From Arenicola marina (taxonomy: Eukaryota > Annelida > Polychaeta > Arenicolidae): 64,000 bases of DNA. Each line of letters starts with the position of its first letter. Position 1 is the stretch's first letter. Made by a program: the position numbers and the translations under genes. Shown in pieces: positions 1 through 64,000 of this stretch. The notes under the pieces were generated by a model that had not been told where the DNA came from, made no database searches, and worked only from the letters and a program-made list of their open reading frames with translations. The DNA is taken from contig OZ025248.1 in assembly GCA_964019135.1 (NCBI GenBank), positions 71,120,119 through 71,184,118 of the forward strand, given 5' to 3'.

Positions 1-899
1 GACATCATTCGAGGTTTTGAAGGCGGCGACCCTTGGCGGGCGACCCCTGGTAACGCCCCCTGGCGGGCGACCCCTGGTAGCACCCCCTGCCAAAATACTC
101 AGCTCCTCATTATCTTATACCGCATTAAATTAACCAGTATTCTTTTTTGTCTCCTTTTTTTTCTTGCTATAACCTCAGCCTCTTCCGGTCTCAGACCTCA
201 GCCCCTTCCAGTCTCAGACCTCAGCCCCTTCCGGTCTCAGACCTCAGCCCCTTTCTGGTGTCAGACCTCAGCCCCTTTCGATCTCAGACCTCAGCCCCTT
301 CCGGTTTCAGACCTCAGCCCCTTTCGATCTCAGACCTCAGCCCCTTCCAGACTGAGACCTCAGCCTCTTCCGGTCTCAGATCTCAGCCCCTTCCGGTGTC
401 AGACCTCAGCCCCTTCCGGTCTCAGACCTCCCCCTCTTCCGGTCTCAGACCTCAACTCCTTTCCGGTGTCAGACCTCAGCCTCTTCCGGTCTCAGACCTC
501 AGCCCCTTCCGGTCTTAGACCTTAGTCCCTTCCGGTGTCAGACCTCAGCCCCTTCCGGTCTCAGACCTCAGCTCCTTCCGGTCTCAGACCTCATCCCCTT
601 CCGGTGTCAGACCTCAGTCCCTTCCGGTGTCAGACCTCAGTCCCTTCCAGTCTCAGACCTCAGCCCCTTCCGGTCTCAGACCTCAGTCCCTTCCGGTGTC
701 AGACCTCAGTCCCCTACTCTCCGCCACTCACTCCGGCCTTGGGTAATGCCTTACACAAATCCTGGTGCCTGTTGGTTTATAGCTGTTGGCACTGGGCGGT
801 CCCCCAGCCAGACATCATTCGAGGTTTTGTAGGCGGCGACCCTTGGCGGGCGACCCCTGGTAACGCCCCCTGGCGGGCGACCCCTGGTAGCACCCCCTG
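1..899. repeat. About 810-bp direct duplication enclosing a minisatellite
   Basis: Bases 1-89 recur almost exactly at 811-899. Both begin gacatcattcgagg and carry the gcgggcgacccctgg motif twice; one clear difference is gttttga against gttttgt. The window therefore appears to open inside a larger tandem duplication with a period of about 810 bp. A 23-bp minisatellite lies between the copies. No gene is seen here. Confidence 0.85.
172..715. repeat. 23-bp minisatellite (about 23 copies)
   Basis: The unit is approximately ggtctcagacctcagcccc plus ttcc, with scattered substitutions such as ggtgtcag and tcagtccc. Because 23 is not a multiple of 3, the open frames here run through all three phases and give a 23-residue periodic translation of Ser/Pro-rich text. 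These frames are products of the repeat and are not called as genes. Confidence 0.9.
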
Positions 900-3421
900 A
901 TAGCGCCGCCTGATGGTGCCCCCATGATGGTGCCCCCCGGTGGTGACCCCTGGCGTCCCCACCGCCGGACGTCGCGTGCGACTGAAATATTCATATACTA
1001 ACCGGGTAAGGGCGACGTGTGAAGAATATCATCCCTGACTAACAACTATCAAGGTCAACCAAGGTCGTCGCATCCCGGGGAGAAGGTGCGCGATAACCCG
1101 CCATTTCCAATGGGAGGGAAGGTGTGTGTGGGTGTGGGGTGGAGATAGGGGGATGGGGATCAGGGATCAAGGGATCAAGGATATTGGTGTAGGCGGGGGC
1201 AATCCTCAGGAAGCAAGACTTTTAAGAATTAAGCAGCCATTAAGTAAGTGTACTATTTACTGGATGGGGTGCGACTGAAAGGTTCTTATTTTGTTTTGGG
1301 TGGAGGCGGGGTAAGAGGGGGGGGGGGCAGGGAGCCCCCCCCCCCCGCCCACCGCCCACTGCACCCTGGATCAGCCTTTGGTTGCAGATATGTGAGAAGA
1401 AGGATGGAGCTGAGTAGAACCTTGTGTGGGCGTTTGTAGCACTGCCTGTGGTTGCGACGGGCAATACCAATGACCAACCGCATGGTATTGAGAATTTAAT
1501 GTAAATATGTGCTACCTGACACTTCTGTTTATGAATAAAATACCTTGCAACGGTTGTAAAGTTTATATTCTGCCACAATATCTCATAATAAGTATTGCAA
1601 TCTTGATAGATGGAATTTCTCAATGACGTTACATTCCCACCAAGATAAAACCCCGTCCCAGAATGTTCACACCACTCGGCGTGCTATAATAAACCTGTGG
1701 ATGATCGTATCAATCCCATCACACAATCGCAAGTGTCATATGAAACAGTCGCGTCTGAAAGATGGCACTTACTTTTAAATGGCACGAACCGATATAAGAC
1801 AGCGAAGTAAAAGAATTGCAATTTTGTTTCAAGAAACTTTCTGACAGGTAGCAGAAAAATTGACATCATTCATCGGCCGACAATCCGAACATATCTATCG
1901 AATTTGGCCTTGAAAGAAATTTCCAATACATTTATCTACAAGTATAATATATCTCGTTATTAACCGTGGTTGCACGTTCAGCTTGAACGCTATGTGCAAT
2001 GGCTGGCTATAGCGAATAATATTCTACGATGTTAAAACACAAGCCATATCTATCATTCAGCTGTTGCTCCGAAAGTAAAAGGTTATTTTCACATATCAAA
2101 TCCTTCATTGTCTTAACATTGCCCTTAACATACTAATTCCCAATTTTGAGGTGGCCGTTGGATATATGCATTCGTTCTTGGTAACCTCGTTAAATAAATG
2201 AAGTTAATGCCCCTCAAAAAAATCTAGTAAAAGACAGTCATGCTTTTTTATTGTAATAAAAAGGCCAAGCCAAAGACATTCTGATCAATTGCAGAGACCG
2301 GTTTATACTTTGACATCAGCTCTTCCCCGGAAAATCAGAAGATGTACCATAATGCATTTAGCTGATATTATTGACGCAATTGATATTGGCTAAATTGCGT
2401 TGGGTAGGGGTTGTGGAGGGTGCTGGGTGACGAAATAAAAATGTAATAAATCTCGTTACTTGAAGGGGAAGGGAATTGTAAGATATTAAATAACACGGGA
2501 ATATGATATATACCACAACCAATTCGGGTGGGGATGGTGGTGGGATGGGGGAATGGTGGCGTATGATAAACGATACGTTAATCGTCTGTATTTGTGCGAA
2601 AATAAATATGAGTAATTGTAAATATATACCACTTCAAGGTTGCTTAATTCCACCATTATCCAAGGATATCTGAAATATGAATACGTTTCTTTTTAAATAT
2701 CATTCTTTTTTATTCGTGCAATAAGAGTATCCACAACAAAGGTCGTCTGACAGATAAATATGCCGACAAGAGAAACCGCCGGACCACCGCCACACGATAC
2801 CCATACTGTGGTTTGCATTGGATTAGAGAGTCCCTTGATGCACTGGAGACACTCATCCATGATTCACAGACGATATGAATGGACGTTCTGATTAGTCATC
2901 CGGTTCGAATTGGATATAGATATACAGAAACAATAAGCAGGGAGATGGCCGGAAGGGTAGGGGACGGGGGGGTAGGGTGGTGGGGGGGGGGGGCGTTGTG
3001 GTTGTGGTTGTGGTGTGGTCGTGTTCCCGGTAGAAGGGCCAAGGTTCACGGTCCATGTTGTTATGGCTCACGCTGATAGTAAGATGGTTGTGGCACGAAT
3101 TGACTAATCAGAAAGTCAATATAAATTTTGTATCCGAATAATATAATAATTGCCGGTTTGTTGCCCCATAGACACAGAGGAGTGTTGCTGTCATATCGGT
3201 GACGGATTCCGTAACCGCTATGCTACGTATGGTCTGTTGTTGCTTCTACCCAGATTGTGCGTATTCCACGCATCATAGTAGACACAATTAATAATATAAA
3301 AGAAAACACTTAATTCGGGTGACACATACCATTCCCCCGCCCTCTGGATCCGCCCTAGGGTATATATATGTATACTATATAGATTATTTATTAAACGTAA
3401 TTAAGTTTTATGCCGCTTCTC
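900..3421. other. Stretch without a recognisable gene
   Basis: No coding exon, RNA gene or transposon could be supported. Visible features are G and C homopolymer runs (1317-1327, 1335-1346, 2982-2993) and purine-rich low-complexity sequence near 1110-1190 and 2960-3020. The small open frames overlap these low-complexity tracts and have no family resemblance. Confidence 0.5.
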
Positions 3422-3538
3422 TACATGTAAGGGCTAAACTGGGCCATGGTGAAGGATGAATGGGGGAAACATGCCCAAGATTAGGTGTCGAACCCAGGGC
3501 CTATTGATGTGAGGTCTAGTGTGTTATTCATTACAGCA
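3422..3538 (-). mobile_element. tRNA-derived SINE, degenerate copy
   Basis: Read on the minus strand, this matches the SINE at 7419-7587 and 21437-21605. The order is a diverged A-box area, the phrase caataggccctgggttcga, then the catgtttccccc and ggcccagtttagcc segments. The B-box reads GGTTCGACACC, close to the polymerase III consensus. It is more diverged than the two plus-strand copies. The real element ends may lie a few bases outside the given limits. Confidence 0.7.
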
Positions 3539-4489
3539 GGGAAACTCCACCCATAAAGAGTTGTAAGTAAGCAGCCAAAATACATCACTCACCACGGTGG
3601 ATCGCCGATTTCTCTGGTATATGTTATATAATCCTGTATCATCATGTCGAACTTCCCCTACCCGTGAACTATCATAAGATTATAATATTCTCCTAAATCC
3701 AAGCCTTGAGACATTTTGTGTCATTTTATTCAAGCTACATAGCCGGCACGATAGAAGGACATGGAGTTATTGCCCCTTGGTATTAAAGAAAACTGCCACC
3801 ACGAGTTATGCTTATACATTCATATATACTCTTCGATCCGTAATTGCAGGATCTGCAACTCCCAACGCCCCACTTCCTTCTCTATTACCTATTGGGCATT
3901 CTACAATAATAGCAAGAGCACTTCAACGTAAGTACCCTGTGTGCCTGACGGTCTAAACTTCAACAATATATTAAAGCAAGACTATAAGGGAAGAACAGTG
4001 ATAGCAGTGGGGGTTGGCCCGTAGGTGGGTTAGGGGGGGGGGGGGGCGTGTGTGTATGTGGGGTGAAGGGGGGGGGACATTTTGAGATGTTGAGTACGTA
4101 ATCAGCGAGGTTTGTATGGAGTCACACCTCCGTCCTCGTGTCCAAGTTCATGTATGTCATGAGATCCCTTCTGACCCCTTAAATTTCACTATTCATGATT
4201 CCAGCGTCCCGGGCCTACACGTCTAGGGCGTGAGGGCTCCTCCCCGAAGCCATTGAGATGCCCGTCACCAGTCTGGGCCTCGCGGGTTGCTCCTGTGATC
4301 GGCCCCGCCGACCCACCGACCCACCTACCCCCCCCCCCCCCCCACTACCTACCCCCGGACTCCGAATCCTGTTGCGTTTGATATCCAGCCCCTTGTTCCC
4401 TAGCTAGCCGGCCTCCCCTCCCCCTCTTTCTTTTTGTTCTGTCGCGCTCCGTTGTCCAAACCCTTTGTATTTTGTATTTAGTGCCTATC
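3539..4489. other. Stretch without a recognisable gene
   Basis: No exon, RNA gene or repeat relation was found. It contains a 14-base G run (4033-4046) and a 16-base C run (4328-4343), the second flanked by C/T-rich sequence. Confidence 0.45.
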
Positions 4490-5120
4490 CTCCAAAGTAC
4501 AGAATTGTCTGTCCTGTCTGTAGCTTACAATAAAATTTAGAAGTGACCGCCAGCTACGATCACGCCGCTAAACCAGGCGGCTGCCCTTTTTTGGAGGTGT
4601 GTCCGCGATTGACAAATGAGGTTGCGATATTCTAAATAAATTCAAACCGGAAAGGACGCCTACTGTGTGAGCAACACAAGAGTGCGGGATCATCGCAAAT
4701 ATAAACGGCCGCGATTCTAACTGCAATCATGGCTTTTTTACGAAGACAATTGGGGACAAATCGTTTTTCTATGAACTACTAAGTGTATGATCTACTGGGC
4801 GGCTTGGAACTGCCGCAATTCATCCGCAAATCGCGGCCCTGATCTCTCGTTTCACGCGTTTTCCCTAAAGGGTACCTCCATTGTGAAGAGTTCCCTCGGC
4901 GAGATAACTTCCAGTTCTAAGGTAAGGCGGCGCCATATGAAGTGTCACAATATACGTCACTTGCTCCGGCAAAATGGCGCGCTGATCGACATTGATGCGG
5001 GCGGGTTGGCTTATTATTTTTCCCCTTACCAGTCGGTCGAAACGATGAGTTAACACTGGGTAAATTATTTTTAGGGTGTAAACTTTCGGTGCAGATCGCG
5101 ATTAGATTAGGTTGGACACC
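4490..5120. repeat. Dispersed repeat family R1, copy 1 (interrupted by a LINE)
   Basis: This stretch aligns along its length with 23525-24127. Shared landmarks in the same order are acaataaaatttagaagtga, ggaggcgcgtccgcgattga (one variant base here), ttcaaaccggaaa, tgtgagcaacacaagag, ggcggcgccatatga, caaaatggcgc and cagatcgcgattaaattagg (variants here). Small open frames on both strands are shared by the two copies, which shows they are the translated repeat. The copy breaks off where the LINE at 5121 begins. The family is not recognised; it could be the end of a larger transposon. Confidence 0.8.
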
Positions 5121-6354
5121 CACTTTAACAAATTTATATTCATTAGAGAAAGGTCAAAGTCTACTGATGCGCTTAGTTGAAGACTCCAAAAATGCATTAG
5201 ATAATAATCAAGTTATGGGAGCTATACTAATGGATCTCTCAAAAGCATTCGATTGTCTTCCACATAGATTATTGATTACCAAGATGAACGCTTATGGCAT
5301 AAGTAAACAATCATGTACGCTAGTTGCAAGCTATCTTACGAACCGCGAACAGAGGGTAAAACTAGGACATAATCGGAGCGAGTGGCTTACCCTCAAGAAA
5401 GGAGCACCACAGGGATCTGTTTTTGGTCCACATCTGTATAATGTATTTACGAATGACCTGCTTGTATCCACCGCACGGGGAACCGATAAGTATAATTATG
5501 CCGATGATAATACTGTGGCGGCTCAAGGTAAGGAGTTTAACAAGGTTAAAGTAACTCTAGAGAAGGCGTTATCGGAGATAACAACGTGGTTCGTCGACAA
5601 TTACATGAAAGCGAACCCAAGTAAGTACCAGGCAATCGTGTTTGAAAAGAGAAACGAATTAAGTCAGCACAGATCGTTTTCGATTTCTGGAACAGAACTG
5701 GCAGCACAACAGGAAGTAACATTACTAGGTATTCAACTGGACGCTAGGTTAACTTTCGGCAACCATATATCAAGTTTATGCAAGAAGGCTGGAAAAAGTC
5801 TCAATGTCTTAGCTAGAGTTTCTAAATTAATGTATGTTGACAGCAAACTTACGTTATTTCATGCTTTTATTCTTTCACATTTTAATTATTGTCCCGTTGT
5901 ATGGCATTTTTGTGATATGAAAAATATGCGTAAGATTGAAAAGATACAGGAGCGGGCATTGAGGTATGTGTTTAATGACTTTAGATCAGAATACGCAGAG
6001 TTGAGGAAGAGAGCGGGTAGACCATTGCTATATGTTGAACGATTGCGCTGCATATCATTAGAAGTTTACAAGAGTATCAACAAGATTGGGCCTAGTTATC
6101 TTCAGGACATGTATAACGTGAAGGAAAACAATTACATTTTAAAAAATGGGCCAAATTTATGTATGCCACGCGTTAAGACAACAGCTTATGGCCATAATTC
6201 ATTGAAGTATCAAGGTAGCAAGCTATGGAACATGCTCAACAAGGAAACGAAGTTAGCCAAATCTGCCAAGCAATTTAAAACAACGCTGTCAACCTCGGAT
6301 GTGTTCTTGTGTCACTGTAATTCGTGCACATTATGTAACATAGCTAATGGGTAA
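5121..6354 (+). CDS. LINE reverse transcriptase, C-terminal part
   Basis: This open frame of about 410 codons has no internal stop. It copies element RNA into DNA at the insertion site. RT motifs appear in order: motif A in AILMDLSKAFDCLPH, motif B in GAPQGSVFGP, and the catalytic motif C NYADDNT (YADD). The post-RT thumb region follows, with HFNYCPVVWHF and KIEKIQERALR. The C-terminus ends in a cysteine cluster, CHCNSCTLC, as in many Jockey/CR1/L2-clade proteins. The frame continues upstream into flanking repeat and has no ATG that belongs to the element, so it is probably not translated independently. The lack of stops suggests a young insertion. Clade assignment is from motif style only. 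Confidence 0.88.
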
Positions 6355-6522
6355 GGTTTTATGAGATGCAAAGATTGTTATATTTTCATTGTCATATGTA
6401 TATATATCTCATCCGCTCATGTCATTTTATCATTGTCGGTCAATAGCACGTGTGCTAATGTTTATTGTTGACTTTTACATACCGACATTAAATAAAACTT
6501 TATCTTATCTTATCTTATCTTA
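5121..6522 (+). mobile_element. 5'-truncated non-LTR retrotransposon (LINE, Jockey/CR1-like)
   Basis: The element has the 3' two-thirds of a LINE ORF2, a short 3' UTR with aataaa, and a 3' tail of TTATC repeats at about 6499-6522, typical of elements that prime on a short 3' repeat. The 5' part (endonuclease and the start of the RT) is missing and the left edge joins dispersed repeat R1, the usual result of incomplete target-primed reverse transcription. The left boundary is placed between 5119 and 5145 by comparison with the other R1 copy. Confidence 0.85.
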
Positions 6523-7418
6523 AGGTGTCGCACATAATGACTATAGTACCGAGAGGGATAAGAAAGTCCAACTGTGCTGGCGGTGTTTTACAGATTTTAA
6601 TAGATACAATTTAATTAAAAACAAAATATTTGTTCTTTATTTCTCTTGTTTGTGTTGTAACAACGAAACACGCAGCAGCGTGCAATTATTTCGACACAGA
6701 GTGTTATAATAGACTAAATTATCACTCATAAATTTACCGTTTTCACTAGCTTAGAGTTACTTTAAAAACATTATTAGTTAAGAACCAATGCAGGCTGCAC
6801 AAACACAAGCATGGGTGTACACTACATAACCAAAATAATATGGATAGGAGCTACCAAAAAAATGCGAGCGTATATTTATTAATTCAGATATTCCGAGGGG
6901 ATACATCTAGATTAGTATTCAAAATTAATCTCACTTCGGCTTACCATAAAGAATATCTTTGGCGGGATGACGTATACCATGCACGTGCTTCTTATTCGGT
7001 TGCTTAGGAACTCCAATTTTGGCGTCATGTTTATAACATTTTTACGTCACAACTACTTACTATGACAGCAGCCGATGGACGGTCACCAAGAGGCTCTCCT
7101 TGGCAACAGACATTTACCGCGTCGCTTATAACTTAACTTTTTGAAGTATACATCCAGTGTTAACATTGAATAATTTATTGGGTAATATTTTGGGGCAGCT
7201 GATTTAATTATCAAAGACATGACATAATAGGCTCCGTCCACATTGCTCCTTGCTCCTTGCTTGAATATATTTACGTGCAGCTGATATTGACTCCGAATCC
7301 GAAAACCTCTCATGGGGGCTGTTACGCGAAATGAAAGTCGTAAGCCTATGCTTGAAATGGACTTTGAATATGCATGCATGTTACCTTAAGAGCTCGCTTG
7401 CGCTCGCTATGAACGTCA
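6523..7418. other. Stretch without a recognisable gene
   Basis: This is AT-rich sequence 3' of the LINE. The first bases (aaggtgtcgcaca) resemble aaggtgtcacaac at 24175 in the uninterrupted R1 copy, so the repeat may resume here for a short distance. Nothing else was supported. Confidence 0.4.
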
Positions 7419-7587
7419 TTGTAGGTTTTAGCGCACTAGACCGCAGATCAATAGGTCCTGGGTTCGAATCCGGGCTCGGGCACCTAATCTGGGGCATGTT
7501 TCATTTCTTCATCCTTCATCGTCTCGGGAGGTTCCTTGGCCCAATTTAGCCTGTATGTGCACAAAAGTGGCCTAAAACACCAACATT
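7419..7587 (+). mobile_element. tRNA-derived SINE, copy 1
   Basis: It has an internal polymerase III promoter: an A-box-like tagcgcactagac and a perfect B-box ggttcgaatcc 40 bases downstream. The tRNA-like head ends in gggctcgggcac. A non-tRNA body follows, with the landmarks ggggcatgtttcat, ggttccttggcccaattta and gtgcacaaaagtggcctaaa. The same head and body recur at 21437-21605, and in inverted orientation at 3422 and 10243. The poorly tRNA-like 5' arm and the shared body make it a SINE and not a functional tRNA gene. Confidence 0.88.
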
Positions 7588-8235
7588 CCATTCATTGTAG
7601 GTTTATCTTACCTTCTAACCCGATTACTCATTTTGTAAGAACAAGCCAAAAGTTACATTTTTTTTTTAACGAACCCAAAGGGGCACACCGAGGGGGTACG
7701 CCCCCCTCCCCCCCCCCCCCCCCCAACCCACCCACCTACTGTCCGGATGGTGTAACTTGCAATACGCTGTTTACCACTGTGACGAGCAGCCACGGACCGA
7801 ATGGTAAGAGGGAACTAAGATATTTCATTTTTTGATCTGTGTTCTGGCCTAAGGGTGGGCACGGCGGTGTCAGCAGCTCCTGTGTGGAGTGAGGGAATAG
7901 AGGTAGGTGGTAGCGGAGAGGGGTGGGGGGGGGGGGGCAGAGAGGGTCGGTATGGAGGGAGGGGCAGGTGGGCGGGTCGAGTCTGTGAGGTCAGCCCGTT
8001 GTCGCGACACCAAATCATCGGGCACTGGTTACCATAGAAGGTTGGCAGTTTCCTGACGGGGAGGGGGGGGGGGGGCTAAGAGACCAAAAGAGTGGGAGAG
8101 ATAAAGAGAGAGAGAGATAGAGCAGGGGGTGGGGAGGTGTAGAGGGGAGGAGTCGGCTGGCGGTGTGGGACTAGCATGGCCTAAGGGAGGGGGGGGGGGG
8201 TAGCCAAGGAGAGCGTCCGTCAGTGGGCGGAGGCG
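7588..8235. other. G/C-run-rich stretch upstream of the peptide-precursor promoter
   Basis: It holds a 17-base C run (7708-7724) and G runs at 7925-7937, 8063-8075 and 8189-8200, with GA-rich sequence around 8090-8130. No exon is seen. The open frames on both strands are Pro/Gly-rich low-complexity translations. Confidence 0.5.
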
Positions 8236-8402
8236 CTGGTGACGTCTTGCGGCGGCCAGCCAATGAGAAGTCGGCTTACAGTCGTGGGTCGGGGGGTCCG
8301 GCGAGCGTTGCAGGGCGGCGGCATGACATGGGCGTGTGGGGGGTTGGCGGACGTTTGGCGTCAATATAAGAGCGGCTCTGTCAGAGGCCACGGTGTTCAT
8401 TT
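8236..8402 (+). promoter_or_regulatory. Core promoter of the peptide-precursor gene (CRE-like, CCAAT, TATA, Inr)
   Basis: Elements in order: a CRE-like TGACGTCT at 8240-8247, a CCAAT box at 8260-8264, a TATA-like ATATAAG at 8364-8370, and an initiator-like TCATTT at 8398-8403, about 30 bases after the TATA start. From this predicted start to the coding ATG at 8675 I find no other ATG. CRE-driven TATA promoters are common in neuropeptide genes. The motif matches are direct; the activity is inferred. Confidence 0.6.
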
Positions 8403-8674
8403 CACTTGCTTTTTGTTGAAAACACGCAGTTTGCTGCCAGCTCTATTTCTATTCCGTTGTTCGTCGAGATTTTTCCACGACCACCGACGGCGAAGCCAAG
8501 GACCAACGGAAAACGCCGGAATATCTTGGAACCAAAAGCAACTGCGTAATAATTAAGCAAAGACGCGACTAATTATCAGCTGACGCAGCAAGTTATCGTG
8601 ACCTTCACTTCTATACCTTCACTTCTATCTCAGTCTATATAATATCCAAGGAGAGACTACAGACCTCACTAATC

Positions 8675-8857
8675 ATGTGCAGAAGTTGTTTACTGGTGGC
8701 CTTGTCGCTCGTGACTCTCGGCTGCCTCGTCCAGTTTCCAATCTCCAGCGCCAGATCAGTCTCACAACCCACGTGGTTGTCACCAGATGGCGCCCCAATC
8801 GACTCGCCCGTGAACCAGGACAACACAGACAACTTCCGGTCAATTTTAAAACAGAGG
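8675..8857 (+). CDS. Peptide precursor exon 1 (signal peptide)
   Basis: This exon has 61 codons from the first ATG after the predicted start site. It ends with codon AGG followed by the consensus donor GTAAGT at 8858. It encodes the signal peptide and the first part of the spacer, including an acidic/polar run ([17 protein letters not shown]). Reading past the donor gives a stop within 13 codons, as expected for an intron. Confidence 0.75.
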
Positions 8858-11800
8858 GTAAGTACACCGTGTCTTGTCAATTTTCTTGAAGCATGATTAT
8901 TACAAGCCGTGACGAAGGCTTGGAGTGGCCTTATTGTCTACGACCAAGCGCCTTTCGCTCTCCTAAAGTATATTCATCGATCCAGCAAAGGCACAATGAC
9001 TTGACGGACACTCCATACAGGCTCGATTTAAAATATATTTTGTTTTTATGTAACTAACAGGACGCACCCCAATATTTCATGTTTCACCCGACGGACTATC
9101 AAATATGCAGGCAATATTTATCTGAATGCAGGGACGGATCCAGATATTCTGGATAGGAGGTGGGGCTCTTTCGAAAGGTGGCGTTTTGTGTGCATGTGTG
9201 CTCTGCAGTGCACAGTGTGTGTGTGTGTGTGGGGGGGGGGGGGGGGTTGACAGCTCAAGGAGAAAATAGAGCGACGATATCTATTCCTCGATGATATTGC
9301 AATTGAGCACTGGAATGAGGTACAATACCAAACAGTGATTAATATATGCCCACGCCAGGTAGTCGTATCTTAGTATTCTTGTTTAATTGATTTTCATTAT
9401 TTTAGTACCTTTTTTTAGTTACGACTTTAATGCAACGTTGGCAACGCTTAGAATTGGAGCCTGCCATGAACAACTTGACTCTTCTTTGGCATGTCTGACC
9501 CACATAGTCTAAAATAGTTCGCAATACCAAGATCAAATTATATATCCACTAAATTCACCCAACAGTTGTGGGAGATTATTAGGAGAAGTATTGCTGTATG
9601 AGCAGCGTGACGTCACCCCAAAGCGTCACAGACACACTCCGTGGCTAATTGTTAGCAGGGCGTGCTTCCACCCGTAAGAAAAGAAGGCAGGATGGGGGTT
9701 CCAAAATGAGTAATAATATTTGGTGGGCGTGGTAGAAAAAAAGGAGCAAGAATGGTATATGAAAGGTTCACGAGAGGATGACGAGTTTCTATCTTCCATC
9801 TTCTTCAAGCTCACGTCGCTTTAACCAATTCTGGTGATATCGCGTCAATGGGAGACGGAAAGGAGGAGGTGAGCCATGTCTGCGGTGCAACCCGCTCCTC
9901 CGTGCGAAGAAGGACATGTAATGTGTACCGTGCGACCACACAGACATGGCCACGGCGGGGCGCGAACCACAGATCTACGTGCCGTCAGGCTCTCAATGAA
10001 AGCGCTCTAACCCTCTATTCTAACATGGAAAAATGAAGAAGAGCAGCGATGGGTTCGCCTGCGCAAGAGGAACGCTTAGAAAGTACCAGAGAAAAAAGGC
10101 AATGGGCAGACTGAGTGCCAAGATAAGGGGCGGCGAGAGTGCCATGATAGGGTCAGGAGAATGGCGGTGCTAGGAGAGGTTGATACGGAGTTAGAAATTA
10201 CCTTCTTCACAAGAAAGAGAGGACCAGAATAGAAGATATTATGTGTTGGTGTTTTAGGCTTTTTTTTTCACACAAGAGCTAAACTGGACAAAGGAACCTC
10301 AACGGATGATGAAAGGTGGAGGGATGAAACATGCCCCATATAAGGTACCCGCAATTATTGATCTGCGGTCTAGATTGTTAACCACTACATCAGGAAGGCT
10401 CCTTCCAAAAGAGAAGAAGAGAGAGTGGACGGAATTACTAGAGAAGATTTGGAAACCGGGGGTGGGGGGGGGGGGGTGGCGGGTGTCCGAAGACAAAGGA
10501 GTGTCTGGGGTCGGATTCATGAGAATCATCTGGGCCGAGGCCGGTGCCACTCGTTCGAAGCATCAAGTCCGAGGTAGGTTCCCGACTCATGTGAAGCATC
10601 AAGTCCGAGGTAGGTTCCCGACTCATGTGAAGCATGAGGTCCGAGGTTGGTTCCCGACTCATGTGAAGCATCAAGTCCGAGGTTGGTGCCCGAATCATGT
10701 GAAGCATCAAGTCCGAGGTTGGTGCTCGAATAATGTGAAGCATCTGGTCCGAGGTTGGTTCCCGAATCATGTGAAGCATCAAGTCCGAGGTTGGTGCCCG
10801 AATCACGTGAAGCATCAAGTCCGAGGTTGGTGCCCGAATCATGTGAAGCATCAAGTCCGAGGTTGGTGCCCGAATCATGTGAAGCATCAAGTCCGAGGTT
10901 GGTGCTCGAATAATGTGAAGCATCAAGTCTGAGGTTGGTGCCCGAATAATGTGAAGCATCTGGTCCGAGGTTGGTTCCCGAATCATGTGAAGCATCAAGT
11001 CCGAGGTTGGTGCCCGAATCACGTGAAGCATCAGGTCCGAGGTTGGTGTACGAATCATGTGAAGCATCAAGTCCGAGGTTGGTGCCCGAATCATGTGAAG
11101 CATCAAGTCCGAGGTTGGTGCCCGAATCACGTGAAGCATCAGGTCCGAGGTTGGTTCCCAACTCATGTGAAGCATGAGGTCCGAGGTTGGTTTCCGACTC
11201 ATGTGAAGCATCTGGTCCGATGTTGGTGCCCGACTCATGTGAAGCATTTGGGCCAAGCCCGGGGCCAGAACTCATGTGAAGCATTGGAGCCGAGGGCTGG
11301 CGACGCCTCGCAACGTTAGATTATTTATCGGTCACCGTAGACATAAATACAGGCTACAGTATATTTATTATATTATAGTATATATCTATTGTTTCTTTGG
11401 GGGGGAGCATTTCGGCCCCAAAAAAGGGAGGCCTGGGCCGGGAGCCCCTCCCCACCCATCCCCGGGATCCATCCCTGGGATGTGTTCAATATGGAGAAGT
11501 CCTGTTCCTATGGAAGCTCTCAGGGGACATGGTTGATAATATTTCTTCAACCCTACTCTACTTAATATCTCGAGATCTCGACTTATTATCACGCGATTCG
11601 CCTTACTAAGTAAAGACCTCCACTTATTATCTCGAGATCTCGACTTATTAAGTAGAGATCTCGACTTATTATCTCGAGATCTCGACTTATTATCTCGTGA
11701 TCTCGACTTATTAAGTAGATACCTCGACTTATTAAGTAGATACCTCGACTTATTTTCTCGAGATCTCGACTTATTAAGTAGAGATCTCGACTTATTATCT

Positions 11801-14800
11801 CGAGATCTCGACTTATTATGTAGAGACCTCGACTTATTATCTCGAGATCTCGAATTATTATCTCGCGATCTCGACTTATTAAGTAGAGACCTCGACTTAT
11901 TATCTCGAGATCTTGGGTTATTAAGTAGAGACATCGACTTATTATCTCGAGATCTCTAGTTATTAAGTAGAGACCTCGATTTATTATCTCGAGATCTCGA
12001 CCTATTAAGTAGAGACCTCGACTTATTATCTCGAGATCTCGACTTATTATGTCGTGATCTCGAAGTGTTATCTCGCGATTTCGCCTAATTAAGTAGAGAC
12101 CTCCTCTTATAAAGTAGAGACCTCGACTTATTAAGTAGAGACCTCGACTTATTATCTCGAGATCTCCAGTTATTAAGTAGAGATCTCGAGTTATTATGTC
12201 GAGATCTCGACTTATTTTCTCGAGATTGCGACTTATTATCTCGAGATCTCGACTTATTAAGTAGAGACCTGGACTTACTAAGTAGAGACCTCGTCTTATT
12301 ACATAGAGACCTCTACTTATTAAGTAGAGACCTCGACATATTATCTCGAGATCTCGACTTATTAAGTCATGATGGGTGTTATTACGGGTCTCGAGTCGAG
12401 ATCTCGAGATAATAAGTCGAGCTAATAAGTCGAGGTCTCTACTTAATAAGTCGAGGTATCTACTTAATAAGTCGAGGTATCTACTTAATAACTCGAGGTC
12501 TCTACTTAATAAGTCGAAATCTCGAGATAATAAGTCGAGGTCACTACTTATATAACTGGAGATAATAAGTCGAGGTCTCTACTTAATAACTCGAGATAAT
12601 AAGTCGAGGTCTCTACTTAATAGGTCGAGATCTCTGCTTAATAAGTCGAGATCTCGAGATATTAAGTAGAACATGGTTGAAGAAAAGTTTTTAACCCATG
12701 TCCCCTAAGAGCTTCCGTATGTTCGTCTGTCCGTACCGTGGACCGGTCCCTAATCTATAACCAATAGAGACAGCACAATAACATGGGTATTACAGTAGCT
12801 ATGGCAGCACGAATACTACAAACAGATTTCACTGACTTAAACTTTACAAATTGTAAGTATATATCTATGTATGAATGTCCTGCATATCCGAGCACAATTA
12901 TACCGCCGAATATTGCCTTGCTTGATGGGCTCGAATCGCCAATTTGTAAATAAAAAGCCAGTTTGATGAGGGAAAGAATTACTAGCATGGTATGTATGGT
13001 AAGAAATCTCAATAAAATGTTTATTGATGGTTAAAAAATAAATTGACCCCATCGAAGGTTGGGTTGAAAAGGCCACGCACAGCATAGTGGCAAGCCTAAA
13101 GGCAACAAACAAGATGCACATAAAAAGAGATTTTATGAACAAATCGTGCATATATATGAAATCGCGATTACGGGGATGGTGGGTGGGGAAAAAAACCCAC
13201 TGATTATCACGGATTGAAATGAAACAGGAAAAATAAAAACGTCCACCTTGTTCTGACTCTGACCGGAAACGGGAAGCGCTAGTCCCCGTGGTTGATATAC
13301 AATGTAGGACTAACCGTGGGACACAAGCATATTGAAGTTTTAACGTTGCAAAAACTCTTTATTTATTCAATATGGCTATATTAAGTAAATGTCACTATAT
13401 TGATTAAATGTCGATAATTTTTTTAATATATCTATATTTATTAAATATATCTATATTTATTAAATATCTTAGTATTTTTTAAATATCTCTATATTTATAG
13501 ATACCAGAAATATTTAATGAATATCTATATTTATGAAATACCTCTATATTTATGAAATATCGCCATATTTCTTAAATCTCGCTATATTGTTTTTTTGTTT
13601 CTATATTTAATATAGCTAAAATATGCAAATACCACTAAATATAGGAAATACCGCAGTAAATAACATTTCTTGTATTATTGTCTACTTATTTCATCATGTT
13701 AAAATTCAATGGAACACAAATTGATTATTTATCATCTACTTTATTCATTTATTTACGTATTAAAGTAATTTTATGTGCATAATATATAGCTACCATATAC
13801 TATGTATAGCCCGCAAATATTTGTTTAAAAATGGCATCACAAAGGTGCATATTACGCCACCTCAACTTTAATTAATAGCTTTTGTATGGTGCATGGTATT
13901 ATGTTTACCGCAATGTCACTCATGCTGTATGATGATACATAATTGTCAAATGCCCTTTAGAAAACAAAAAACCGGGGTTCCTTCATCTTAAAAAGATTCG
14001 AATGCAATTAAGAAGAACAAACAGAAACACAGGAACGGCGTGAACCTGTCTAGTCATGATTTTATGGCGACCAAATGCGTCACGTGACAACGCAAAGGAG
14101 AGGCTAGGTTTCTGTGTCCAACCGTTATTCACCGAAAGGTCAGTGGATTGCACTATACTGAGGAATATAATAGAGGTATTCAATTCCCGACCTCCCGGGC
14201 CAGCGGCCCATTATATTGGCAATTTGAGCCCTGCCCATTCAATGTGCCCCCCCCCCCCCCGACCGCTTCTCGCACGCAATTCGTCTGATGAGTTACTTGG
14301 TATTTTATATAAATATTTATATGTCTCTATTTATATCTATAATAGAATATGATGAAGATATATAATCATAAAAGCCATAATCAGGCGGTGAGTACTATAC
14401 AACCACTGGATCTGGGGAGGTATTTCTATGGAATTCCTTACACATTTTACTGCCCAGATACGTGCTTAATACGCCTAAGTGTTCAGCCCTGGGTTTTGTA
14501 ACCGTTTCAATTAGATTTAATTAATAACATGTAGTGTGATTGATGATTGCGCCTTTGTTGTGCAACCGCCGATGAGGCCGAGTGGCCGGTCAGCGGGGAG
14601 GCTGAGCAACCCTCTGACGTAGGGGATGACGTCACGTCGGTTAGACCGGAACACGTGCGTAGCTATGGAAGCGGGCCGGAGCGAACGATAAAATAGATGC
14701 GCGGGCGATAGGGTGCGTGTGTGTGGGGCGGGGGGGGGGGGGTTAGATGGGCCACAATATAGCCCTCGGGCGGTGATTGAGATGGGGTGGGGGTGGTGGT

Positions 14801-17800
14801 GGGGGCTGAAGGCAATGTGTATGTAGTAGAGCAGTCATCGCGCCACAGGGCACGTGAGGCTTGGAGGCAAGCCTCTGGGGTGGGGGCGCGCTCGGTGGGG
14901 GGTGGGGGGGGCAACGATGTGAAATATCTAGGAGACTAAGTACCCCGAGCGGGTTTTGTCGCTGCTGGGGAAGAGATGAGGAAGAGACGGATGGGGGCGG
15001 GGGGGGGGGGGGCTTACATATCACCTGATGGTGGTAGTCAATCCAAGGTAGTATAGTGACACCACAGCCGGCAGCAGTCTGCTAGATCTCAATGGACCAT
15101 TATTGTACGGTAGCGTAACATCTGACAGACGTCTGGTGTCATGTCTATAGCCGCACTAACGTCCCAGCGCATGGCCCGTGACAGCCAGGCAAGCCCGGGC
15201 GACAGATATTCTGCATGCGGTCAACCTCCCTTTGTCCATATCCAGATTTATACATCTCTTCGGCTGGCATTAGGTTTCCGAAATCTGCCTGTCTCGACTC
15301 CCTCTTACTTGTTATTCACCACTGGCACACAATGGAATGGATACGCAGCCGGTCAAAGAGGTGGCAGTTTTAGTAATTGTAATGACGTTACTGAGAAAAA
15401 AAATCAATGCGAAGTTCGCGTCTATATAATTTATAACAGCCACCATCTAGACTTTTCGCTCGAGTTCGTTGTTTTGAGGGTAGAATTTCTTTTGCAATTA
15501 ATCTGGTAGAACTATGAACTGTATAAGGTCAATGTATTATAGAAATATATAATCATACAAAAATCACTTCCAGTGAAATCTGATTTCATGCATTAGTCAC
15601 AGAGAGAGAGACGGGGCTGGGGGGGGGGGGGGGTGGGGGGGGAGCTACAATATCGGATTATAATCACAGCCTGGTCATATCGTTCTCACGTATCCTTAAT
15701 CAACCCGCCCTACAATGTAAACACACATACCGTTAACAGAGGAGTAAATGAGAAATAGGGAAAAATAGTCAGTGGTTGCGAGGCCAATTAATCCTATCGT
15801 TAATAAATTAATAATTGGTTTTTATGGTTTTAAATAAAACGATATTAAGTGATAGTGATATTTGGCAGGCCTATGTTCTCCTGCTCTTCACACAGGCTGG
15901 CAGTGCATATTATATGGCAGGTATTGTGTCCTAATTTATACATGTAATTGTAATTAACTATTTGTTTTATCTATATGTACCTTGCGTCATGAGCCTCCAG
16001 GCCAGAGCGCGGTATGATACGACCGGGGGTGGTGGGCTAGAGCTTTCGCAGCAACAAGGCATGAGGGGTCCACATCCAACATATCTGGGGGGCCCACGCC
16101 AATATAGGAGTACAGGTTATACTCAGCACGGACCTTCGCACTAACCAAACCATTGCGTCTTAGGCAAAGCTATACATATTTGACAGGTGAGAACAGGTGT
16201 TTTGTGGTCCCTATTTGACCCTATTTGTTTTATTTATAATTATGCTTTAATCGCCCTGAACTTGAGTCTCCGGAATTAGGACGGTTTTCTTAAACGAGAC
16301 GAAATCGTAGTTAGCATAGTCTGACGAGGCGAAGTCATAATTAGCAGTCTGAAGCCATCTGACGCCCTGGTGTTAGCGTTTGAATTTCAAATCGCGACAG
16401 CCTTTAAAAATGATATATATAAAAGTAATTGCTCCGGTTAGGGATAACTGTATTCGACTCTATCCCCTCTTACATCCTCACTCTGCCAGCAGAGGGAGCT
16501 CGTTCCTCACATCACCTCTGCATGACCCACGTAACCGCTAACATCAAGGTTGAACGGTGCCAGCGTCACGAAGGGTTTTGCAGGGCTGTTTATAGACTGG
16601 ATTTTGTATTTTCGATGCAGAATTTGAAAAATATAGACATTAAGTTGTCTTACGATCACATGGAAAGCGAACAAATATTTAAAAATGACACGGGTTCAAA
16701 TCACTTCACGCTTTTGATCCGGATCGAACCTGAAAATATAGTAACATGGTTTCTAATTGATCAAAATCGAGTGAATTTGTTTTGTTTACGGGCACCAGTA
16801 AAGGTAACAGTTGTGTAGTTTATGCCAAACTGCGAACGCGTCTCCGATTATATTCATGTTAAATGTTCGCGTATGAAGGATAACTCTGTTGGCGTTGGGC
16901 AGAGGGACTATAGTTGGGGGGGGGGGGGGGGGGTCAAGAAGGGGTCGTATTCACAGATCACAAAGAAAAAAAAATAGATAATATAAATTTCTCGATTTCC
17001 CGATTCACGGTTATATAATATTAAAATTCACAGTTCACGATTAATGAAAATTCTTGATCACGACTGTCGGCTAATACCTCATTCCCGGTTTAAGGAGAAT
17101 TATTTTCCTCATTCCCAGTTCACGGTGAAATGAAAAGCTTATTCTCGAGGACCGGATATACCCCTTGCCCCCCCCCCCTCCCCCCGATAGTGTAAGCCGG
17201 GAGATTGCTACATCCTTAGTAGACTAGACGTTGCCAGACAAACATTGGCACCCAAGGAAATACGAGATAAATACTTAGACATACATAATGTATGCCTCCA
17301 ATTGCGCAAGGCAAACATTTATAAACCTACTGAATACAAAAACATCTGGTGGGATGGTGACAAATTTAGGAACAGAAGTCTAACAGAAACTTTATTTGCC
17401 GAAATAACGAACTATAGATATATGCCTACATGATTGCAACGTCTAGGCCTTATTGGCTTTTTCACTAGAGAAATTAAACACACCCGGTTCAGATTCTTAG
17501 ATTCAAGGTACCCTTATGGTTACTGTGTGACTCCTTTAACGCTGGGACTGTTATCTAGCTAGTCGTTGTCGCGTGGACCTGTTGGCCGTGGTGCGGTGGA
17601 ATGCAACACTTCACGACCCAGTAATAGTGTCCAGCAACACAATCCGTACCCACCCCCTCACCCCTTATCCGCTACCCCCACTACCCCCATTACCCCCTCC
17701 CCCCTTCACTTCCCTTAGTCACCTGCACCTAACTTTCATGGCACGTGCTGCGGTAATCGCTGGATTTCCACATGGTTTATGCCTGGTATAATATGTCATT

Positions 17801-20800
17801 TGCAACATACTTTTAACGACGTTATGTGCCGGACGACCGTGACGGAGGGACCTAAAATAACAACTCTCGACCATTCCAGTGGGTATTAAACTAGTCTGCT
17901 TCCGCCTGAGGAATGGGTCACACGGTCACACGTGCGAGTCTACATACGGAGTATATACTTTACATAATATTAACCTACTCATACGAAAGCGGTATTTTAC
18001 GGGGCAATGGTAATGGGGAATTGGGCTGGCAAGGAGGGACATCGGTATCTCCCAGCCTCATTCCCGTGCAGGCCCGTTAGAACGCAGTTACTCCCCCCCC
18101 CCCCCCGCCCCCCCCCAAAAAAAAAAACAAGAAAAACACATGCCTCCTGTGCCCCCCGAGGATCAGCCAATGACGACTATGGCTTAATGTTCCTGATGTG
18201 GCTACGTTACATGTGACCATCATTGTATCACATTGGAGGAGTAAGGTTTATTCTTATGAACCGCCATCTCGTTAAATTGCATCGTTTGTCCTGGTATATG
18301 AGGAATAAGACTCGCGGTGTACCGGGCAGGTTTTAACCCTAACCGCAACGTGCCAGTTTTCAAAGACGTTTTTTCGCACCCGCGTAATATAACAATGTCA
18401 TGCGAGCATGCTTAAAAAGCACCTGTCATATGACTAAGTGACTGTGTCGCCGTCACGCTCTACCTCTACATACTGCCCAGGGGGAGGGTTCTTCACCCTG
18501 TTTAGCCCTCATAGAGTATTTTGGGCAGTTTGTAAGTAGTAAATAAATATCGATTGCGCAAAAAAGCCTTCATGTGCACTTCATAGGAATAAAACCCCAA
18601 CTTTTCATTTCAAAGCCTTTTCTCGAGGGTCAACCTTGCTATATGAGTAGCCCTACGAGATGCCATGACGTACACAGCGAAAGGTCAGCGATAGATGGAG
18701 CCACTGAGACATGGATACGCCTACGCTTTGGCCTTCTGACGGGCTCAGGGAACAATGCGCCGACTGAAACAATGAATCCTGCGGCTTTCGGTTGTCCGTG
18801 ACCACTAAATAAAAGGAATATCGCGAGACAACAGCATCCTGTAAGCTGCTACCCGTGGGGGGTGAGGGGTTGGAGTGGGGGGGGGGGTCTAAATTTAGGT
18901 CTGGTGCATGGATTGATACATTGGTTGATTGATGGATAACTCTCTGTTCATGATGGAAAGTAAATATCCCTTTGCCTTCCGCCCCATTCTACCCCCCCCC
19001 ACACACACCCGGCCATAGCACACAATCAGATCGATGCCAAACATGACCCATCGTTAACATAGGGACGGTTTGTTGTGTCTCAGACCACTATTCTTTAGCA
19101 TGCCTTCTGTAATTGCTGAGCAAACTTTAATTTACAATGATTTTTCACTCTGGTGTACCCTTATTTAGGTGGCAGGACAGTATAATGTTAAAAAAAAACA
19201 AGTTTCGGTTTTGGCAGCAAGAAATCCCTTTAGTTTATTTTAATTGTAACTATTTACTACAGAGGCCGAACCAGGGGCTCCATCGGGATACGTCCTTCAA
19301 GGTGACCGTTGAATAGATCGTCACGGTATTGGTGGCCACAAAGACGATTCTATTGAGATTTTGTGGTGATGATTCAGTAAATTTTTCATCCTTGCCCTAC
19401 ATGTCTGAGGATATCATTGCACTTATATGGACTGCATTATTCCTGACATTCAGGCTTCGTTCCAACAATGACACCTGAGTCATCCACATTCAATGTGAAG
19501 TGCAAGCTAATGAGAGTATCACCCTCTTCGTGTATGTGTGGATATTGTTGAAAAAAACATATGGTGCAGGCCATGTCTAAAAAGTTAATTCTCAAGGCAT
19601 TGAGGTGTCTCCCCCCCCCCCCCATCGAGGTTCAATTAATTTAGTGACACTTTGTAAATGATACGATTTTTACGATGATCGCGTATGGAATTTCTGATGC
19701 AGAATCAGGTTTGAGCCGATGCATCAATCGGTAAGGAAGTCTCTTCCTGTCCCCCCTCCCTGGACATTAGGCCCGTGGGGGGGGGGGGGGCACTGTTCTA
19801 CAAATCTGGTGGGCGGGTTCTGCGGGTGCCCTTGATACTTGAGGGAGCGGACATTTGTGATGAAAAGATACCCCTATAGAACGGACATTTTAAAACTTCC
19901 GACCGGTGGGGGGGGGGGGCGGCTCAGAAAATGTGCGACATATATAGAGCGGGTCAACAGAAATAATACCCCTTCGGCCCGATTTTTGGCGGTAAAACGC
20001 CCCGACCTAGCGGATTTCGGAGGGGAAAGGGGGTGGGGGGTCGGCATTACCGCGGAACCCCGCGGAACCCAGCAAAGTACCTCCCACCGCGGCCCACCCC
20101 ACCGCCAGCAGGGCAGCAGGGACTATAGGGCGAAGCGGACATGCCTGTATACGCACAGCAATGTCTGCCATACGTCCGTCTGTCCTATTCTGGCCCCTTC
20201 TTTGTCTTCTGCTGTATTACATGGCGTCCGGCATGGTATGAGGCCGGCCACTTGAGGGCCACTGTCCCACCTGCATGTGGCGGTTCAAGGGTCACTTGTA
20301 TAGGCAGAGAGGGGGGGGCGGGGAGCGGGGAGTATAAACTATGATACGGCCTGGAGGAAGGAGGAGGTGGGGTGGTGGTGGTGGTGGTGGAGTGTGGGGT
20401 GGAGTTGAGAGGTCTGACCGAGTCAATGAAACAATGCAAGAACAAAACACTGCCAGGAAGAGAGTCACAACGTGAGACAGCCACGAACAGACTATTACTT
20501 CCGGTGACAAGATGCCCTTTTGAGCGGGAGCCGGCTAGCTTTAGCCCCAGTCCACATGACGGTCGTAGGCGCCCGTACGAAAATACCATTTAGAAATGTT
20601 ATAAAAAAAATTCTAAAGGTTTTTCTTTGAAAATTCTAAACGTTTCGCCATAGAGTTTCAATAACATTTCCATAGAATTTCCATAGATTTTTTCGTAGTT
20701 TCCATAGAATTTAAATAAAATTTCCATAGAGTTTCCATAGAATTTCGATAGAGTTCCCATAGAGTTTCCATAGAATTTCCGTAGAGTTTCCATAGAGTTT

Positions 20801-23800
20801 CCGTAGAATTTCGATAGAACTTCCAAAGAGTTTCCATAGAATTTCAATCGAGTTTCCATAGTTTCCACAGAGTTTCCACAGAGTTTCCATAGAGTTTCCA
20901 TAGAATTTCCATAGTTTGCATAGAGTTTCCATAGAATTTCCATATAGAGGTTCCATGGAATTTCCTTAGAATTTCCATAGAGTTTCCATAGAGCTTCCGG
21001 GGCACTCTCTGCCTTCGACTCACTCCGCTAGGGCTCCATTATATCTCTGTTGTCGCCTACTTCCTCAATGCCTTTTCCAACTCACTCGCCAGGGCGGCGC
21101 TGCGCATATTGATAGGCAAAATGCGTCGCGCATTTCTACAAATTAGTGTTGGGACCCAGCCTAAGCCTAATAACACATGAAATCAGGAGATGAAAAGAAA
21201 GAGTTCTGTCACAATTATAACCTTTTCGAGCGGGTACATGATGTTTTTTGCTGTATAAAGTACGCAAAGCTCGTTATTTTTATGTTTTATTATTGAAAAC
21301 TATAATGCCGCAAGAAATTACAGCTGATTGGACCGTTTTTCAAGAATCTTGAAATTTGCCCCCGGCCGACAGCAGCGGTATAAGCTAGCTTGCGTAGTGC
21401 CACCGTGCGGGGAGCTTGCTTCCGGGGGGCCTCCCTATTGTAGTGATTAGCGCACTCGACCGCAGATCAATAGGTCCTGGGTTCGAATCCGGGCTCGGGC
21501 ACATAAGCTGGGGCATGTTTCATCCTTTCATTCTTCATCGTCCCGAAGGTTCCTTGGGCCGATTTAGCCTTCATGTGCACAAAAGTGGCCTAAACCACCA
21601 ACATTTCATAGAATTCCATAGGGTTTCCAAAGAAAGCGCACGTCGCGGCAGTGCATAGTACAGAGTTCAAGGTCGCCCGGGGTGAGTCCAACTTCAACTC
21701 CGTCTCGGCTGAACGGGCACGGCCGTTGGGCAGACCTGCACATCTCATGCTGCTAATGTTACTGTCCAAAGGATTGGCTCCGCCGCTGCTCTCACTTCGC
21801 AGCAGGTAACCGGTGCGACAGTCAATAGGCCGGCAAGGCTTCCAAAGTTCCTTAAATGCGAAGTTTTAAGTCTTCGAATATCACCTTATATCGTGCCGTG
21901 CCGTCGGTATCCCTTCATATATCGCTTGCAGGAGTCATCATACAAAGAATATTTCAGAATTCGTCAAACCACTCGTTCGCTTGTCGCAGAGAACGTAGCC
22001 TACGTGTGTTAAACCCAGAGCTCGTTGTTGTGCCTGCCGTCAGTTGTAAGGCCGGTATGGAAACTGTTCAAACTCGATGGAGACTATGGAAACTCCATAG
22101 AACTTCAATGGAAACTCCATATAACTTTTATGGAAGCTGCATAGAACTTCTATGAAAACTCTATGGAAATGCTATATTGGAAAACGTTTAGAATTTTCAT
22201 AGAAAATCGATAGAAACCTTTAAAATAGTTTTTTAGTGACATTCTATAAGATATTTGCCTTACGGGGTTTAATTATATCTGATAAACTTAATGCCATGAT
22301 TCGCGTAATAAATCTAGGCAGAGAGAATGACCTTCATGTATCCTTTCACATAAAGAGTACTTCTACAAACCTGCAAACGTACCTGATCATAACCGGCTAC
22401 GAGAGGATAAAAATGGCTTTGTCGAAATATTATCTCTATATACGTTCTATAGAAACCAATTGCTCTATAGAAGTATCCATACATCTTCTATAGAAATAAT
22501 ATTTTCTATAGAAATATCTGTTTATGTTCTATAGAAAATAATTGTCCTATAGAATTATGTACAAACGTTCTATAGAAAATCATATTTCTATAGATTTTCT
22601 ATAGAAATTCTATGGAGTTCTATAAAATGTTTTGCTACTGGCGCGTGGACTCAGATGCGCGTAGACTCAGATGCACGTAAGTTTTTCCAGTTGGGGCTAG
22701 TAGAACTGGATGACCGGGAAAGCTCCAGTGGGTGTTCCTAATATGGCTGTGTTAGAACTTGTTTTGATTGCATATTTTAAAGAGGCGGTAAAAAATGAAC
22801 GTGAAAATGCGGTCAAAGCGTAGAAGAGCACTCGTGGGAGAACGGACTTTATTTTTAACCCCGGGCTGGCTTTTGCATAGTCGGCTGTCATATACATATA
22901 TACATGTTGGGGATTCTGTGAGGTCTCTTGTGAGGCAGGGCGGGAAGATGGCGGAGAGGTCGGAGTCCAACTGATCACACCGCCCCTCTGACTGATTGGA
23001 ATACAATTATCACAAGTAGGGGGGGGGGGGGAGATATCTTTTCCGATATCAGGGTGGGATACCTTTTGCAATATCCGCCATCGGCATCCAGGAATTCCAG
23101 GAGATCCGCGATTAGCTGTTGGCAATTTTTGAGGATCGTTATCCTTACAATTCCTGGTTCAACGCGAATAACGTTTGCCTATTTACCGCCATCCGTTATA
23201 GCAGTGTGTCTCGATATTCGCGATATCACCATTAAGGTTTATTTTTTCGCGAACAGCTTTAATACGTCCTAATCTTGGAGATTCGATATTGCTCTCTGTA
23301 ATTCATGGGGACTCGCGATTCAGAGGGGGTATCCCCCACCTCCCTCTACATGTAGGGAAGAGACGAATTAAGGGTATGTTCAGCAACTGGCCACTGCGTT
23401 CCTCTGATAGCAATACAATTATTGCAGGGAATACGAAAACGTTTCTGCTAACTGGTTAACGTGTTAAAGGGAACCGCCAGCCTCGCCTCTAACGCTGCTT
23501 TACCGATTCATATAATACTCAATTGTCCATATTCCAAATTATAGAGTTTTTCGTTCTATCTGTAACACACAATAAAATTTAGAAGTGACCGCCATGCACG
23601 ATTTAGCCGCCTACCCGGCGGCGGCAGCCCTTTTTGGAGGCGCGTCCGCGATTGACCAATCAGTAGGCGATACTCTAATTTATTCAAACCGGAAATTGCG
23701 CCTATTGTGTGAGCAAAACAAGAGCGCGTGATAATCGCTAATACAAATAGCTGCGATTCTAACTCCAATCATAGCATGGTTGCGGAGTCAATCTTCGCAA

Positions 23801-26702
23801 GACGTATATCAATTTGTTTGGATGGCACTTCTCCATGAAAAACTAAGATCTTGCGCTATTGCGCGGCTTGGAACTGCCGTTGTTCATCTGTAACTCGTGG
23901 CCCTGATCTCTCTCGCCACGCGTTATAACGTCAGGCGGCGCCATATGAATAGTCACAATACGCGTCACTGCTCCCGGCAAAATGGCGCTCTGCTTGACAT
24001 TGCTGGGGGTTGCCTTAATTTTTTTCGCCTTACCAGTCGGCCGAAAGGAAGCGTTACCACTCGCCAATTTAATTTTAAGATGTAAACTTTTGGTACAGAT
24101 CGCGATTAAATTAGGTTGGACCCCGCATGCGGAATGTTGCACCGTAACCCGACGTTATCAACTGATCAACAGCAAGGTGTCACAACAGTAAACGCGGAGT
24201 GAGGATTCAAGCGAGATAAATGAACACTCGCTATTCTTAGTTTATTCATTAGCATATGTTCATATTCCATCGATTGCGTCTTTATGTTCATTCCCATCTT
24301 TTTAATGATCACCGTGCCTTTAAATGAAAATTAGTTTTTCAGAAAACATGTGTGCCTCTCATCTTGTTTTTAGCTTAACGTACGCTTCTGGGTATTCGGT
24401 GATATAGCTAACTGATTTGAAAGGTATGAATAGCATGGGTTTGAAAATGGGTGTGCCAATTCTTCATCTAGTTAACAGTGACATTGCTTTTGGTCGGCCA
24501 AGTTGAAGCAGCTTCGTCTTCCGTCCGCCGTGTTTGTGCCGCGTTGACCACTTTGATCTGCCTCTGCTACCACCTATATACTAGTGTTACACAAGCCGGG
24601 AAAACTGGCATCACGCACCGACCCCTAGCGAATGGAGGCGGAACTTATAGTACACGACGCTCGTTTAACATCGACGCCTGACAACTGATCGCCATTTAAG
24701 TGGCTTTGTTTGGCTCTCGACGCGAGGAACGTCCTCCCCGCCAGGTACCGCCGGCAATGGCAAGAGTCTGTGTGTAATTGGGCAGCGCTGGATGTTGTCT
24801 TCCAACACTCTCAGTCACTCACCTCCCCACCATCCCCCTCCACACCCCAACCCTCTCACCCACACGGATGGCAAAAAAGGATAAGACAAACCATAGGCCG
24901 GTAATTGACTCCTCCTTGCCGGCCCCTTCGCCTTGCCCTTCGCCTCCACGCCCGCCCTTTCCCTCGCCCTTCCCCTCTGTCCCAACACCTCCTTGCCCGC
25001 CGCTCCAGCTTCTACACCCGACTTGATGCCACCACTCACTGCCATGTCCACGAGGCAAAAAACCCCACCCCGACTAAACGCGATACCACATATCATCTCC
25101 CCCCCCCTCTCCCCCTCTCCCCGGTGACTGACGTTTCGTTAGTTAATACCTCGCGGGGGGTGACTGATTAAGAAGTGTCGCAGAAAGTTGAGATAAAAGT
25201 GGTATTTACTTTCCGCATGTCACCAGGGTTAAGTAACCATAAAACGATGACGTAATGTGACTTTGGCTATGATTTATGTTGATATATTGGTGATCTGGTT
25301 TCACATGCGAAATTTCTTTCATCTGCTTCTCGTTTTTTTGCAATAACCCTGACACAAAAAATGATTGATCAACTGCCATGTAGCTTCTTGTCACATGAGT
25401 TCATTATCTTCAAGCAGGCGCTAGTTTTTAGTTTCCCATAGGTACACCTCCTGTCCAAGCAGACGTCAGTTTGGTTTCCCATGGGTACACTTTCTGCCCA
25501 GGCAGACGTCAGTTTGGTTCCCCATGGCTATACATCTTGTTTAAACAGGCGTCAGTGTTTAGTTCCCCATGGCTATACCTTCTGTCCAAGCAGACGGCAC
25601 TGCTTGGTTCCCCACGGGTACACCTCCTGTCCAAGCAGACATCAGTTTGGTTCCCTATGGTACACCTTCTGTCCAAGCAGTCGTCACTGTTTGGTTCAGC
25701 ATGGGTACACCTTCTGTCCAAGCAGACGTCACTGTTTGGTTCTCCACGGCTATACCCCCTGTCCAAGCACACGTCACTGTTTGGTTTCCCATGGTTACAC
25801 TTTCTGTCTAAGCAGATCTAAGTTTGGTTCCCCATGGGTACACCTCCTGTCCAAGCAGACGTCACAGTTTGGTCCCCGTGGGTAAACCTTCTGTCAAAGC
25901 AGACATCCCATATTCGCATTACACACATCAATAAGGCCCCCCCCCCATGATTAATTAATTGTTCATCGTGCCAAATATGGATACATTATGTTTTTTTCTC
26001 ACATATACCAGCTCTATTTTTTGTTTTGTATTCTGTATCTTTTAGCATATATTTGTGATGTTCCGATGATTGTCATTATCCTTCTGACTGTGAGAAAAAC
26101 GCGTTGCCACCCCCCCCCCCACCCCCTCCCTTCACAGCCCTGCAGGCCTCGCTGTAATCATGACCTTTCAAAGGCTCCGGCCAGTCACCTTCCTATCGTG
26201 TTGTCTACGTCTGGAGTACATGATTAAACACTTTTAAATAGAAAAAGTTGTCGTTTTACCGTTATTAATGCGATACCGGATGATGAATGGATAACAAAAC
26301 TGCTTTGATAATGATACTTGTATTTACACACACAAAATCGAATCAAAAAACTCACAAGCTTTTTCTTTATATGGCGGTCGTTCTTTTTCAGCTCTTCAAG
26401 TTAATGGACGAGGTACGACTTCTCTCCAAGGCGGTATCTCTCTCCGCGCCTCGAGGATCCAGACAAGACTTCTCGCCGCTTAAGTCATCGCCTTCCTCAC
26501 CCATGAGGGTCACCAAAAGTAAGTAATGACATTTTGCTTCTGGAGGAATCTAGGCTAATTTGAGAAACTTCGCAAATCCATACAAGGTAATGCAAGGCAG
26601 CATCTGAATCTGAGGAACACCAATGTATGTATGTATGTATGTATGTATGTATGTATGTATGTATGTATGTATGTATGTATGTATATATATATATATATAT
26701 AT

Positions 26703-26740
<38 letters not shown>

Positions 26741-29700
26741 CAGATCATGGGCCCAGAACATTTCAAGACCTGATTGGAATTTAGAATTTTTTGAACAATT
26801 TCTAGCTGAAAATATTTCCTACTGATCTACTGAAGTTAAAGTAGGTATATCCAAACGGTCGAGTTTTGATAAAGGCCGCTTCGTGCGAACCCCCAAAAGC
26901 CCCTCTGCCGACGGCCTTTGGTGTTGCCTCACATTCCGCAGTCGCCTTGTCACTGATGTTTTGGATTTCTGTCCTTGTTTTTGTATATTTTGGCGCGATT
27001 GGTTGATCGCAAGCGTTCTGCGCTAAACGGCAATTTTGCTTACAATGCGCGCAGGTACGCAGCGAAACGAACATGCACGTGTTTTACATGTAATCATTGC
27101 TACATCTAATGTAGGTTACAAGATAGGAGGCATATTGTGTTTGGCATTGAAGGGGCGGCAGCTGTGTCGATATCAAAAAGTCATCGATAATGTTGTTTCT
27201 TCAAACACGTCTCGTAGCGTTATATGTATTCACACTGTTCAGGACTGTAAGGGTAGGCTGCTAAACAACTTGGAAGACGAGAAGTCTGATCTTTACTTTA
27301 ATTAATAGCTTAGGCCATTTTCCGTCAGAATGAATCTTGCAGAGATATATCAAGTTTGGACGGCAGCACGGCAGGTATATAACGATATCGTCGAGATCTA
27401 ATCGTCATTTGTAGCGGCACAGAAAGCATTATAACACATGACTTATGGTTTACTCTGATCACTCTCGTGTTCCATGTTGTCACAGATCCATATGACACCG
27501 GAGGCGGGGGAGGAGCGGGAGGGGGGCGGGATTTCATGTGCGGACAAACCCCTTTTGAAATATAAAACGATAAATATAGGGGTAAATGCCGGATTTTTCT
27601 CCTCGTGAATTTGATTCCTAACTTTTGAAAATGAAGGGTGTGAAAATGGCACCACTCTGGATTGGGAAACGGGAAACGGCCAAGCACGGTTTAATGTCCT
27701 AAATACCTCCCTTGATCCTTGCTAGGTGTCATACGGCCCTGTGACTGACATGGTGTATGGCACAAGAACAATGTTATTAATAAGTAGCATGTGCCATGAT
27801 GATCTGAACGTACCCTCGTCTAATCGGAAACAACATATGTCGGATTTTGAACCAAAAAAACATACACAAATGGTGACGTAGACCTTATCTGCCTGTGCGA
27901 TTTTTCACTTTTCTCTTGGCATTATTACTGTAATTATATCTATGTCATATCTATGTGCCGGCATGTGTCTAGTATCTAAGATGGGAGAGGAAGCAATTAC
28001 ACGCGGTGGTGTGCGTTTCTGCTCCATTTGCACAGAACACGTAAACAGAAACAGAACGAAACCTGAGCAATGCCCACGTGTTGGTATATATTTTATATTT
28101 TTTAAATATTTTTTTTACATTTTTATTTATAATATTTTATAAATATCCAGACTAGGCCAGACTGCTCGTGAGTACAACATGGGCTATGCTGAAATATGAT
28201 TCGCGAGTCATATGTGTAATATGTCGGACTAACGTTACGTGTTTAGATGTAATCTAAAGTGTCATTAACTTTGGGACCACTGGTCTCATGGGAGTTGCCA
28301 CGTGGTCGTTAATATCGGAATTGCGTAATGCCATGCGACTGAATACCGGAAACCGAGCGAACACCTCGTCGGCGCAGACAAGGACACCTGCCTGATGCAC
28401 GCACCACCTTCACCCCCCACCCACCCACCCACGCACGCATGTATGTATGTTGCCATGTGTTCCTCTTTCAGAAGCTTGTTCGTTTGACCTCACTGACCCC
28501 TGGGGGTGCCTGTAAACCCTGTCGCCACCGCGTACCCTGCCGGGTCTTTCCCACACTCCAACAGGTGCCAGTTTGACGAATCAAACAAGATGATCTGCGC
28601 CCCAGCTACGCCAGGCGTGAAGGCCAAGTGACGACAATGCCACATCATTACAGACCAGTGTGGTCTGTAGTTTGTAATAATCGCGTTTTAATAAATAAAT
28701 AACCGGGTATATACTTGTCGTCACCTCACGCACCCTCGAGACTTCCATTTTGCGTCGCACGTTATTACTAAGTGCGAAGTTTAGTACAATTCACAGATGG
28801 TTCAACTGCAACTCATTGAAAAGCCGTAAACTGCGGCCGTAAACAGAGGGCAGCTAGCGATGAACATGTTGGGAAATGCGGTTGGTTGATACTATGTCGA
28901 TGGAATACAATGGCGCAAACAGATATTCCGATAAACTACTCTGTCGGCTCGGAATGCCGCCGTAGAGGGAGGCATGGCGTGGTGTAGGAAGCGGCAGGGC
29001 TGGGAGGTGGGCGAGCGGGGAGCCCGGGGCAGGATGCGGAAGGATGGCGAACGGTGTGTGCTTGTTGCAGTTCCCTTGCGGTTCGGGCGATAATAAGCTT
29101 ATTAATAAGACCCATTATACGCTCGGCTTAGGCTGGTCCAGCTAGATGATTAAATATTAACGTCAGCGACAGTGTTGTTTCTAGCTAAGGGGGGGGGGGA
29201 TTAGCGGCGTGTGTGGGGGGCGGGTTAGACCCCGAAGCTGCATGGCTAACGAATGCCATCCCAAGAGAGCGAGATAAAAGCGCGCAGTCGCCAAGCACGT
29301 TACCCTTGACGTCATCTGGTCTGGAGCCATCCATCTAGTCCTTCTTTAAAAACTGATCGCCCGGCCCGACAGAATGACAACGAGATCTCTACCTCCACCG
29401 GTCGATAGGTGGCGACACCTGTCGACATAGGTTAGGCCAAGTCCACCTGGTGTATGTATGTATTTCGGCCAACGTATGCGGTCGTGAAACGTTACACTTG
29501 TTTCGTGAGCCACATAATTGGATTTCAGTGAGAACGTACAGTGCGAGTACTAGAACAATGCTTCAGTTTATGTGTGAGTACTAGAACAATGCTTCAGTTT
29601 ATGTGTGAGTACTAGAACAATGCTTCAGTTTATGTGTGAGTACTAGAACAATGCTTCACTCTACGTGTAAGTGTCAGGAGTGCTTCACTCTACGTGTAAG

Positions 29701-30750
29701 TGTCAGGAGTGCTTCACTACGTGTGAGTGTCAGGAGTGCTTCACTCTACGTGTGAGTGTCAGGAGTGCTTCACTCTACGTGTGAGTGCCAGGAGTGCTTC
29801 ACTCTACGTGTAAGTGTCAGGAGTGCTTCACTCTACGTGTAAGTGTCAGGAGTGCTTGACTCTACGTGTGAGTGTCAGGAGTGCTTCACTCTACGTGTAA
29901 GTGTCAGGAGTGCTTCACTCTACGTGTAAGTGTCAGGAGTGCTTCACTCTACGTGTAAGTGTCAGGAGTGCTTCAGTATATTGTGTGTCAGTGATTCAAT
30001 CTATACCTGCGTGTCCGGAGTGGTTCGGCTAATGTGTGCGTGTCAGGAGTGCTTCACTCTATGTGTGCATGTCAGGAGTGCTTCACTCTATGTGTAAGTG
30101 TCAGGAGTGCTTCACTGTATGTGTAAGTGTCAGGAGTGCTTCACTCTACGTGTAAGTGTCAGGAGTGCTTCACTCTACGTGTAAGTATCAGGAGTGCTTC
30201 AGTATATTGTGTGTCAGTGATTCAATCTATACATGCGTGTCCGGAGTGGTTCGGCTAATGTGTGCGTGTCAGGAGTGCTTCACTCTATGTGTGCGTGTCA
30301 GGAGTGCTTCACTCTATGTGTAAGTGTCAGGAGTGCTTCACTGTATGTGTGCGTGTCAAGTTACAAGCAATAATGTGTCGAGATGATGCTGAAGTTTATT
30401 GTTAAATACCATTCATCATTTCCTTCCTTTCAGATATAACGTGTTATGCCGCATGAACCCACCGTTAATGGATGTACGTTCTCCCCATTTGACGTAGATG
30501 ACACCGATATATAAGTGGACGTGTATACCTTAGATGTGTGTCCTCACCTGCCCGCTCGCTGGTTGGCTCGCTGGCTGGCCCACCTGATCCTACCCTGCAA
30601 CAACATGCGTTTGTTTGGTCTCCCACTCCCTTGGTTGCAGGACACTGTTATGACGTAGCTGACCCGTGTTGCATGTGGAACTGCGATGCGTGGCCCGGCA
30701 ATAGACAGCGCAAGCCCGCCACCCGCATCGTGCGCAGACGACAGTTCTGA
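8675..30750 (+). CDS. Secreted cysteine-rich peptide precursor, three coding exons (putative neuropeptide/hormone)
   Basis: The coding exons are 8675-8857, 26392-26518 and 30641-30750, for 139 residues. Intron phases are 0 and 1 and agree at both junctions; all splice sites are GT-AG. Residues 1-26 form a signal peptide with a hydrophobic core ([14 protein letters not shown]) and a predicted cut after SSA. Residues 27-102 are a spacer with an amphipathic stretch ([15 protein letters not shown]). K103-R104 is a dibasic convertase site, and the second splice junction lies inside the Arg codon. The C-terminal peptide starts [19 protein letters not shown] (105-123) and ends in a basic tail with RQRK and RRR. 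Four cysteines suggest two disulfides. I recognise no family: the spacing is not that of endothelin, orexin, somatostatin, vasopressin or calcitonin. A venom-type or antimicrobial peptide is an alternative. The gene model is well supported, the function is not. Confidence 0.75.
9900..10015 (-). mobile_element. Second tRNA-derived SINE-like sequence (different family)
   Basis: On the minus strand, tagagcgctttcattgag resembles a polymerase III A-box and tRNA D-arm, and ggttcgcgccc about 30 bases later resembles a B-box. The flanking sequence is unlike the other SINE family in this window. It does not fold cleanly as a full tRNA by eye, so a functional tRNA gene is unlikely. Only one copy is seen here, so the ends are uncertain. 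Confidence 0.4.
10243..10393 (-). mobile_element. tRNA-derived SINE, degenerate inverted copy
   Basis: Its reverse complement matches the SINE body (ttggtgttttaggc at the 3' edge, gaggttcctttgtccagttt, ggggcatgtttcatccctcc) and the head (agaccgcagatcaata). The B-box region is eroded. The order and spacing of the landmarks match the copies at 7419 and 21437. Confidence 0.7.
10556..11290. repeat. 36-bp minisatellite (about 20 copies)
   Basis: The unit is gaagcatcaagtccgaggtt followed by ggtgcccgaatcatgt. The unit length is a multiple of 3 and lacks stops in several frames, so open frames of up to 272 codons appear on both strands with 12-residue periods (for example [12 protein letters not shown] forward, [12 protein letters not shown] reverse). 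With no start context or splice sites, and with both strands open, these are repeat translations. Confidence 0.92.
11509..12720. mobile_element. Foldback element with long inverted ends and a palindromic tandem core
   Basis: The outer 80 bases at each end are inverted copies: atggaagctctcaggggaca on the left, and the complement of tgtcccctaagagcttccgt on the right. Inside are many 21-22-bp units of tctcgagatctcgacttatt, mixed with a variant carrying aagtagagac. Units run forward to about 12367 and inverted from about 12393, so the whole 1.2 kb can fold on itself. Foldback transposons have this architecture. No transposase is encoded. Confidence 0.85.
13360..13640. repeat. AT-rich degenerate tandem repeat
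   Basis: Repeated variants of tctatatttattaaatat about 18-21 bases long, eroded at both ends. No coding content. The adjacent stretch 13640-13980 is also AT-rich and otherwise featureless. Confidence 0.7.
13650..17160. other. Intronic stretch without recognisable features
   Basis: It contains G or C runs (14247-14260, 14730-14742, 14999-15012, 15619-15633, 16916-16933) and two moderately long open frames (15141-15509, 16429-16818) that I cannot relate to any family. Neither has a convincing start context. I see no splice-flanked exon. Confidence 0.45.
17190..17500 (+). pseudogene. Short coding-like relic, possibly of a transposon
   Basis: From about 17191 to 17430 the frame reads protein-like text ([16 protein letters not shown], then [20 protein letters not shown]) without an ATG. 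It stops at TGA 17431 and continues in the same frame as plausible protein ([19 protein letters not shown]). The even composition and readable continuation suggest a decayed coding segment. No conserved catalytic motif is visible, so the family is unknown. Confidence 0.3.
17520..20596. other. Intronic stretch without recognisable features
   Basis: G or C runs occur at 18093-18106, 19611-19623, 19777-19790 and 19908-19919, and a GGT triplet run near 20365-20392. The open frames are low-complexity or lack start and splice context. Confidence 0.45.
20597..20995. repeat. Degenerate tandem repeat of tttccatagA/G units
   Basis: About twenty copies of a 20-bp motif near agtttccatagaatttccat. The minus-strand open frames are Tyr/Asn/Leu-rich repeat translations. 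Its reverse-complement form (ctatggaaac) appears at 22050-22630 on the other side of a dispersed repeat and a SINE. Confidence 0.85.
21003..21418 (+). repeat. Dispersed repeat family R2, copy 1
   Basis: The reverse complement of this 416-bp stretch recurs almost unchanged at 59469-59883. Shared landmarks include ctctgccttcgactcactcc, tttatgttttattattgaaa, tacagctgattggaccgttt (one variant base) and tgcgtagtgccaccgtgcgg. No terminal inverted repeat is obvious. Copy 1 is followed 18 bases later by a SINE. The identity of the family is unknown. Confidence 0.88.
21437..21605 (+). mobile_element. tRNA-derived SINE, copy 2
   Basis: It shares the A-box (tagcgcactcgac), the B-box (ggttcgaatcc) and the full body with the copy at 7419-7587, differing at scattered positions, e.g. 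ataagctggggc against ctaatctggggc. Both copies end near accaacatt, which marks a plausible 3' end. Confidence 0.88.
22050..22630. repeat. Degenerate tatagaaa / ctatggaaa repeat tract
   Basis: Repeated short motifs such as ggaaactccatagaacttc and ttctatagaaat. The first part reads as the reverse complement of the array at 20597-20995. The second part is dominated by the palindrome ttctatagaa. No coding content is supported. Confidence 0.7.
23053..23345 (+). repeat. Dispersed repeat family R3, copy 1
   Basis: Both outer parts match 45757-45925: ggcatccaggaattccagga on the left, and ggagattcgatattgctctc with ggggactcgcgattcagagg on the right. This copy has about 120 extra bases in the middle that the other lacks. 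The family is not recognised. Confidence 0.65.
23525..24127. repeat. Dispersed repeat family R1, copy 2 (uninterrupted)
   Basis: It is the counterpart of 4490-5120 and continues past the point where copy 1 is broken by the LINE. Shared motifs include gaggcgcgtccgcgattgac, ttcaaaccggaaa and cggcgccatatga. Open frames on both strands are shared with copy 1 and are repeat translations. Confidence 0.8.
24200..25430. other. Intronic stretch without recognisable features
   Basis: C/T-rich sequence at 24820-25130 yields Pro-rich frames on one strand and Gly-rich frames on the other. Nothing else could be supported. Confidence 0.4.
25437..25905. repeat. 45-bp minisatellite (about 10 copies)
   Basis: The unit contains ccatgggtacaccttctgtc, then caagcagacgtcactgtttggttc. 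Most copies keep a CGTCA half-CRE. The 45-bp period leaves frames open on both strands ([16 protein letters not shown] repeats on minus). It ends about 490 bases before exon 2 of the peptide-precursor gene. Confidence 0.88.
26392..26518 (+). CDS. Peptide precursor exon 2
   Basis: This 127-base exon lies between the acceptor gttctttttcag and the consensus donor GTAAGTAA at 26519. It opens in phase 0, matching exon 1, and ends in phase 1. It encodes [20 protein letters not shown], a Ser/Pro-rich stretch and the Lys of the Lys-Arg site. The upstream frame stays open in the intron, but no ATG is needed. Confidence 0.72.
26622..26735. repeat. (ATGT)n and (AT)n microsatellite
   Basis: About 15 ATGT units are followed by two AT runs separated by acaat. 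The MYVC and YIYI frames are microsatellite translations. It lies just inside intron 2 of the peptide-precursor gene. Confidence 0.95.
26736..29540. other. Intron 2 stretch without recognisable features
   Basis: No splice-flanked exon or repeat relation was found in this part of the 26519-30640 intron. There are short (CCCA)n sequence near 28415-28430 and a 9-base G run near 29190. Confidence 0.45.
29545..30360. repeat. Composite minisatellite (31-bp and 29-bp units)
   Basis: It starts with four 31-bp units (tactagaacaatgcttcagt plus tttatgtgtgag), then changes to 29-bp units (gtgtcaggagtgcttcactc plus tacgtgtaa). A segment of about 220 bp containing the rare variants attgtgtgtcagtgattcaa and tccggagtggttcggctaat occurs twice, near 29970 and 30190, showing higher-order duplication. 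It ends 280 bases before exon 3. Confidence 0.9.
30641..30750 (+). CDS. Peptide precursor exon 3 (mature cysteine peptide)
   Basis: The acceptor is ccttggttgcag, with a clear pyrimidine tract before it. The exon opens in phase 1: the A from exon 2 plus GA here gives AGA (Arg), completing the Lys-Arg site. It encodes 35 further residues with cysteines at positions 2, 9, 10 and 14, a Trp-Pro-Gly after the last cysteine, and a strongly basic tail ending RRRQF before TGA. A non-canonical ATTAAA lies far downstream; the true poly(A) site is not clear. Confidence 0.75.
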
Positions 30751-33255
30751 GCGCCCTCTGCTGCGAGAATGCCCCATAGCGGCGGGCAAAAACTCGTCTA
30801 CACTTTGCGAGCGCTGTGCACAAGAAAACGCTTTCAACAATTAGCGCTTGGCGCTTTCCTTTCGCCGCGCATTTCCTGCTATCCACCCTGCCCATTAATA
30901 TCACCCGCCTTCCACGTGATCCCAAATGATCGTCTGCACTGATTAATTTGAATGCACGAGCAAAAGATGCATTTTTCCTCGTTCCTTGTGTCTATATATA
31001 TATTATACATAGCCAAGTTGCCTTACGAGCGAGCGCGCAGATTAGTATATGTGCCTTAGTCATTTAAATTCAACTAAATATGGCAATCTTTATGTATATA
31101 ACTTCGTAAATTGCGAGATATACCAAGGGTTTATACACACAGTGAATTGTGCCTTCTTTGCGGTGGCCTTATATTATTTGCACACCGAATCTAGGATAGT
31201 TTCAATAACAATGGATAATGAATATTGTTATCAATCTTTAACCTTTGCGTAGTTTTTCCCAATCACCAGAAGTAAAATTATATTTTATAGCTGACACACT
31301 TATTTAAGTATATATATGTGTGTATTCCTATGTAACGCTACCTGATGTATGTTTGATATATATATGTGTGTAGTTCGAGACCCTATTGATGTTGTTGTTG
31401 ACCATGGCACGCACACATCCTACCCTTGTCTGCGCCCGTTCCAGGGTGCTTCGATCTCTCCAATCCCTGTTGCAACTGGAACGTCCAGACATGCTAGGCC
31501 TGGAATCCAGACATGATAGGCCTGGGATCCAGGCTTGGGATCCAGACCAGGCCATGGGCTGCTGCCGCAGCGCCCTTCCACGCAGCCAGAGATGCCCCCT
31601 CCCCCCACCACCACCACAAACTGGTTACCCGTAGAGGCTCCACACTTCCAACGTTGGCCCCCCGGTGGAAACAGAAACCAGAACCATTCTCAACTTGAAC
31701 CTGAAATGGACTGACATTTTATGGCCTTGTGGAAGGAGTTTTGAAATAAATTGTTCACAATGGCGCTATCTGTTACTTATTGCCGGCAGTCTGGGACGGG
31801 GTAAGGGAGAGGGTTGGGGGGAGGGGACAGGGGGAGCTTACCACCTTAGCTATAATAGCATTTTACATAATGAACAGCCGTATGCGTTGCGTCATTATGT
31901 CATGCAAGTTATAACAACACTAATATCATATGAGAAATAATCTTAATGTGATAAATTGTTCTGTATTAAAGAAATGAGTGGGTAACTTTAACACTGGTGA
32001 CTTCATACTATGTATTTTACTAAAGGATATAATTTTTTAACAAACTAAATTGAAATAAACTAGCTCTGAAGTTAAGACTACATTAGAGTATTTCTTTATT
32101 TGGCGGTCCACGGTACGCAGTAAAGTATTTATACGAGAACGAAATTTAATAATGGCACTTTTCCACGGCAACAAAACAACACAATCTATAGGCTAACTGA
32201 GTTCAAAAAGATTTATTTTAAGATATTTACATTACTTCCCATGTAAACCGTGTATACAAGACAAGCCCGATGATGAAACAGGTAATGAGAAAGCATGTGA
32301 AACCTAAAAACGAGGCTATAGCGAGGTTATTCGCCCCACCTTATCCGGTTTTAAATGCTTGTCGCTTTGATGTCACCGTGGGTCGACAATTACAAACGAT
32401 GTAGAGCAAAACAGCATCGCTGTCTCAAAGACAATAGCGGTAAGAGGCAGGTTTAACTAAAGGACTTACCAGACATCAGACTCGTTGGTTGGATGAAAGG
32501 CTCATGGATATTCGAACGTCCCACGCAACTGCCAGCCTGTCTGAGGTATAGGTGGACCATGCAGTGCTGCCTCCAAGTGGGCATGCATGAAGAGGTCATG
32601 ACGTCACAACGGGTTGCTATATATATATGCAGGTAGCTACACGAAACGTGTTAATGACGTCAGACGACACAACAATGCGAAAACACGTGTCAGGTGTTAC
32701 ATATGTGTTATGCACATCATCGGTATTTAATAGTATTACCTGCTCGGATATTGAACAATAATTCCTTTGCAGTGTATTGACTGGTATATCCCATGTTAAC
32801 AGGTAAGGCATATGATAAAAGGGGATTTGTTTCCATAGCTAGAACAATGTTTTAAGGAATGATTGCCACATAAATCTAATATATGTCTTAATTTCATAAT
32901 AACAAAACCATGAAATGTGTTTTAATGTATTTAAATTTTAAATCACATCTATAATGTAAAGGGTGATGGAATTATTGCTTACCGCCGCCCCCCCCCCCCA
33001 CCTCCCGCCCCCCTTCCCCAATTCCCACGCAATATCTTCAACGCGTATCTTTACCGACATATATCTGGATTATTTCAGGACACTGCTTCAACCTTGGAGA
33101 CATCTGCTGCGTCTGGTGGCACGTGCGCCACCTACTAGACGGCTGCTAGTGACGTCATACCCCCTCCCCCCCCCCCCCCACGCCTTCACCCTACCCGGTC
33201 CTTCCTCGATTCTTACTTTCGCACGAAGCGAGCGAAGCAAGATCAAAAGACGTAT
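30751..33255. other. 3' flank of the peptide-precursor gene; no recognisable gene
   Basis: This stretch must contain the 3' UTR. AATAAA occurs at about 31744 and ATTAAA near 31966, but no single site is convincing. Two C runs (32988-32999, 33166-33179) and a small cluster of gatccaggc-like repeats near 31490-31550 are present. Open frames are short and unsupported. Confidence 0.4.
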
Positions 33256-33269
33256 GTTTCCATGGCAAC
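33256..33269. promoter_or_regulatory. RFX X-box-like motif
   Basis: GTTTCCATGGCAAC fits the palindromic X-box consensus bound by RFX factors (two GTTNCC half-sites). No gene start was found next to it, so it may be a distal element or a chance match. Confidence 0.4.
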
Positions 33270-33733
33270 GCTCAAGGGTTTTTGGCGACGTGGCCAGTGT
33301 GTAGGCACGATGGTTTGTCTCGTACAAAGGGAAAAACTAGGGGTGTGATGAGAGAGGTCTACGACCATATTAAGGAGAGCACCAAATGTAAACAACTTAC
33401 GTTCATCCTACGACGTCATTAACTCCCACCCTTGCGACAAATTGACCGCCTGTATCTGGGGCACAGTTAGAGTAAAGCGTGGATGAACGGAAGCATTAGA
33501 TCGCGGCATATGCTGCTATTTATATAATTGACAAGAGGGGAAATATAACGCAGAGGCATTAACTTTGCCACTTGTTTGCGTTTGTTAATTAAACTGACTC
33601 ATATTGTGATGATTTGTCTTCGCTGGTACATCGAGTATGTGAGGTGGTATGATTTTATTTTTTTGGGGAATTAACTTTGCAGGTAGTTATGCTCAATATA
33701 AAATATGAGTTCTGTTTTATACGCGAGTAAACC

Positions 33734-33808
33734 ATATTGTAATATACTGTCATTATGAGAGTATATTACAATATTTGCGTTTGCTTATGACAGTGTCATA
33801 AGCAAACG
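33734..33808. other. Two adjacent perfect hairpins
   Basis: Hairpin 1: arms 33734-33747 and 33761-33774 (atattgtaatatac and its complement) with a 13-base loop. Hairpin 2: arms 33778-33791 and 33795-33808 (cgtttgcttatgac and its complement) with a 3-base loop. Only three bases separate them. Neither contains an open frame. Confidence 0.85.
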
Positions 33809-34106
33809 GAATCCTCTGAAGAGAATGCTAGCTACTGCGAGTGGGAATTATTGGATATGAGTAGATATCACATCATGTTGAAGGTATAAGGTCTTATTAC
33901 TTGCGCTGTTTGTTTCTTGCTTTAAGACGCATCGAACAGGTTATTCTTGGTGAAAATGTTATTGTTAAAAATAACTGATGATTGTTAAACCTAATAAAAG
34001 TAGCTGTTCGCTTGTCTGGAAGAAGGGTTTCATTCTCAAAGAATTTGGCCCCGTTGCCAAAGATTGCACAATAAAAATCTGGGTTGAGTAATTGATCAAT
34101 TGAGCA

Positions 34107-34600
34107 AAAAATGCATGTCATGATGTCTGTGCCATACATGTTATGATGTCTGTGGCATACATGCCATGATGTCTGTGGCATATATGTCATGACGTCTGTG
34201 GCATATAGGTTATGACGTCTGTGGCATATGTCATGACGTTGTGGCATACATGTCATGATGTCTGTGGCATACATGCCATGATGTCTGTGGCATATATGTC
34301 ATGACGCCTGTGGCATACATGTCATGATGTCTGTGACATACATGTCATGATGTCTGTGGCATACATGTCATGATGTCTGTGGCATATATGTCATGACGTT
34401 TGTGGCATACATGTCATGATTTCTGTGGCATATATGTCATGACGTATGTGGCATATATGTCATGACGTTTGTGGCATACATGTCATGATGTCTGTGGTAT
34501 ATATGTCATGACGTCTGTGGCATACATGTCATGACATTTGTATCATACATTTCAAGACATCTGTATCATACATGTCATGATATTTGTGACATGCCTGTCA
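34107..34600. repeat. 23-bp minisatellite
   Basis: About twenty copies of tgtggcatacatgtcatgat plus gtc, with gacgt variants. It decays to the right into looser copies of catgacgt and passes into the 27-bp array that follows. Confidence 0.88.
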
Positions 34601-34699
34601 TGACTTTTATGACCAGTTCATTACTATGACACCTGTGACATGCTTCTCGCGTCATCTGTCTATCATAATACGTCTGTCATTAAGTCTTCGGTTGTGAGG

Positions 34700-35155
34700 A
34701 CAATTACATATGTAACCTGTTGATCTGTTCATGACGCATTTGACCTTCATGATTCACGACGTATATGACTTATCGTGACCTATTTTATCTGCATATTATG
34801 AAATATCTCCTTGACTTGTTCATCATGATATATGTGACTTACATGCTTATCACGACGCCTGTGACCTACTTACTTGTCACGATGTATGAGACCTACTTGC
34901 TTATCATGACGCATATGACCTACTTGCGTATCTTGACATATGTGGCGTACTTGCTCATGACGTATGTGACCTACATGCTTTTCATGACGTATGTGACGTA
35001 TTTACTTATCATGACGTATGTGACCTATTTGCTCATCATGACGTATCTGACCTACTTGCTTGTCATGACGCATGTTACCTACTTGCTTATCATGACGTAT
35101 GTGACCTACTTTCTCATCATGACGTATGTGACTACTTGCGCGTCATGATGCTTGC
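34700..35155. repeat. 27-bp minisatellite
   Basis: The unit is gacgtatgtgacctacttgc plus ttatcat. The period is a multiple of 3, giving a plus-strand frame (34765-35148) with nine-residue MTYVTYLLI repeats. The preceding 23-bp array shares the catgacgt core, so the two are probably related. The frame is a repeat translation. Confidence 0.85.
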
Positions 35156-35159
35156 GACT

Positions 35160-36930
35160 ACCTGATGATGAGGTATGCGAATTGCTGATCAAGATACTAC
35201 CACAACGATGTCGTCACAACGATGTCATTATGTCATTAGAGGTGGCGAGAGAAGTTAAAACTACCTGAACCATCGACAATAACGCTGAATATCTTCGTTT
35301 CGTTTATATGCACCTTAACTGAATAAACATTACATGCTTTGTTACACGTTTTTTCCCTATGCATTACCACAATAGTAAATGAGTCAGGCAATTACACAGA
35401 CCGTCATCAATATGTAAAAATTGTGACAATAATAACGAATAATGGAATCGATCATTTTGGCTAAACCGTTTATTAGCAGAATGCGAGGTCTAGTAGGTAA
35501 CATGTTTATTATCGAGTGTGCACTGCTAGGCCAACCCAAGCGACCGACGCGCGTTGCGAATCCCACCTGTACAAATTAGCAGCAACTGTGACTACGACAA
35601 ACTCTGCCGCTCTTACATTTTAGTTGTCATAGGCAAACTTATGTACCCGGAAAACATAATAACCGGAGATAAACTCAGGATAGACAAAAACCAAGAGATT
35701 ATTTATTATTATAAATTATATTTACTCATGTATTGGACCACTAATTGAAAAAGCTTCTAAAATGTTCTATGACCAACATTACTTATTTTCTTTACAAAAA
35801 CATTTATCTTCTATTAATAAACCAAGTAAAAGGTACGCGAGTCCGATTTCCAGAGTATAGTGTAGGGTACTTTCTTTTTTATTATTAGGCCTTCCATGTG
35901 AATCAGCCAAGGAAAAATTGACATTGCTGTAAGTGGACTAGACGTCCCGTCATGGGGCTCGAGGTCACGTGATCATATCGCGGCGGGAGAGGTCGTGTGG
36001 TGCATTGGAATGGTCCGGCGAGATGAATGACACGATATAATTCCCATTAGAAACGATAATCAACCGTCAAAGCATATTAAATAATCACCACATGAAGAAA
36101 TTTAATTTAGGATCAAAATTATGGGACGAAGAAAGTCATTTTAGGAAGAGACTTTGCAATAAACCACGCATACCGATTATTTACTTCCATTTCCACATTT
36201 AAAGCAAACAGTATTTGCATAGAGCGCACTAAGGCATGTACAAATACTTCATACATAGTCACCCCTAATCTGGACGGAAAGTACGATAACATTGCATTGT
36301 GAGAAGGACCAGAAAGTTAGATAATAACAAATTACATTTAACACATTTTTTTGAATGTTGTTTACTTAATTAATTTTGTATGGGTGAACATGCTTGCTTC
36401 AACGAAAAAAAAATAGTTGTGATTTTTATTTTCCCAAACGATATACCATCCATCCGACCGTCCGGGCGGCCCGTGTAGCCTCGGCATTTTTCGCCAGCCA
36501 TCTAACTTGGGATGACCCCTGGGGATCTGGTTCTGCCCATAATCCATGTTATAATTAACCCACGAAATCAATTACGACAACAAATATCAGGTGTGAGTAA
36601 TATGTCAGCTACAATGATTCGCACTTACCACGAAGAAAGACGTATGGTTCAGTTCAAAATATGTTTGCAAATGGACAGAGGGCTGGAACCACACTTTGTT
36701 GCCTAATTATTATAATATTCATACAAAATCAGCCGAACATGCTGGACAAGTAATACATAACACAATGGAAAGTAAAAAAATACTTCACCTTATAATACCG
36801 TTCGTAATTAATTACAAGATAGAGTAAATATTATAGTTTTATGTACTCTGCGATTACAGCAGCACCTTCAATAATTTTAATTCACAAGTTGATAATGACG
36901 CGTGAAAAAAAAACTGCCGTCTGAGAAATG
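35160..36930. other. AT-rich stretch 3' of the GT92 gene
   Basis: No exon or repeat relation found. It includes the 3' flank of the minus-strand GT92 gene: a variant poly(A) signal (ATTAAA on minus, 36876-36881) lies about 50 bases after its stop codon. Confidence 0.4.
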
Positions 36931-38358
36931 CTAAAGCTCTAAGGCCTCAAAGACAAGAAGAACTCTGGGCAGGAGTTGGTCCTTGAACGCCAGGGCTGAG
37001 GGGTCGTCTCGTACATGCCGTTTGAGACGCTGGCATTCAGCGGTGGAAAAGTGACAGCGTTTGTAATGATGGACCAATGCCCTACTGGGATGGACGTCGG
37101 CGGCCCAGAACACTCCCACATCGCTCGTCCGGATCATACAATAATGATTCTGCAGGACGATACATTTTTGTGGATTGATGAGAGATTTACTGGCGTATCC
37201 CGGGGGGCTCACGGGAAGTCTCGTCACGTGGTGCATCGTCACAAGTTCGACGGGATTTGAAGTGAATGAGTCTTCGGTGTGGTTGTAATAATCCAGGAAG
37301 AAATATGCATTCCGGAACATGAACGAGGGAGGTGGGTTTGGGCCAAACCCTCCCAGATTCTCGATGAGGGTAGGTAGGGATTGTGTTCGCGAGGGAATGA
37401 GAAATTCGTCGAAATCCAGAACCAGGATGTATCGATAGCGGCGCATATTTCGGTAGAGACAGTCGTTAAGGGCGGGGATGACGGTCAGTTTCTGGCATAG
37501 CGTGCACCACTCTTCCATAGGTGGCGCTACCGGTCTTACGATGACCGTTTCATTCGTGGAATTTGCATAGAAATTAAGAACTCTGGACGCCTCGGGATTC
37601 AGACGACTTGTGTAGATATTAAATTGACTGACTCCCAGGAGACGATGGAATTCAATCCACTCGATCAGGTAAGAAGGGTCAATGTGTCCATAGGTCACTG
37701 GGACGCACGCACCAATGGCGTGGCGACTCACATTCCGCCCCCGTGGCGTCGCTACCGTCACGGGCACCATCACCGCGGGGTTCTGGCAGCGATCGAACAC
37801 TAGAGACACATTGCGGGGATAATCGGAACCCTGGCCTCCGCTCGCGGGCAGGACGCAACTGTACAACATCTCCTGATACCTGTCCCCCTGCAACAGACAT
37901 CCTCGCCCGGTATCGCGGGCTTCCGTCGTCGTTACCACTGGATACAGCAGACCCGGATACCACAGCTGACAGAAGACCGTCGCGTTATTATGTCTCCAGG
38001 CACTGACGGCCAGGATTCGCAGGACTCGCTCTGGATCACGGGAGCGGCGCCGATCGTCTAAATACGCGCCGAAGATCAATATCCGGGTACCGGTGGTCGG
38101 CTCCCTGACCACGTGCCACAGCCCGTTGACAAGGACGCTGTTACGTGGCGCCACCGGCGGCTTCCGGCAGCGCGAGGATGCGACAATCTCTTCCGAGAGG
38201 CGGCGCTCCGCAAGGGTCACGTTGTCACTGGACGTTGGTACGGCGATCGCGGGGTAAATCAGGCCGCCCCCCAGTCCCACTAGTGTATAGGCCAGCGATA
38301 CCAGCGTCACCACCAGCGCCGTCAGGCAACTGAAAGACAGATGGAGCACCGGCTGCAT
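36931..38358 (-). CDS. Glycosyltransferase family 92 (DUF23) protein, intronless
   Basis: This is a 475-residue protein from the ATG at 38356-38358; an in-frame TAG lies shortly upstream, so the start is firm. It is a predicted type II Golgi or ER membrane enzyme: a hydrophobic anchor (about 8-35) follows a short N-terminus, then a lumenal region with several Asn-X-Ser/Thr sites. The GT92 domain spans about 215-455: GACVPVTYGHIDPSYLIEWI, the conserved EFHRLLGVSQF, NDCLYRN, and the metal-binding acidic motif in VLDFDEFLIP, then a C-terminal KCIV...VHHYKRC section. GT92 members in nematodes are beta-1,4-galactosyltransferases acting on fucose of N-glycan cores; the substrate here is inferred only. 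No introns; it could be a retrogene or a member of an intronless expansion. The codons are GC-rich against AT-rich flanks. Confidence 0.92.
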   Translation of the reverse strand: MQPVLHLSFSCLTALVVTLVSLAYTLVGLGGGLIYPAIAVPTSSDNVTLAERRLSEEIVASSRCRKPPVAPRNSVLVNGLWHVVREPTTGTRILIFGAYLDDRRRSRDPERVLRILAVSAWRHNNATVFCQLWYPGLLYPVVTTTEARDTGRGCLLQGDRYQEMLYSCVLPASGGQGSDYPRNVSLVFDRCQNPAVMVPVTVATPRGRNVSRHAIGACVPVTYGHIDPSYLIEWIEFHRLLGVSQFNIYTSRLNPEASRVLNFYANSTNETVIVRPVAPPMEEWCTLCQKLTVIPALNDCLYRNMRRYRYILVLDFDEFLIPSRTQSLPTLIENLGGFGPNPPPSFMFRNAYFFLDYYNHTEDSFTSNPVELVTMHHVTRLPVSPPGYASKSLINPQKCIVLQNHYCMIRTSDVGVFWAADVHPSRALVHHYKRCHFSTAECQRLKRHVRDDPSALAFKDQLLPRVLLVFEALEL

Positions 38359-38609
38359 ATACACGAGTATCTATACAATCGTGCATTATTATAATAAACA
38401 TGGAATATTTGACCTTTAGTTACAGCTAAGCATACATGAATTTTCAACCTGCTTTTCCACCAACTATTGCTTTCTTTTTGTCATTTCTCGGGCATATTTT
38501 ATCTGATTTCGTTAGAGTTATCCCTGTAACAAATATGTATGCGTTATCAGATGTTAAAAGGCTGCAATATCGATATGCTGATGTCGTAGTAAAGCAGGCC
38601 ATATTTTGT

Positions 38610-40255
38610 GATATGAGACACGATATGCATATCACAGTGATAACCAAGGTGTCACGATATGTATATCACTGATAATCAAGGTGTCACGATACGTATATCA
38701 CAGTGCTAACCACGGTGCCACGATATGCATATCACAGTGATAACCCAGGTGTCACGATACGTATATCATAGTGATAACCATGGTGTCACGATATGTATAT
38801 CACAGTGATAGCCCAGGTGTCACGATACGTATATCATAGTGATAACCATGGTGTCACGATATGTATATCACAGTGATAACCCAGGTGTCACGATACGTAT
38901 ATCATAGTGATAATCATGGTGTCACGATATGTATATCACAGTGCTAACCACGGTGTCACGATATGTATATCACTGATAATCAAGGTGTCACGATACGTAT
39001 ATCACAGTGCTAACCACGGTGCCACGATATGCATATCACAGTGATAACCCAGGTGTCACGATACGTATATCATAGTGATAACCATGGTGTCACGATATGT
39101 ATATCACAGTGATAACCCAGGTGTCACGATACGTATATCATAGTGATAATCATGGTGTCACGATATGTATATCACAGTGCTAACCACGGTGTCAGGATAT
39201 GTATATCACAGTGTTAACCATGGTGTCACGATATGTATATCACAGTGCTAACCACGGTGTCACGATATGTATATCACTGATAATCAAGGTGTCACGATAC
39301 GTATATCATAGTGATAACCATGGTGTCACGATATGTATATCACTGATAATCAAGGTGTCACGATACGTATATCATAGTGATAACCATGGTGTCACGATAT
39401 GTATATCACAGTGCTAATCAAGGTGTCACGATATGTATATCACAGTGATAACCTAGGTGTCACGATACGTATATCATCGTGATAACCAAGGTGTCACGAT
39501 ATGTATATCACAGTGCTAACCACGGTGTCAGGATATGTATATCACAGTGATAACCACGGTGTCACGATACGTATATCACAGTGATAACCATGGTGTCACG
39601 ATATGTATATCACAGTCATAACCATGGTGTCACGATACGTATATCACAGTGATAACCATGGTGTCACGATATGTATATCACAGTCATAACCATGGTGCCA
39701 CGATATGCATATCATAGTGATAACCATGGTGTCACGATATGTATATCACAGTGATAACTAAGGTGTCAAGATATGTATATCACAGTGATAACCATGGTGC
39801 CACAGTGATAACCAAGGTGTCACGATATGTATATCACAGTGATAACCATGGTGCCACAATAGGTATATTACAGTGATAACCACGGTGCCACGATATGTAT
39901 ATCACAGTGATAACCATGGTGCCACGATATGTATATCACAGTGATAACCACGGTGTTACGATATGCATATCATAGTGAGAACCACGGTGTCACGATACGC
40001 ATATCACAGTGATAACCCAGGTGTCTCGATATGTATATCACAGTGATAACCATGGTGTCACGATATGTATATTACAGTGAGAACCATGGGGTCACGATAC
40101 TTATATCACAGTGATAACCACGGTGTCACGTTATGTATATCACAGTGATAACAATGGTTTCACGATATGTATATTACAGTGAGAACCATGGGGTCACGAT
40201 ACCTATATCACAGGGATAACCAAGGTGTCAGGATGTATATATCACAGTAAGAACC
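38610..40255. repeat. 34-bp minisatellite (about 48 copies)
   Basis: The unit is gtgtcacgatatgtatatca plus cagtgataaccatg, with atacgtatatc and atatgcatatc variants. Each unit carries a near-palindrome around gatatgcatatc. It begins about 250 bases upstream of the GT92 start codon and degenerates near 40255. Confidence 0.92.
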
Positions 40256-40409
40256 AAAGTGTTCGGAGTCAACATCAACACTCAAACCCACGTGCTCACA
40301 ATGATGAGTAATCCGCAAAACGACCCATGTGAAATGTTGTCTGGGACTTCGGGATGCGCAATCTCTGGATCTGGAAGCCGTAGACGTCTAACTCCCTGAA
40401 CGGTTGCTA

Positions 40410-41290
40410 GGCTGCTGCTGCTCGACTGTTGGTAACCGAGGCAACATACCGATGTTGCTAGACTGCACGAGACAGAGGTAACAGACGGATGTTGCTATAC
40501 ACAAAGCCAAAGCCACAGACGACTGCTGCACGAGACCTAGGTTGTTGCAGACGGCTGTTGCTAGTCTACACGTGACCGAGGCTGTTGCAGACGGCTGTTG
40601 CTAGCCTACACGTGACCGAGGCTGTTGCAGACGGCTGTTGCTAGGCTACACGTGACCGAGGCTGTTGCAGACGGCTGTTGCTAGTCTACACGTGACCGAG
40701 GCCTGTTGCAGACGGTTGTTGCAGACGGCTGTTGCTAGTCTACACGTGACCGAGGCTGTTGCAGACGGCTGTTGCTAGTCTACACGTGACCGAGGCCTGT
40801 TGCAGACGGTTGTTGCAGACGGCTGTTGCTAGTATACACGTGACCGAGTCTGTTGCAGACGGCTATGGCAGACGGCTGTTGCTAGTCTACACGTGACCGA
40901 GACTGTTGCAGACGGTTGTTGCAGACGGCTGTTTCTAGTCTAGACGTGACCGAGGCTGTTGCAGACGGCTGTTGCTAGTCTACACGTAACCGAGGCTGTT
41001 GCAGACGGCTATGGCAGACGACTGTTGCTAGTCTACACGTGACCGAGGCTGTTGCAGACGGCTATGGCAGACGGCTGTTGCTAGTCTACACGTGACCGAG
41101 GCTGTTGCAGACGGCTGTTGCAGACGGTTGTTGCTAGTCTGCACCAGACCGAGGCTGTTGCAGACGGCTATGGCAGACGGCTGTTGCTAGTCTGCACCAG
41201 ACCGAGGCTGTTGCAGACGACTGTTACTAGTCTGCACGAGACGGAGGATGTTGCAGACGGCTGTTGCAGACGGCTGTTGCTAGGCTGTCT
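40410..41290. repeat. 40-bp minisatellite (about 20 copies)
   Basis: The unit is gaggctgttgcagacggctg plus ttgctagtctacacgtgacc. Some copies have an extra gttgcagacg or gctatggcagacg insertion. Most copies in the first two thirds contain the E-box CACGTG, replaced by caccag or cacgag near the right end. The first 120 bases are degenerate. Confidence 0.9.
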
Positions 41291-41756
41291 GAGACCGTGG
41301 CAGCATATGTCTGCTGTTGGTCGCTCACCGTTCTGCGCGTGTTGTATCATAGATGAATAACTGCGTCTGGTGGTGGCGAGGCCTGGAAAGGGAAAACTAT
41401 ACGTCATGGGAATAAAACAAGGAACGGAAGTCATGATTATGACTCCATACAGCATCGGTCGGGCTGTTTTATTAGTTTAGGGGTGACTTCAGGGACACAG
41501 GGCAGCACATGCCGAGAGCCTGTCTGGACACCAAAACGCGCTCCTGTGGTTATTTATAGCATGTTTAACGGCGCAACGGAGGCGGGGCGTCTCAAGTCTG
41601 CCAATAAAACTAAGACTCGCAGGTCAGATGGGAAGAGTTTTGGCTTGTCTGAGACACGGTCTTGCCAGCAAGATGCGAATTGTATGTGTAGTTGCTTCCA
41701 GCGTTAGACAGTTATGGTCAACTATAAGTAAAACCAGACTACAATATGCATAAAGC

Positions 41757-44480
41757 TCCGCCCGCATGTTGATGCCCGCACGTCGGTACCCACGCCCACA
41801 TGTCGGAACCCATACCCGCATGTGGATATCTGCGCCCGCATGTTGATGCCCGCACGTCGGTACCCACGCCCACATGTCGGAACCTATACCCGCATGTGGA
41901 TATCTGCGCCCGCATGTTGATGCCCGCACGTCGGTACCCACGCCCACATGTCGGAACCCATACCCGCATGTGGATATCTGCGCCCGCATGTTGATATCCG
42001 TACGTCGGTACCCACGCCCACATGTCGGAACCCATACCCGCATGTGGATATCTGCGCCCGCATGTTGATATTCGTACGTCGGTACCCACGCCCACATGTC
42101 GGAACCCATACCCGCATGTGGATATCTGCGCCCGCATGTTGATATTCGTACGTCGGTACCCACGCCCACATGTCGGAACCCATACCCGCATGTGGATATC
42201 TGCGCCCGCATGTTGATATTCGTACGTCGGTACCCACGCCCACATGTCGGAACCCATACCCGCATGTTGATATCGGCGCCCGCATGTTGATATCCGTATG
42301 TCGGTACCCACGCCCACATGTCGGAACCCATACCCGCATGTGGATATCTGCGCCCGCATGTTGATATTCGTACGTCGGTACCCACGCCCACATGTCGGAA
42401 CCCATACCCGCATGTTGATATCGGCGCCCGCATGTTGATATCCGTACGTCGGTACCCACGCCCACATTTCGGAACCCATACCCGCATGTGGATATCTGCG
42501 CCCGCATGTTGATATCCGCACGTCGGTACCCACGCCCACATGTCGGAACCCATACCCGCATGTGGATATCTGCGCCCGCATGTTGATATCCGTACGTCGG
42601 TACCCACGCCCACATGTCGGAACCCATACCCGCATGTGGATATCTGCGTCCGCATGTTGATATCCGTACGTCGGTACCCACGCCCACATGTCGGAACCCA
42701 TACCCGCATGTGGATATCTGCGCCCGCATGTTGATATCCGTACGTCGGTACCCACGCCCACATGTCGGAACCCATACCCGCATGTTGATATCGGCGCCCG
42801 CATGTTGATATCCGTACGTCGGTACCCACGCCCACATGTCGGAACCCATACCCGCATGTGGATATCTGCGCCCGCATGTTGATATCCGCACGTCGGTACC
42901 CACGCCCACATGTCGGAACCCATACCCGCATGTGGATATCTGCGCCCGCATGTTGATATCCGTACGTCGGTACCCACGCCCACATGTCGGAACCCATACC
43001 CGCATGTGGATATCTGCGCCCGCATGTTGATATCCGTACGTCGGTACCCACGCCCACATGTCGGAACCCATACCCGCATGTGGATATCTGCGCCCGCATG
43101 TTGATATCCGCACGTCGGTACCCACGCCCACATGTCGGAACCCATACCCGCATGTGGATATCTGCGCCCGCATGTTGATATCCGCACGTCGGTACCCACG
43201 CCCACATGTCGGAACCCATACCCGCATGTGGATATCTGCGCCCGCATGTTGATATCCGTACGTCGGTACCCACGCCCACATGTCGGAACCCATACCCGCA
43301 TGTGGATATCTGCGCCCGCATGTTGATATCCGTACGTCGGTACCCACGCCCACATGTCGGAACCCATACCCGCATGTGGATATCTGCGCCCGCATGTTGA
43401 TATCCGCACGTCGGTACCCACGCCCACATGTCGGAACCCATACCCGCATGTGGATATCTGCGCCCGCATGTTGATATCCGCACGTCGGTACCCACGCCCA
43501 CATGTCGGAACCCATACCCGCATGTGGATATCTGCGCCCGCATGTTGATATCCGTACGTCGGTACCCACGCCCACATGTCGGAATCCATACCCGCATGTG
43601 GATATCTGCGCCCGCATGTTGATATCCGCACGTCGGTACCCACGCCCACATGTCGGAACCCATACCCGCATGTGGATATCTGCGCCCGCATGTTGATATC
43701 CGCACGTCGGTACCCACGCCCACATGTCGGAACCCATACCCGCATGTGGATATCTGCGCCCGCATGTTGATATCCGCACGTCGGTACCCACGCCCACATG
43801 TCGGAACCCATACCCGCATGTGGATATCTGCGCCCGCATATTGATGCCCCCACGTCGGTACCCACGCCCACATGTCGGAACCCACACCCGCATGTGGATA
43901 TCTGCGCCCGCATGTTGATATTCGTACGTCGGTACCCACGCCCACATGTCGGAACCCATACCCGCATGTGGATATCTGCGCCCGCATGTTGATATCCGTA
44001 CGTCGGTACCCACGCCCACATGTCGGAACCCATACCCGCATGTGGATATCTGCGCCCGTATGTTGATGTCCCCACGTCGGTACCCACGCCCACATGTCGG
44101 AACCCATACCCGCATGTGGATATCTGCGCCCGCATGTTGATACCCGCACGTCGGTACCCACGCCCACATGTCGGAACCCACACCCGCATGTGGATATCTG
44201 CGCCCGCATGTTGATATCCGTACGTCGGTACCCACGCCCACATGTCGGAACCCATACCCGCATGTGGATATCTGCGCCCGTATGTTGATACCCGCACGTC
44301 AGTACCCACGCCCACATGTCGGAACCCATACCCGCATGTTGATATCTGCGCCCGCATGTTGATATCCGTACGTCGGTACCCACGCCCACATGTCGGAACC
44401 CACACCCGCATGTGGATATCTGCGCCCGCATGTTGATGCCCGCACGTCGGTACCCACGCCCACATGTCGGAACCCACACA
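41757..44480. repeat. 74-bp minisatellite (about 37 copies)
   Basis: The unit includes cccacgcccacatgtcggaa, then cccatacccgcatgtggata, then tctgcgcccgcatgttgata, then tccgtacgtcggta. Copies are very similar and differ mainly at the tccgtacg / tccgcacg / ttcgtacg / gcccgcacg position. No stop codon occurs in any minus-strand frame, giving three overlapping frames of 785-991 codons. On the plus strand each unit makes the same 64-codon frame. I judge this to be non-coding satellite DNA. Confidence 0.95.
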
Positions 44481-44640
44481 AGCATGTCCGCATGTTAGTG
44501 TCCGCGTGTTGATAACATGTTGATAACCACGACCGCATATTGATGACCACGCCCGCATGTTGATGACCACGCCCGCATGTTGATGACCACGCCCGCATGT
44601 TGGTACCCGCGCCCGCATGTTGGTACGCCCACCTGCAAGC
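44481..44640. repeat. Degenerate 20-22-bp precursor-like edge of the 74-bp array
   Basis: Short units such as cacgcccgcatgttgatgac repeat five or six times beyond the regular array. They share the cgcccgcatgttgat core with the 74-bp unit, suggesting that the long unit arose from shorter ones. Confidence 0.7.
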
Positions 44641-44752
44641 TGGTTCCCATATCGTGGCGGGTACCAGCTCATCACAGATTCTACAGGAAATCGGGATCTA
44701 GCGCCCCCAGACATGTTGTACTGTCATAACGGTCTCCTCGACGTTAGCTCAA

Positions 44753-44786
<34 letters not shown>

Positions 44787-44790
44787 GGGG
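44753..44790. repeat. (GA)n followed by a 15-base G run
   Basis: A dinucleotide GA run passes directly into G15 at 44776-44790. It is a pure purine tract, prone to triplex or quadruplex structure. Confidence 0.9.
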
Positions 44791-44936
44791 CAAATCTAAA
44801 TCTGTAATGGCAAAAAGGAGAGGGCGGGCAAAAGTGAACATGAATGTAGGTTCTATGTGTCATGGGTACGTGTTTGGGAGGGGGATGGTCAATGTAAATA
44901 TATATGTTATCGGTGAGAGTGCGAGGATGGTTAAAA

Positions 44937-45615
44937 GTGTGAATGTATGGGTGAAGAGGAGAGGCGCTATGATAGTAAAGTGTGAAGGGATGGGTGAAGA
45001 GGAGAGGCGCTATGATAGTAAAGTGTGAATGTATGGGTGAAGAGGAGAGGCGCTATGATAGTAAAGTGTGAATGTATGGGTGAAGAGGAGAGGCGCTATG
45101 ATAGTAAAGTGTGAATGTATGGGTGAAGAGGAGAGGCGCTATGATAGTAAAGTGTGAATGTATGGGTGAAGACGAGAGGCGCTATGATAGTAAAGTGTGA
45201 ATGTATGGGTGAAGAGGAGAGGCGCTATGATAGTAAAGTGTGAATGTATGGGTGAAGAGGAGAGGCGCTATGATAGTAAAGTGTGAATGTATGGGTGAAG
45301 ACGAGAGGCGCTATGATAGTAAAGTGTGAATGTATGGGTGAAGAGGAGAGGCGCTATGATAGTAAAGTGTGAATGTATGGGTGAAGAGGAGAGGCGCTAT
45401 GATAGTAAAGTGTGAATGTATGGGTGAAGAGGAGAGGCGCTATGATAGTAAAGTGTGAATGTATGGGTGAAGACGAGAGGCGCTATGATAGTAAAGTGTG
45501 AATGTATGGGTGAAGAGGAGAGGCGCTATGATAGTAAAGTGTGAATGTATGGGTGAAGAGGAAAGGCGCTATGATAGTAAAGTGTGAATGTATGGGTGAA
45601 GAGGAGAGGCGCTAA
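44937..45615. repeat. 41-bp minisatellite (about 16 copies)
   Basis: The unit is gtgaatgtatgggtgaagag plus gagaggcgctatgatagtaaa. The copies are almost identical (occasional gacgag for gaggag), so the array is probably young or often homogenised. Confidence 0.93.
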
Positions 45616-45756
45616 AGTGTATAATTGTGGTTTGGTGAAAGTGAGGGGCGACTGGAGGTGGAGGAGTGGGGTGGAAGAGGGGGGGGGGGTCAACGACTTA
45701 TCATTACATTATCCTTGCTTATAACACACGGACGACTGTAAGTTTCATGCACTGGT

Positions 45757-45925
45757 ATGAGGGGAGGGAATACCTTCTCCGATCTCCGCGATTGGCATCC
45801 AGGAATCCTTGGAGATCAGCGATCTTCAGTGGCAGTGCACATCTTGGAGGTTCGCTATTACTCTCCCTAATTCTTGGGGATTCGCGATTCAGAGGGGATA
45901 TTATCCCCCCCCCCTCTCTCCCCCC
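45757..45925 (+). repeat. Dispersed repeat family R3, copy 2
   Basis: It matches both ends of 23053-23345 with a shorter centre. Landmarks are ggcatccaggaatccttgga and ggggattcgcgattcagagg. It ends at a C/T-rich tract. Confidence 0.65.
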
Positions 45926-46855
45926 TCTCTGACATTGGGTATTGATCAGCAATTAAATGATGAGGTTATATATAAATTTGGAGTCAACTGTCACACACGT
46001 GATATACATACAGTTAGTCCTAGCGACGATTAAAGCCGTCATGGTGTTTCGATCTTGCTTTTCGATCTATCTTTCCTCAATATGATATTCATCCGTAAAT
46101 GATGAAAGTTCCTGGTGTTCCCCCAGCTATTGCCCATCCGACGAATTGGATTTTTATTCCTCTGTTGATTTTATACAAATTACATAGGCCTACTGCTGAG
46201 TATATCAATATAGTAACGGCTGCGTCAGTAGATCTACAGCCAATATTCTACTTGTGTATATAAAATTCGATCTCCATGTGGCTGTGCTCTACGCATGCGC
46301 GAACATCGTGTGTCAAAGCCCGCGAAAAAGTGTAGTGGACGTTTGCAGAACGCGACCTTGGACACACTCAAGTTTTGTGGACCGACGGCTTTTTAGGCAC
46401 TTGACAAACAGGCCCTAAAGTGGGGTTATTCTATATTGTATGTACATGTAAACATAGTAATCTTTGGCTTTATGGACGGAAGAGACACTGCACTTCGGAG
46501 ATGACCCTCCACAGTTGACCGAATTCCGAAGCGTCGGTAATATAAATATAAATCCAGCACGGAAGATTGGAATGTTAGACCGACATCAAATTATCGATCA
46601 AAGTAGATTGTTTCAAACGCTTCAGTGTGTTGCGTATACCCCCTCCCCCCTCCCATCCACCCCACCCCCATCCGAAATTGGACGCCCCACTTTTCGGATA
46701 GCTTACTCAAACCAAGGCGAGTTTGTGACCCGAAGAATTATTACAATTATTACAAGCTTGTCGTCAGTAATTCGAATCCGTTCACGCGTACATATTTACC
46801 GTACAACTATGAATGTTCTAGTCATAAATATACGCATACAAATGAGGTGGGTTTA
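45926..46855. other. Stretch without a recognisable gene
   Basis: Open frames (for example 46464-46919) have no recognisable domain and run into the following inverted repeat. Nothing else is supported. Confidence 0.4.
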
Positions 46856-47113
46856 CATAATATACTACTCACAATTTGCTATGGATCACCTCTATACAGA
46901 GATATCGAGGAGTGTATAACAGGGGACTGTGAAATTCTACTATAATACAGATAAACCTTCCCCAATCTGTGTCCAATCTGTTACTCGTGTGCCACCATGC
47001 ATGGTAAAAGGCAAACGTCTTTGTATTATGGTACAATTACACAGTCACCTGTTATACACTCAGATATCTCTGCATAGAGGTGATCCTTAGCAAATTATGA
47101 ATAGTATAGTATG
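46856..47113. mobile_element. Inverted-repeat (hairpin) element, about 95-bp arms
   Basis: Left arm 46856-46950 and right arm 47023-47113 are inverted copies, with a central spacer of about 72 bases. Shared text is acaatttgctatggatcacc, then gagtgtataacaggggactg, with a few mismatches in the right arm. It resembles a foldback or solo MITE pair. No target duplication was identified. Confidence 0.75.
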
Positions 47114-48574
47114 TGCATAGAAAGCTCAATGGCTAAAGTTCGCCTTCGAGATTGGTGTCAGCTATCTAACACAGATATTTACCAACAAAACAATTGAGCT
47201 ATATTAAAACGGGCCTAGTCGAGTCAATCCTTCTAGGAAGAGACCAGTTTTGAAGGATCAGGGAATATTCCGTAAAGCCCGCGATATACATATTCATTGC
47301 GTGACGATTATCGTATCTGTAGAGCCAACTAAACACGAACAAAATTGTTTGCGTAAGAGGTATTTAATTGTATATATATCAGGTAAAAAGAATGTAAAAG
47401 AGAAAACGACTATTACTTTAGAATCTACTTACAATTAAAGACCGGAGAAATATGTTAACAGTAACAACAGCGAACATGCACGCCCTTTAATTAAATTCAC
47501 ATCATATTCTTGAAACGTTTAATTACTACATATCCCATTTACTTACCTCAAAATTGAAGTCTTTCACCTGAAAATGGACAGATGTTTGGTACTTGTTCAG
47601 TCAGTACGTAAGCCACTGGCGCACATATGTAGAGCTATGTGTTTCTTCCGGTATACTTAGACGTGCGAGTCTGTAACTGTTTCACCGCACTCCCCGGCCG
47701 TTACGAACCCGGGTAAACGCCGGTATAACACAACAAACACCGTGGCGCACCGTTGTTTAGGAACGTACCTTGACGGGTGTGTGAAGAAAAAAACACAGCT
47801 ATTCTCCTTGAATACATTGTTGTCTGGAGCACAATACAGCGGTGGCTGGCTGTGTACACAGCGTGGGGGGGAAGGGGTGCAGCTCCCCAGGGGGAGGCAT
47901 GAGGAGGGAGGAGGGATAGTGGGAGAGACGGCCTCCTGAGGGCCCAGTAGAACATCAATTCTCCCCCTCCCCTGACATCACCCCCCCCCCCCCACTCCGA
48001 CACCGCCTACCCTCTCCCCCCCCCCCCCCCCCCACCCCACTCCCAACCGACCCGCACCACCACAACCCCCGCCCACTAAACAACCATCCACAGGGGTCGC
48101 ATTTCGCCACCTGGCGGTTACTGTCAAAAGCATAGACTGATTGATACTATGCATCCTTTCTTTACCTGTGCTTATCTCACCCTGGCTGTCTGGTCGGTCA
48201 CCACGATAGTGAGTTCTCCCTTCCTTCCTTCCTCCTACCCGCACCGCTGCTAGCTCGGCTAATTGCTGTAATGTTTGCACCGTGTAACCCGCCGCCGTAC
48301 ACCTTCCAAGTAGGCCGTTATACATAAGAAGCTCATGGAGCTCCGCTGGTAAGCTGGCACGCCGGTCTCCCTTCCCAGCGGAGCTCCAGATTTCAGCCGT
48401 CCATGGAGCTAGCCGCCACGGCTCCCGGCGCGGGATTGGGACGCATTCCAGAAGAAGGTTTTGGCGGAAGCTGTCTGGTCATTTGTCGTTTACAAATTAT
48501 CTTGTTGCCCATCAATGTCGCCGTGGACGAGGGGTACGTGGCATAGGGTGGTGTGGAGGGTGGCAGGTGGCCGG
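47114..48574. other. Stretch without a recognisable gene
   Basis: C runs lie at 47981-47993 and 48016-48033, with C-rich sequence between. Near 48325-48420 gagctccgctggtaagctgg and cagcggagctcc form a small imperfect inverted repeat. No exon is supported. Confidence 0.4.
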
Positions 48575-48955
48575 GGGTGCAGTCAGTCTAGGGAGGCGGT
48601 AGTATCATTGGGGTAAAAGTGGATGGGATGGTCTGGGGTGAAGTCAATCTAGGGAGGCGATAGTATACATTGGGGTGAAAATGAAAGAGGGTGGTCTGGG
48701 GGTGAAGTGTCAATGTAAGGAGGCGGTAGTATACTTTGGGGTGGAAGTGGACGGGGGTGGCCTGGGGGTGAAGTCAATCTTGGGAGGCGATAGTATACAT
48801 TGGGGTGAAAATGGAAGAGGGTGGTGTGGGGATGAAGTGTCAATCTAGGGAGGCGGTAGTATACTTTGGGGTGAAAGTGGACGGGGGTGGCCTGGGGGTG
48901 AAGTCAATCTTGGGAGGCGATAGTATACATTGGGGTGGAAGGGGATGGGGGTGGC
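48575..48955. repeat. 61-64-bp minisatellite (about 6 copies)
   Basis: The unit contains gaagtcaatctagggaggcg, then atagtatacattggggtgaa, then a G-rich tail. Adjacent units alternate (tatactttgggg / tatacattgggg), suggesting a two-unit higher-order period. Confidence 0.85.
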
Positions 48956-49129
48956 TGGGGTTATGAAAGGTCGGACGCAAGTAGAAAATGGGAGGTTATT
49001 AAGACGTGAGGGGAACCAAAGAACTTTCTGTGACAATGATGTAAAATAAAGAGACAGTCCCAGGCACAGGTAGTATCTAAACTCGCAACTTGTTTGTGGG
49101 CACAGAGATAGTGTATTTACATGATCTCT

Positions 49130-49237
49130 GGGCCCGTAAGTTCGAACGGCGGGGGCCCAATATTTCGCCCCGCTCCATGCTAATGTCCTATTCTAGGGCG
49201 AAATATTTGGCCCCCGCCGTTTCGAACTTACGGCCCC
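49130..49237. mobile_element. Hairpin element with 41-42-bp arms
   Basis: Left arm 49130-49170 and right arm 49196-49237 are inverted copies with about three differences, around a 25-base loop (49171-49195). The arms contain cgtaagttcgaacggcgggg and aatatttcgccc. It is compact, palindromic and without coding capacity: a MITE or foldback remnant is likely. Confidence 0.85.
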
Positions 49238-51764
49238 TGGTCTGCAGTGAGAACGCTACGTCTGGAACGCGGTAGTTCAGACCTGAAAGAATCATGGAAT
49301 GTTCGTACCAAGAAACAATATGAGGCTAGGATATCAGAGGAATATGGAAGGCTTGAAAGTGTAGATGTAAGAGGAATAAAGGGCGGTTCGGACGTAAGCG
49401 AAGGCTCCGCGATTTTCCACTAAGTCTACAAACTCATGAGGGGTCCAGTACAAGACGGGGGGAGGGTCCACACAAACATTTGCAATTGAAGAAGAGTTCA
49501 AAGGGGGGGGGGTACAGAACCTCTAGACCGCCCGCGCCTGCTACTACCGTGGGGGGGGGGGGGCACCCTACCCCTTAGTACCCACAAATCCGCCGGAGCA
49601 TAAACGTTTATTCAATCTGGTCGCATTCAGGACTCCTCAATTTGCGTCAATAATCAACATTAAATAGTGAACAAATAATCATTTATTTGTAGGAGCGGTT
49701 CTGACAATAGAATACAATATAATTACAAAACCAGCCAGCCATGCATGACATGTGATACAGGGAAGTGATTTCAAGCGTTGTTTAAAATTATCAACACGGC
49801 AAGTTAAGAAAATATGCAAACGCGTACCGTGCGTGGGAATGCTGCTGACTACAACAGATGGTGCTGGTAGAAAATAGTAAAAGAATAAGTACTTTCTCTG
49901 TATTCATGTCGGGTTGCATTGCTAGAAGTGACCGTTACCTTGCGACCGGGTTGTCATAACGCATTATCCCAGTGCATGAATCGTCACGAGTCAATTCCTG
50001 GCCACGTGGCTAGATTATTATAAAAATAGCCTTGGATTCCACTGTAAATATTTCAGTAAGACAGAAGGATAAATAGTCGAAGGCACTTTTAAATTAAGCT
50101 GAACACCATTCCATCAATTAAAGAGCCATCTCTGGCAAGAATTTAATGAAATAAGAGCGTAGAGATATTTATCATAAAAAGTGCATTATTAGCGTTCAAT
50201 CGCTGTTTCTTGAAGCACATACCTGACGCGAGCTTATAATTACAAATTAGGCCAGATTCAATCTATTCATAATCTAATACCTCAAGATAGATTAAACGAA
50301 CGATTTGGACCCTGGCCAACTATCAACACCGTAATCAAAAAATATATATTCAAGGACCAAATTGTATGTTTCTCATTCGGTGCATTACAATCCGTTAATA
50401 CCCCTTCCGGCCACTCTTACCACAAATATGTGATTGTAAGACATGTACCGCACAAATATATCGCATTCGATATTATAACAAAATAGTAAATCCAATCACC
50501 AAAACACACAACACTTTATAGGCACTGAACCACGAGGGCGATCCCATAACTCTCCCAACGGTCATCAGTGCACCTTTGTACACCTTCTTCACAGGATACT
50601 AATTATTCCAGAACAAAAATAGTGGAATGTACTGTAGACAGTACGACAATTATAACATACACTTCAGAAAGCCTTACAGGTATCAAAGTGTCACTTACTA
50701 CAAAATAGAATATCTTACTTAACTTAACTAACAGGGAAAGGAAACTGCAATTATTCAACGTTATTAAGTAACTGTATCATATATGCATCTGTGGCAAAAA
50801 AAACCTACGTAATGACAGTGATATTGAACCATGTACAAAACGGAATATGCGTCACGCATAAGTCACGTAAATAAAACAATATAGGTAATTACTGACGGGT
50901 CAGTAACGCACAAGAGTAACGCACCCACCAAATGTTTGATGACGTATAAACTGTTGACAATCGAAATGTATTGGGAGTATATTAGGTCTGATTTGTCTAG
51001 TACGATTCCTATACCTCAAATTTATGTTACCCAGTACTAGCATTATGTGTGGATTTACGCGTTAATAAAATGTGCTCTATACATTTCCATCGCACCGATA
51101 TTTATCCTTAACCTAGAGTTATCCTAGTCTCGCAGTTGTAGGTTGTTGTCAGATTATACGCTGAATGACCAAATGAATGAATCCACTGGATAATGAAGAT
51201 ATACAGCCAACACAGCACGCATAGCCACAAAACATTGCGCCTTACACTGCTTTGTATAATGTATACATTAAAGCAAAACATACTTACACATGGTTGTAAC
51301 TTTCGTACTGATACATATCTTACAAACTGACGATACAAATGTAACCATTCATTGAAACTACAAATTACACAGTTGTACCTTTCGTAATGATACACCTCTT
51401 ATAAATTGACTACAAATGTAACCATTTATTGCAATTATGACGTGAAATGATATGAAAATGTGTAAACGATTTTGACGTAACGGAGTCTCTCCTTCGCTAT
51501 TACTTATTCCATTTTTACTATATATTTAGGTCACATTGTATATCTTTTAATAAGGGGTATCGCTACTTGTTGAATTGCTATTTCTTGGAGCGCTTTTTAT
51601 GTCGTAACAGTACATTTTAACAATATCTTAAACCACACCTTATAAGAAGACGATTCGGATAATGTTTCTCTACGTCCTCGCATGCGATAACAGACAGAGC
51701 ACACACATTCCCTTTAGCTGTAGGAGGAGTCGTGGTGAATGGCGTCGAAGAATGAATGAGCTCT
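49238..51764. other. AT-rich 3' flank of the SFT2-family gene
   Basis: No exon or repeat relation was found. It probably contains the 3' UTR of the minus-strand SFT2-family gene; an AATAAA on the minus strand lies near 51423-51428. G runs occur only at 49503-49512 and 49551-49563. Confidence 0.45.
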
Positions 51765-54700
51765 TCAACCCTCCACGCATGCGCCACAGCATTTCTTCAC
51801 CGCGTCCCTAGAATGAAGATCCGAAAGTTTATAAACGTAATATTATAAACTACCGGTATACGGAGACAATGTCATGCCAACTGTGATAGAGCCCTGTATT
51901 ATCAGTTACGTTGGAAATACAGCAAAACCTCTCTTAATCGAAAGCGACAAATTCGTTTACACGCCTATTTTGTTAATAAAGTACGGGATAAAAAATACAA
52001 GGATCTATAGAAGTACGTCTGATATTGACAGGATTTCGGTTAACTCGTAAAGGTTCTACCGTGTACAGATAGCACTTATATGAGAGAACATACAACATAC
52101 ATATATATTATTGGCTTTATTGTAGTAATATGCCAGTGGCCCACGGCGCTACACATCATTTCACCAATCACTTTAGCTTCAAGTGGCAACATACTCTGCA
52201 TGACGTTGGCAATTTGTTCATCGCTGGTAATGTATTCATCGCTGGCGATGTGTTCATGGTTGGAAATGAGTTCGTCGTTGGTAATGTGTTCATCATTAGA
52301 AATGCGTTTATCGTTGGGAATGTATTCATCGTTGGGAATGTGTTTATCGTTAGAAATGTATTCATCGTTGGGAATGTGTTCATCTTTAGAAATGTATTCA
52401 TCGTTGGGAATGTGTTCACAGTTGGCAATGTGTTCACATTTGGCAATGTGTTCATCGTTGGCAATGTGTTAATCGTAGGCAATGCGTTCATCGCTGGCAA
52501 TGTGTTTATCGTTGACAATGTGTTCATCAGTAGACACGTGTTCATCATTAGACATGTATTCATCGTTGGGAATGTGTTCATTAGGAATGTGTTCACAGTT
52601 GGCAATGTGTTCATCGTAGGCAATGCGTTCTTCGCTGGCAATGTGTTTATCGTTGGCCATGTGGTCATCATTTGTTGGAGGCATCATTTCTATTCCTTCG
52701 ATACCACATAGGAGTTATGTATGGTAGACAGTAATAAAAACTACTTATCATTATTACAGGTATTATAATTATCATCGGAAGGAAATAAACCAAGTACAAA
52801 GTTACAAACCTTGCAAATGGTATATATGATATTGTGTACCAGGCCATCGCCAGGAACTGCAGCGCACAACAAATGATCGCCAGTCCTGGGATATCCCACT
52901 GCAAACGAACGGTAAGAAACTATTAAGTGTTCCTTGTGTCGGGTACAAGACAAAAAAAAAAAAACGCACACTGCTACTACCGGTAGCCCGGAAGGTGTTT
53001 TCAAAGTTAATATATACAGGGTTCATACAGGCAAGGTTCCATCAAATTCAAGCCTTTTTAAGGCAAGTACTAAAAAAATTCAAGGACTTTTCCAGGAATT
53101 TTTTTACCTTTTCTGGTCTATTTTAAGCATACAAATTGCAAAACGTGGGACTCAAATTTAATGCATACGATTTTGATATGCGGAAGTAAGTGTGCACGTT
53201 TATTTATTACCAGCCAACAGCATTTATTGGAGTTAATCACTTTACTTTTATTAATTGCTACTTCTTCAATTCAGCCAGCTTTTGTTGTATTTTTTCTTGG
53301 GTCTTTGCCAGTGCCTAGTCTAGTTTGAAATGAAGCACTTTTTATTGTAACTGCCTTATTTTCATGCAAATTCGAGTACATTGGATCGACCTCAAGGCCC
53401 ATTTCTGTTTTTATGACCTTTTCCAGGCATCAGTCAAAATTCAAGCACTTTTCAAGCCTGTGCGCACCCTGTATATATCTGATTTAAGAAGATCCATAGT
53501 AGACATATGTCCATTAAAGTATATTTGTTAACCTAATATGAGAAAAACTGTCGGAAATGTCCTCACCCAACAGGCGGCACATATCGTAAGCGCCATAAAC
53601 ACCTGAAATAAGAAGATCATTTAAATATAATTTAAGTATAAAATAAAATGTTAAAAAAAAAAAAAAAATCTTATTCAGGCTTCCCAGATGATGGAAAAGA
53701 CTAATTTCGCTCATCGATTCAGTTTTCACTGACAAACATAAGTACGTTTTATCGACAGCCTCAACTGCCATCCATTTCTCAAGTACAAAATTACTGCAGT
53801 GCTTGCATTAAGTGCGAGCAGTGCCAGTTAAAAGATTCTATAGCGCTATGAATTACTGTTTACCAGAACAATTTCCTTGCCGCCTATTTGAAGGCAACAA
53901 CGTCAGTACGAGACTGGTTAAACGCTGTCCATACATCATGCATATTTTTCCTTGACCTATATACTTACAAACATAATTATCACGGCAATTATTCGCGTGG
54001 GGGCGCACATTCGTTTACACTGATTGACAGGCCCCATCAAAAAGCAGGTGCTGCAATAAAAAACACACACACAATCAGCGAGTCTAATTCAAATTTCTGA
54101 TTTTAGCGCAAAGAACAAGGCGATATTATCACTGGAAGGATGCCATATCGTTTACATTGTTACATACCCAGGACTTACAAGACTTACATTGTTACATACC
54201 CAGGACCAGCAGTCTCTGGAAAGTATACAGTTGTTGCCAAAACGATATCAAAATCAGCGTCAGGTCTCAGTATCATGTAATGGGTCTAAAAGTCTAAAAC
54301 TAATTATAAAAGGTAGAAATGTAGCAACAAGCTTTAAATAAAAAGAGTTTTTACCGGTACCCATTAACACCAAATAACTGTGTAACATATGAGAACAACA
54401 AAAGGAGTTGTATCATGCAAGCACTTGTCTAATTGAGGGGGTTTAACCATTATAACATATTGTGTTTGTACCTGGAGAGATTATATAATGAAGAAAGTTG
54501 TTGAATAATCGATGGTTTGTAATGCAGCACTGGTACACAGGACAACTCAGCAGAAAAAGATACAGACACTGAGAAATGTGACATGTCTTGAGAGGAAGAG
54601 TCCAGTGCACTTTTAAATTACTAGTGTTCTGCATGTAAGACACAAGTAACAAGTTGGCCATTGATACTAACCTAGCAAGTGCAAGCAGATTTCCAATGGT

Positions 54701-57700
54701 ATAAAATATGGCAAACAAGGTCAAATTGATAAAGATGAAAAAGGTACCCTGCAATACAAAGCAATGATTTCGTAAACAAATCAGAAGTAAACTTGACATG
54801 TAAGTAGTGATCAATCACATATCAATAAAATAAAAATAATCTTTAGGATAACTACCAGACCTTAAATCATTTTAATAAATAAATGTAAGATACTATCAGC
54901 TATACCATTATGACTGAAATACTAGGCAGTAAAATGGATAAATAAGATACAAATAAATGAAATGTTATTGATTCAAAAGATTCATTACCTATGTTGTGTC
55001 ATGGCAATCTCAGATTTAACTTTGCATAAATACATTTATATACTTTGTATTTAAACTTTTTAAGCTCTTACCATTAGGGAACATACAACGCCTATGACAA
55101 AGCAAATGATGAAACCCTTGATACGTGTAGACCAACTCATTGAGCTGGCATCTGATATCTGAAATTAATAATTTATGAACTGTGATAGAGCTCTTGAATT
55201 ACATGTACTCCTAATATATAATATATATCTTATCGTCATTTACTATATACAAATTTTTAAACCTAACACCAGTGATTACAAAACATAATGGCTAACAACA
55301 TATATCTTATATATACCAGTACACTGATAATATAGAATTTTTAAAAACTGCTATTACAAATTATAACACATAGAGTGATATAGGCTGACCCAAATTAGTA
55401 ATATCGAAAAGGTATGGAAAAATATATAATTAAAGCATTCAAATTGGGAAACTCTGGCTAGGACAACTTCAATCTGGCTGAACACTGAATAGTTTGCCAT
55501 CCTATATTTTGAGATTGGTGCAGATATTTTGATAATCCAGCAGCTCCAGAACTGTCTCTATGGTGAGTATTTTCTCAATTGTGGGCCCCATGTCAAGAGT
55601 AAAAGTCACTCTTTAGTTTCGCCCCCAGTTTCAACGATCTCACTCGGTGGATGGCTAAAACCAAACTGGACGTTTATTCACTTTCGGTCTACATTTCTAG
55701 TTTCTACATCCCTACCATGCACATTAGTTTCCTAGCAATCAACTCAAATCATCCCAATACCCTAGCTTGAACCCCACCCTCCCCCATACAACAGTGGGCC
55801 TACACTAGCACTGCGGTTGCTGTCACCACTCATGACAGTCCAGAGCCTTGCTGTAATGTGGTTATGATTAATAGATCAGTAAGCTGCGCTGTATTGATAT
55901 CTTCTTTAGATAAGCCAAGTGACGAGTCCCCAGCCACACATCACGCGATTGATGTCGGCCAGCTGTCCTTAATAGTTAATAGCTCTTGTAGGGTTAAAGC
56001 CCTATATACTATAGCGCTATGACCTATATACCCAGTTAATGAACTTAAACGAGCCATGTAGGATACATATCGATGGGTAGTTACAGAATGAAATGATGCG
56101 TTTTGCGACCTACAGAGCACGCACACACAAACATGCCAACATACTGATAGATTACGGAAAAATCAAAGATTTTCCGTCATAATAAACTACAGAATGGTCA
56201 AAGTGTTGTTCAGTATATATCCTGGCACCCATATATCACCTGATAATCTTAACAAGTAGGCCAAGTCTAGACCTAATATTAATAATAATAACACAACAAT
56301 ATTCAACATTTGACAACAGTCTGAACAGCTGAACAGGTAGGCTTAGGCTTAGCTGGGGTGTGACTGTTAGCACCGAGCGAAACCTAGTGGAACCAAGGGA
56401 AATGCAGCGAAACAGGGCATAAATTACCAGTTAGACAAGGTGCAGGAAGTCCAAGTAAACTTAAGGTAAAGCAAATCAATGTTCTTGTTCTACTCATACC
56501 TTATTTGCTAAGAGATGGGAAGATATTGTTTAGTAATAAAAGGATTTATCTCAGACTGCATGAACTGCCAGTGCTGGGCCACCATCTTGGTTATTGTCAT
56601 TGGGAGACTCCAAGAGTGGTCACTTGGTGGCGCCACCTGCAACTTCGCAGCTTTGACGAAACCGACTGGGCCGTCTTTTGCCAAATGATAAAGTTTTGAA
56701 TGCTCTTGTTTTTTTCTTACACTATCTGTTTGATTTTGGGGAAGATACAAGGACGCGAACTTTATGCCTCACCTACAAGATAATCAAGGCGGTGTCTTTG
56801 GTGAAGAAATACAGAGATGCATAATATGCAGTGAAATAGCACATACTTGCACTCTCCGTATGAAATATAATTAATTTCTGTATATACTGAATGCTTGCAT
56901 GGTTTTAATAAATGTAGTTCTTGCAACAATAAAGTTAGTCTTGTTTTTAACTATTGCCATGTCACCTATCAGAGATAGGATAGATATCTGACTGGCGACA
57001 CTGAACTAGGACCCAACAGATTTAGACTTACTTTCCTCTCTTGCGAATTATTTATTTCTGTGTTATCCAAAGAAATATTCCATATGATGAAGCTCCATTG
57101 ACCACAAACATCAGCCATTAAACTAAAACAAGGAGCGTGCGCGGAGCATTGCCTGGCAATGGTTGCCATTAGATGCAATTGAGACAATGGATACAGTACA
57201 CGTCATAACAAGCACGTGCTCCTCCTTTTAGCTTATTAAGAGGCAGACATTTGTGGTCAATGGAGCTTCATCATATGGAATATTTCTTTGGAGAACACAG
57301 AAAGAAATAATCAGCAAAGAGAGGAAAGTAAGTCCTAATCTGTTGGGTCTTAGCTCCGTGCAGCCAGTCAGAAAATATCTCGTTGATTGCTCCAATATTA
57401 ACGAAGATATCGGCCAAAGGGCGTGTGAACGGCATTGATGAATTTGAATATAGTTAGTCCTTACTGCAAGTGCCCCAAGGCAAGCCAGCTTCTCTAGGGA
57501 CACAACAGTAACAATGTTTAAATCCTTCTACGTTAGTAGGGAATCGACTGTAGCCTTTATTATAATGTGTGCTTGAACAATCATAGTATTTACGTATTCT
57601 ATATACCTTGTTCTATCATCTGACATCAATAAAGTGTGTCGACACTAGGTTGTTTCGGTTATATTTTCGCTAAGAAATGTTGGAGCACAGAACTGTTCCC

Positions 57701-59173
57701 CACCAGCTGTCCGCCATATTTGTTTTTGGCAGATGCCGGTACCTGTGAATACGACTTGGTTCCTTCTCTCCGTTAGCATATGACTCTCCGCTGGAGGGCC
57801 TTGTCAGTCGCTCACTTAAGGACAACAGCAGCGCCCTCTTTCACAGGTCATTAACTGTTACAAAGTTTGGGACCCAGGCTACAAATGGTTCAAATAGTGG
57901 TGGGATTTGCCAGGTGGCGCTGCATACACATGGCGGTTGGTAGGGAAAAGTTGCATGCTCCAACAAAAATTTGTTCGTGAAAATATAACTGCAACAATCG
58001 AATGCCATGCAGATCGGCCGAACTGCAAATCGGCCGAGCCACTCTCACCACCCCCTACCATGGGTGGAGGGGGGGGTCGTCGAGCCACCCGCCAGCAGAT
58101 TAGTCTGCGCCTCAATGATTGGCCTGGTGTCTGCTTCCACATCTGCTGGGGGAGGGGGGGGGAGGGTCTGTCTGGATGAAGCTGGCGATTGGTGTCAATT
58201 GTGTTTGTGTTGCTGGTTGCTGGGTGTGTATGGGTGGAGGGGCGGGGATGGGACCAATATTTACTGATTTTTTAGGAGAAATCTTCACGGCCGGGCCACT
58301 AAAGTAATCACTAAATGTTTGGGAATTGTCAATGGCCCCGTAACGAGCATGGATAACATTCACGCGGCCCGTAATGAGCATTGATAACGCGGAATTTGCA
58401 CGCAGCCCGAAATATTTTTTATACGGAAACTCAGCTTCATTCATTTAGTGATTACTAAGCCAGCAACACAAACAAAAGTGATACCAAACACCAGATTAAT
58501 CCACGCCTGCCGGACGCAGCCCCCTCCCCTCTCCCCCACCCGATGCCAAAGCCATCAGGGCCGACGCCAAGCCAGACACCCAATCGTCGAGGCGCAGACT
58601 AATCCGCAGGCGGCTCGGGCTCTACGACCCCCCTCCTACCCCATTCACCCCCCCACCAAACCACCCAATCCCCCCTTCCCCCCCTAAATACCTTGGCCGA
58701 TTCGCAGTTCGGCCGATCCGAGTATACACCCAACAATCTACCCCCCCTAAATACCTTGGCCGATTCGCAGTTCAGCCGATCCGAGTATACACCCAACAAT
58801 CTACCCCCCCTTAATACCTTGGCCGATTCGCAGTTCGGCCGATCCGAGTATACACCCAACAATCTACTTATCTAGTGTTGACACAGTTTATTGATGTCAG
58901 ATGATAGAACAAGGTATATAGAATACGTAAGGACTATTATTGTACGCGCCCACATTATAATAAAGGCTACAGTCGATTCCCTACTAACGTCGAAGGATTT
59001 TAACATTGTTACCGTTGTGCCCCTAGGCCTAGAGAAGCGGGCTTGCCTGGGGGCACTTGCGCCAAAGTTAGCCCTAGGCTAGCGTATTGACTAAAATTGA
59101 GGACAACCTGGGTCATAATTCCTTCCTCTTCGTCGTCATCTTGACCGCTCAACACCCGTCTTAGTTTATCCAT
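51765..59173 (-). CDS. SFT2-family vesicle transport protein (SFT2D2-like), seven exons
   Basis: Coding exons in transcript order: 59108-59173, 55072-55158, 54672-54748, 53969-54050, 53567-53602, 52810-52898 and 51765-51807. They join to 159 residues with GT-AG introns and consistent phases. SFT2 proteins are small four-helix Golgi membrane proteins involved in endosome-to-Golgi vesicle fusion. The N-terminus MDKLRRVLSGQDDDEEEG matches the family. DASSMSWSTRIKGF precedes helix 1, LFAIFYTIGNLLALAST lies in helix 2, FLMGPVNQCKRMCAPTR is the conserved loop, and LAMAWYTISYIPFARDAVKK is the C-terminal signature. Human SFT2D2 has 160 residues. An in-frame ATG six codons upstream (59189-59191) could add MPAGFK, but MDKL is the family start. 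Exon 5 has only 12 codons. Confidence 0.93.
52205..52670. repeat. 18-bp minisatellite in SFT2-family intron 6
   Basis: About 25 copies of a unit near aatgtgttcatcgttggc. The period is a multiple of 3, so long frames are open on both strands (NVFIVG forward, MNTLPT reverse). It lies between exons 7 and 6 and is not coding. Confidence 0.88.
53017..53471. mobile_element. Non-autonomous DNA transposon (TIR element) in SFT2-family intron 5
   Basis: The ends are inverted: cagggttcatacaggcaag on the left and the complement of cttttcaagcctgtgcgcaccctg on the right, flanked by TA/TATA. Subterminal motifs also mirror each other (ttcaaggacttttccagg left, ccttttccaggcatcagtca right). At 455 bp with no transposase frame, it is a MITE-type element. 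The superfamily is not decided. Confidence 0.7.
56981..57380. mobile_element. Inverted-repeat element in SFT2-family intron 1
   Basis: Left arm 56981-57113 and right arm 57243-57380 are inverted copies of about 130 bp with roughly 85-90% identity by eye; both contain gaagctccattgaccacaaa or its complement. The spacer is about 130 bp. A more diverged relative of the right arm lies at 63340-63520. It is foldback-like and without coding capacity. Confidence 0.75.
58010..58720. mobile_element. Large imperfect inverted-repeat element in SFT2-family intron 1
   Basis: Several segments recur in mirror order: gatcggccgaactgcaaatc near 58013 against gattcgcagttcggccgatc near 58699; attagtctgcgcctcaatga at 58099 against gtcgaggcgcagactaatcc at 58585; tgtgtttgtgttgctggttg at 58199 against agccagcaacacaaacaaaa at 58458. 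Unpaired C/G-rich inserts interrupt the arms. It looks like a decayed foldback or DNA transposon. Confidence 0.65.
58676..58866. repeat. 62-63-bp tandem repeat, three copies
   Basis: Each unit has a C run, taaataccttggccgattcg, then cagttcggccgatccgagta, then tacacccaacaatcta. The first unit overlaps the right end of the inverted-repeat element, so the terminal segment of that element has been amplified in tandem. Confidence 0.9.
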
Positions 59174-59468
59174 CTTGAATCCAGCCGGCATGAATGACGC
59201 GCTGCCAACGTAACAACCTTTCTACCCTGAAAAATCAATAACTTAAACTCCAAATCGATGATAAAATCTAAACATGCAACAGGTCGGGTGGCAGTCACAA
59301 TGGCCGCTTACAACATTTAAAATAGAAAACGACACAACTTCCGCTTGGCAAATTTATCGCTTTCTTCGCTCATTTGACATCAGTTTAGTATTTATTATAT
59401 ATTTTCAATTTTACTTTAAGATCAGCCATGATATAGGTGATTTAACTGTTTAACTCATGAGATTAATC
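59174..59468 (-). promoter_or_regulatory. Presumed 5' UTR and promoter of the SFT2-family gene
   Basis: This is the stretch between the start codon and the inserted R2 repeat. ETS-like cttccg occurs at 59339-59344 and atggccgc near 59300. No TATA box at a sensible distance was seen, as usual for housekeeping genes. The transcription start is unknown. Confidence 0.35.
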
Positions 59469-59883
59469 AAGCTCCCCGCACGGTGGCACTACGCAAGCTA
59501 GCTTTTACCGCTGCTGTCGGCCGGGGGCAAATTTCAAGATTCTTGAAAAACGGTCAAATCAGCTGTAATTTCTTGCGGCATTATAGTTTTCAATAATAAA
59601 ACATAAAAATAACGAGCTTTGCGTACTTTATACAGCAAAAAACATCATGTACCCGTTCGAAAAAGTTATAATTGTGACAGAACTCTTTCTTTTCATCTCC
59701 TGATTTCATGTGTTATTAGGCTTAGGCTGGGTCCCGACACCAATTTGTAGAAATGCGCGACGCATTTTGCCTATCAATATGCGCAGCGACGCCCTGGCGA
59801 GTGAGTAGGAAAAGGCATTGAGGAAGTAGGCGACAACAGAGATATAATGGAGCCCTAGCGGAGTGAGTCGAAGGCAGAGAGTG
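59469..59883 (-). repeat. Dispersed repeat family R2, copy 2 (inverted)
   Basis: It is the reverse complement of 21003-21418 over its whole length with few differences. It sits about 300 bases upstream of the SFT2-family start codon. The two copies have opposite orientation 38 kb apart. Confidence 0.88.
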
Positions 59884-60242
59884 GAGATTAATCTGTTATC
59901 AATAAAATCTTGTTGTTGTTGAAGCTAAGTACCTAGGCTATAAAATGAGTCAACACACGCACGTGGTGACGGGGCGTTGGCGAACAGACACTGACAGATG
60001 TGACCCTTCGTCATTGATGCCTGAGAGAGCGGATATGTTGATACTTGCCGCCACCGGGAGGGGTTTGCCATGTTAGAATGAATTAGCAAAGCGGGTTTGC
60101 CGTGAAAGAAAGAATTACCAAAGCAGGTTTGCATCTAGCCGTCCAACGAAAATACCCGAGCGGATGTTTCCGGAAAAACTAATTTTCGAGATGAAATTCC
60201 CCTTGCGAGCAGGTTTTGATGGCCCGGCAAAAGGGGGCGCGA

Positions 60243-60262
60243 GGGGGGGGGGGGGGGGGGGG
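60243..60262. repeat. 20-base pure G run
   Basis: This is the longest uninterrupted G homopolymer in the window. The flanks are G-rich too, so quadruplex formation is possible, and the exact length may be affected by sequencing error. Confidence 0.9.
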
Positions 60263-60573
60263 AGGGGGGTGTTACCGCTTACCGCCCCCCACCCCCACCG
60301 AGCTTGATACAGACTTTCAGACTTTCAACGCCTTGATACAGGATTTCAAGGCGAAATTCAGCCGAAATGCACATCGAGTCAGTGTTGATGGACACATAAC
60401 GCGTCAAAGCCTATTCCCAGTAGCACGAGCTCAGCTAGGAAACCGAACTATAGTGGAATGTCCGAGTTGATCAATTAACGACGTTTTGAATCACATGCTG
60501 TTATCGTGTCTAATTTAGAAAATAGGCTAAGAATGAATGAATGAATCCATTCAGTGATCGTGCTATATCTTAA

Positions 60574-60778
60574 CGCCAGATTTCATCGCGTTATTTTTTT
60601 ATGCGTTAGTTTTAAGGTCGAGAGCGGGTGGGGGGCCGTTTTTTAACGCGTTGGATTCCGTCGCGTTGTTTTTTCATGCATTAGATTTTATCGCGTTATT
60701 TTTTAACACGTAGGATGTCATCGCGTATTTTTTAACGCGTAAGATTTCATCCCGTTGTTGTTGAACGCGTTTGTTGCT
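60574..60778. repeat. Degenerate tandem repeat (acgcgtt/tttcatcgcg units)
   Basis: Six or seven loose copies of a 27-32-bp motif combining atttcatcgcgttattttt and taacgcgtta. It has no coding content. Confidence 0.7.
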
Positions 60779-60779
60779 A

Positions 60780-61620
60780 CTTGGTCTTACTTTTTACTGA
60801 CCTACATCGCGTCGCTTTCCGGGTATTTGTGTCCGCCGCTGTGACACGTGGCTCGGAAAGCGGGTCTATGGGGCACTGTGCAATGTCCAGTGTCTGGGCG
60901 ACGACCCCGAGCAGCTCGAAGCCTTCTTGCTGGCTCATGGGGTCGCACTGGCTGAGCTGCTGCGTCCCTCGGTCTGGTTCCTGGGCTCGTGTCCTCCAGG
61001 ACGCATTTTCTGTTTGCGATGCCTGGCAGCTGGCCGGTCAGGGCCCTCAGCTGCTGGTGCAGGTTGCGCATGGCCATGTTGGCGGCGGCCTCTGTCTCTA
61101 GCTGACCCGCCCTTTACCCTTTGGCGCGGTACAGTTCCTGCCCCCGATCAAGGGTGGCAGCGGCTCTCCATGGCCGAGGCCGGAAGTCCGAGCGTCCTCC
61201 AAGGCCGACTCCAGGGACTCTTGTAAGTCCTGCGTCGGGGGCATACCCAGACGCTCGGGCCAGCCGGAGAACACTGGTGCACAGTCCCGTGGTCGGGGTC
61301 GTGGCGCCGTGATTGTCGGTGCCGCGGCCTGTCCGGGAGCCGGACTTGCTACCCGAGGGTGAGCTGTAGCTGCCACCTTTGCAGGCGGGGCCGCCACCTT
61401 AGCAGGCGGGGCCGCCGCCTTAGCTGTGGGGCCACAGCTGTTCCCTTCGGCAGAGACACGGAGCAAACGCCGGACGTCGTCTCGGGAACTGGGCCTGCTA
61501 CGGGCTCACTGGGCTGCCTGGGGTACCGGCAATCGGTGGCAGCGAACTTTTGCCACCGACACCGGATAAAGTCACCCTCACACTCTGCATGCACGTGACT
61601 GGACAGTCGCATCAGTCAAA
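60780..61620 (-). pseudogene. GC-rich degenerate coding relic, possibly a retroelement gag-like frame
   Basis: On the minus strand, three successive frames give protein-like text: GDFIRCRWQKFAATDCRYP (from 61612), SGWPERLGMPPTQDLQESL (61466-61098) and MSQQEGFELLGVVAQTLDIA (about 60950-60850). The frame shifts between them and Ala/Pro repeats interrupt, as in a decayed gene. GC content is well above the flanks. The arrangement recalls gag-like proteins of retrotransposons, but no zinc knuckle, protease or RT is seen, so the identity is open. Confidence 0.3.
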
Positions 61621-64000
61621 TCCGCAGACCAGATGACGACGACTATATGTCATTCAGGTGCTTTATGTAAGCCTGTATGCAGATCCACACCATTTACTTT
61701 GGTCGAACATCTGTGCCCCCCACCTTTTCAAATTCCCTGGCATCTCCTTATACATGTATATTACACTGCATCAAGCTTATCTAAAGCCCACAATTATTAA
61801 GTGGGCAAATATAGTACCACGGTCACCTGGATAGCTAGCTATATGTCTCAGGCATTTACACGCATTTTGTTCATGTTTTTGAGAATCAATTTTTTGTGCC
61901 CCCGTTTCAAAAATTCCTACACATGCCCCTGTTCTGTATAGTAGAATGAGATAGGAAAGAAACCTTTTTGTTTAATAATTAGTGATTTTAATTAAAAATT
62001 TATGATGTTTTAATATTAAAACAATCTGACAATTAAGATGCCAAGGACTATTAATCTGCATTAACGCCCTTTTCGGATATCAAATATTTGGAATGTACAT
62101 AATAACACTCGAGAAAACAAGACCTTTCATATAGATATATTAACATGCAAAGTACGTTATTTCGGCACTTCGGCAGAGCATTTCAGGTGTTTATGCGCGC
62201 CATGGATTTGTGCGATGCGGGAACGTACCACGGGTGTGAGACCTTTAGGCTTTAGCAGTTTTGGTTAGTCTTCCGATTATTTACATCCAATGAATCCTCT
62301 GGTGTGCGAGCATATTGAACCAAACTGGCAGGGGTGAACCATAGGCTTACTGGACTTAAAGTTCTGCTAACGAAAAGCGATTCAGTTTCTTTGTTTCTGT
62401 AGCTCGTAGATCTAACTGAAAATGTATGGCGAATAACTGACTGAGCGATAATAGCCTAAATATGTGTCCTGTTGAGCCTGTTTCTTTACTTTAGTCATGA
62501 CGGCCGTACTACCAGAACCGCTGTAGATCTATAAGAGGTCTACCCACCCCTTAGTATGGGTGGGGAGGTGGTCGGGGGCGGAGCTTTAAATTATAATCAT
62601 CAGATCCCAGAAAGGCGTAACTTGTAAAATAAATGTATAAAATATAGCATTGAAAAATCCTTAGATCGTTGTTTTTGGGTGGAGGTATTATCAAAGAATG
62701 CCAATTAATCCATTTTCGCACCAGACTGAAGTGTGAGCCTCCCCTGCCTCCATCCTCCACTGTCCTGTAGGCACATGGCCAGCCAATGGACCCGGCTGCT
62801 TGTTTCACACACCCTTCCTCCCACCACCTCCACCCCCCCCCCCCACCTAATAGACCACCACCCCATCCACCCTAACCCATATAGCCATTTTGGTAGTACA
62901 GCCACCCTGTTCATGCATCATTAATCCTAATATTTTGAGTGCTTGGGTTACATCCAAAGCACTAAACATCTAAACAAGGTGGCTTCAGTTGTGGCCAGGT
63001 TGTGGTAAATAGGCATATCCCCAAATAACTATAACTTCCAGTAACTCCTAAGGCTAAGTCCTTGCCTAGAACCCTGTTCAGGCACGACCCAGAAATGTGA
63101 AAAGGTGGGGGTCCACTTCAGCTAAAAATTCAAATTCACAATTTCTGTTCGCAGTTATTTTTTGTGATATTTTCTTAAATTTTAGTGAACCCTCAGAAGT
63201 TTACAAACTGCATGACACAAAGACAAAATCAATTCAGTCATGCTTTTCTTCCTATGGCAATCTATTCTTCCTGTAATATCCAAAGTAATAGTCATAAAAT
63301 GTAAAAACAAAGTAAAAGATGACTGCATAAAATGTTGACTGGCAATATTTCCATTGGATGCAATTGAGACAATGGTGATAGTAGACATAAGAGGTCAAAA
63401 TATTTGGTCAATGGAGCTTTATCATGTGCATTATTTTATGACATAAAGAAATAATTGACAAACAAATAATGGTAAGATTAAATTAATTTTGTCCTACCTT
63501 GTTGCAGTCAGTCTGTAAATTTATGAAGGATGACTTAAATTTTAAAGCTATTAGAACTGGTGGTCGTTAAAACAGATGGCTCCAAACAAGATGTAGATTA
63601 GCAAACAGCAGCTGTGAATAGCCCTTGTCAAACAATGTTAGACCCTTCTCCACAATCAGCACAAACTTAGTTAAAAATGTCCATGGACGCATAAGTATAG
63701 AGACACTATTTTCTATAATGATGATCACAGGCAATCAGATCATCCAGGCTATTGCTCCATAGATGTGACACTGCTGCTCTGGTGTGGGACCAGTTGCAGT
63801 AACCACGTGTGGAAAAATCTGACAAAATACGTAATTCATTCTGAAGTATCACACATCTATTTACCATACAGCTGTATATTTGCAATTTCTGCATATCAGT
63901 AGTTATATCATAAGGGTGATAAATATTGGGTAAGCTAGGGGAGGCATATGCTATCTACACTGGGTGTGTAATACACTGGGCTCGCGTTAGCATTCGCCAA
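61621..64000. other. Stretch without a recognisable gene
   Basis: It contains a C run (62833-62844) and, at 63340-63520, a diverged relative of the inverted-repeat arm at 57148-57380 (gatgcaattgagacaatgg, then ggtcaatggagctttatcat). No exon with splice sites was recognised up to the window end. Confidence 0.45.

Follow-up and report, generated by a model that had tools for sequence, protein, structure and literature searches.

A candidate secreted-peptide prohormone gene of Arenicola marina with three putative alternative last exons, each encoding a distinct four-cysteine peptide

The locus analysed here raises the question of whether three small exons, dispersed over 22 kb of the genome of Arenicola marina, encode the precursor of a secreted cysteine-rich peptide and, if so, whether the gene specifies one such peptide or several. 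Inspection of the whole 64,000-nucleotide stretch of DNA (the window) located the three exons exactly where an earlier note had placed them, with strong splice signals and fitting phases. It also revealed two homologous candidate last exons (B and C) downstream of the one already described (A). The features are listed in Table 1.

Table 1. Features of the candidate peptide gene (positions within the window)
Feature	Position	Strand	Description
TATA-like element	8636..8641	+	39 bases 5' of the start codon; putative promoter element
Exon 1	8675..8857	+	ATG, signal-like peptide (approximately residues 1-26), start of spacer; phase 0 out, donor GTAAGT
Exon 2	26392..26518	+	common spacer, ending in MRVTK plus the first base of an Arg codon; phase 0 in, phase 1 out
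Last exon A	30641..30750	+	35-residue cysteine peptide, TGA stop
Last exon B	31445..31497	+	R (split codon), then CFDLSNPCCNWNVQTC, stop
Last exon C	33079..33149	+	R (split codon), then HCFNLGDICCVWWHVRHLLDGC, stop
AATAAA	31745..31750	+	possible poly(A) signal, putatively used by forms A and B
ATTAAA, AATAAA	31965, 32054	+	alternative poly(A) candidates for forms A and B
ATTAAA	33588..33593	+	possible poly(A) signal, putatively used by form C
AATAAA	33993, 34070	+	alternative poly(A) candidates for form C

The layout of a secreted precursor recognized in the earlier note (a signal-like start, a spacer, a dibasic site and a four-cysteine peptide) can be read in the sequence. Judged by a crude measure of hydrophobicity and of the -3/-1 residues, exon 1 may begin with a signal peptide, and the TATA-like element is the single match to TATA[AT]A between positions 8501 and 8680. 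Exons 1, 2 and A, joined in phases 0 and then 1, produce an open precursor of 139 residues; stops are met in the remaining two frames of exon 2. The latter exon is bordered by the acceptor TTCTTTTTCAG and the donor GTAAGT. Splice sites were scored with mammal-like frequencies, and each was ranked by counting all sites with an equal or higher score: the two donors ranked 8th and 31st among 4066 GT sites, and the acceptors of exon 2 and last exon A ranked 66th and 11th, respectively, among 3471 AG sites. Intron 1 (17.5 kb) is bridged by phase and splice signals alone. The Lys-Arg pair ahead of the cysteine peptide is encoded by AAA and A/GA, where the slash marks the junction of exon 2 with the last exon, and skipping of exon 2 would destroy the cysteine frame of A, B and C alike.

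The G+C content of the five coding pieces (0.52-0.61) exceeds that of the window (0.45). Exons this short hold little coding signal, and codon-usage scores barely favour the proposed frame: exon 2 and exon A score best in frame, exon B ties, and exon 1 and exon C each have another frame slightly ahead. The CpG observed/expected ratio of the window is 0.90, which, at a G+C content of 0.45, speaks against vertebrate DNA. The region of the locus is rich in repeats.

Exons B and C begin in phase 1, restore Lys-Arg as exon A does, and carry their own stop codons. Their coding parts comprise, with the stop included, 53 and 71 bases, and could easily be overlooked by ordinary gene finders. The coding part of the locus is thereby extended to position 33149 (approximately 24.5 kb), and a stretch of 2.5 kb contains all three phase-matched copies. 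Neither exon 1 nor exon 2 was found to have a second copy in the window (best E values of 0.76 and 0.049, respectively). The single last exon of the earlier note was thus an incomplete description, and the homologous exons B and C provide the best evidence that exon A is real. With three candidate last exons, the locus may specify a set of peptides selected by splicing instead of a single one.

The predicted peptides that follow Lys-Arg are of 35 (A), 16 (B) and 22 (C) residues, and each contains four cysteines. In all three forms the basic pair directly precedes the peptide and constitutes a predicted convertase site of the mono- or dibasic type, as defined for proneuropeptides in the available part of PMC6425005. 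The C-x6-CC-x3-C spacing reported in the earlier note is present in A, but the feature common to the three forms is C-x6-CC-x-W (the x6 segments being YDVADP, FDLSNP and FNLGDI in A, B and C, respectively), followed by a final loop of x3, x6 or x11. An amidation signal is absent from all three forms. When the structure of peptide A was modelled from its single sequence, the result (mean pLDDT 56, pTM 0.16) was too poor for a fold search.

The locus has the arrangement of a gene with alternative last exons, in which shared upstream exons are followed by two or more last exons that are homologous, phase-matched and stop-bearing. It is probable that the locus is a secreted peptide prohormone gene, in which two shared exons are combined with three last exons used as alternatives, and that a distinct four-cysteine peptide would be released from each form. 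Exons 1 and 2 would supply the signal peptide and the spacer common to all forms, and exon 2 of the transcript would be spliced to one of the three tandemly duplicated last exons, every junction restoring the convertase site. The choice of splice site would then determine which of the related peptides is cut out, closed by disulfide bonds and secreted as a neuropeptide or hormone. If this gene is real, one locus gives rise to three related disulfide ligands through splice choice, and it could be tested directly there whether a peptide signal is tuned by exchanging the ligand alone while secretion and processing are kept constant.

The peptides may form a new family, or they may be distant offshoots of a family already described, allatostatin-C being one candidate. 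We tentatively propose, as a possibility that falls short of an even chance, a new peptide-hormone family with the core C-[FY]-[DN]-[LV]-x-[DN]-x-CC-x-W and a convertase site split by an exon junction, in which the choice of last exon both completes the site and selects a ligand, possibly with different receptor effects. Its signature (a phase-1 exon, Lys-Arg and C-x6-CC-x-W) is usable in searches for orthologues in transcriptomes.

The earlier note had assigned the peptide to no known family, and the searches made here agree with it within their reach. Neither the form A precursor nor a profile of the three isoforms matched any of 5.8 billion proteins at E ≤ 10 (33 and 38 candidates, respectively, shared words with them), a weak null, as the database holds few named animals and the glycosyltransferase encoded in the window obtained 23 matches, of which one had a named (animal) source. 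Form A had no match in Pfam, and neither its precursor nor its peptide matched a PDB sequence; the one PDB match of the form C peptide (10 residues, E = 1) was taken as chance. Among the peptide strings sought in the literature, only CCNWN was found, in three papers with titles from soil or environmental microbiology. Formulas of the C-x6-CC type occurred in 64 papers; judged by title, the 15 that were listed concerned venoms, granulins, metallothionein, a defensin, proteases and other proteins. Endothelins have the pattern C-x-C-x7-C-x3-C, and exon A resembles it in its Lys-Arg start and C-x7-C-x3-C; the leading C-x-C is absent from A, B and C, and membership was rejected. The x3 spacing, too, is not kept in B and C.

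That the locus is a real signalling gene whose peptides belong to a divergent known family, for example an allatostatin-C type with an extra disulfide, is somewhat unlikely, yet it is the best of the alternatives. The ring size, C-x6-C, equals that of insect allatostatin-C, although the Phe adjoins the first cysteine here and stands one residue further off in the insect peptide. A C-terminal disulfide peptide behind a dibasic site is likewise a feature of allatostatin-C and somatostatin precursors. According to the available part of PMC8851493, these peptides derive from the C-terminal region of the precursor, and FXP is relaxed to F-X-V/L/I in lophotrochozoan allatostatin-C; the relaxed motif is matched by F-D-L in B and F-N-L in C, but not by Y-D-V in A. 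The strict FXP and FWK motifs are absent and no sequence match was obtained. The presence of four cysteines in A, B and C, rather than the two (one disulfide) that characterize these peptides in the same source, argues against membership.

Further comparisons were made by description with papers available in part (PMC8557429, PMC6425005, PMC9793003, PMC4888303, PMC4237046, PMC4278219, PMC8851493 and PMC4772807), whose peptide sequences are mostly placed in supplements. The PXRX proneuropeptides of conchiferan molluscs contain four conserved cysteines, likely forming two disulfides (PMC6425005); A, B and C share the cysteine number but lack the P[FM]R[WY] motif and were not included in this family, although two members described there also lack it. 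Alternative terminal exons are known from insect neuroparsin and CNMamide genes, so the mechanism as such is not new. As far as PMC4237046 describes it, the locust neuroparsin gene produces five mRNAs that have two coding exons in common, each adding its own, and the products are likewise related cysteine proteins; neuroparsins contain at least 13 cysteines, whereas the alternatives found here are of 16-35 residues, with four cysteines behind a Lys-Arg rebuilt by splicing. In the CNMamide gene of a termite and of decapods, different disulfide peptides arise from alternative coding exons at the end of the gene, one of which carries a separate stop, with similar splice products in 4 of 7 decapods (PMC4237046 and PMC4888303, in the parts available). 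This gene has two alternatives, with a C-x4-C ring and an amidated CNM end, whereas the present locus has three, with four cysteines and without an amidation signal; membership was rejected because the C-x4-C ring ending in CNM-amide is missing.

It is unlikely that the products are secreted toxin-like or antimicrobial peptides, an effector diversified by duplication of its mature-peptide exons, and not a signal. Short four-cysteine peptides behind a dibasic site, the strongly basic tail of form A and the variable last loop would suit an effector and a hormone equally, but one signal peptide and spacer serve all three forms, no gene family was seen in the window, and neither B nor C is strongly basic.

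It is improbable, too, that a single last exon, of which A would be the likeliest, is in use, and that B and C are relics or unspliced copies that leave no choice to splicing. Such a reading draws on the modest acceptor of C (0.99, below the threshold set for the exon-model search described below, as against 5.85 for A and 5.04 for B), and on the end of exon B. A 22-bp tandem repeat (31484-31532) covers the final codons of B, whose fourth cysteine may therefore be recent, or the exon may be decaying. However, B and C retain the cysteines, the Trp, the phase, the AG and the stop despite flanks diverged beyond recognition, and relics should have lost them. In blastn, the flanks of A, B and C were unalignable, save for one 25-base match 3' of A and C (E ~0.3); such unrelated flanks suggest that the duplications are old and that selection has constrained the proteins.

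Several searches bear on a chance origin. Exon models combining a signal-like exon, a middle exon and a dibasic four-cysteine last exon numbered six on the + strand and none on the - strand. All six used exon 2 and two started at 8675; the first exons of the other four (at 5441 or 5453) lie inside a reverse transcriptase region and were set aside. A search of the same type in 12 shuffled sequences gave no model in any of them. When the six frames of the window were searched with a single query, 13 residues of A, the two highest-scoring places other than A were B (score 59) and C (51), followed by a place at 41, and none of 60 shuffles reached 51 (best 41). Among 500 scrambles of the query with fixed cysteines, one found a place scoring at least 51 (61) and none found two. 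When a phase-1 acceptor was required, A, B and C scored 77, 55 and 47 downstream of exon 2; the next score was 18, and no fourth paralogous last exon was found. None of 300 shuffles reached 40 in this search (best 34). In tblastn of A against the window, E values of 2.2e-5 (B) and 0.001 (C) were obtained. A chance fit of unrelated splice-like signals and cysteine codons, which the repeat-rich region and the little coding signal of short exons might allow, is highly improbable, as it was reproduced in none of these shuffles and would have to account for three phase-matched copies in close proximity.

Downstream of exon 2 there are 1924 AG sites, 211 of which open into at least three cysteines within 45 residues; a basic residue would be rebuilt at 54 of the 211, and is thus not rare on its own. 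When the 211 sites are ordered by the score of their acceptors, A, B and C take the 1st, 2nd and 10th places. C-x6-CC occurs 11 times in the six frames, and the three occurrences with a phase-1 AG directly upstream are those of A, B and C.

The three small exons proposed in the earlier note were found as given, with the same phases, and together (exon 1, exon 2 and the last exon, designated A) they constitute an open reading of 139 residues, the start of which, in exon 1, passes a crude signal-peptide rule. The note had described a single last exon; A is present as stated, but two further candidate last exons, B and C, had been overlooked. There is very probably a real peptide gene here, whose anatomy is best read as offering a three-way choice of last exon. 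We consider it rather likely that the locus is a secreted-peptide prohormone gene with two shared exons and three alternative last exons, encoding three related four-cysteine peptides.

Features of the analyzed region (splice-site ranks were obtained with mammal-like frequencies)
Feature	Position	Strand	Remarks
Reverse transcriptase frame	4996-6354	+	RVT_1, E=2.1e-22
Exon 1	8675-8857	+	donor 8th of 4066 GT sites
Exon 2	26392-26518	+	acceptor 66th of 3471 AG sites; donor 31st of 4066 GT sites
Last exon A	30641-30750	+	acceptor 11th of 3471 AG sites
Last exon B	from 31445	+	R-CFDLSNPCCNWNVQTC-stop; from exon enumeration
Candidate poly(A) signal	31745	+	usable by A or B
Last exon C	from 33079	+	R-HCFNLGDICCVWWHVRHLLDGC-stop; from motif scan
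Candidate poly(A) signals	33588, 33993	+	3' of C
GT92 gene	36931-38370	-	one uninterrupted frame; Pfam PF01697, E=8.7e-27
Minisatellites	10557-11247, 11556-12667, 29541-30358, 38619-40262, 44934-45614		21-43 bp units

The Arg codon of the Lys-Arg site is split by the splice, its first base closing exon 2 and the other two opening the last exon. B and C are each in phase 1, directly preceded by AG, complete the same Arg codon and have their own stop; skipping of exon 2 abolishes the cysteine frame of all three forms. The enumeration (signal-like exon, middle exon and dibasic four-cysteine last exon; acceptor threshold 3.0) returned A and B, and C is absent from it because its acceptor scores 0.99. 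Four of the six enumerated models begin at spurious places within the reverse transcriptase region, a point that weakens the case.

The resemblance of the three forms exceeds what was obtained by chance. With 13 residues of A alone as the query (six frames, 64 kb), B scored 59 and C 51, and the next-best place 41; none of 60 shuffles reached 51 (best 41). When only places behind a phase-1 acceptor 3' of exon 2 were admitted, A scored 77, B 55 and C 47; the next place had 18, and 300 shuffles gave at most 34. Among the matches listed by tblastn of A against the window were B (E=2.2e-5) and C (E=0.001). C-x6-CC occurs 11 times in six frames, with a phase-1 AG directly upstream only in A, B and C. 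There are 1924 AG sites 3' of exon 2; three or more cysteines would follow within 45 residues at 211 of them, among which A ranks 1st, B 2nd and C 10th in acceptor strength. However, a basic residue is rebuilt at the junction by 54 of these 211 sites, and is thus not rare alone; moreover, when the query was scrambled 500 times around fixed cysteines, one scramble gave a place scoring 61, although none gave two places of at least 51. Codon usage hardly helps, since the proper frame is best only for exon 2 and exon A, another frame being slightly higher for exons 1 and C, with a tie for exon B.

The peptides have a common core, C-[YF]-[DN]-[VL]-x-[DN]-x-CC-x-W. Of the C-x6-CC-x3-C spacing described previously, the C-x6-CC part holds in all three forms, but the last loop is variable (x3, x6 and x11 in A, B and C). 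A 22-bp tandem repeat (31484-31532) overlaps the final codons of exon B together with its stop, and repeat expansion may therefore have made or changed the B C-terminus; given also the unfixed fourth cysteine, the C-terminal part is the labile part of the peptides.

A, B and C look like old duplicates under protein-level constraint, as judged from their unlike DNA, common protein core and silent differences (TGT/TGC) in the codons of conserved cysteines. Between their exons or flanks blastn revealed no similarity except one 25-base A/C match (30954-30978 versus 33237-33261; 80%, E about 0.3), probably due to chance. The match lies at comparable places, approximately 200 bases past the A stop and 90 past the C stop. 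blastn also paired the exon C region with that of exon 2 through a C-rich match (E about 0.025).

At this locus we infer transcription, a choice between splice forms, cleavage of the precursor, disulfide pairing and signalling. Exons 1 and 2 would supply the secretion signal and spacer; joining one of the three last exons to exon 2 would complete Lys-Arg and add one four-cysteine peptide, and a convertase would then free the A (35 residues, with a basic tail), B (16 residues) or C (22 residues) peptide. None of the forms contains a glycine-basic amidation signal. A single-sequence structure model of peptide A was of too low confidence (mean pLDDT 56) to assign the disulfide pairing. Such an architecture has clear precedents, and its mechanism is of a known kind: five locust neuroparsin mRNAs have two coding exons in common, to which each adds an exon of its own (PMC4237046), and the termite CNMamide gene has alternative terminal coding exons that yield different disulfide peptides (PMC4237046), with similar splice products in 4 of 7 decapods (PMC4888303).

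More tentatively, the locus may represent an undescribed animal peptide-hormone family, in which the convertase site is split over the junction and the choice of last exon selects the secreted ligand. Searches of a protein database (form A precursor and a three-isoform profile), Pfam (form A) and PDB (forms A and C) gave no family match, a null that weighs little for animals, since only one of the 23 relatives of the glycosyltransferase family 92 (GT92) gene of the window has a named animal source. Each family tested fails a feature, but B and C contain a relaxed allatostatin-C-like F-X-L. The main rival on family identity, which we regard as unlikely, is that the peptides are divergent members of a known family, e.g. 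distantly linked to allatostatin-C: according to PMC8851493 the motif proline is replaced by V, L or I in lophotrochozoans, with which F-D-L (B) and F-N-L (C) may be compared, but allatostatin-C/somatostatin has two cysteines, versus four here, and an FXP or FWK motif, which in its strict form is missing. CNMamide, a C-x4-C amidated ring according to PMC4237046, was rejected, since A, B and C have four cysteines and no amidation signal. PXRX was rejected because P[FM]R[WY], required according to PMC6425005 (which notes two members lacking it), is missing from all three. A literature search with the peptide strings found nothing relevant. Endothelin requires C-x-C, which A, B and C lack, and this identity was likewise rejected.

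The window has a CpG o/e of 0.90 at 45% GC and numerous minisatellites, which, with the reverse transcriptase frame and the uninterrupted GT92 frame, point to an invertebrate. The best database relative of the GT92 product is 42% identical across 81% of the query, and the reverse transcriptase frame is probably a LINE copy. At 41759-44487, about 37 copies of a 74-bp unit (97% match) leave three frames uninterrupted on the minus strand (804, 956 and 994 residues); these are probably a repeat artefact and not a gene. The minisatellite at 29541-30358 belongs to intron 2, shortly upstream of exon A, and contains numerous phase-1 acceptors of low score that are accompanied by cysteine codons.
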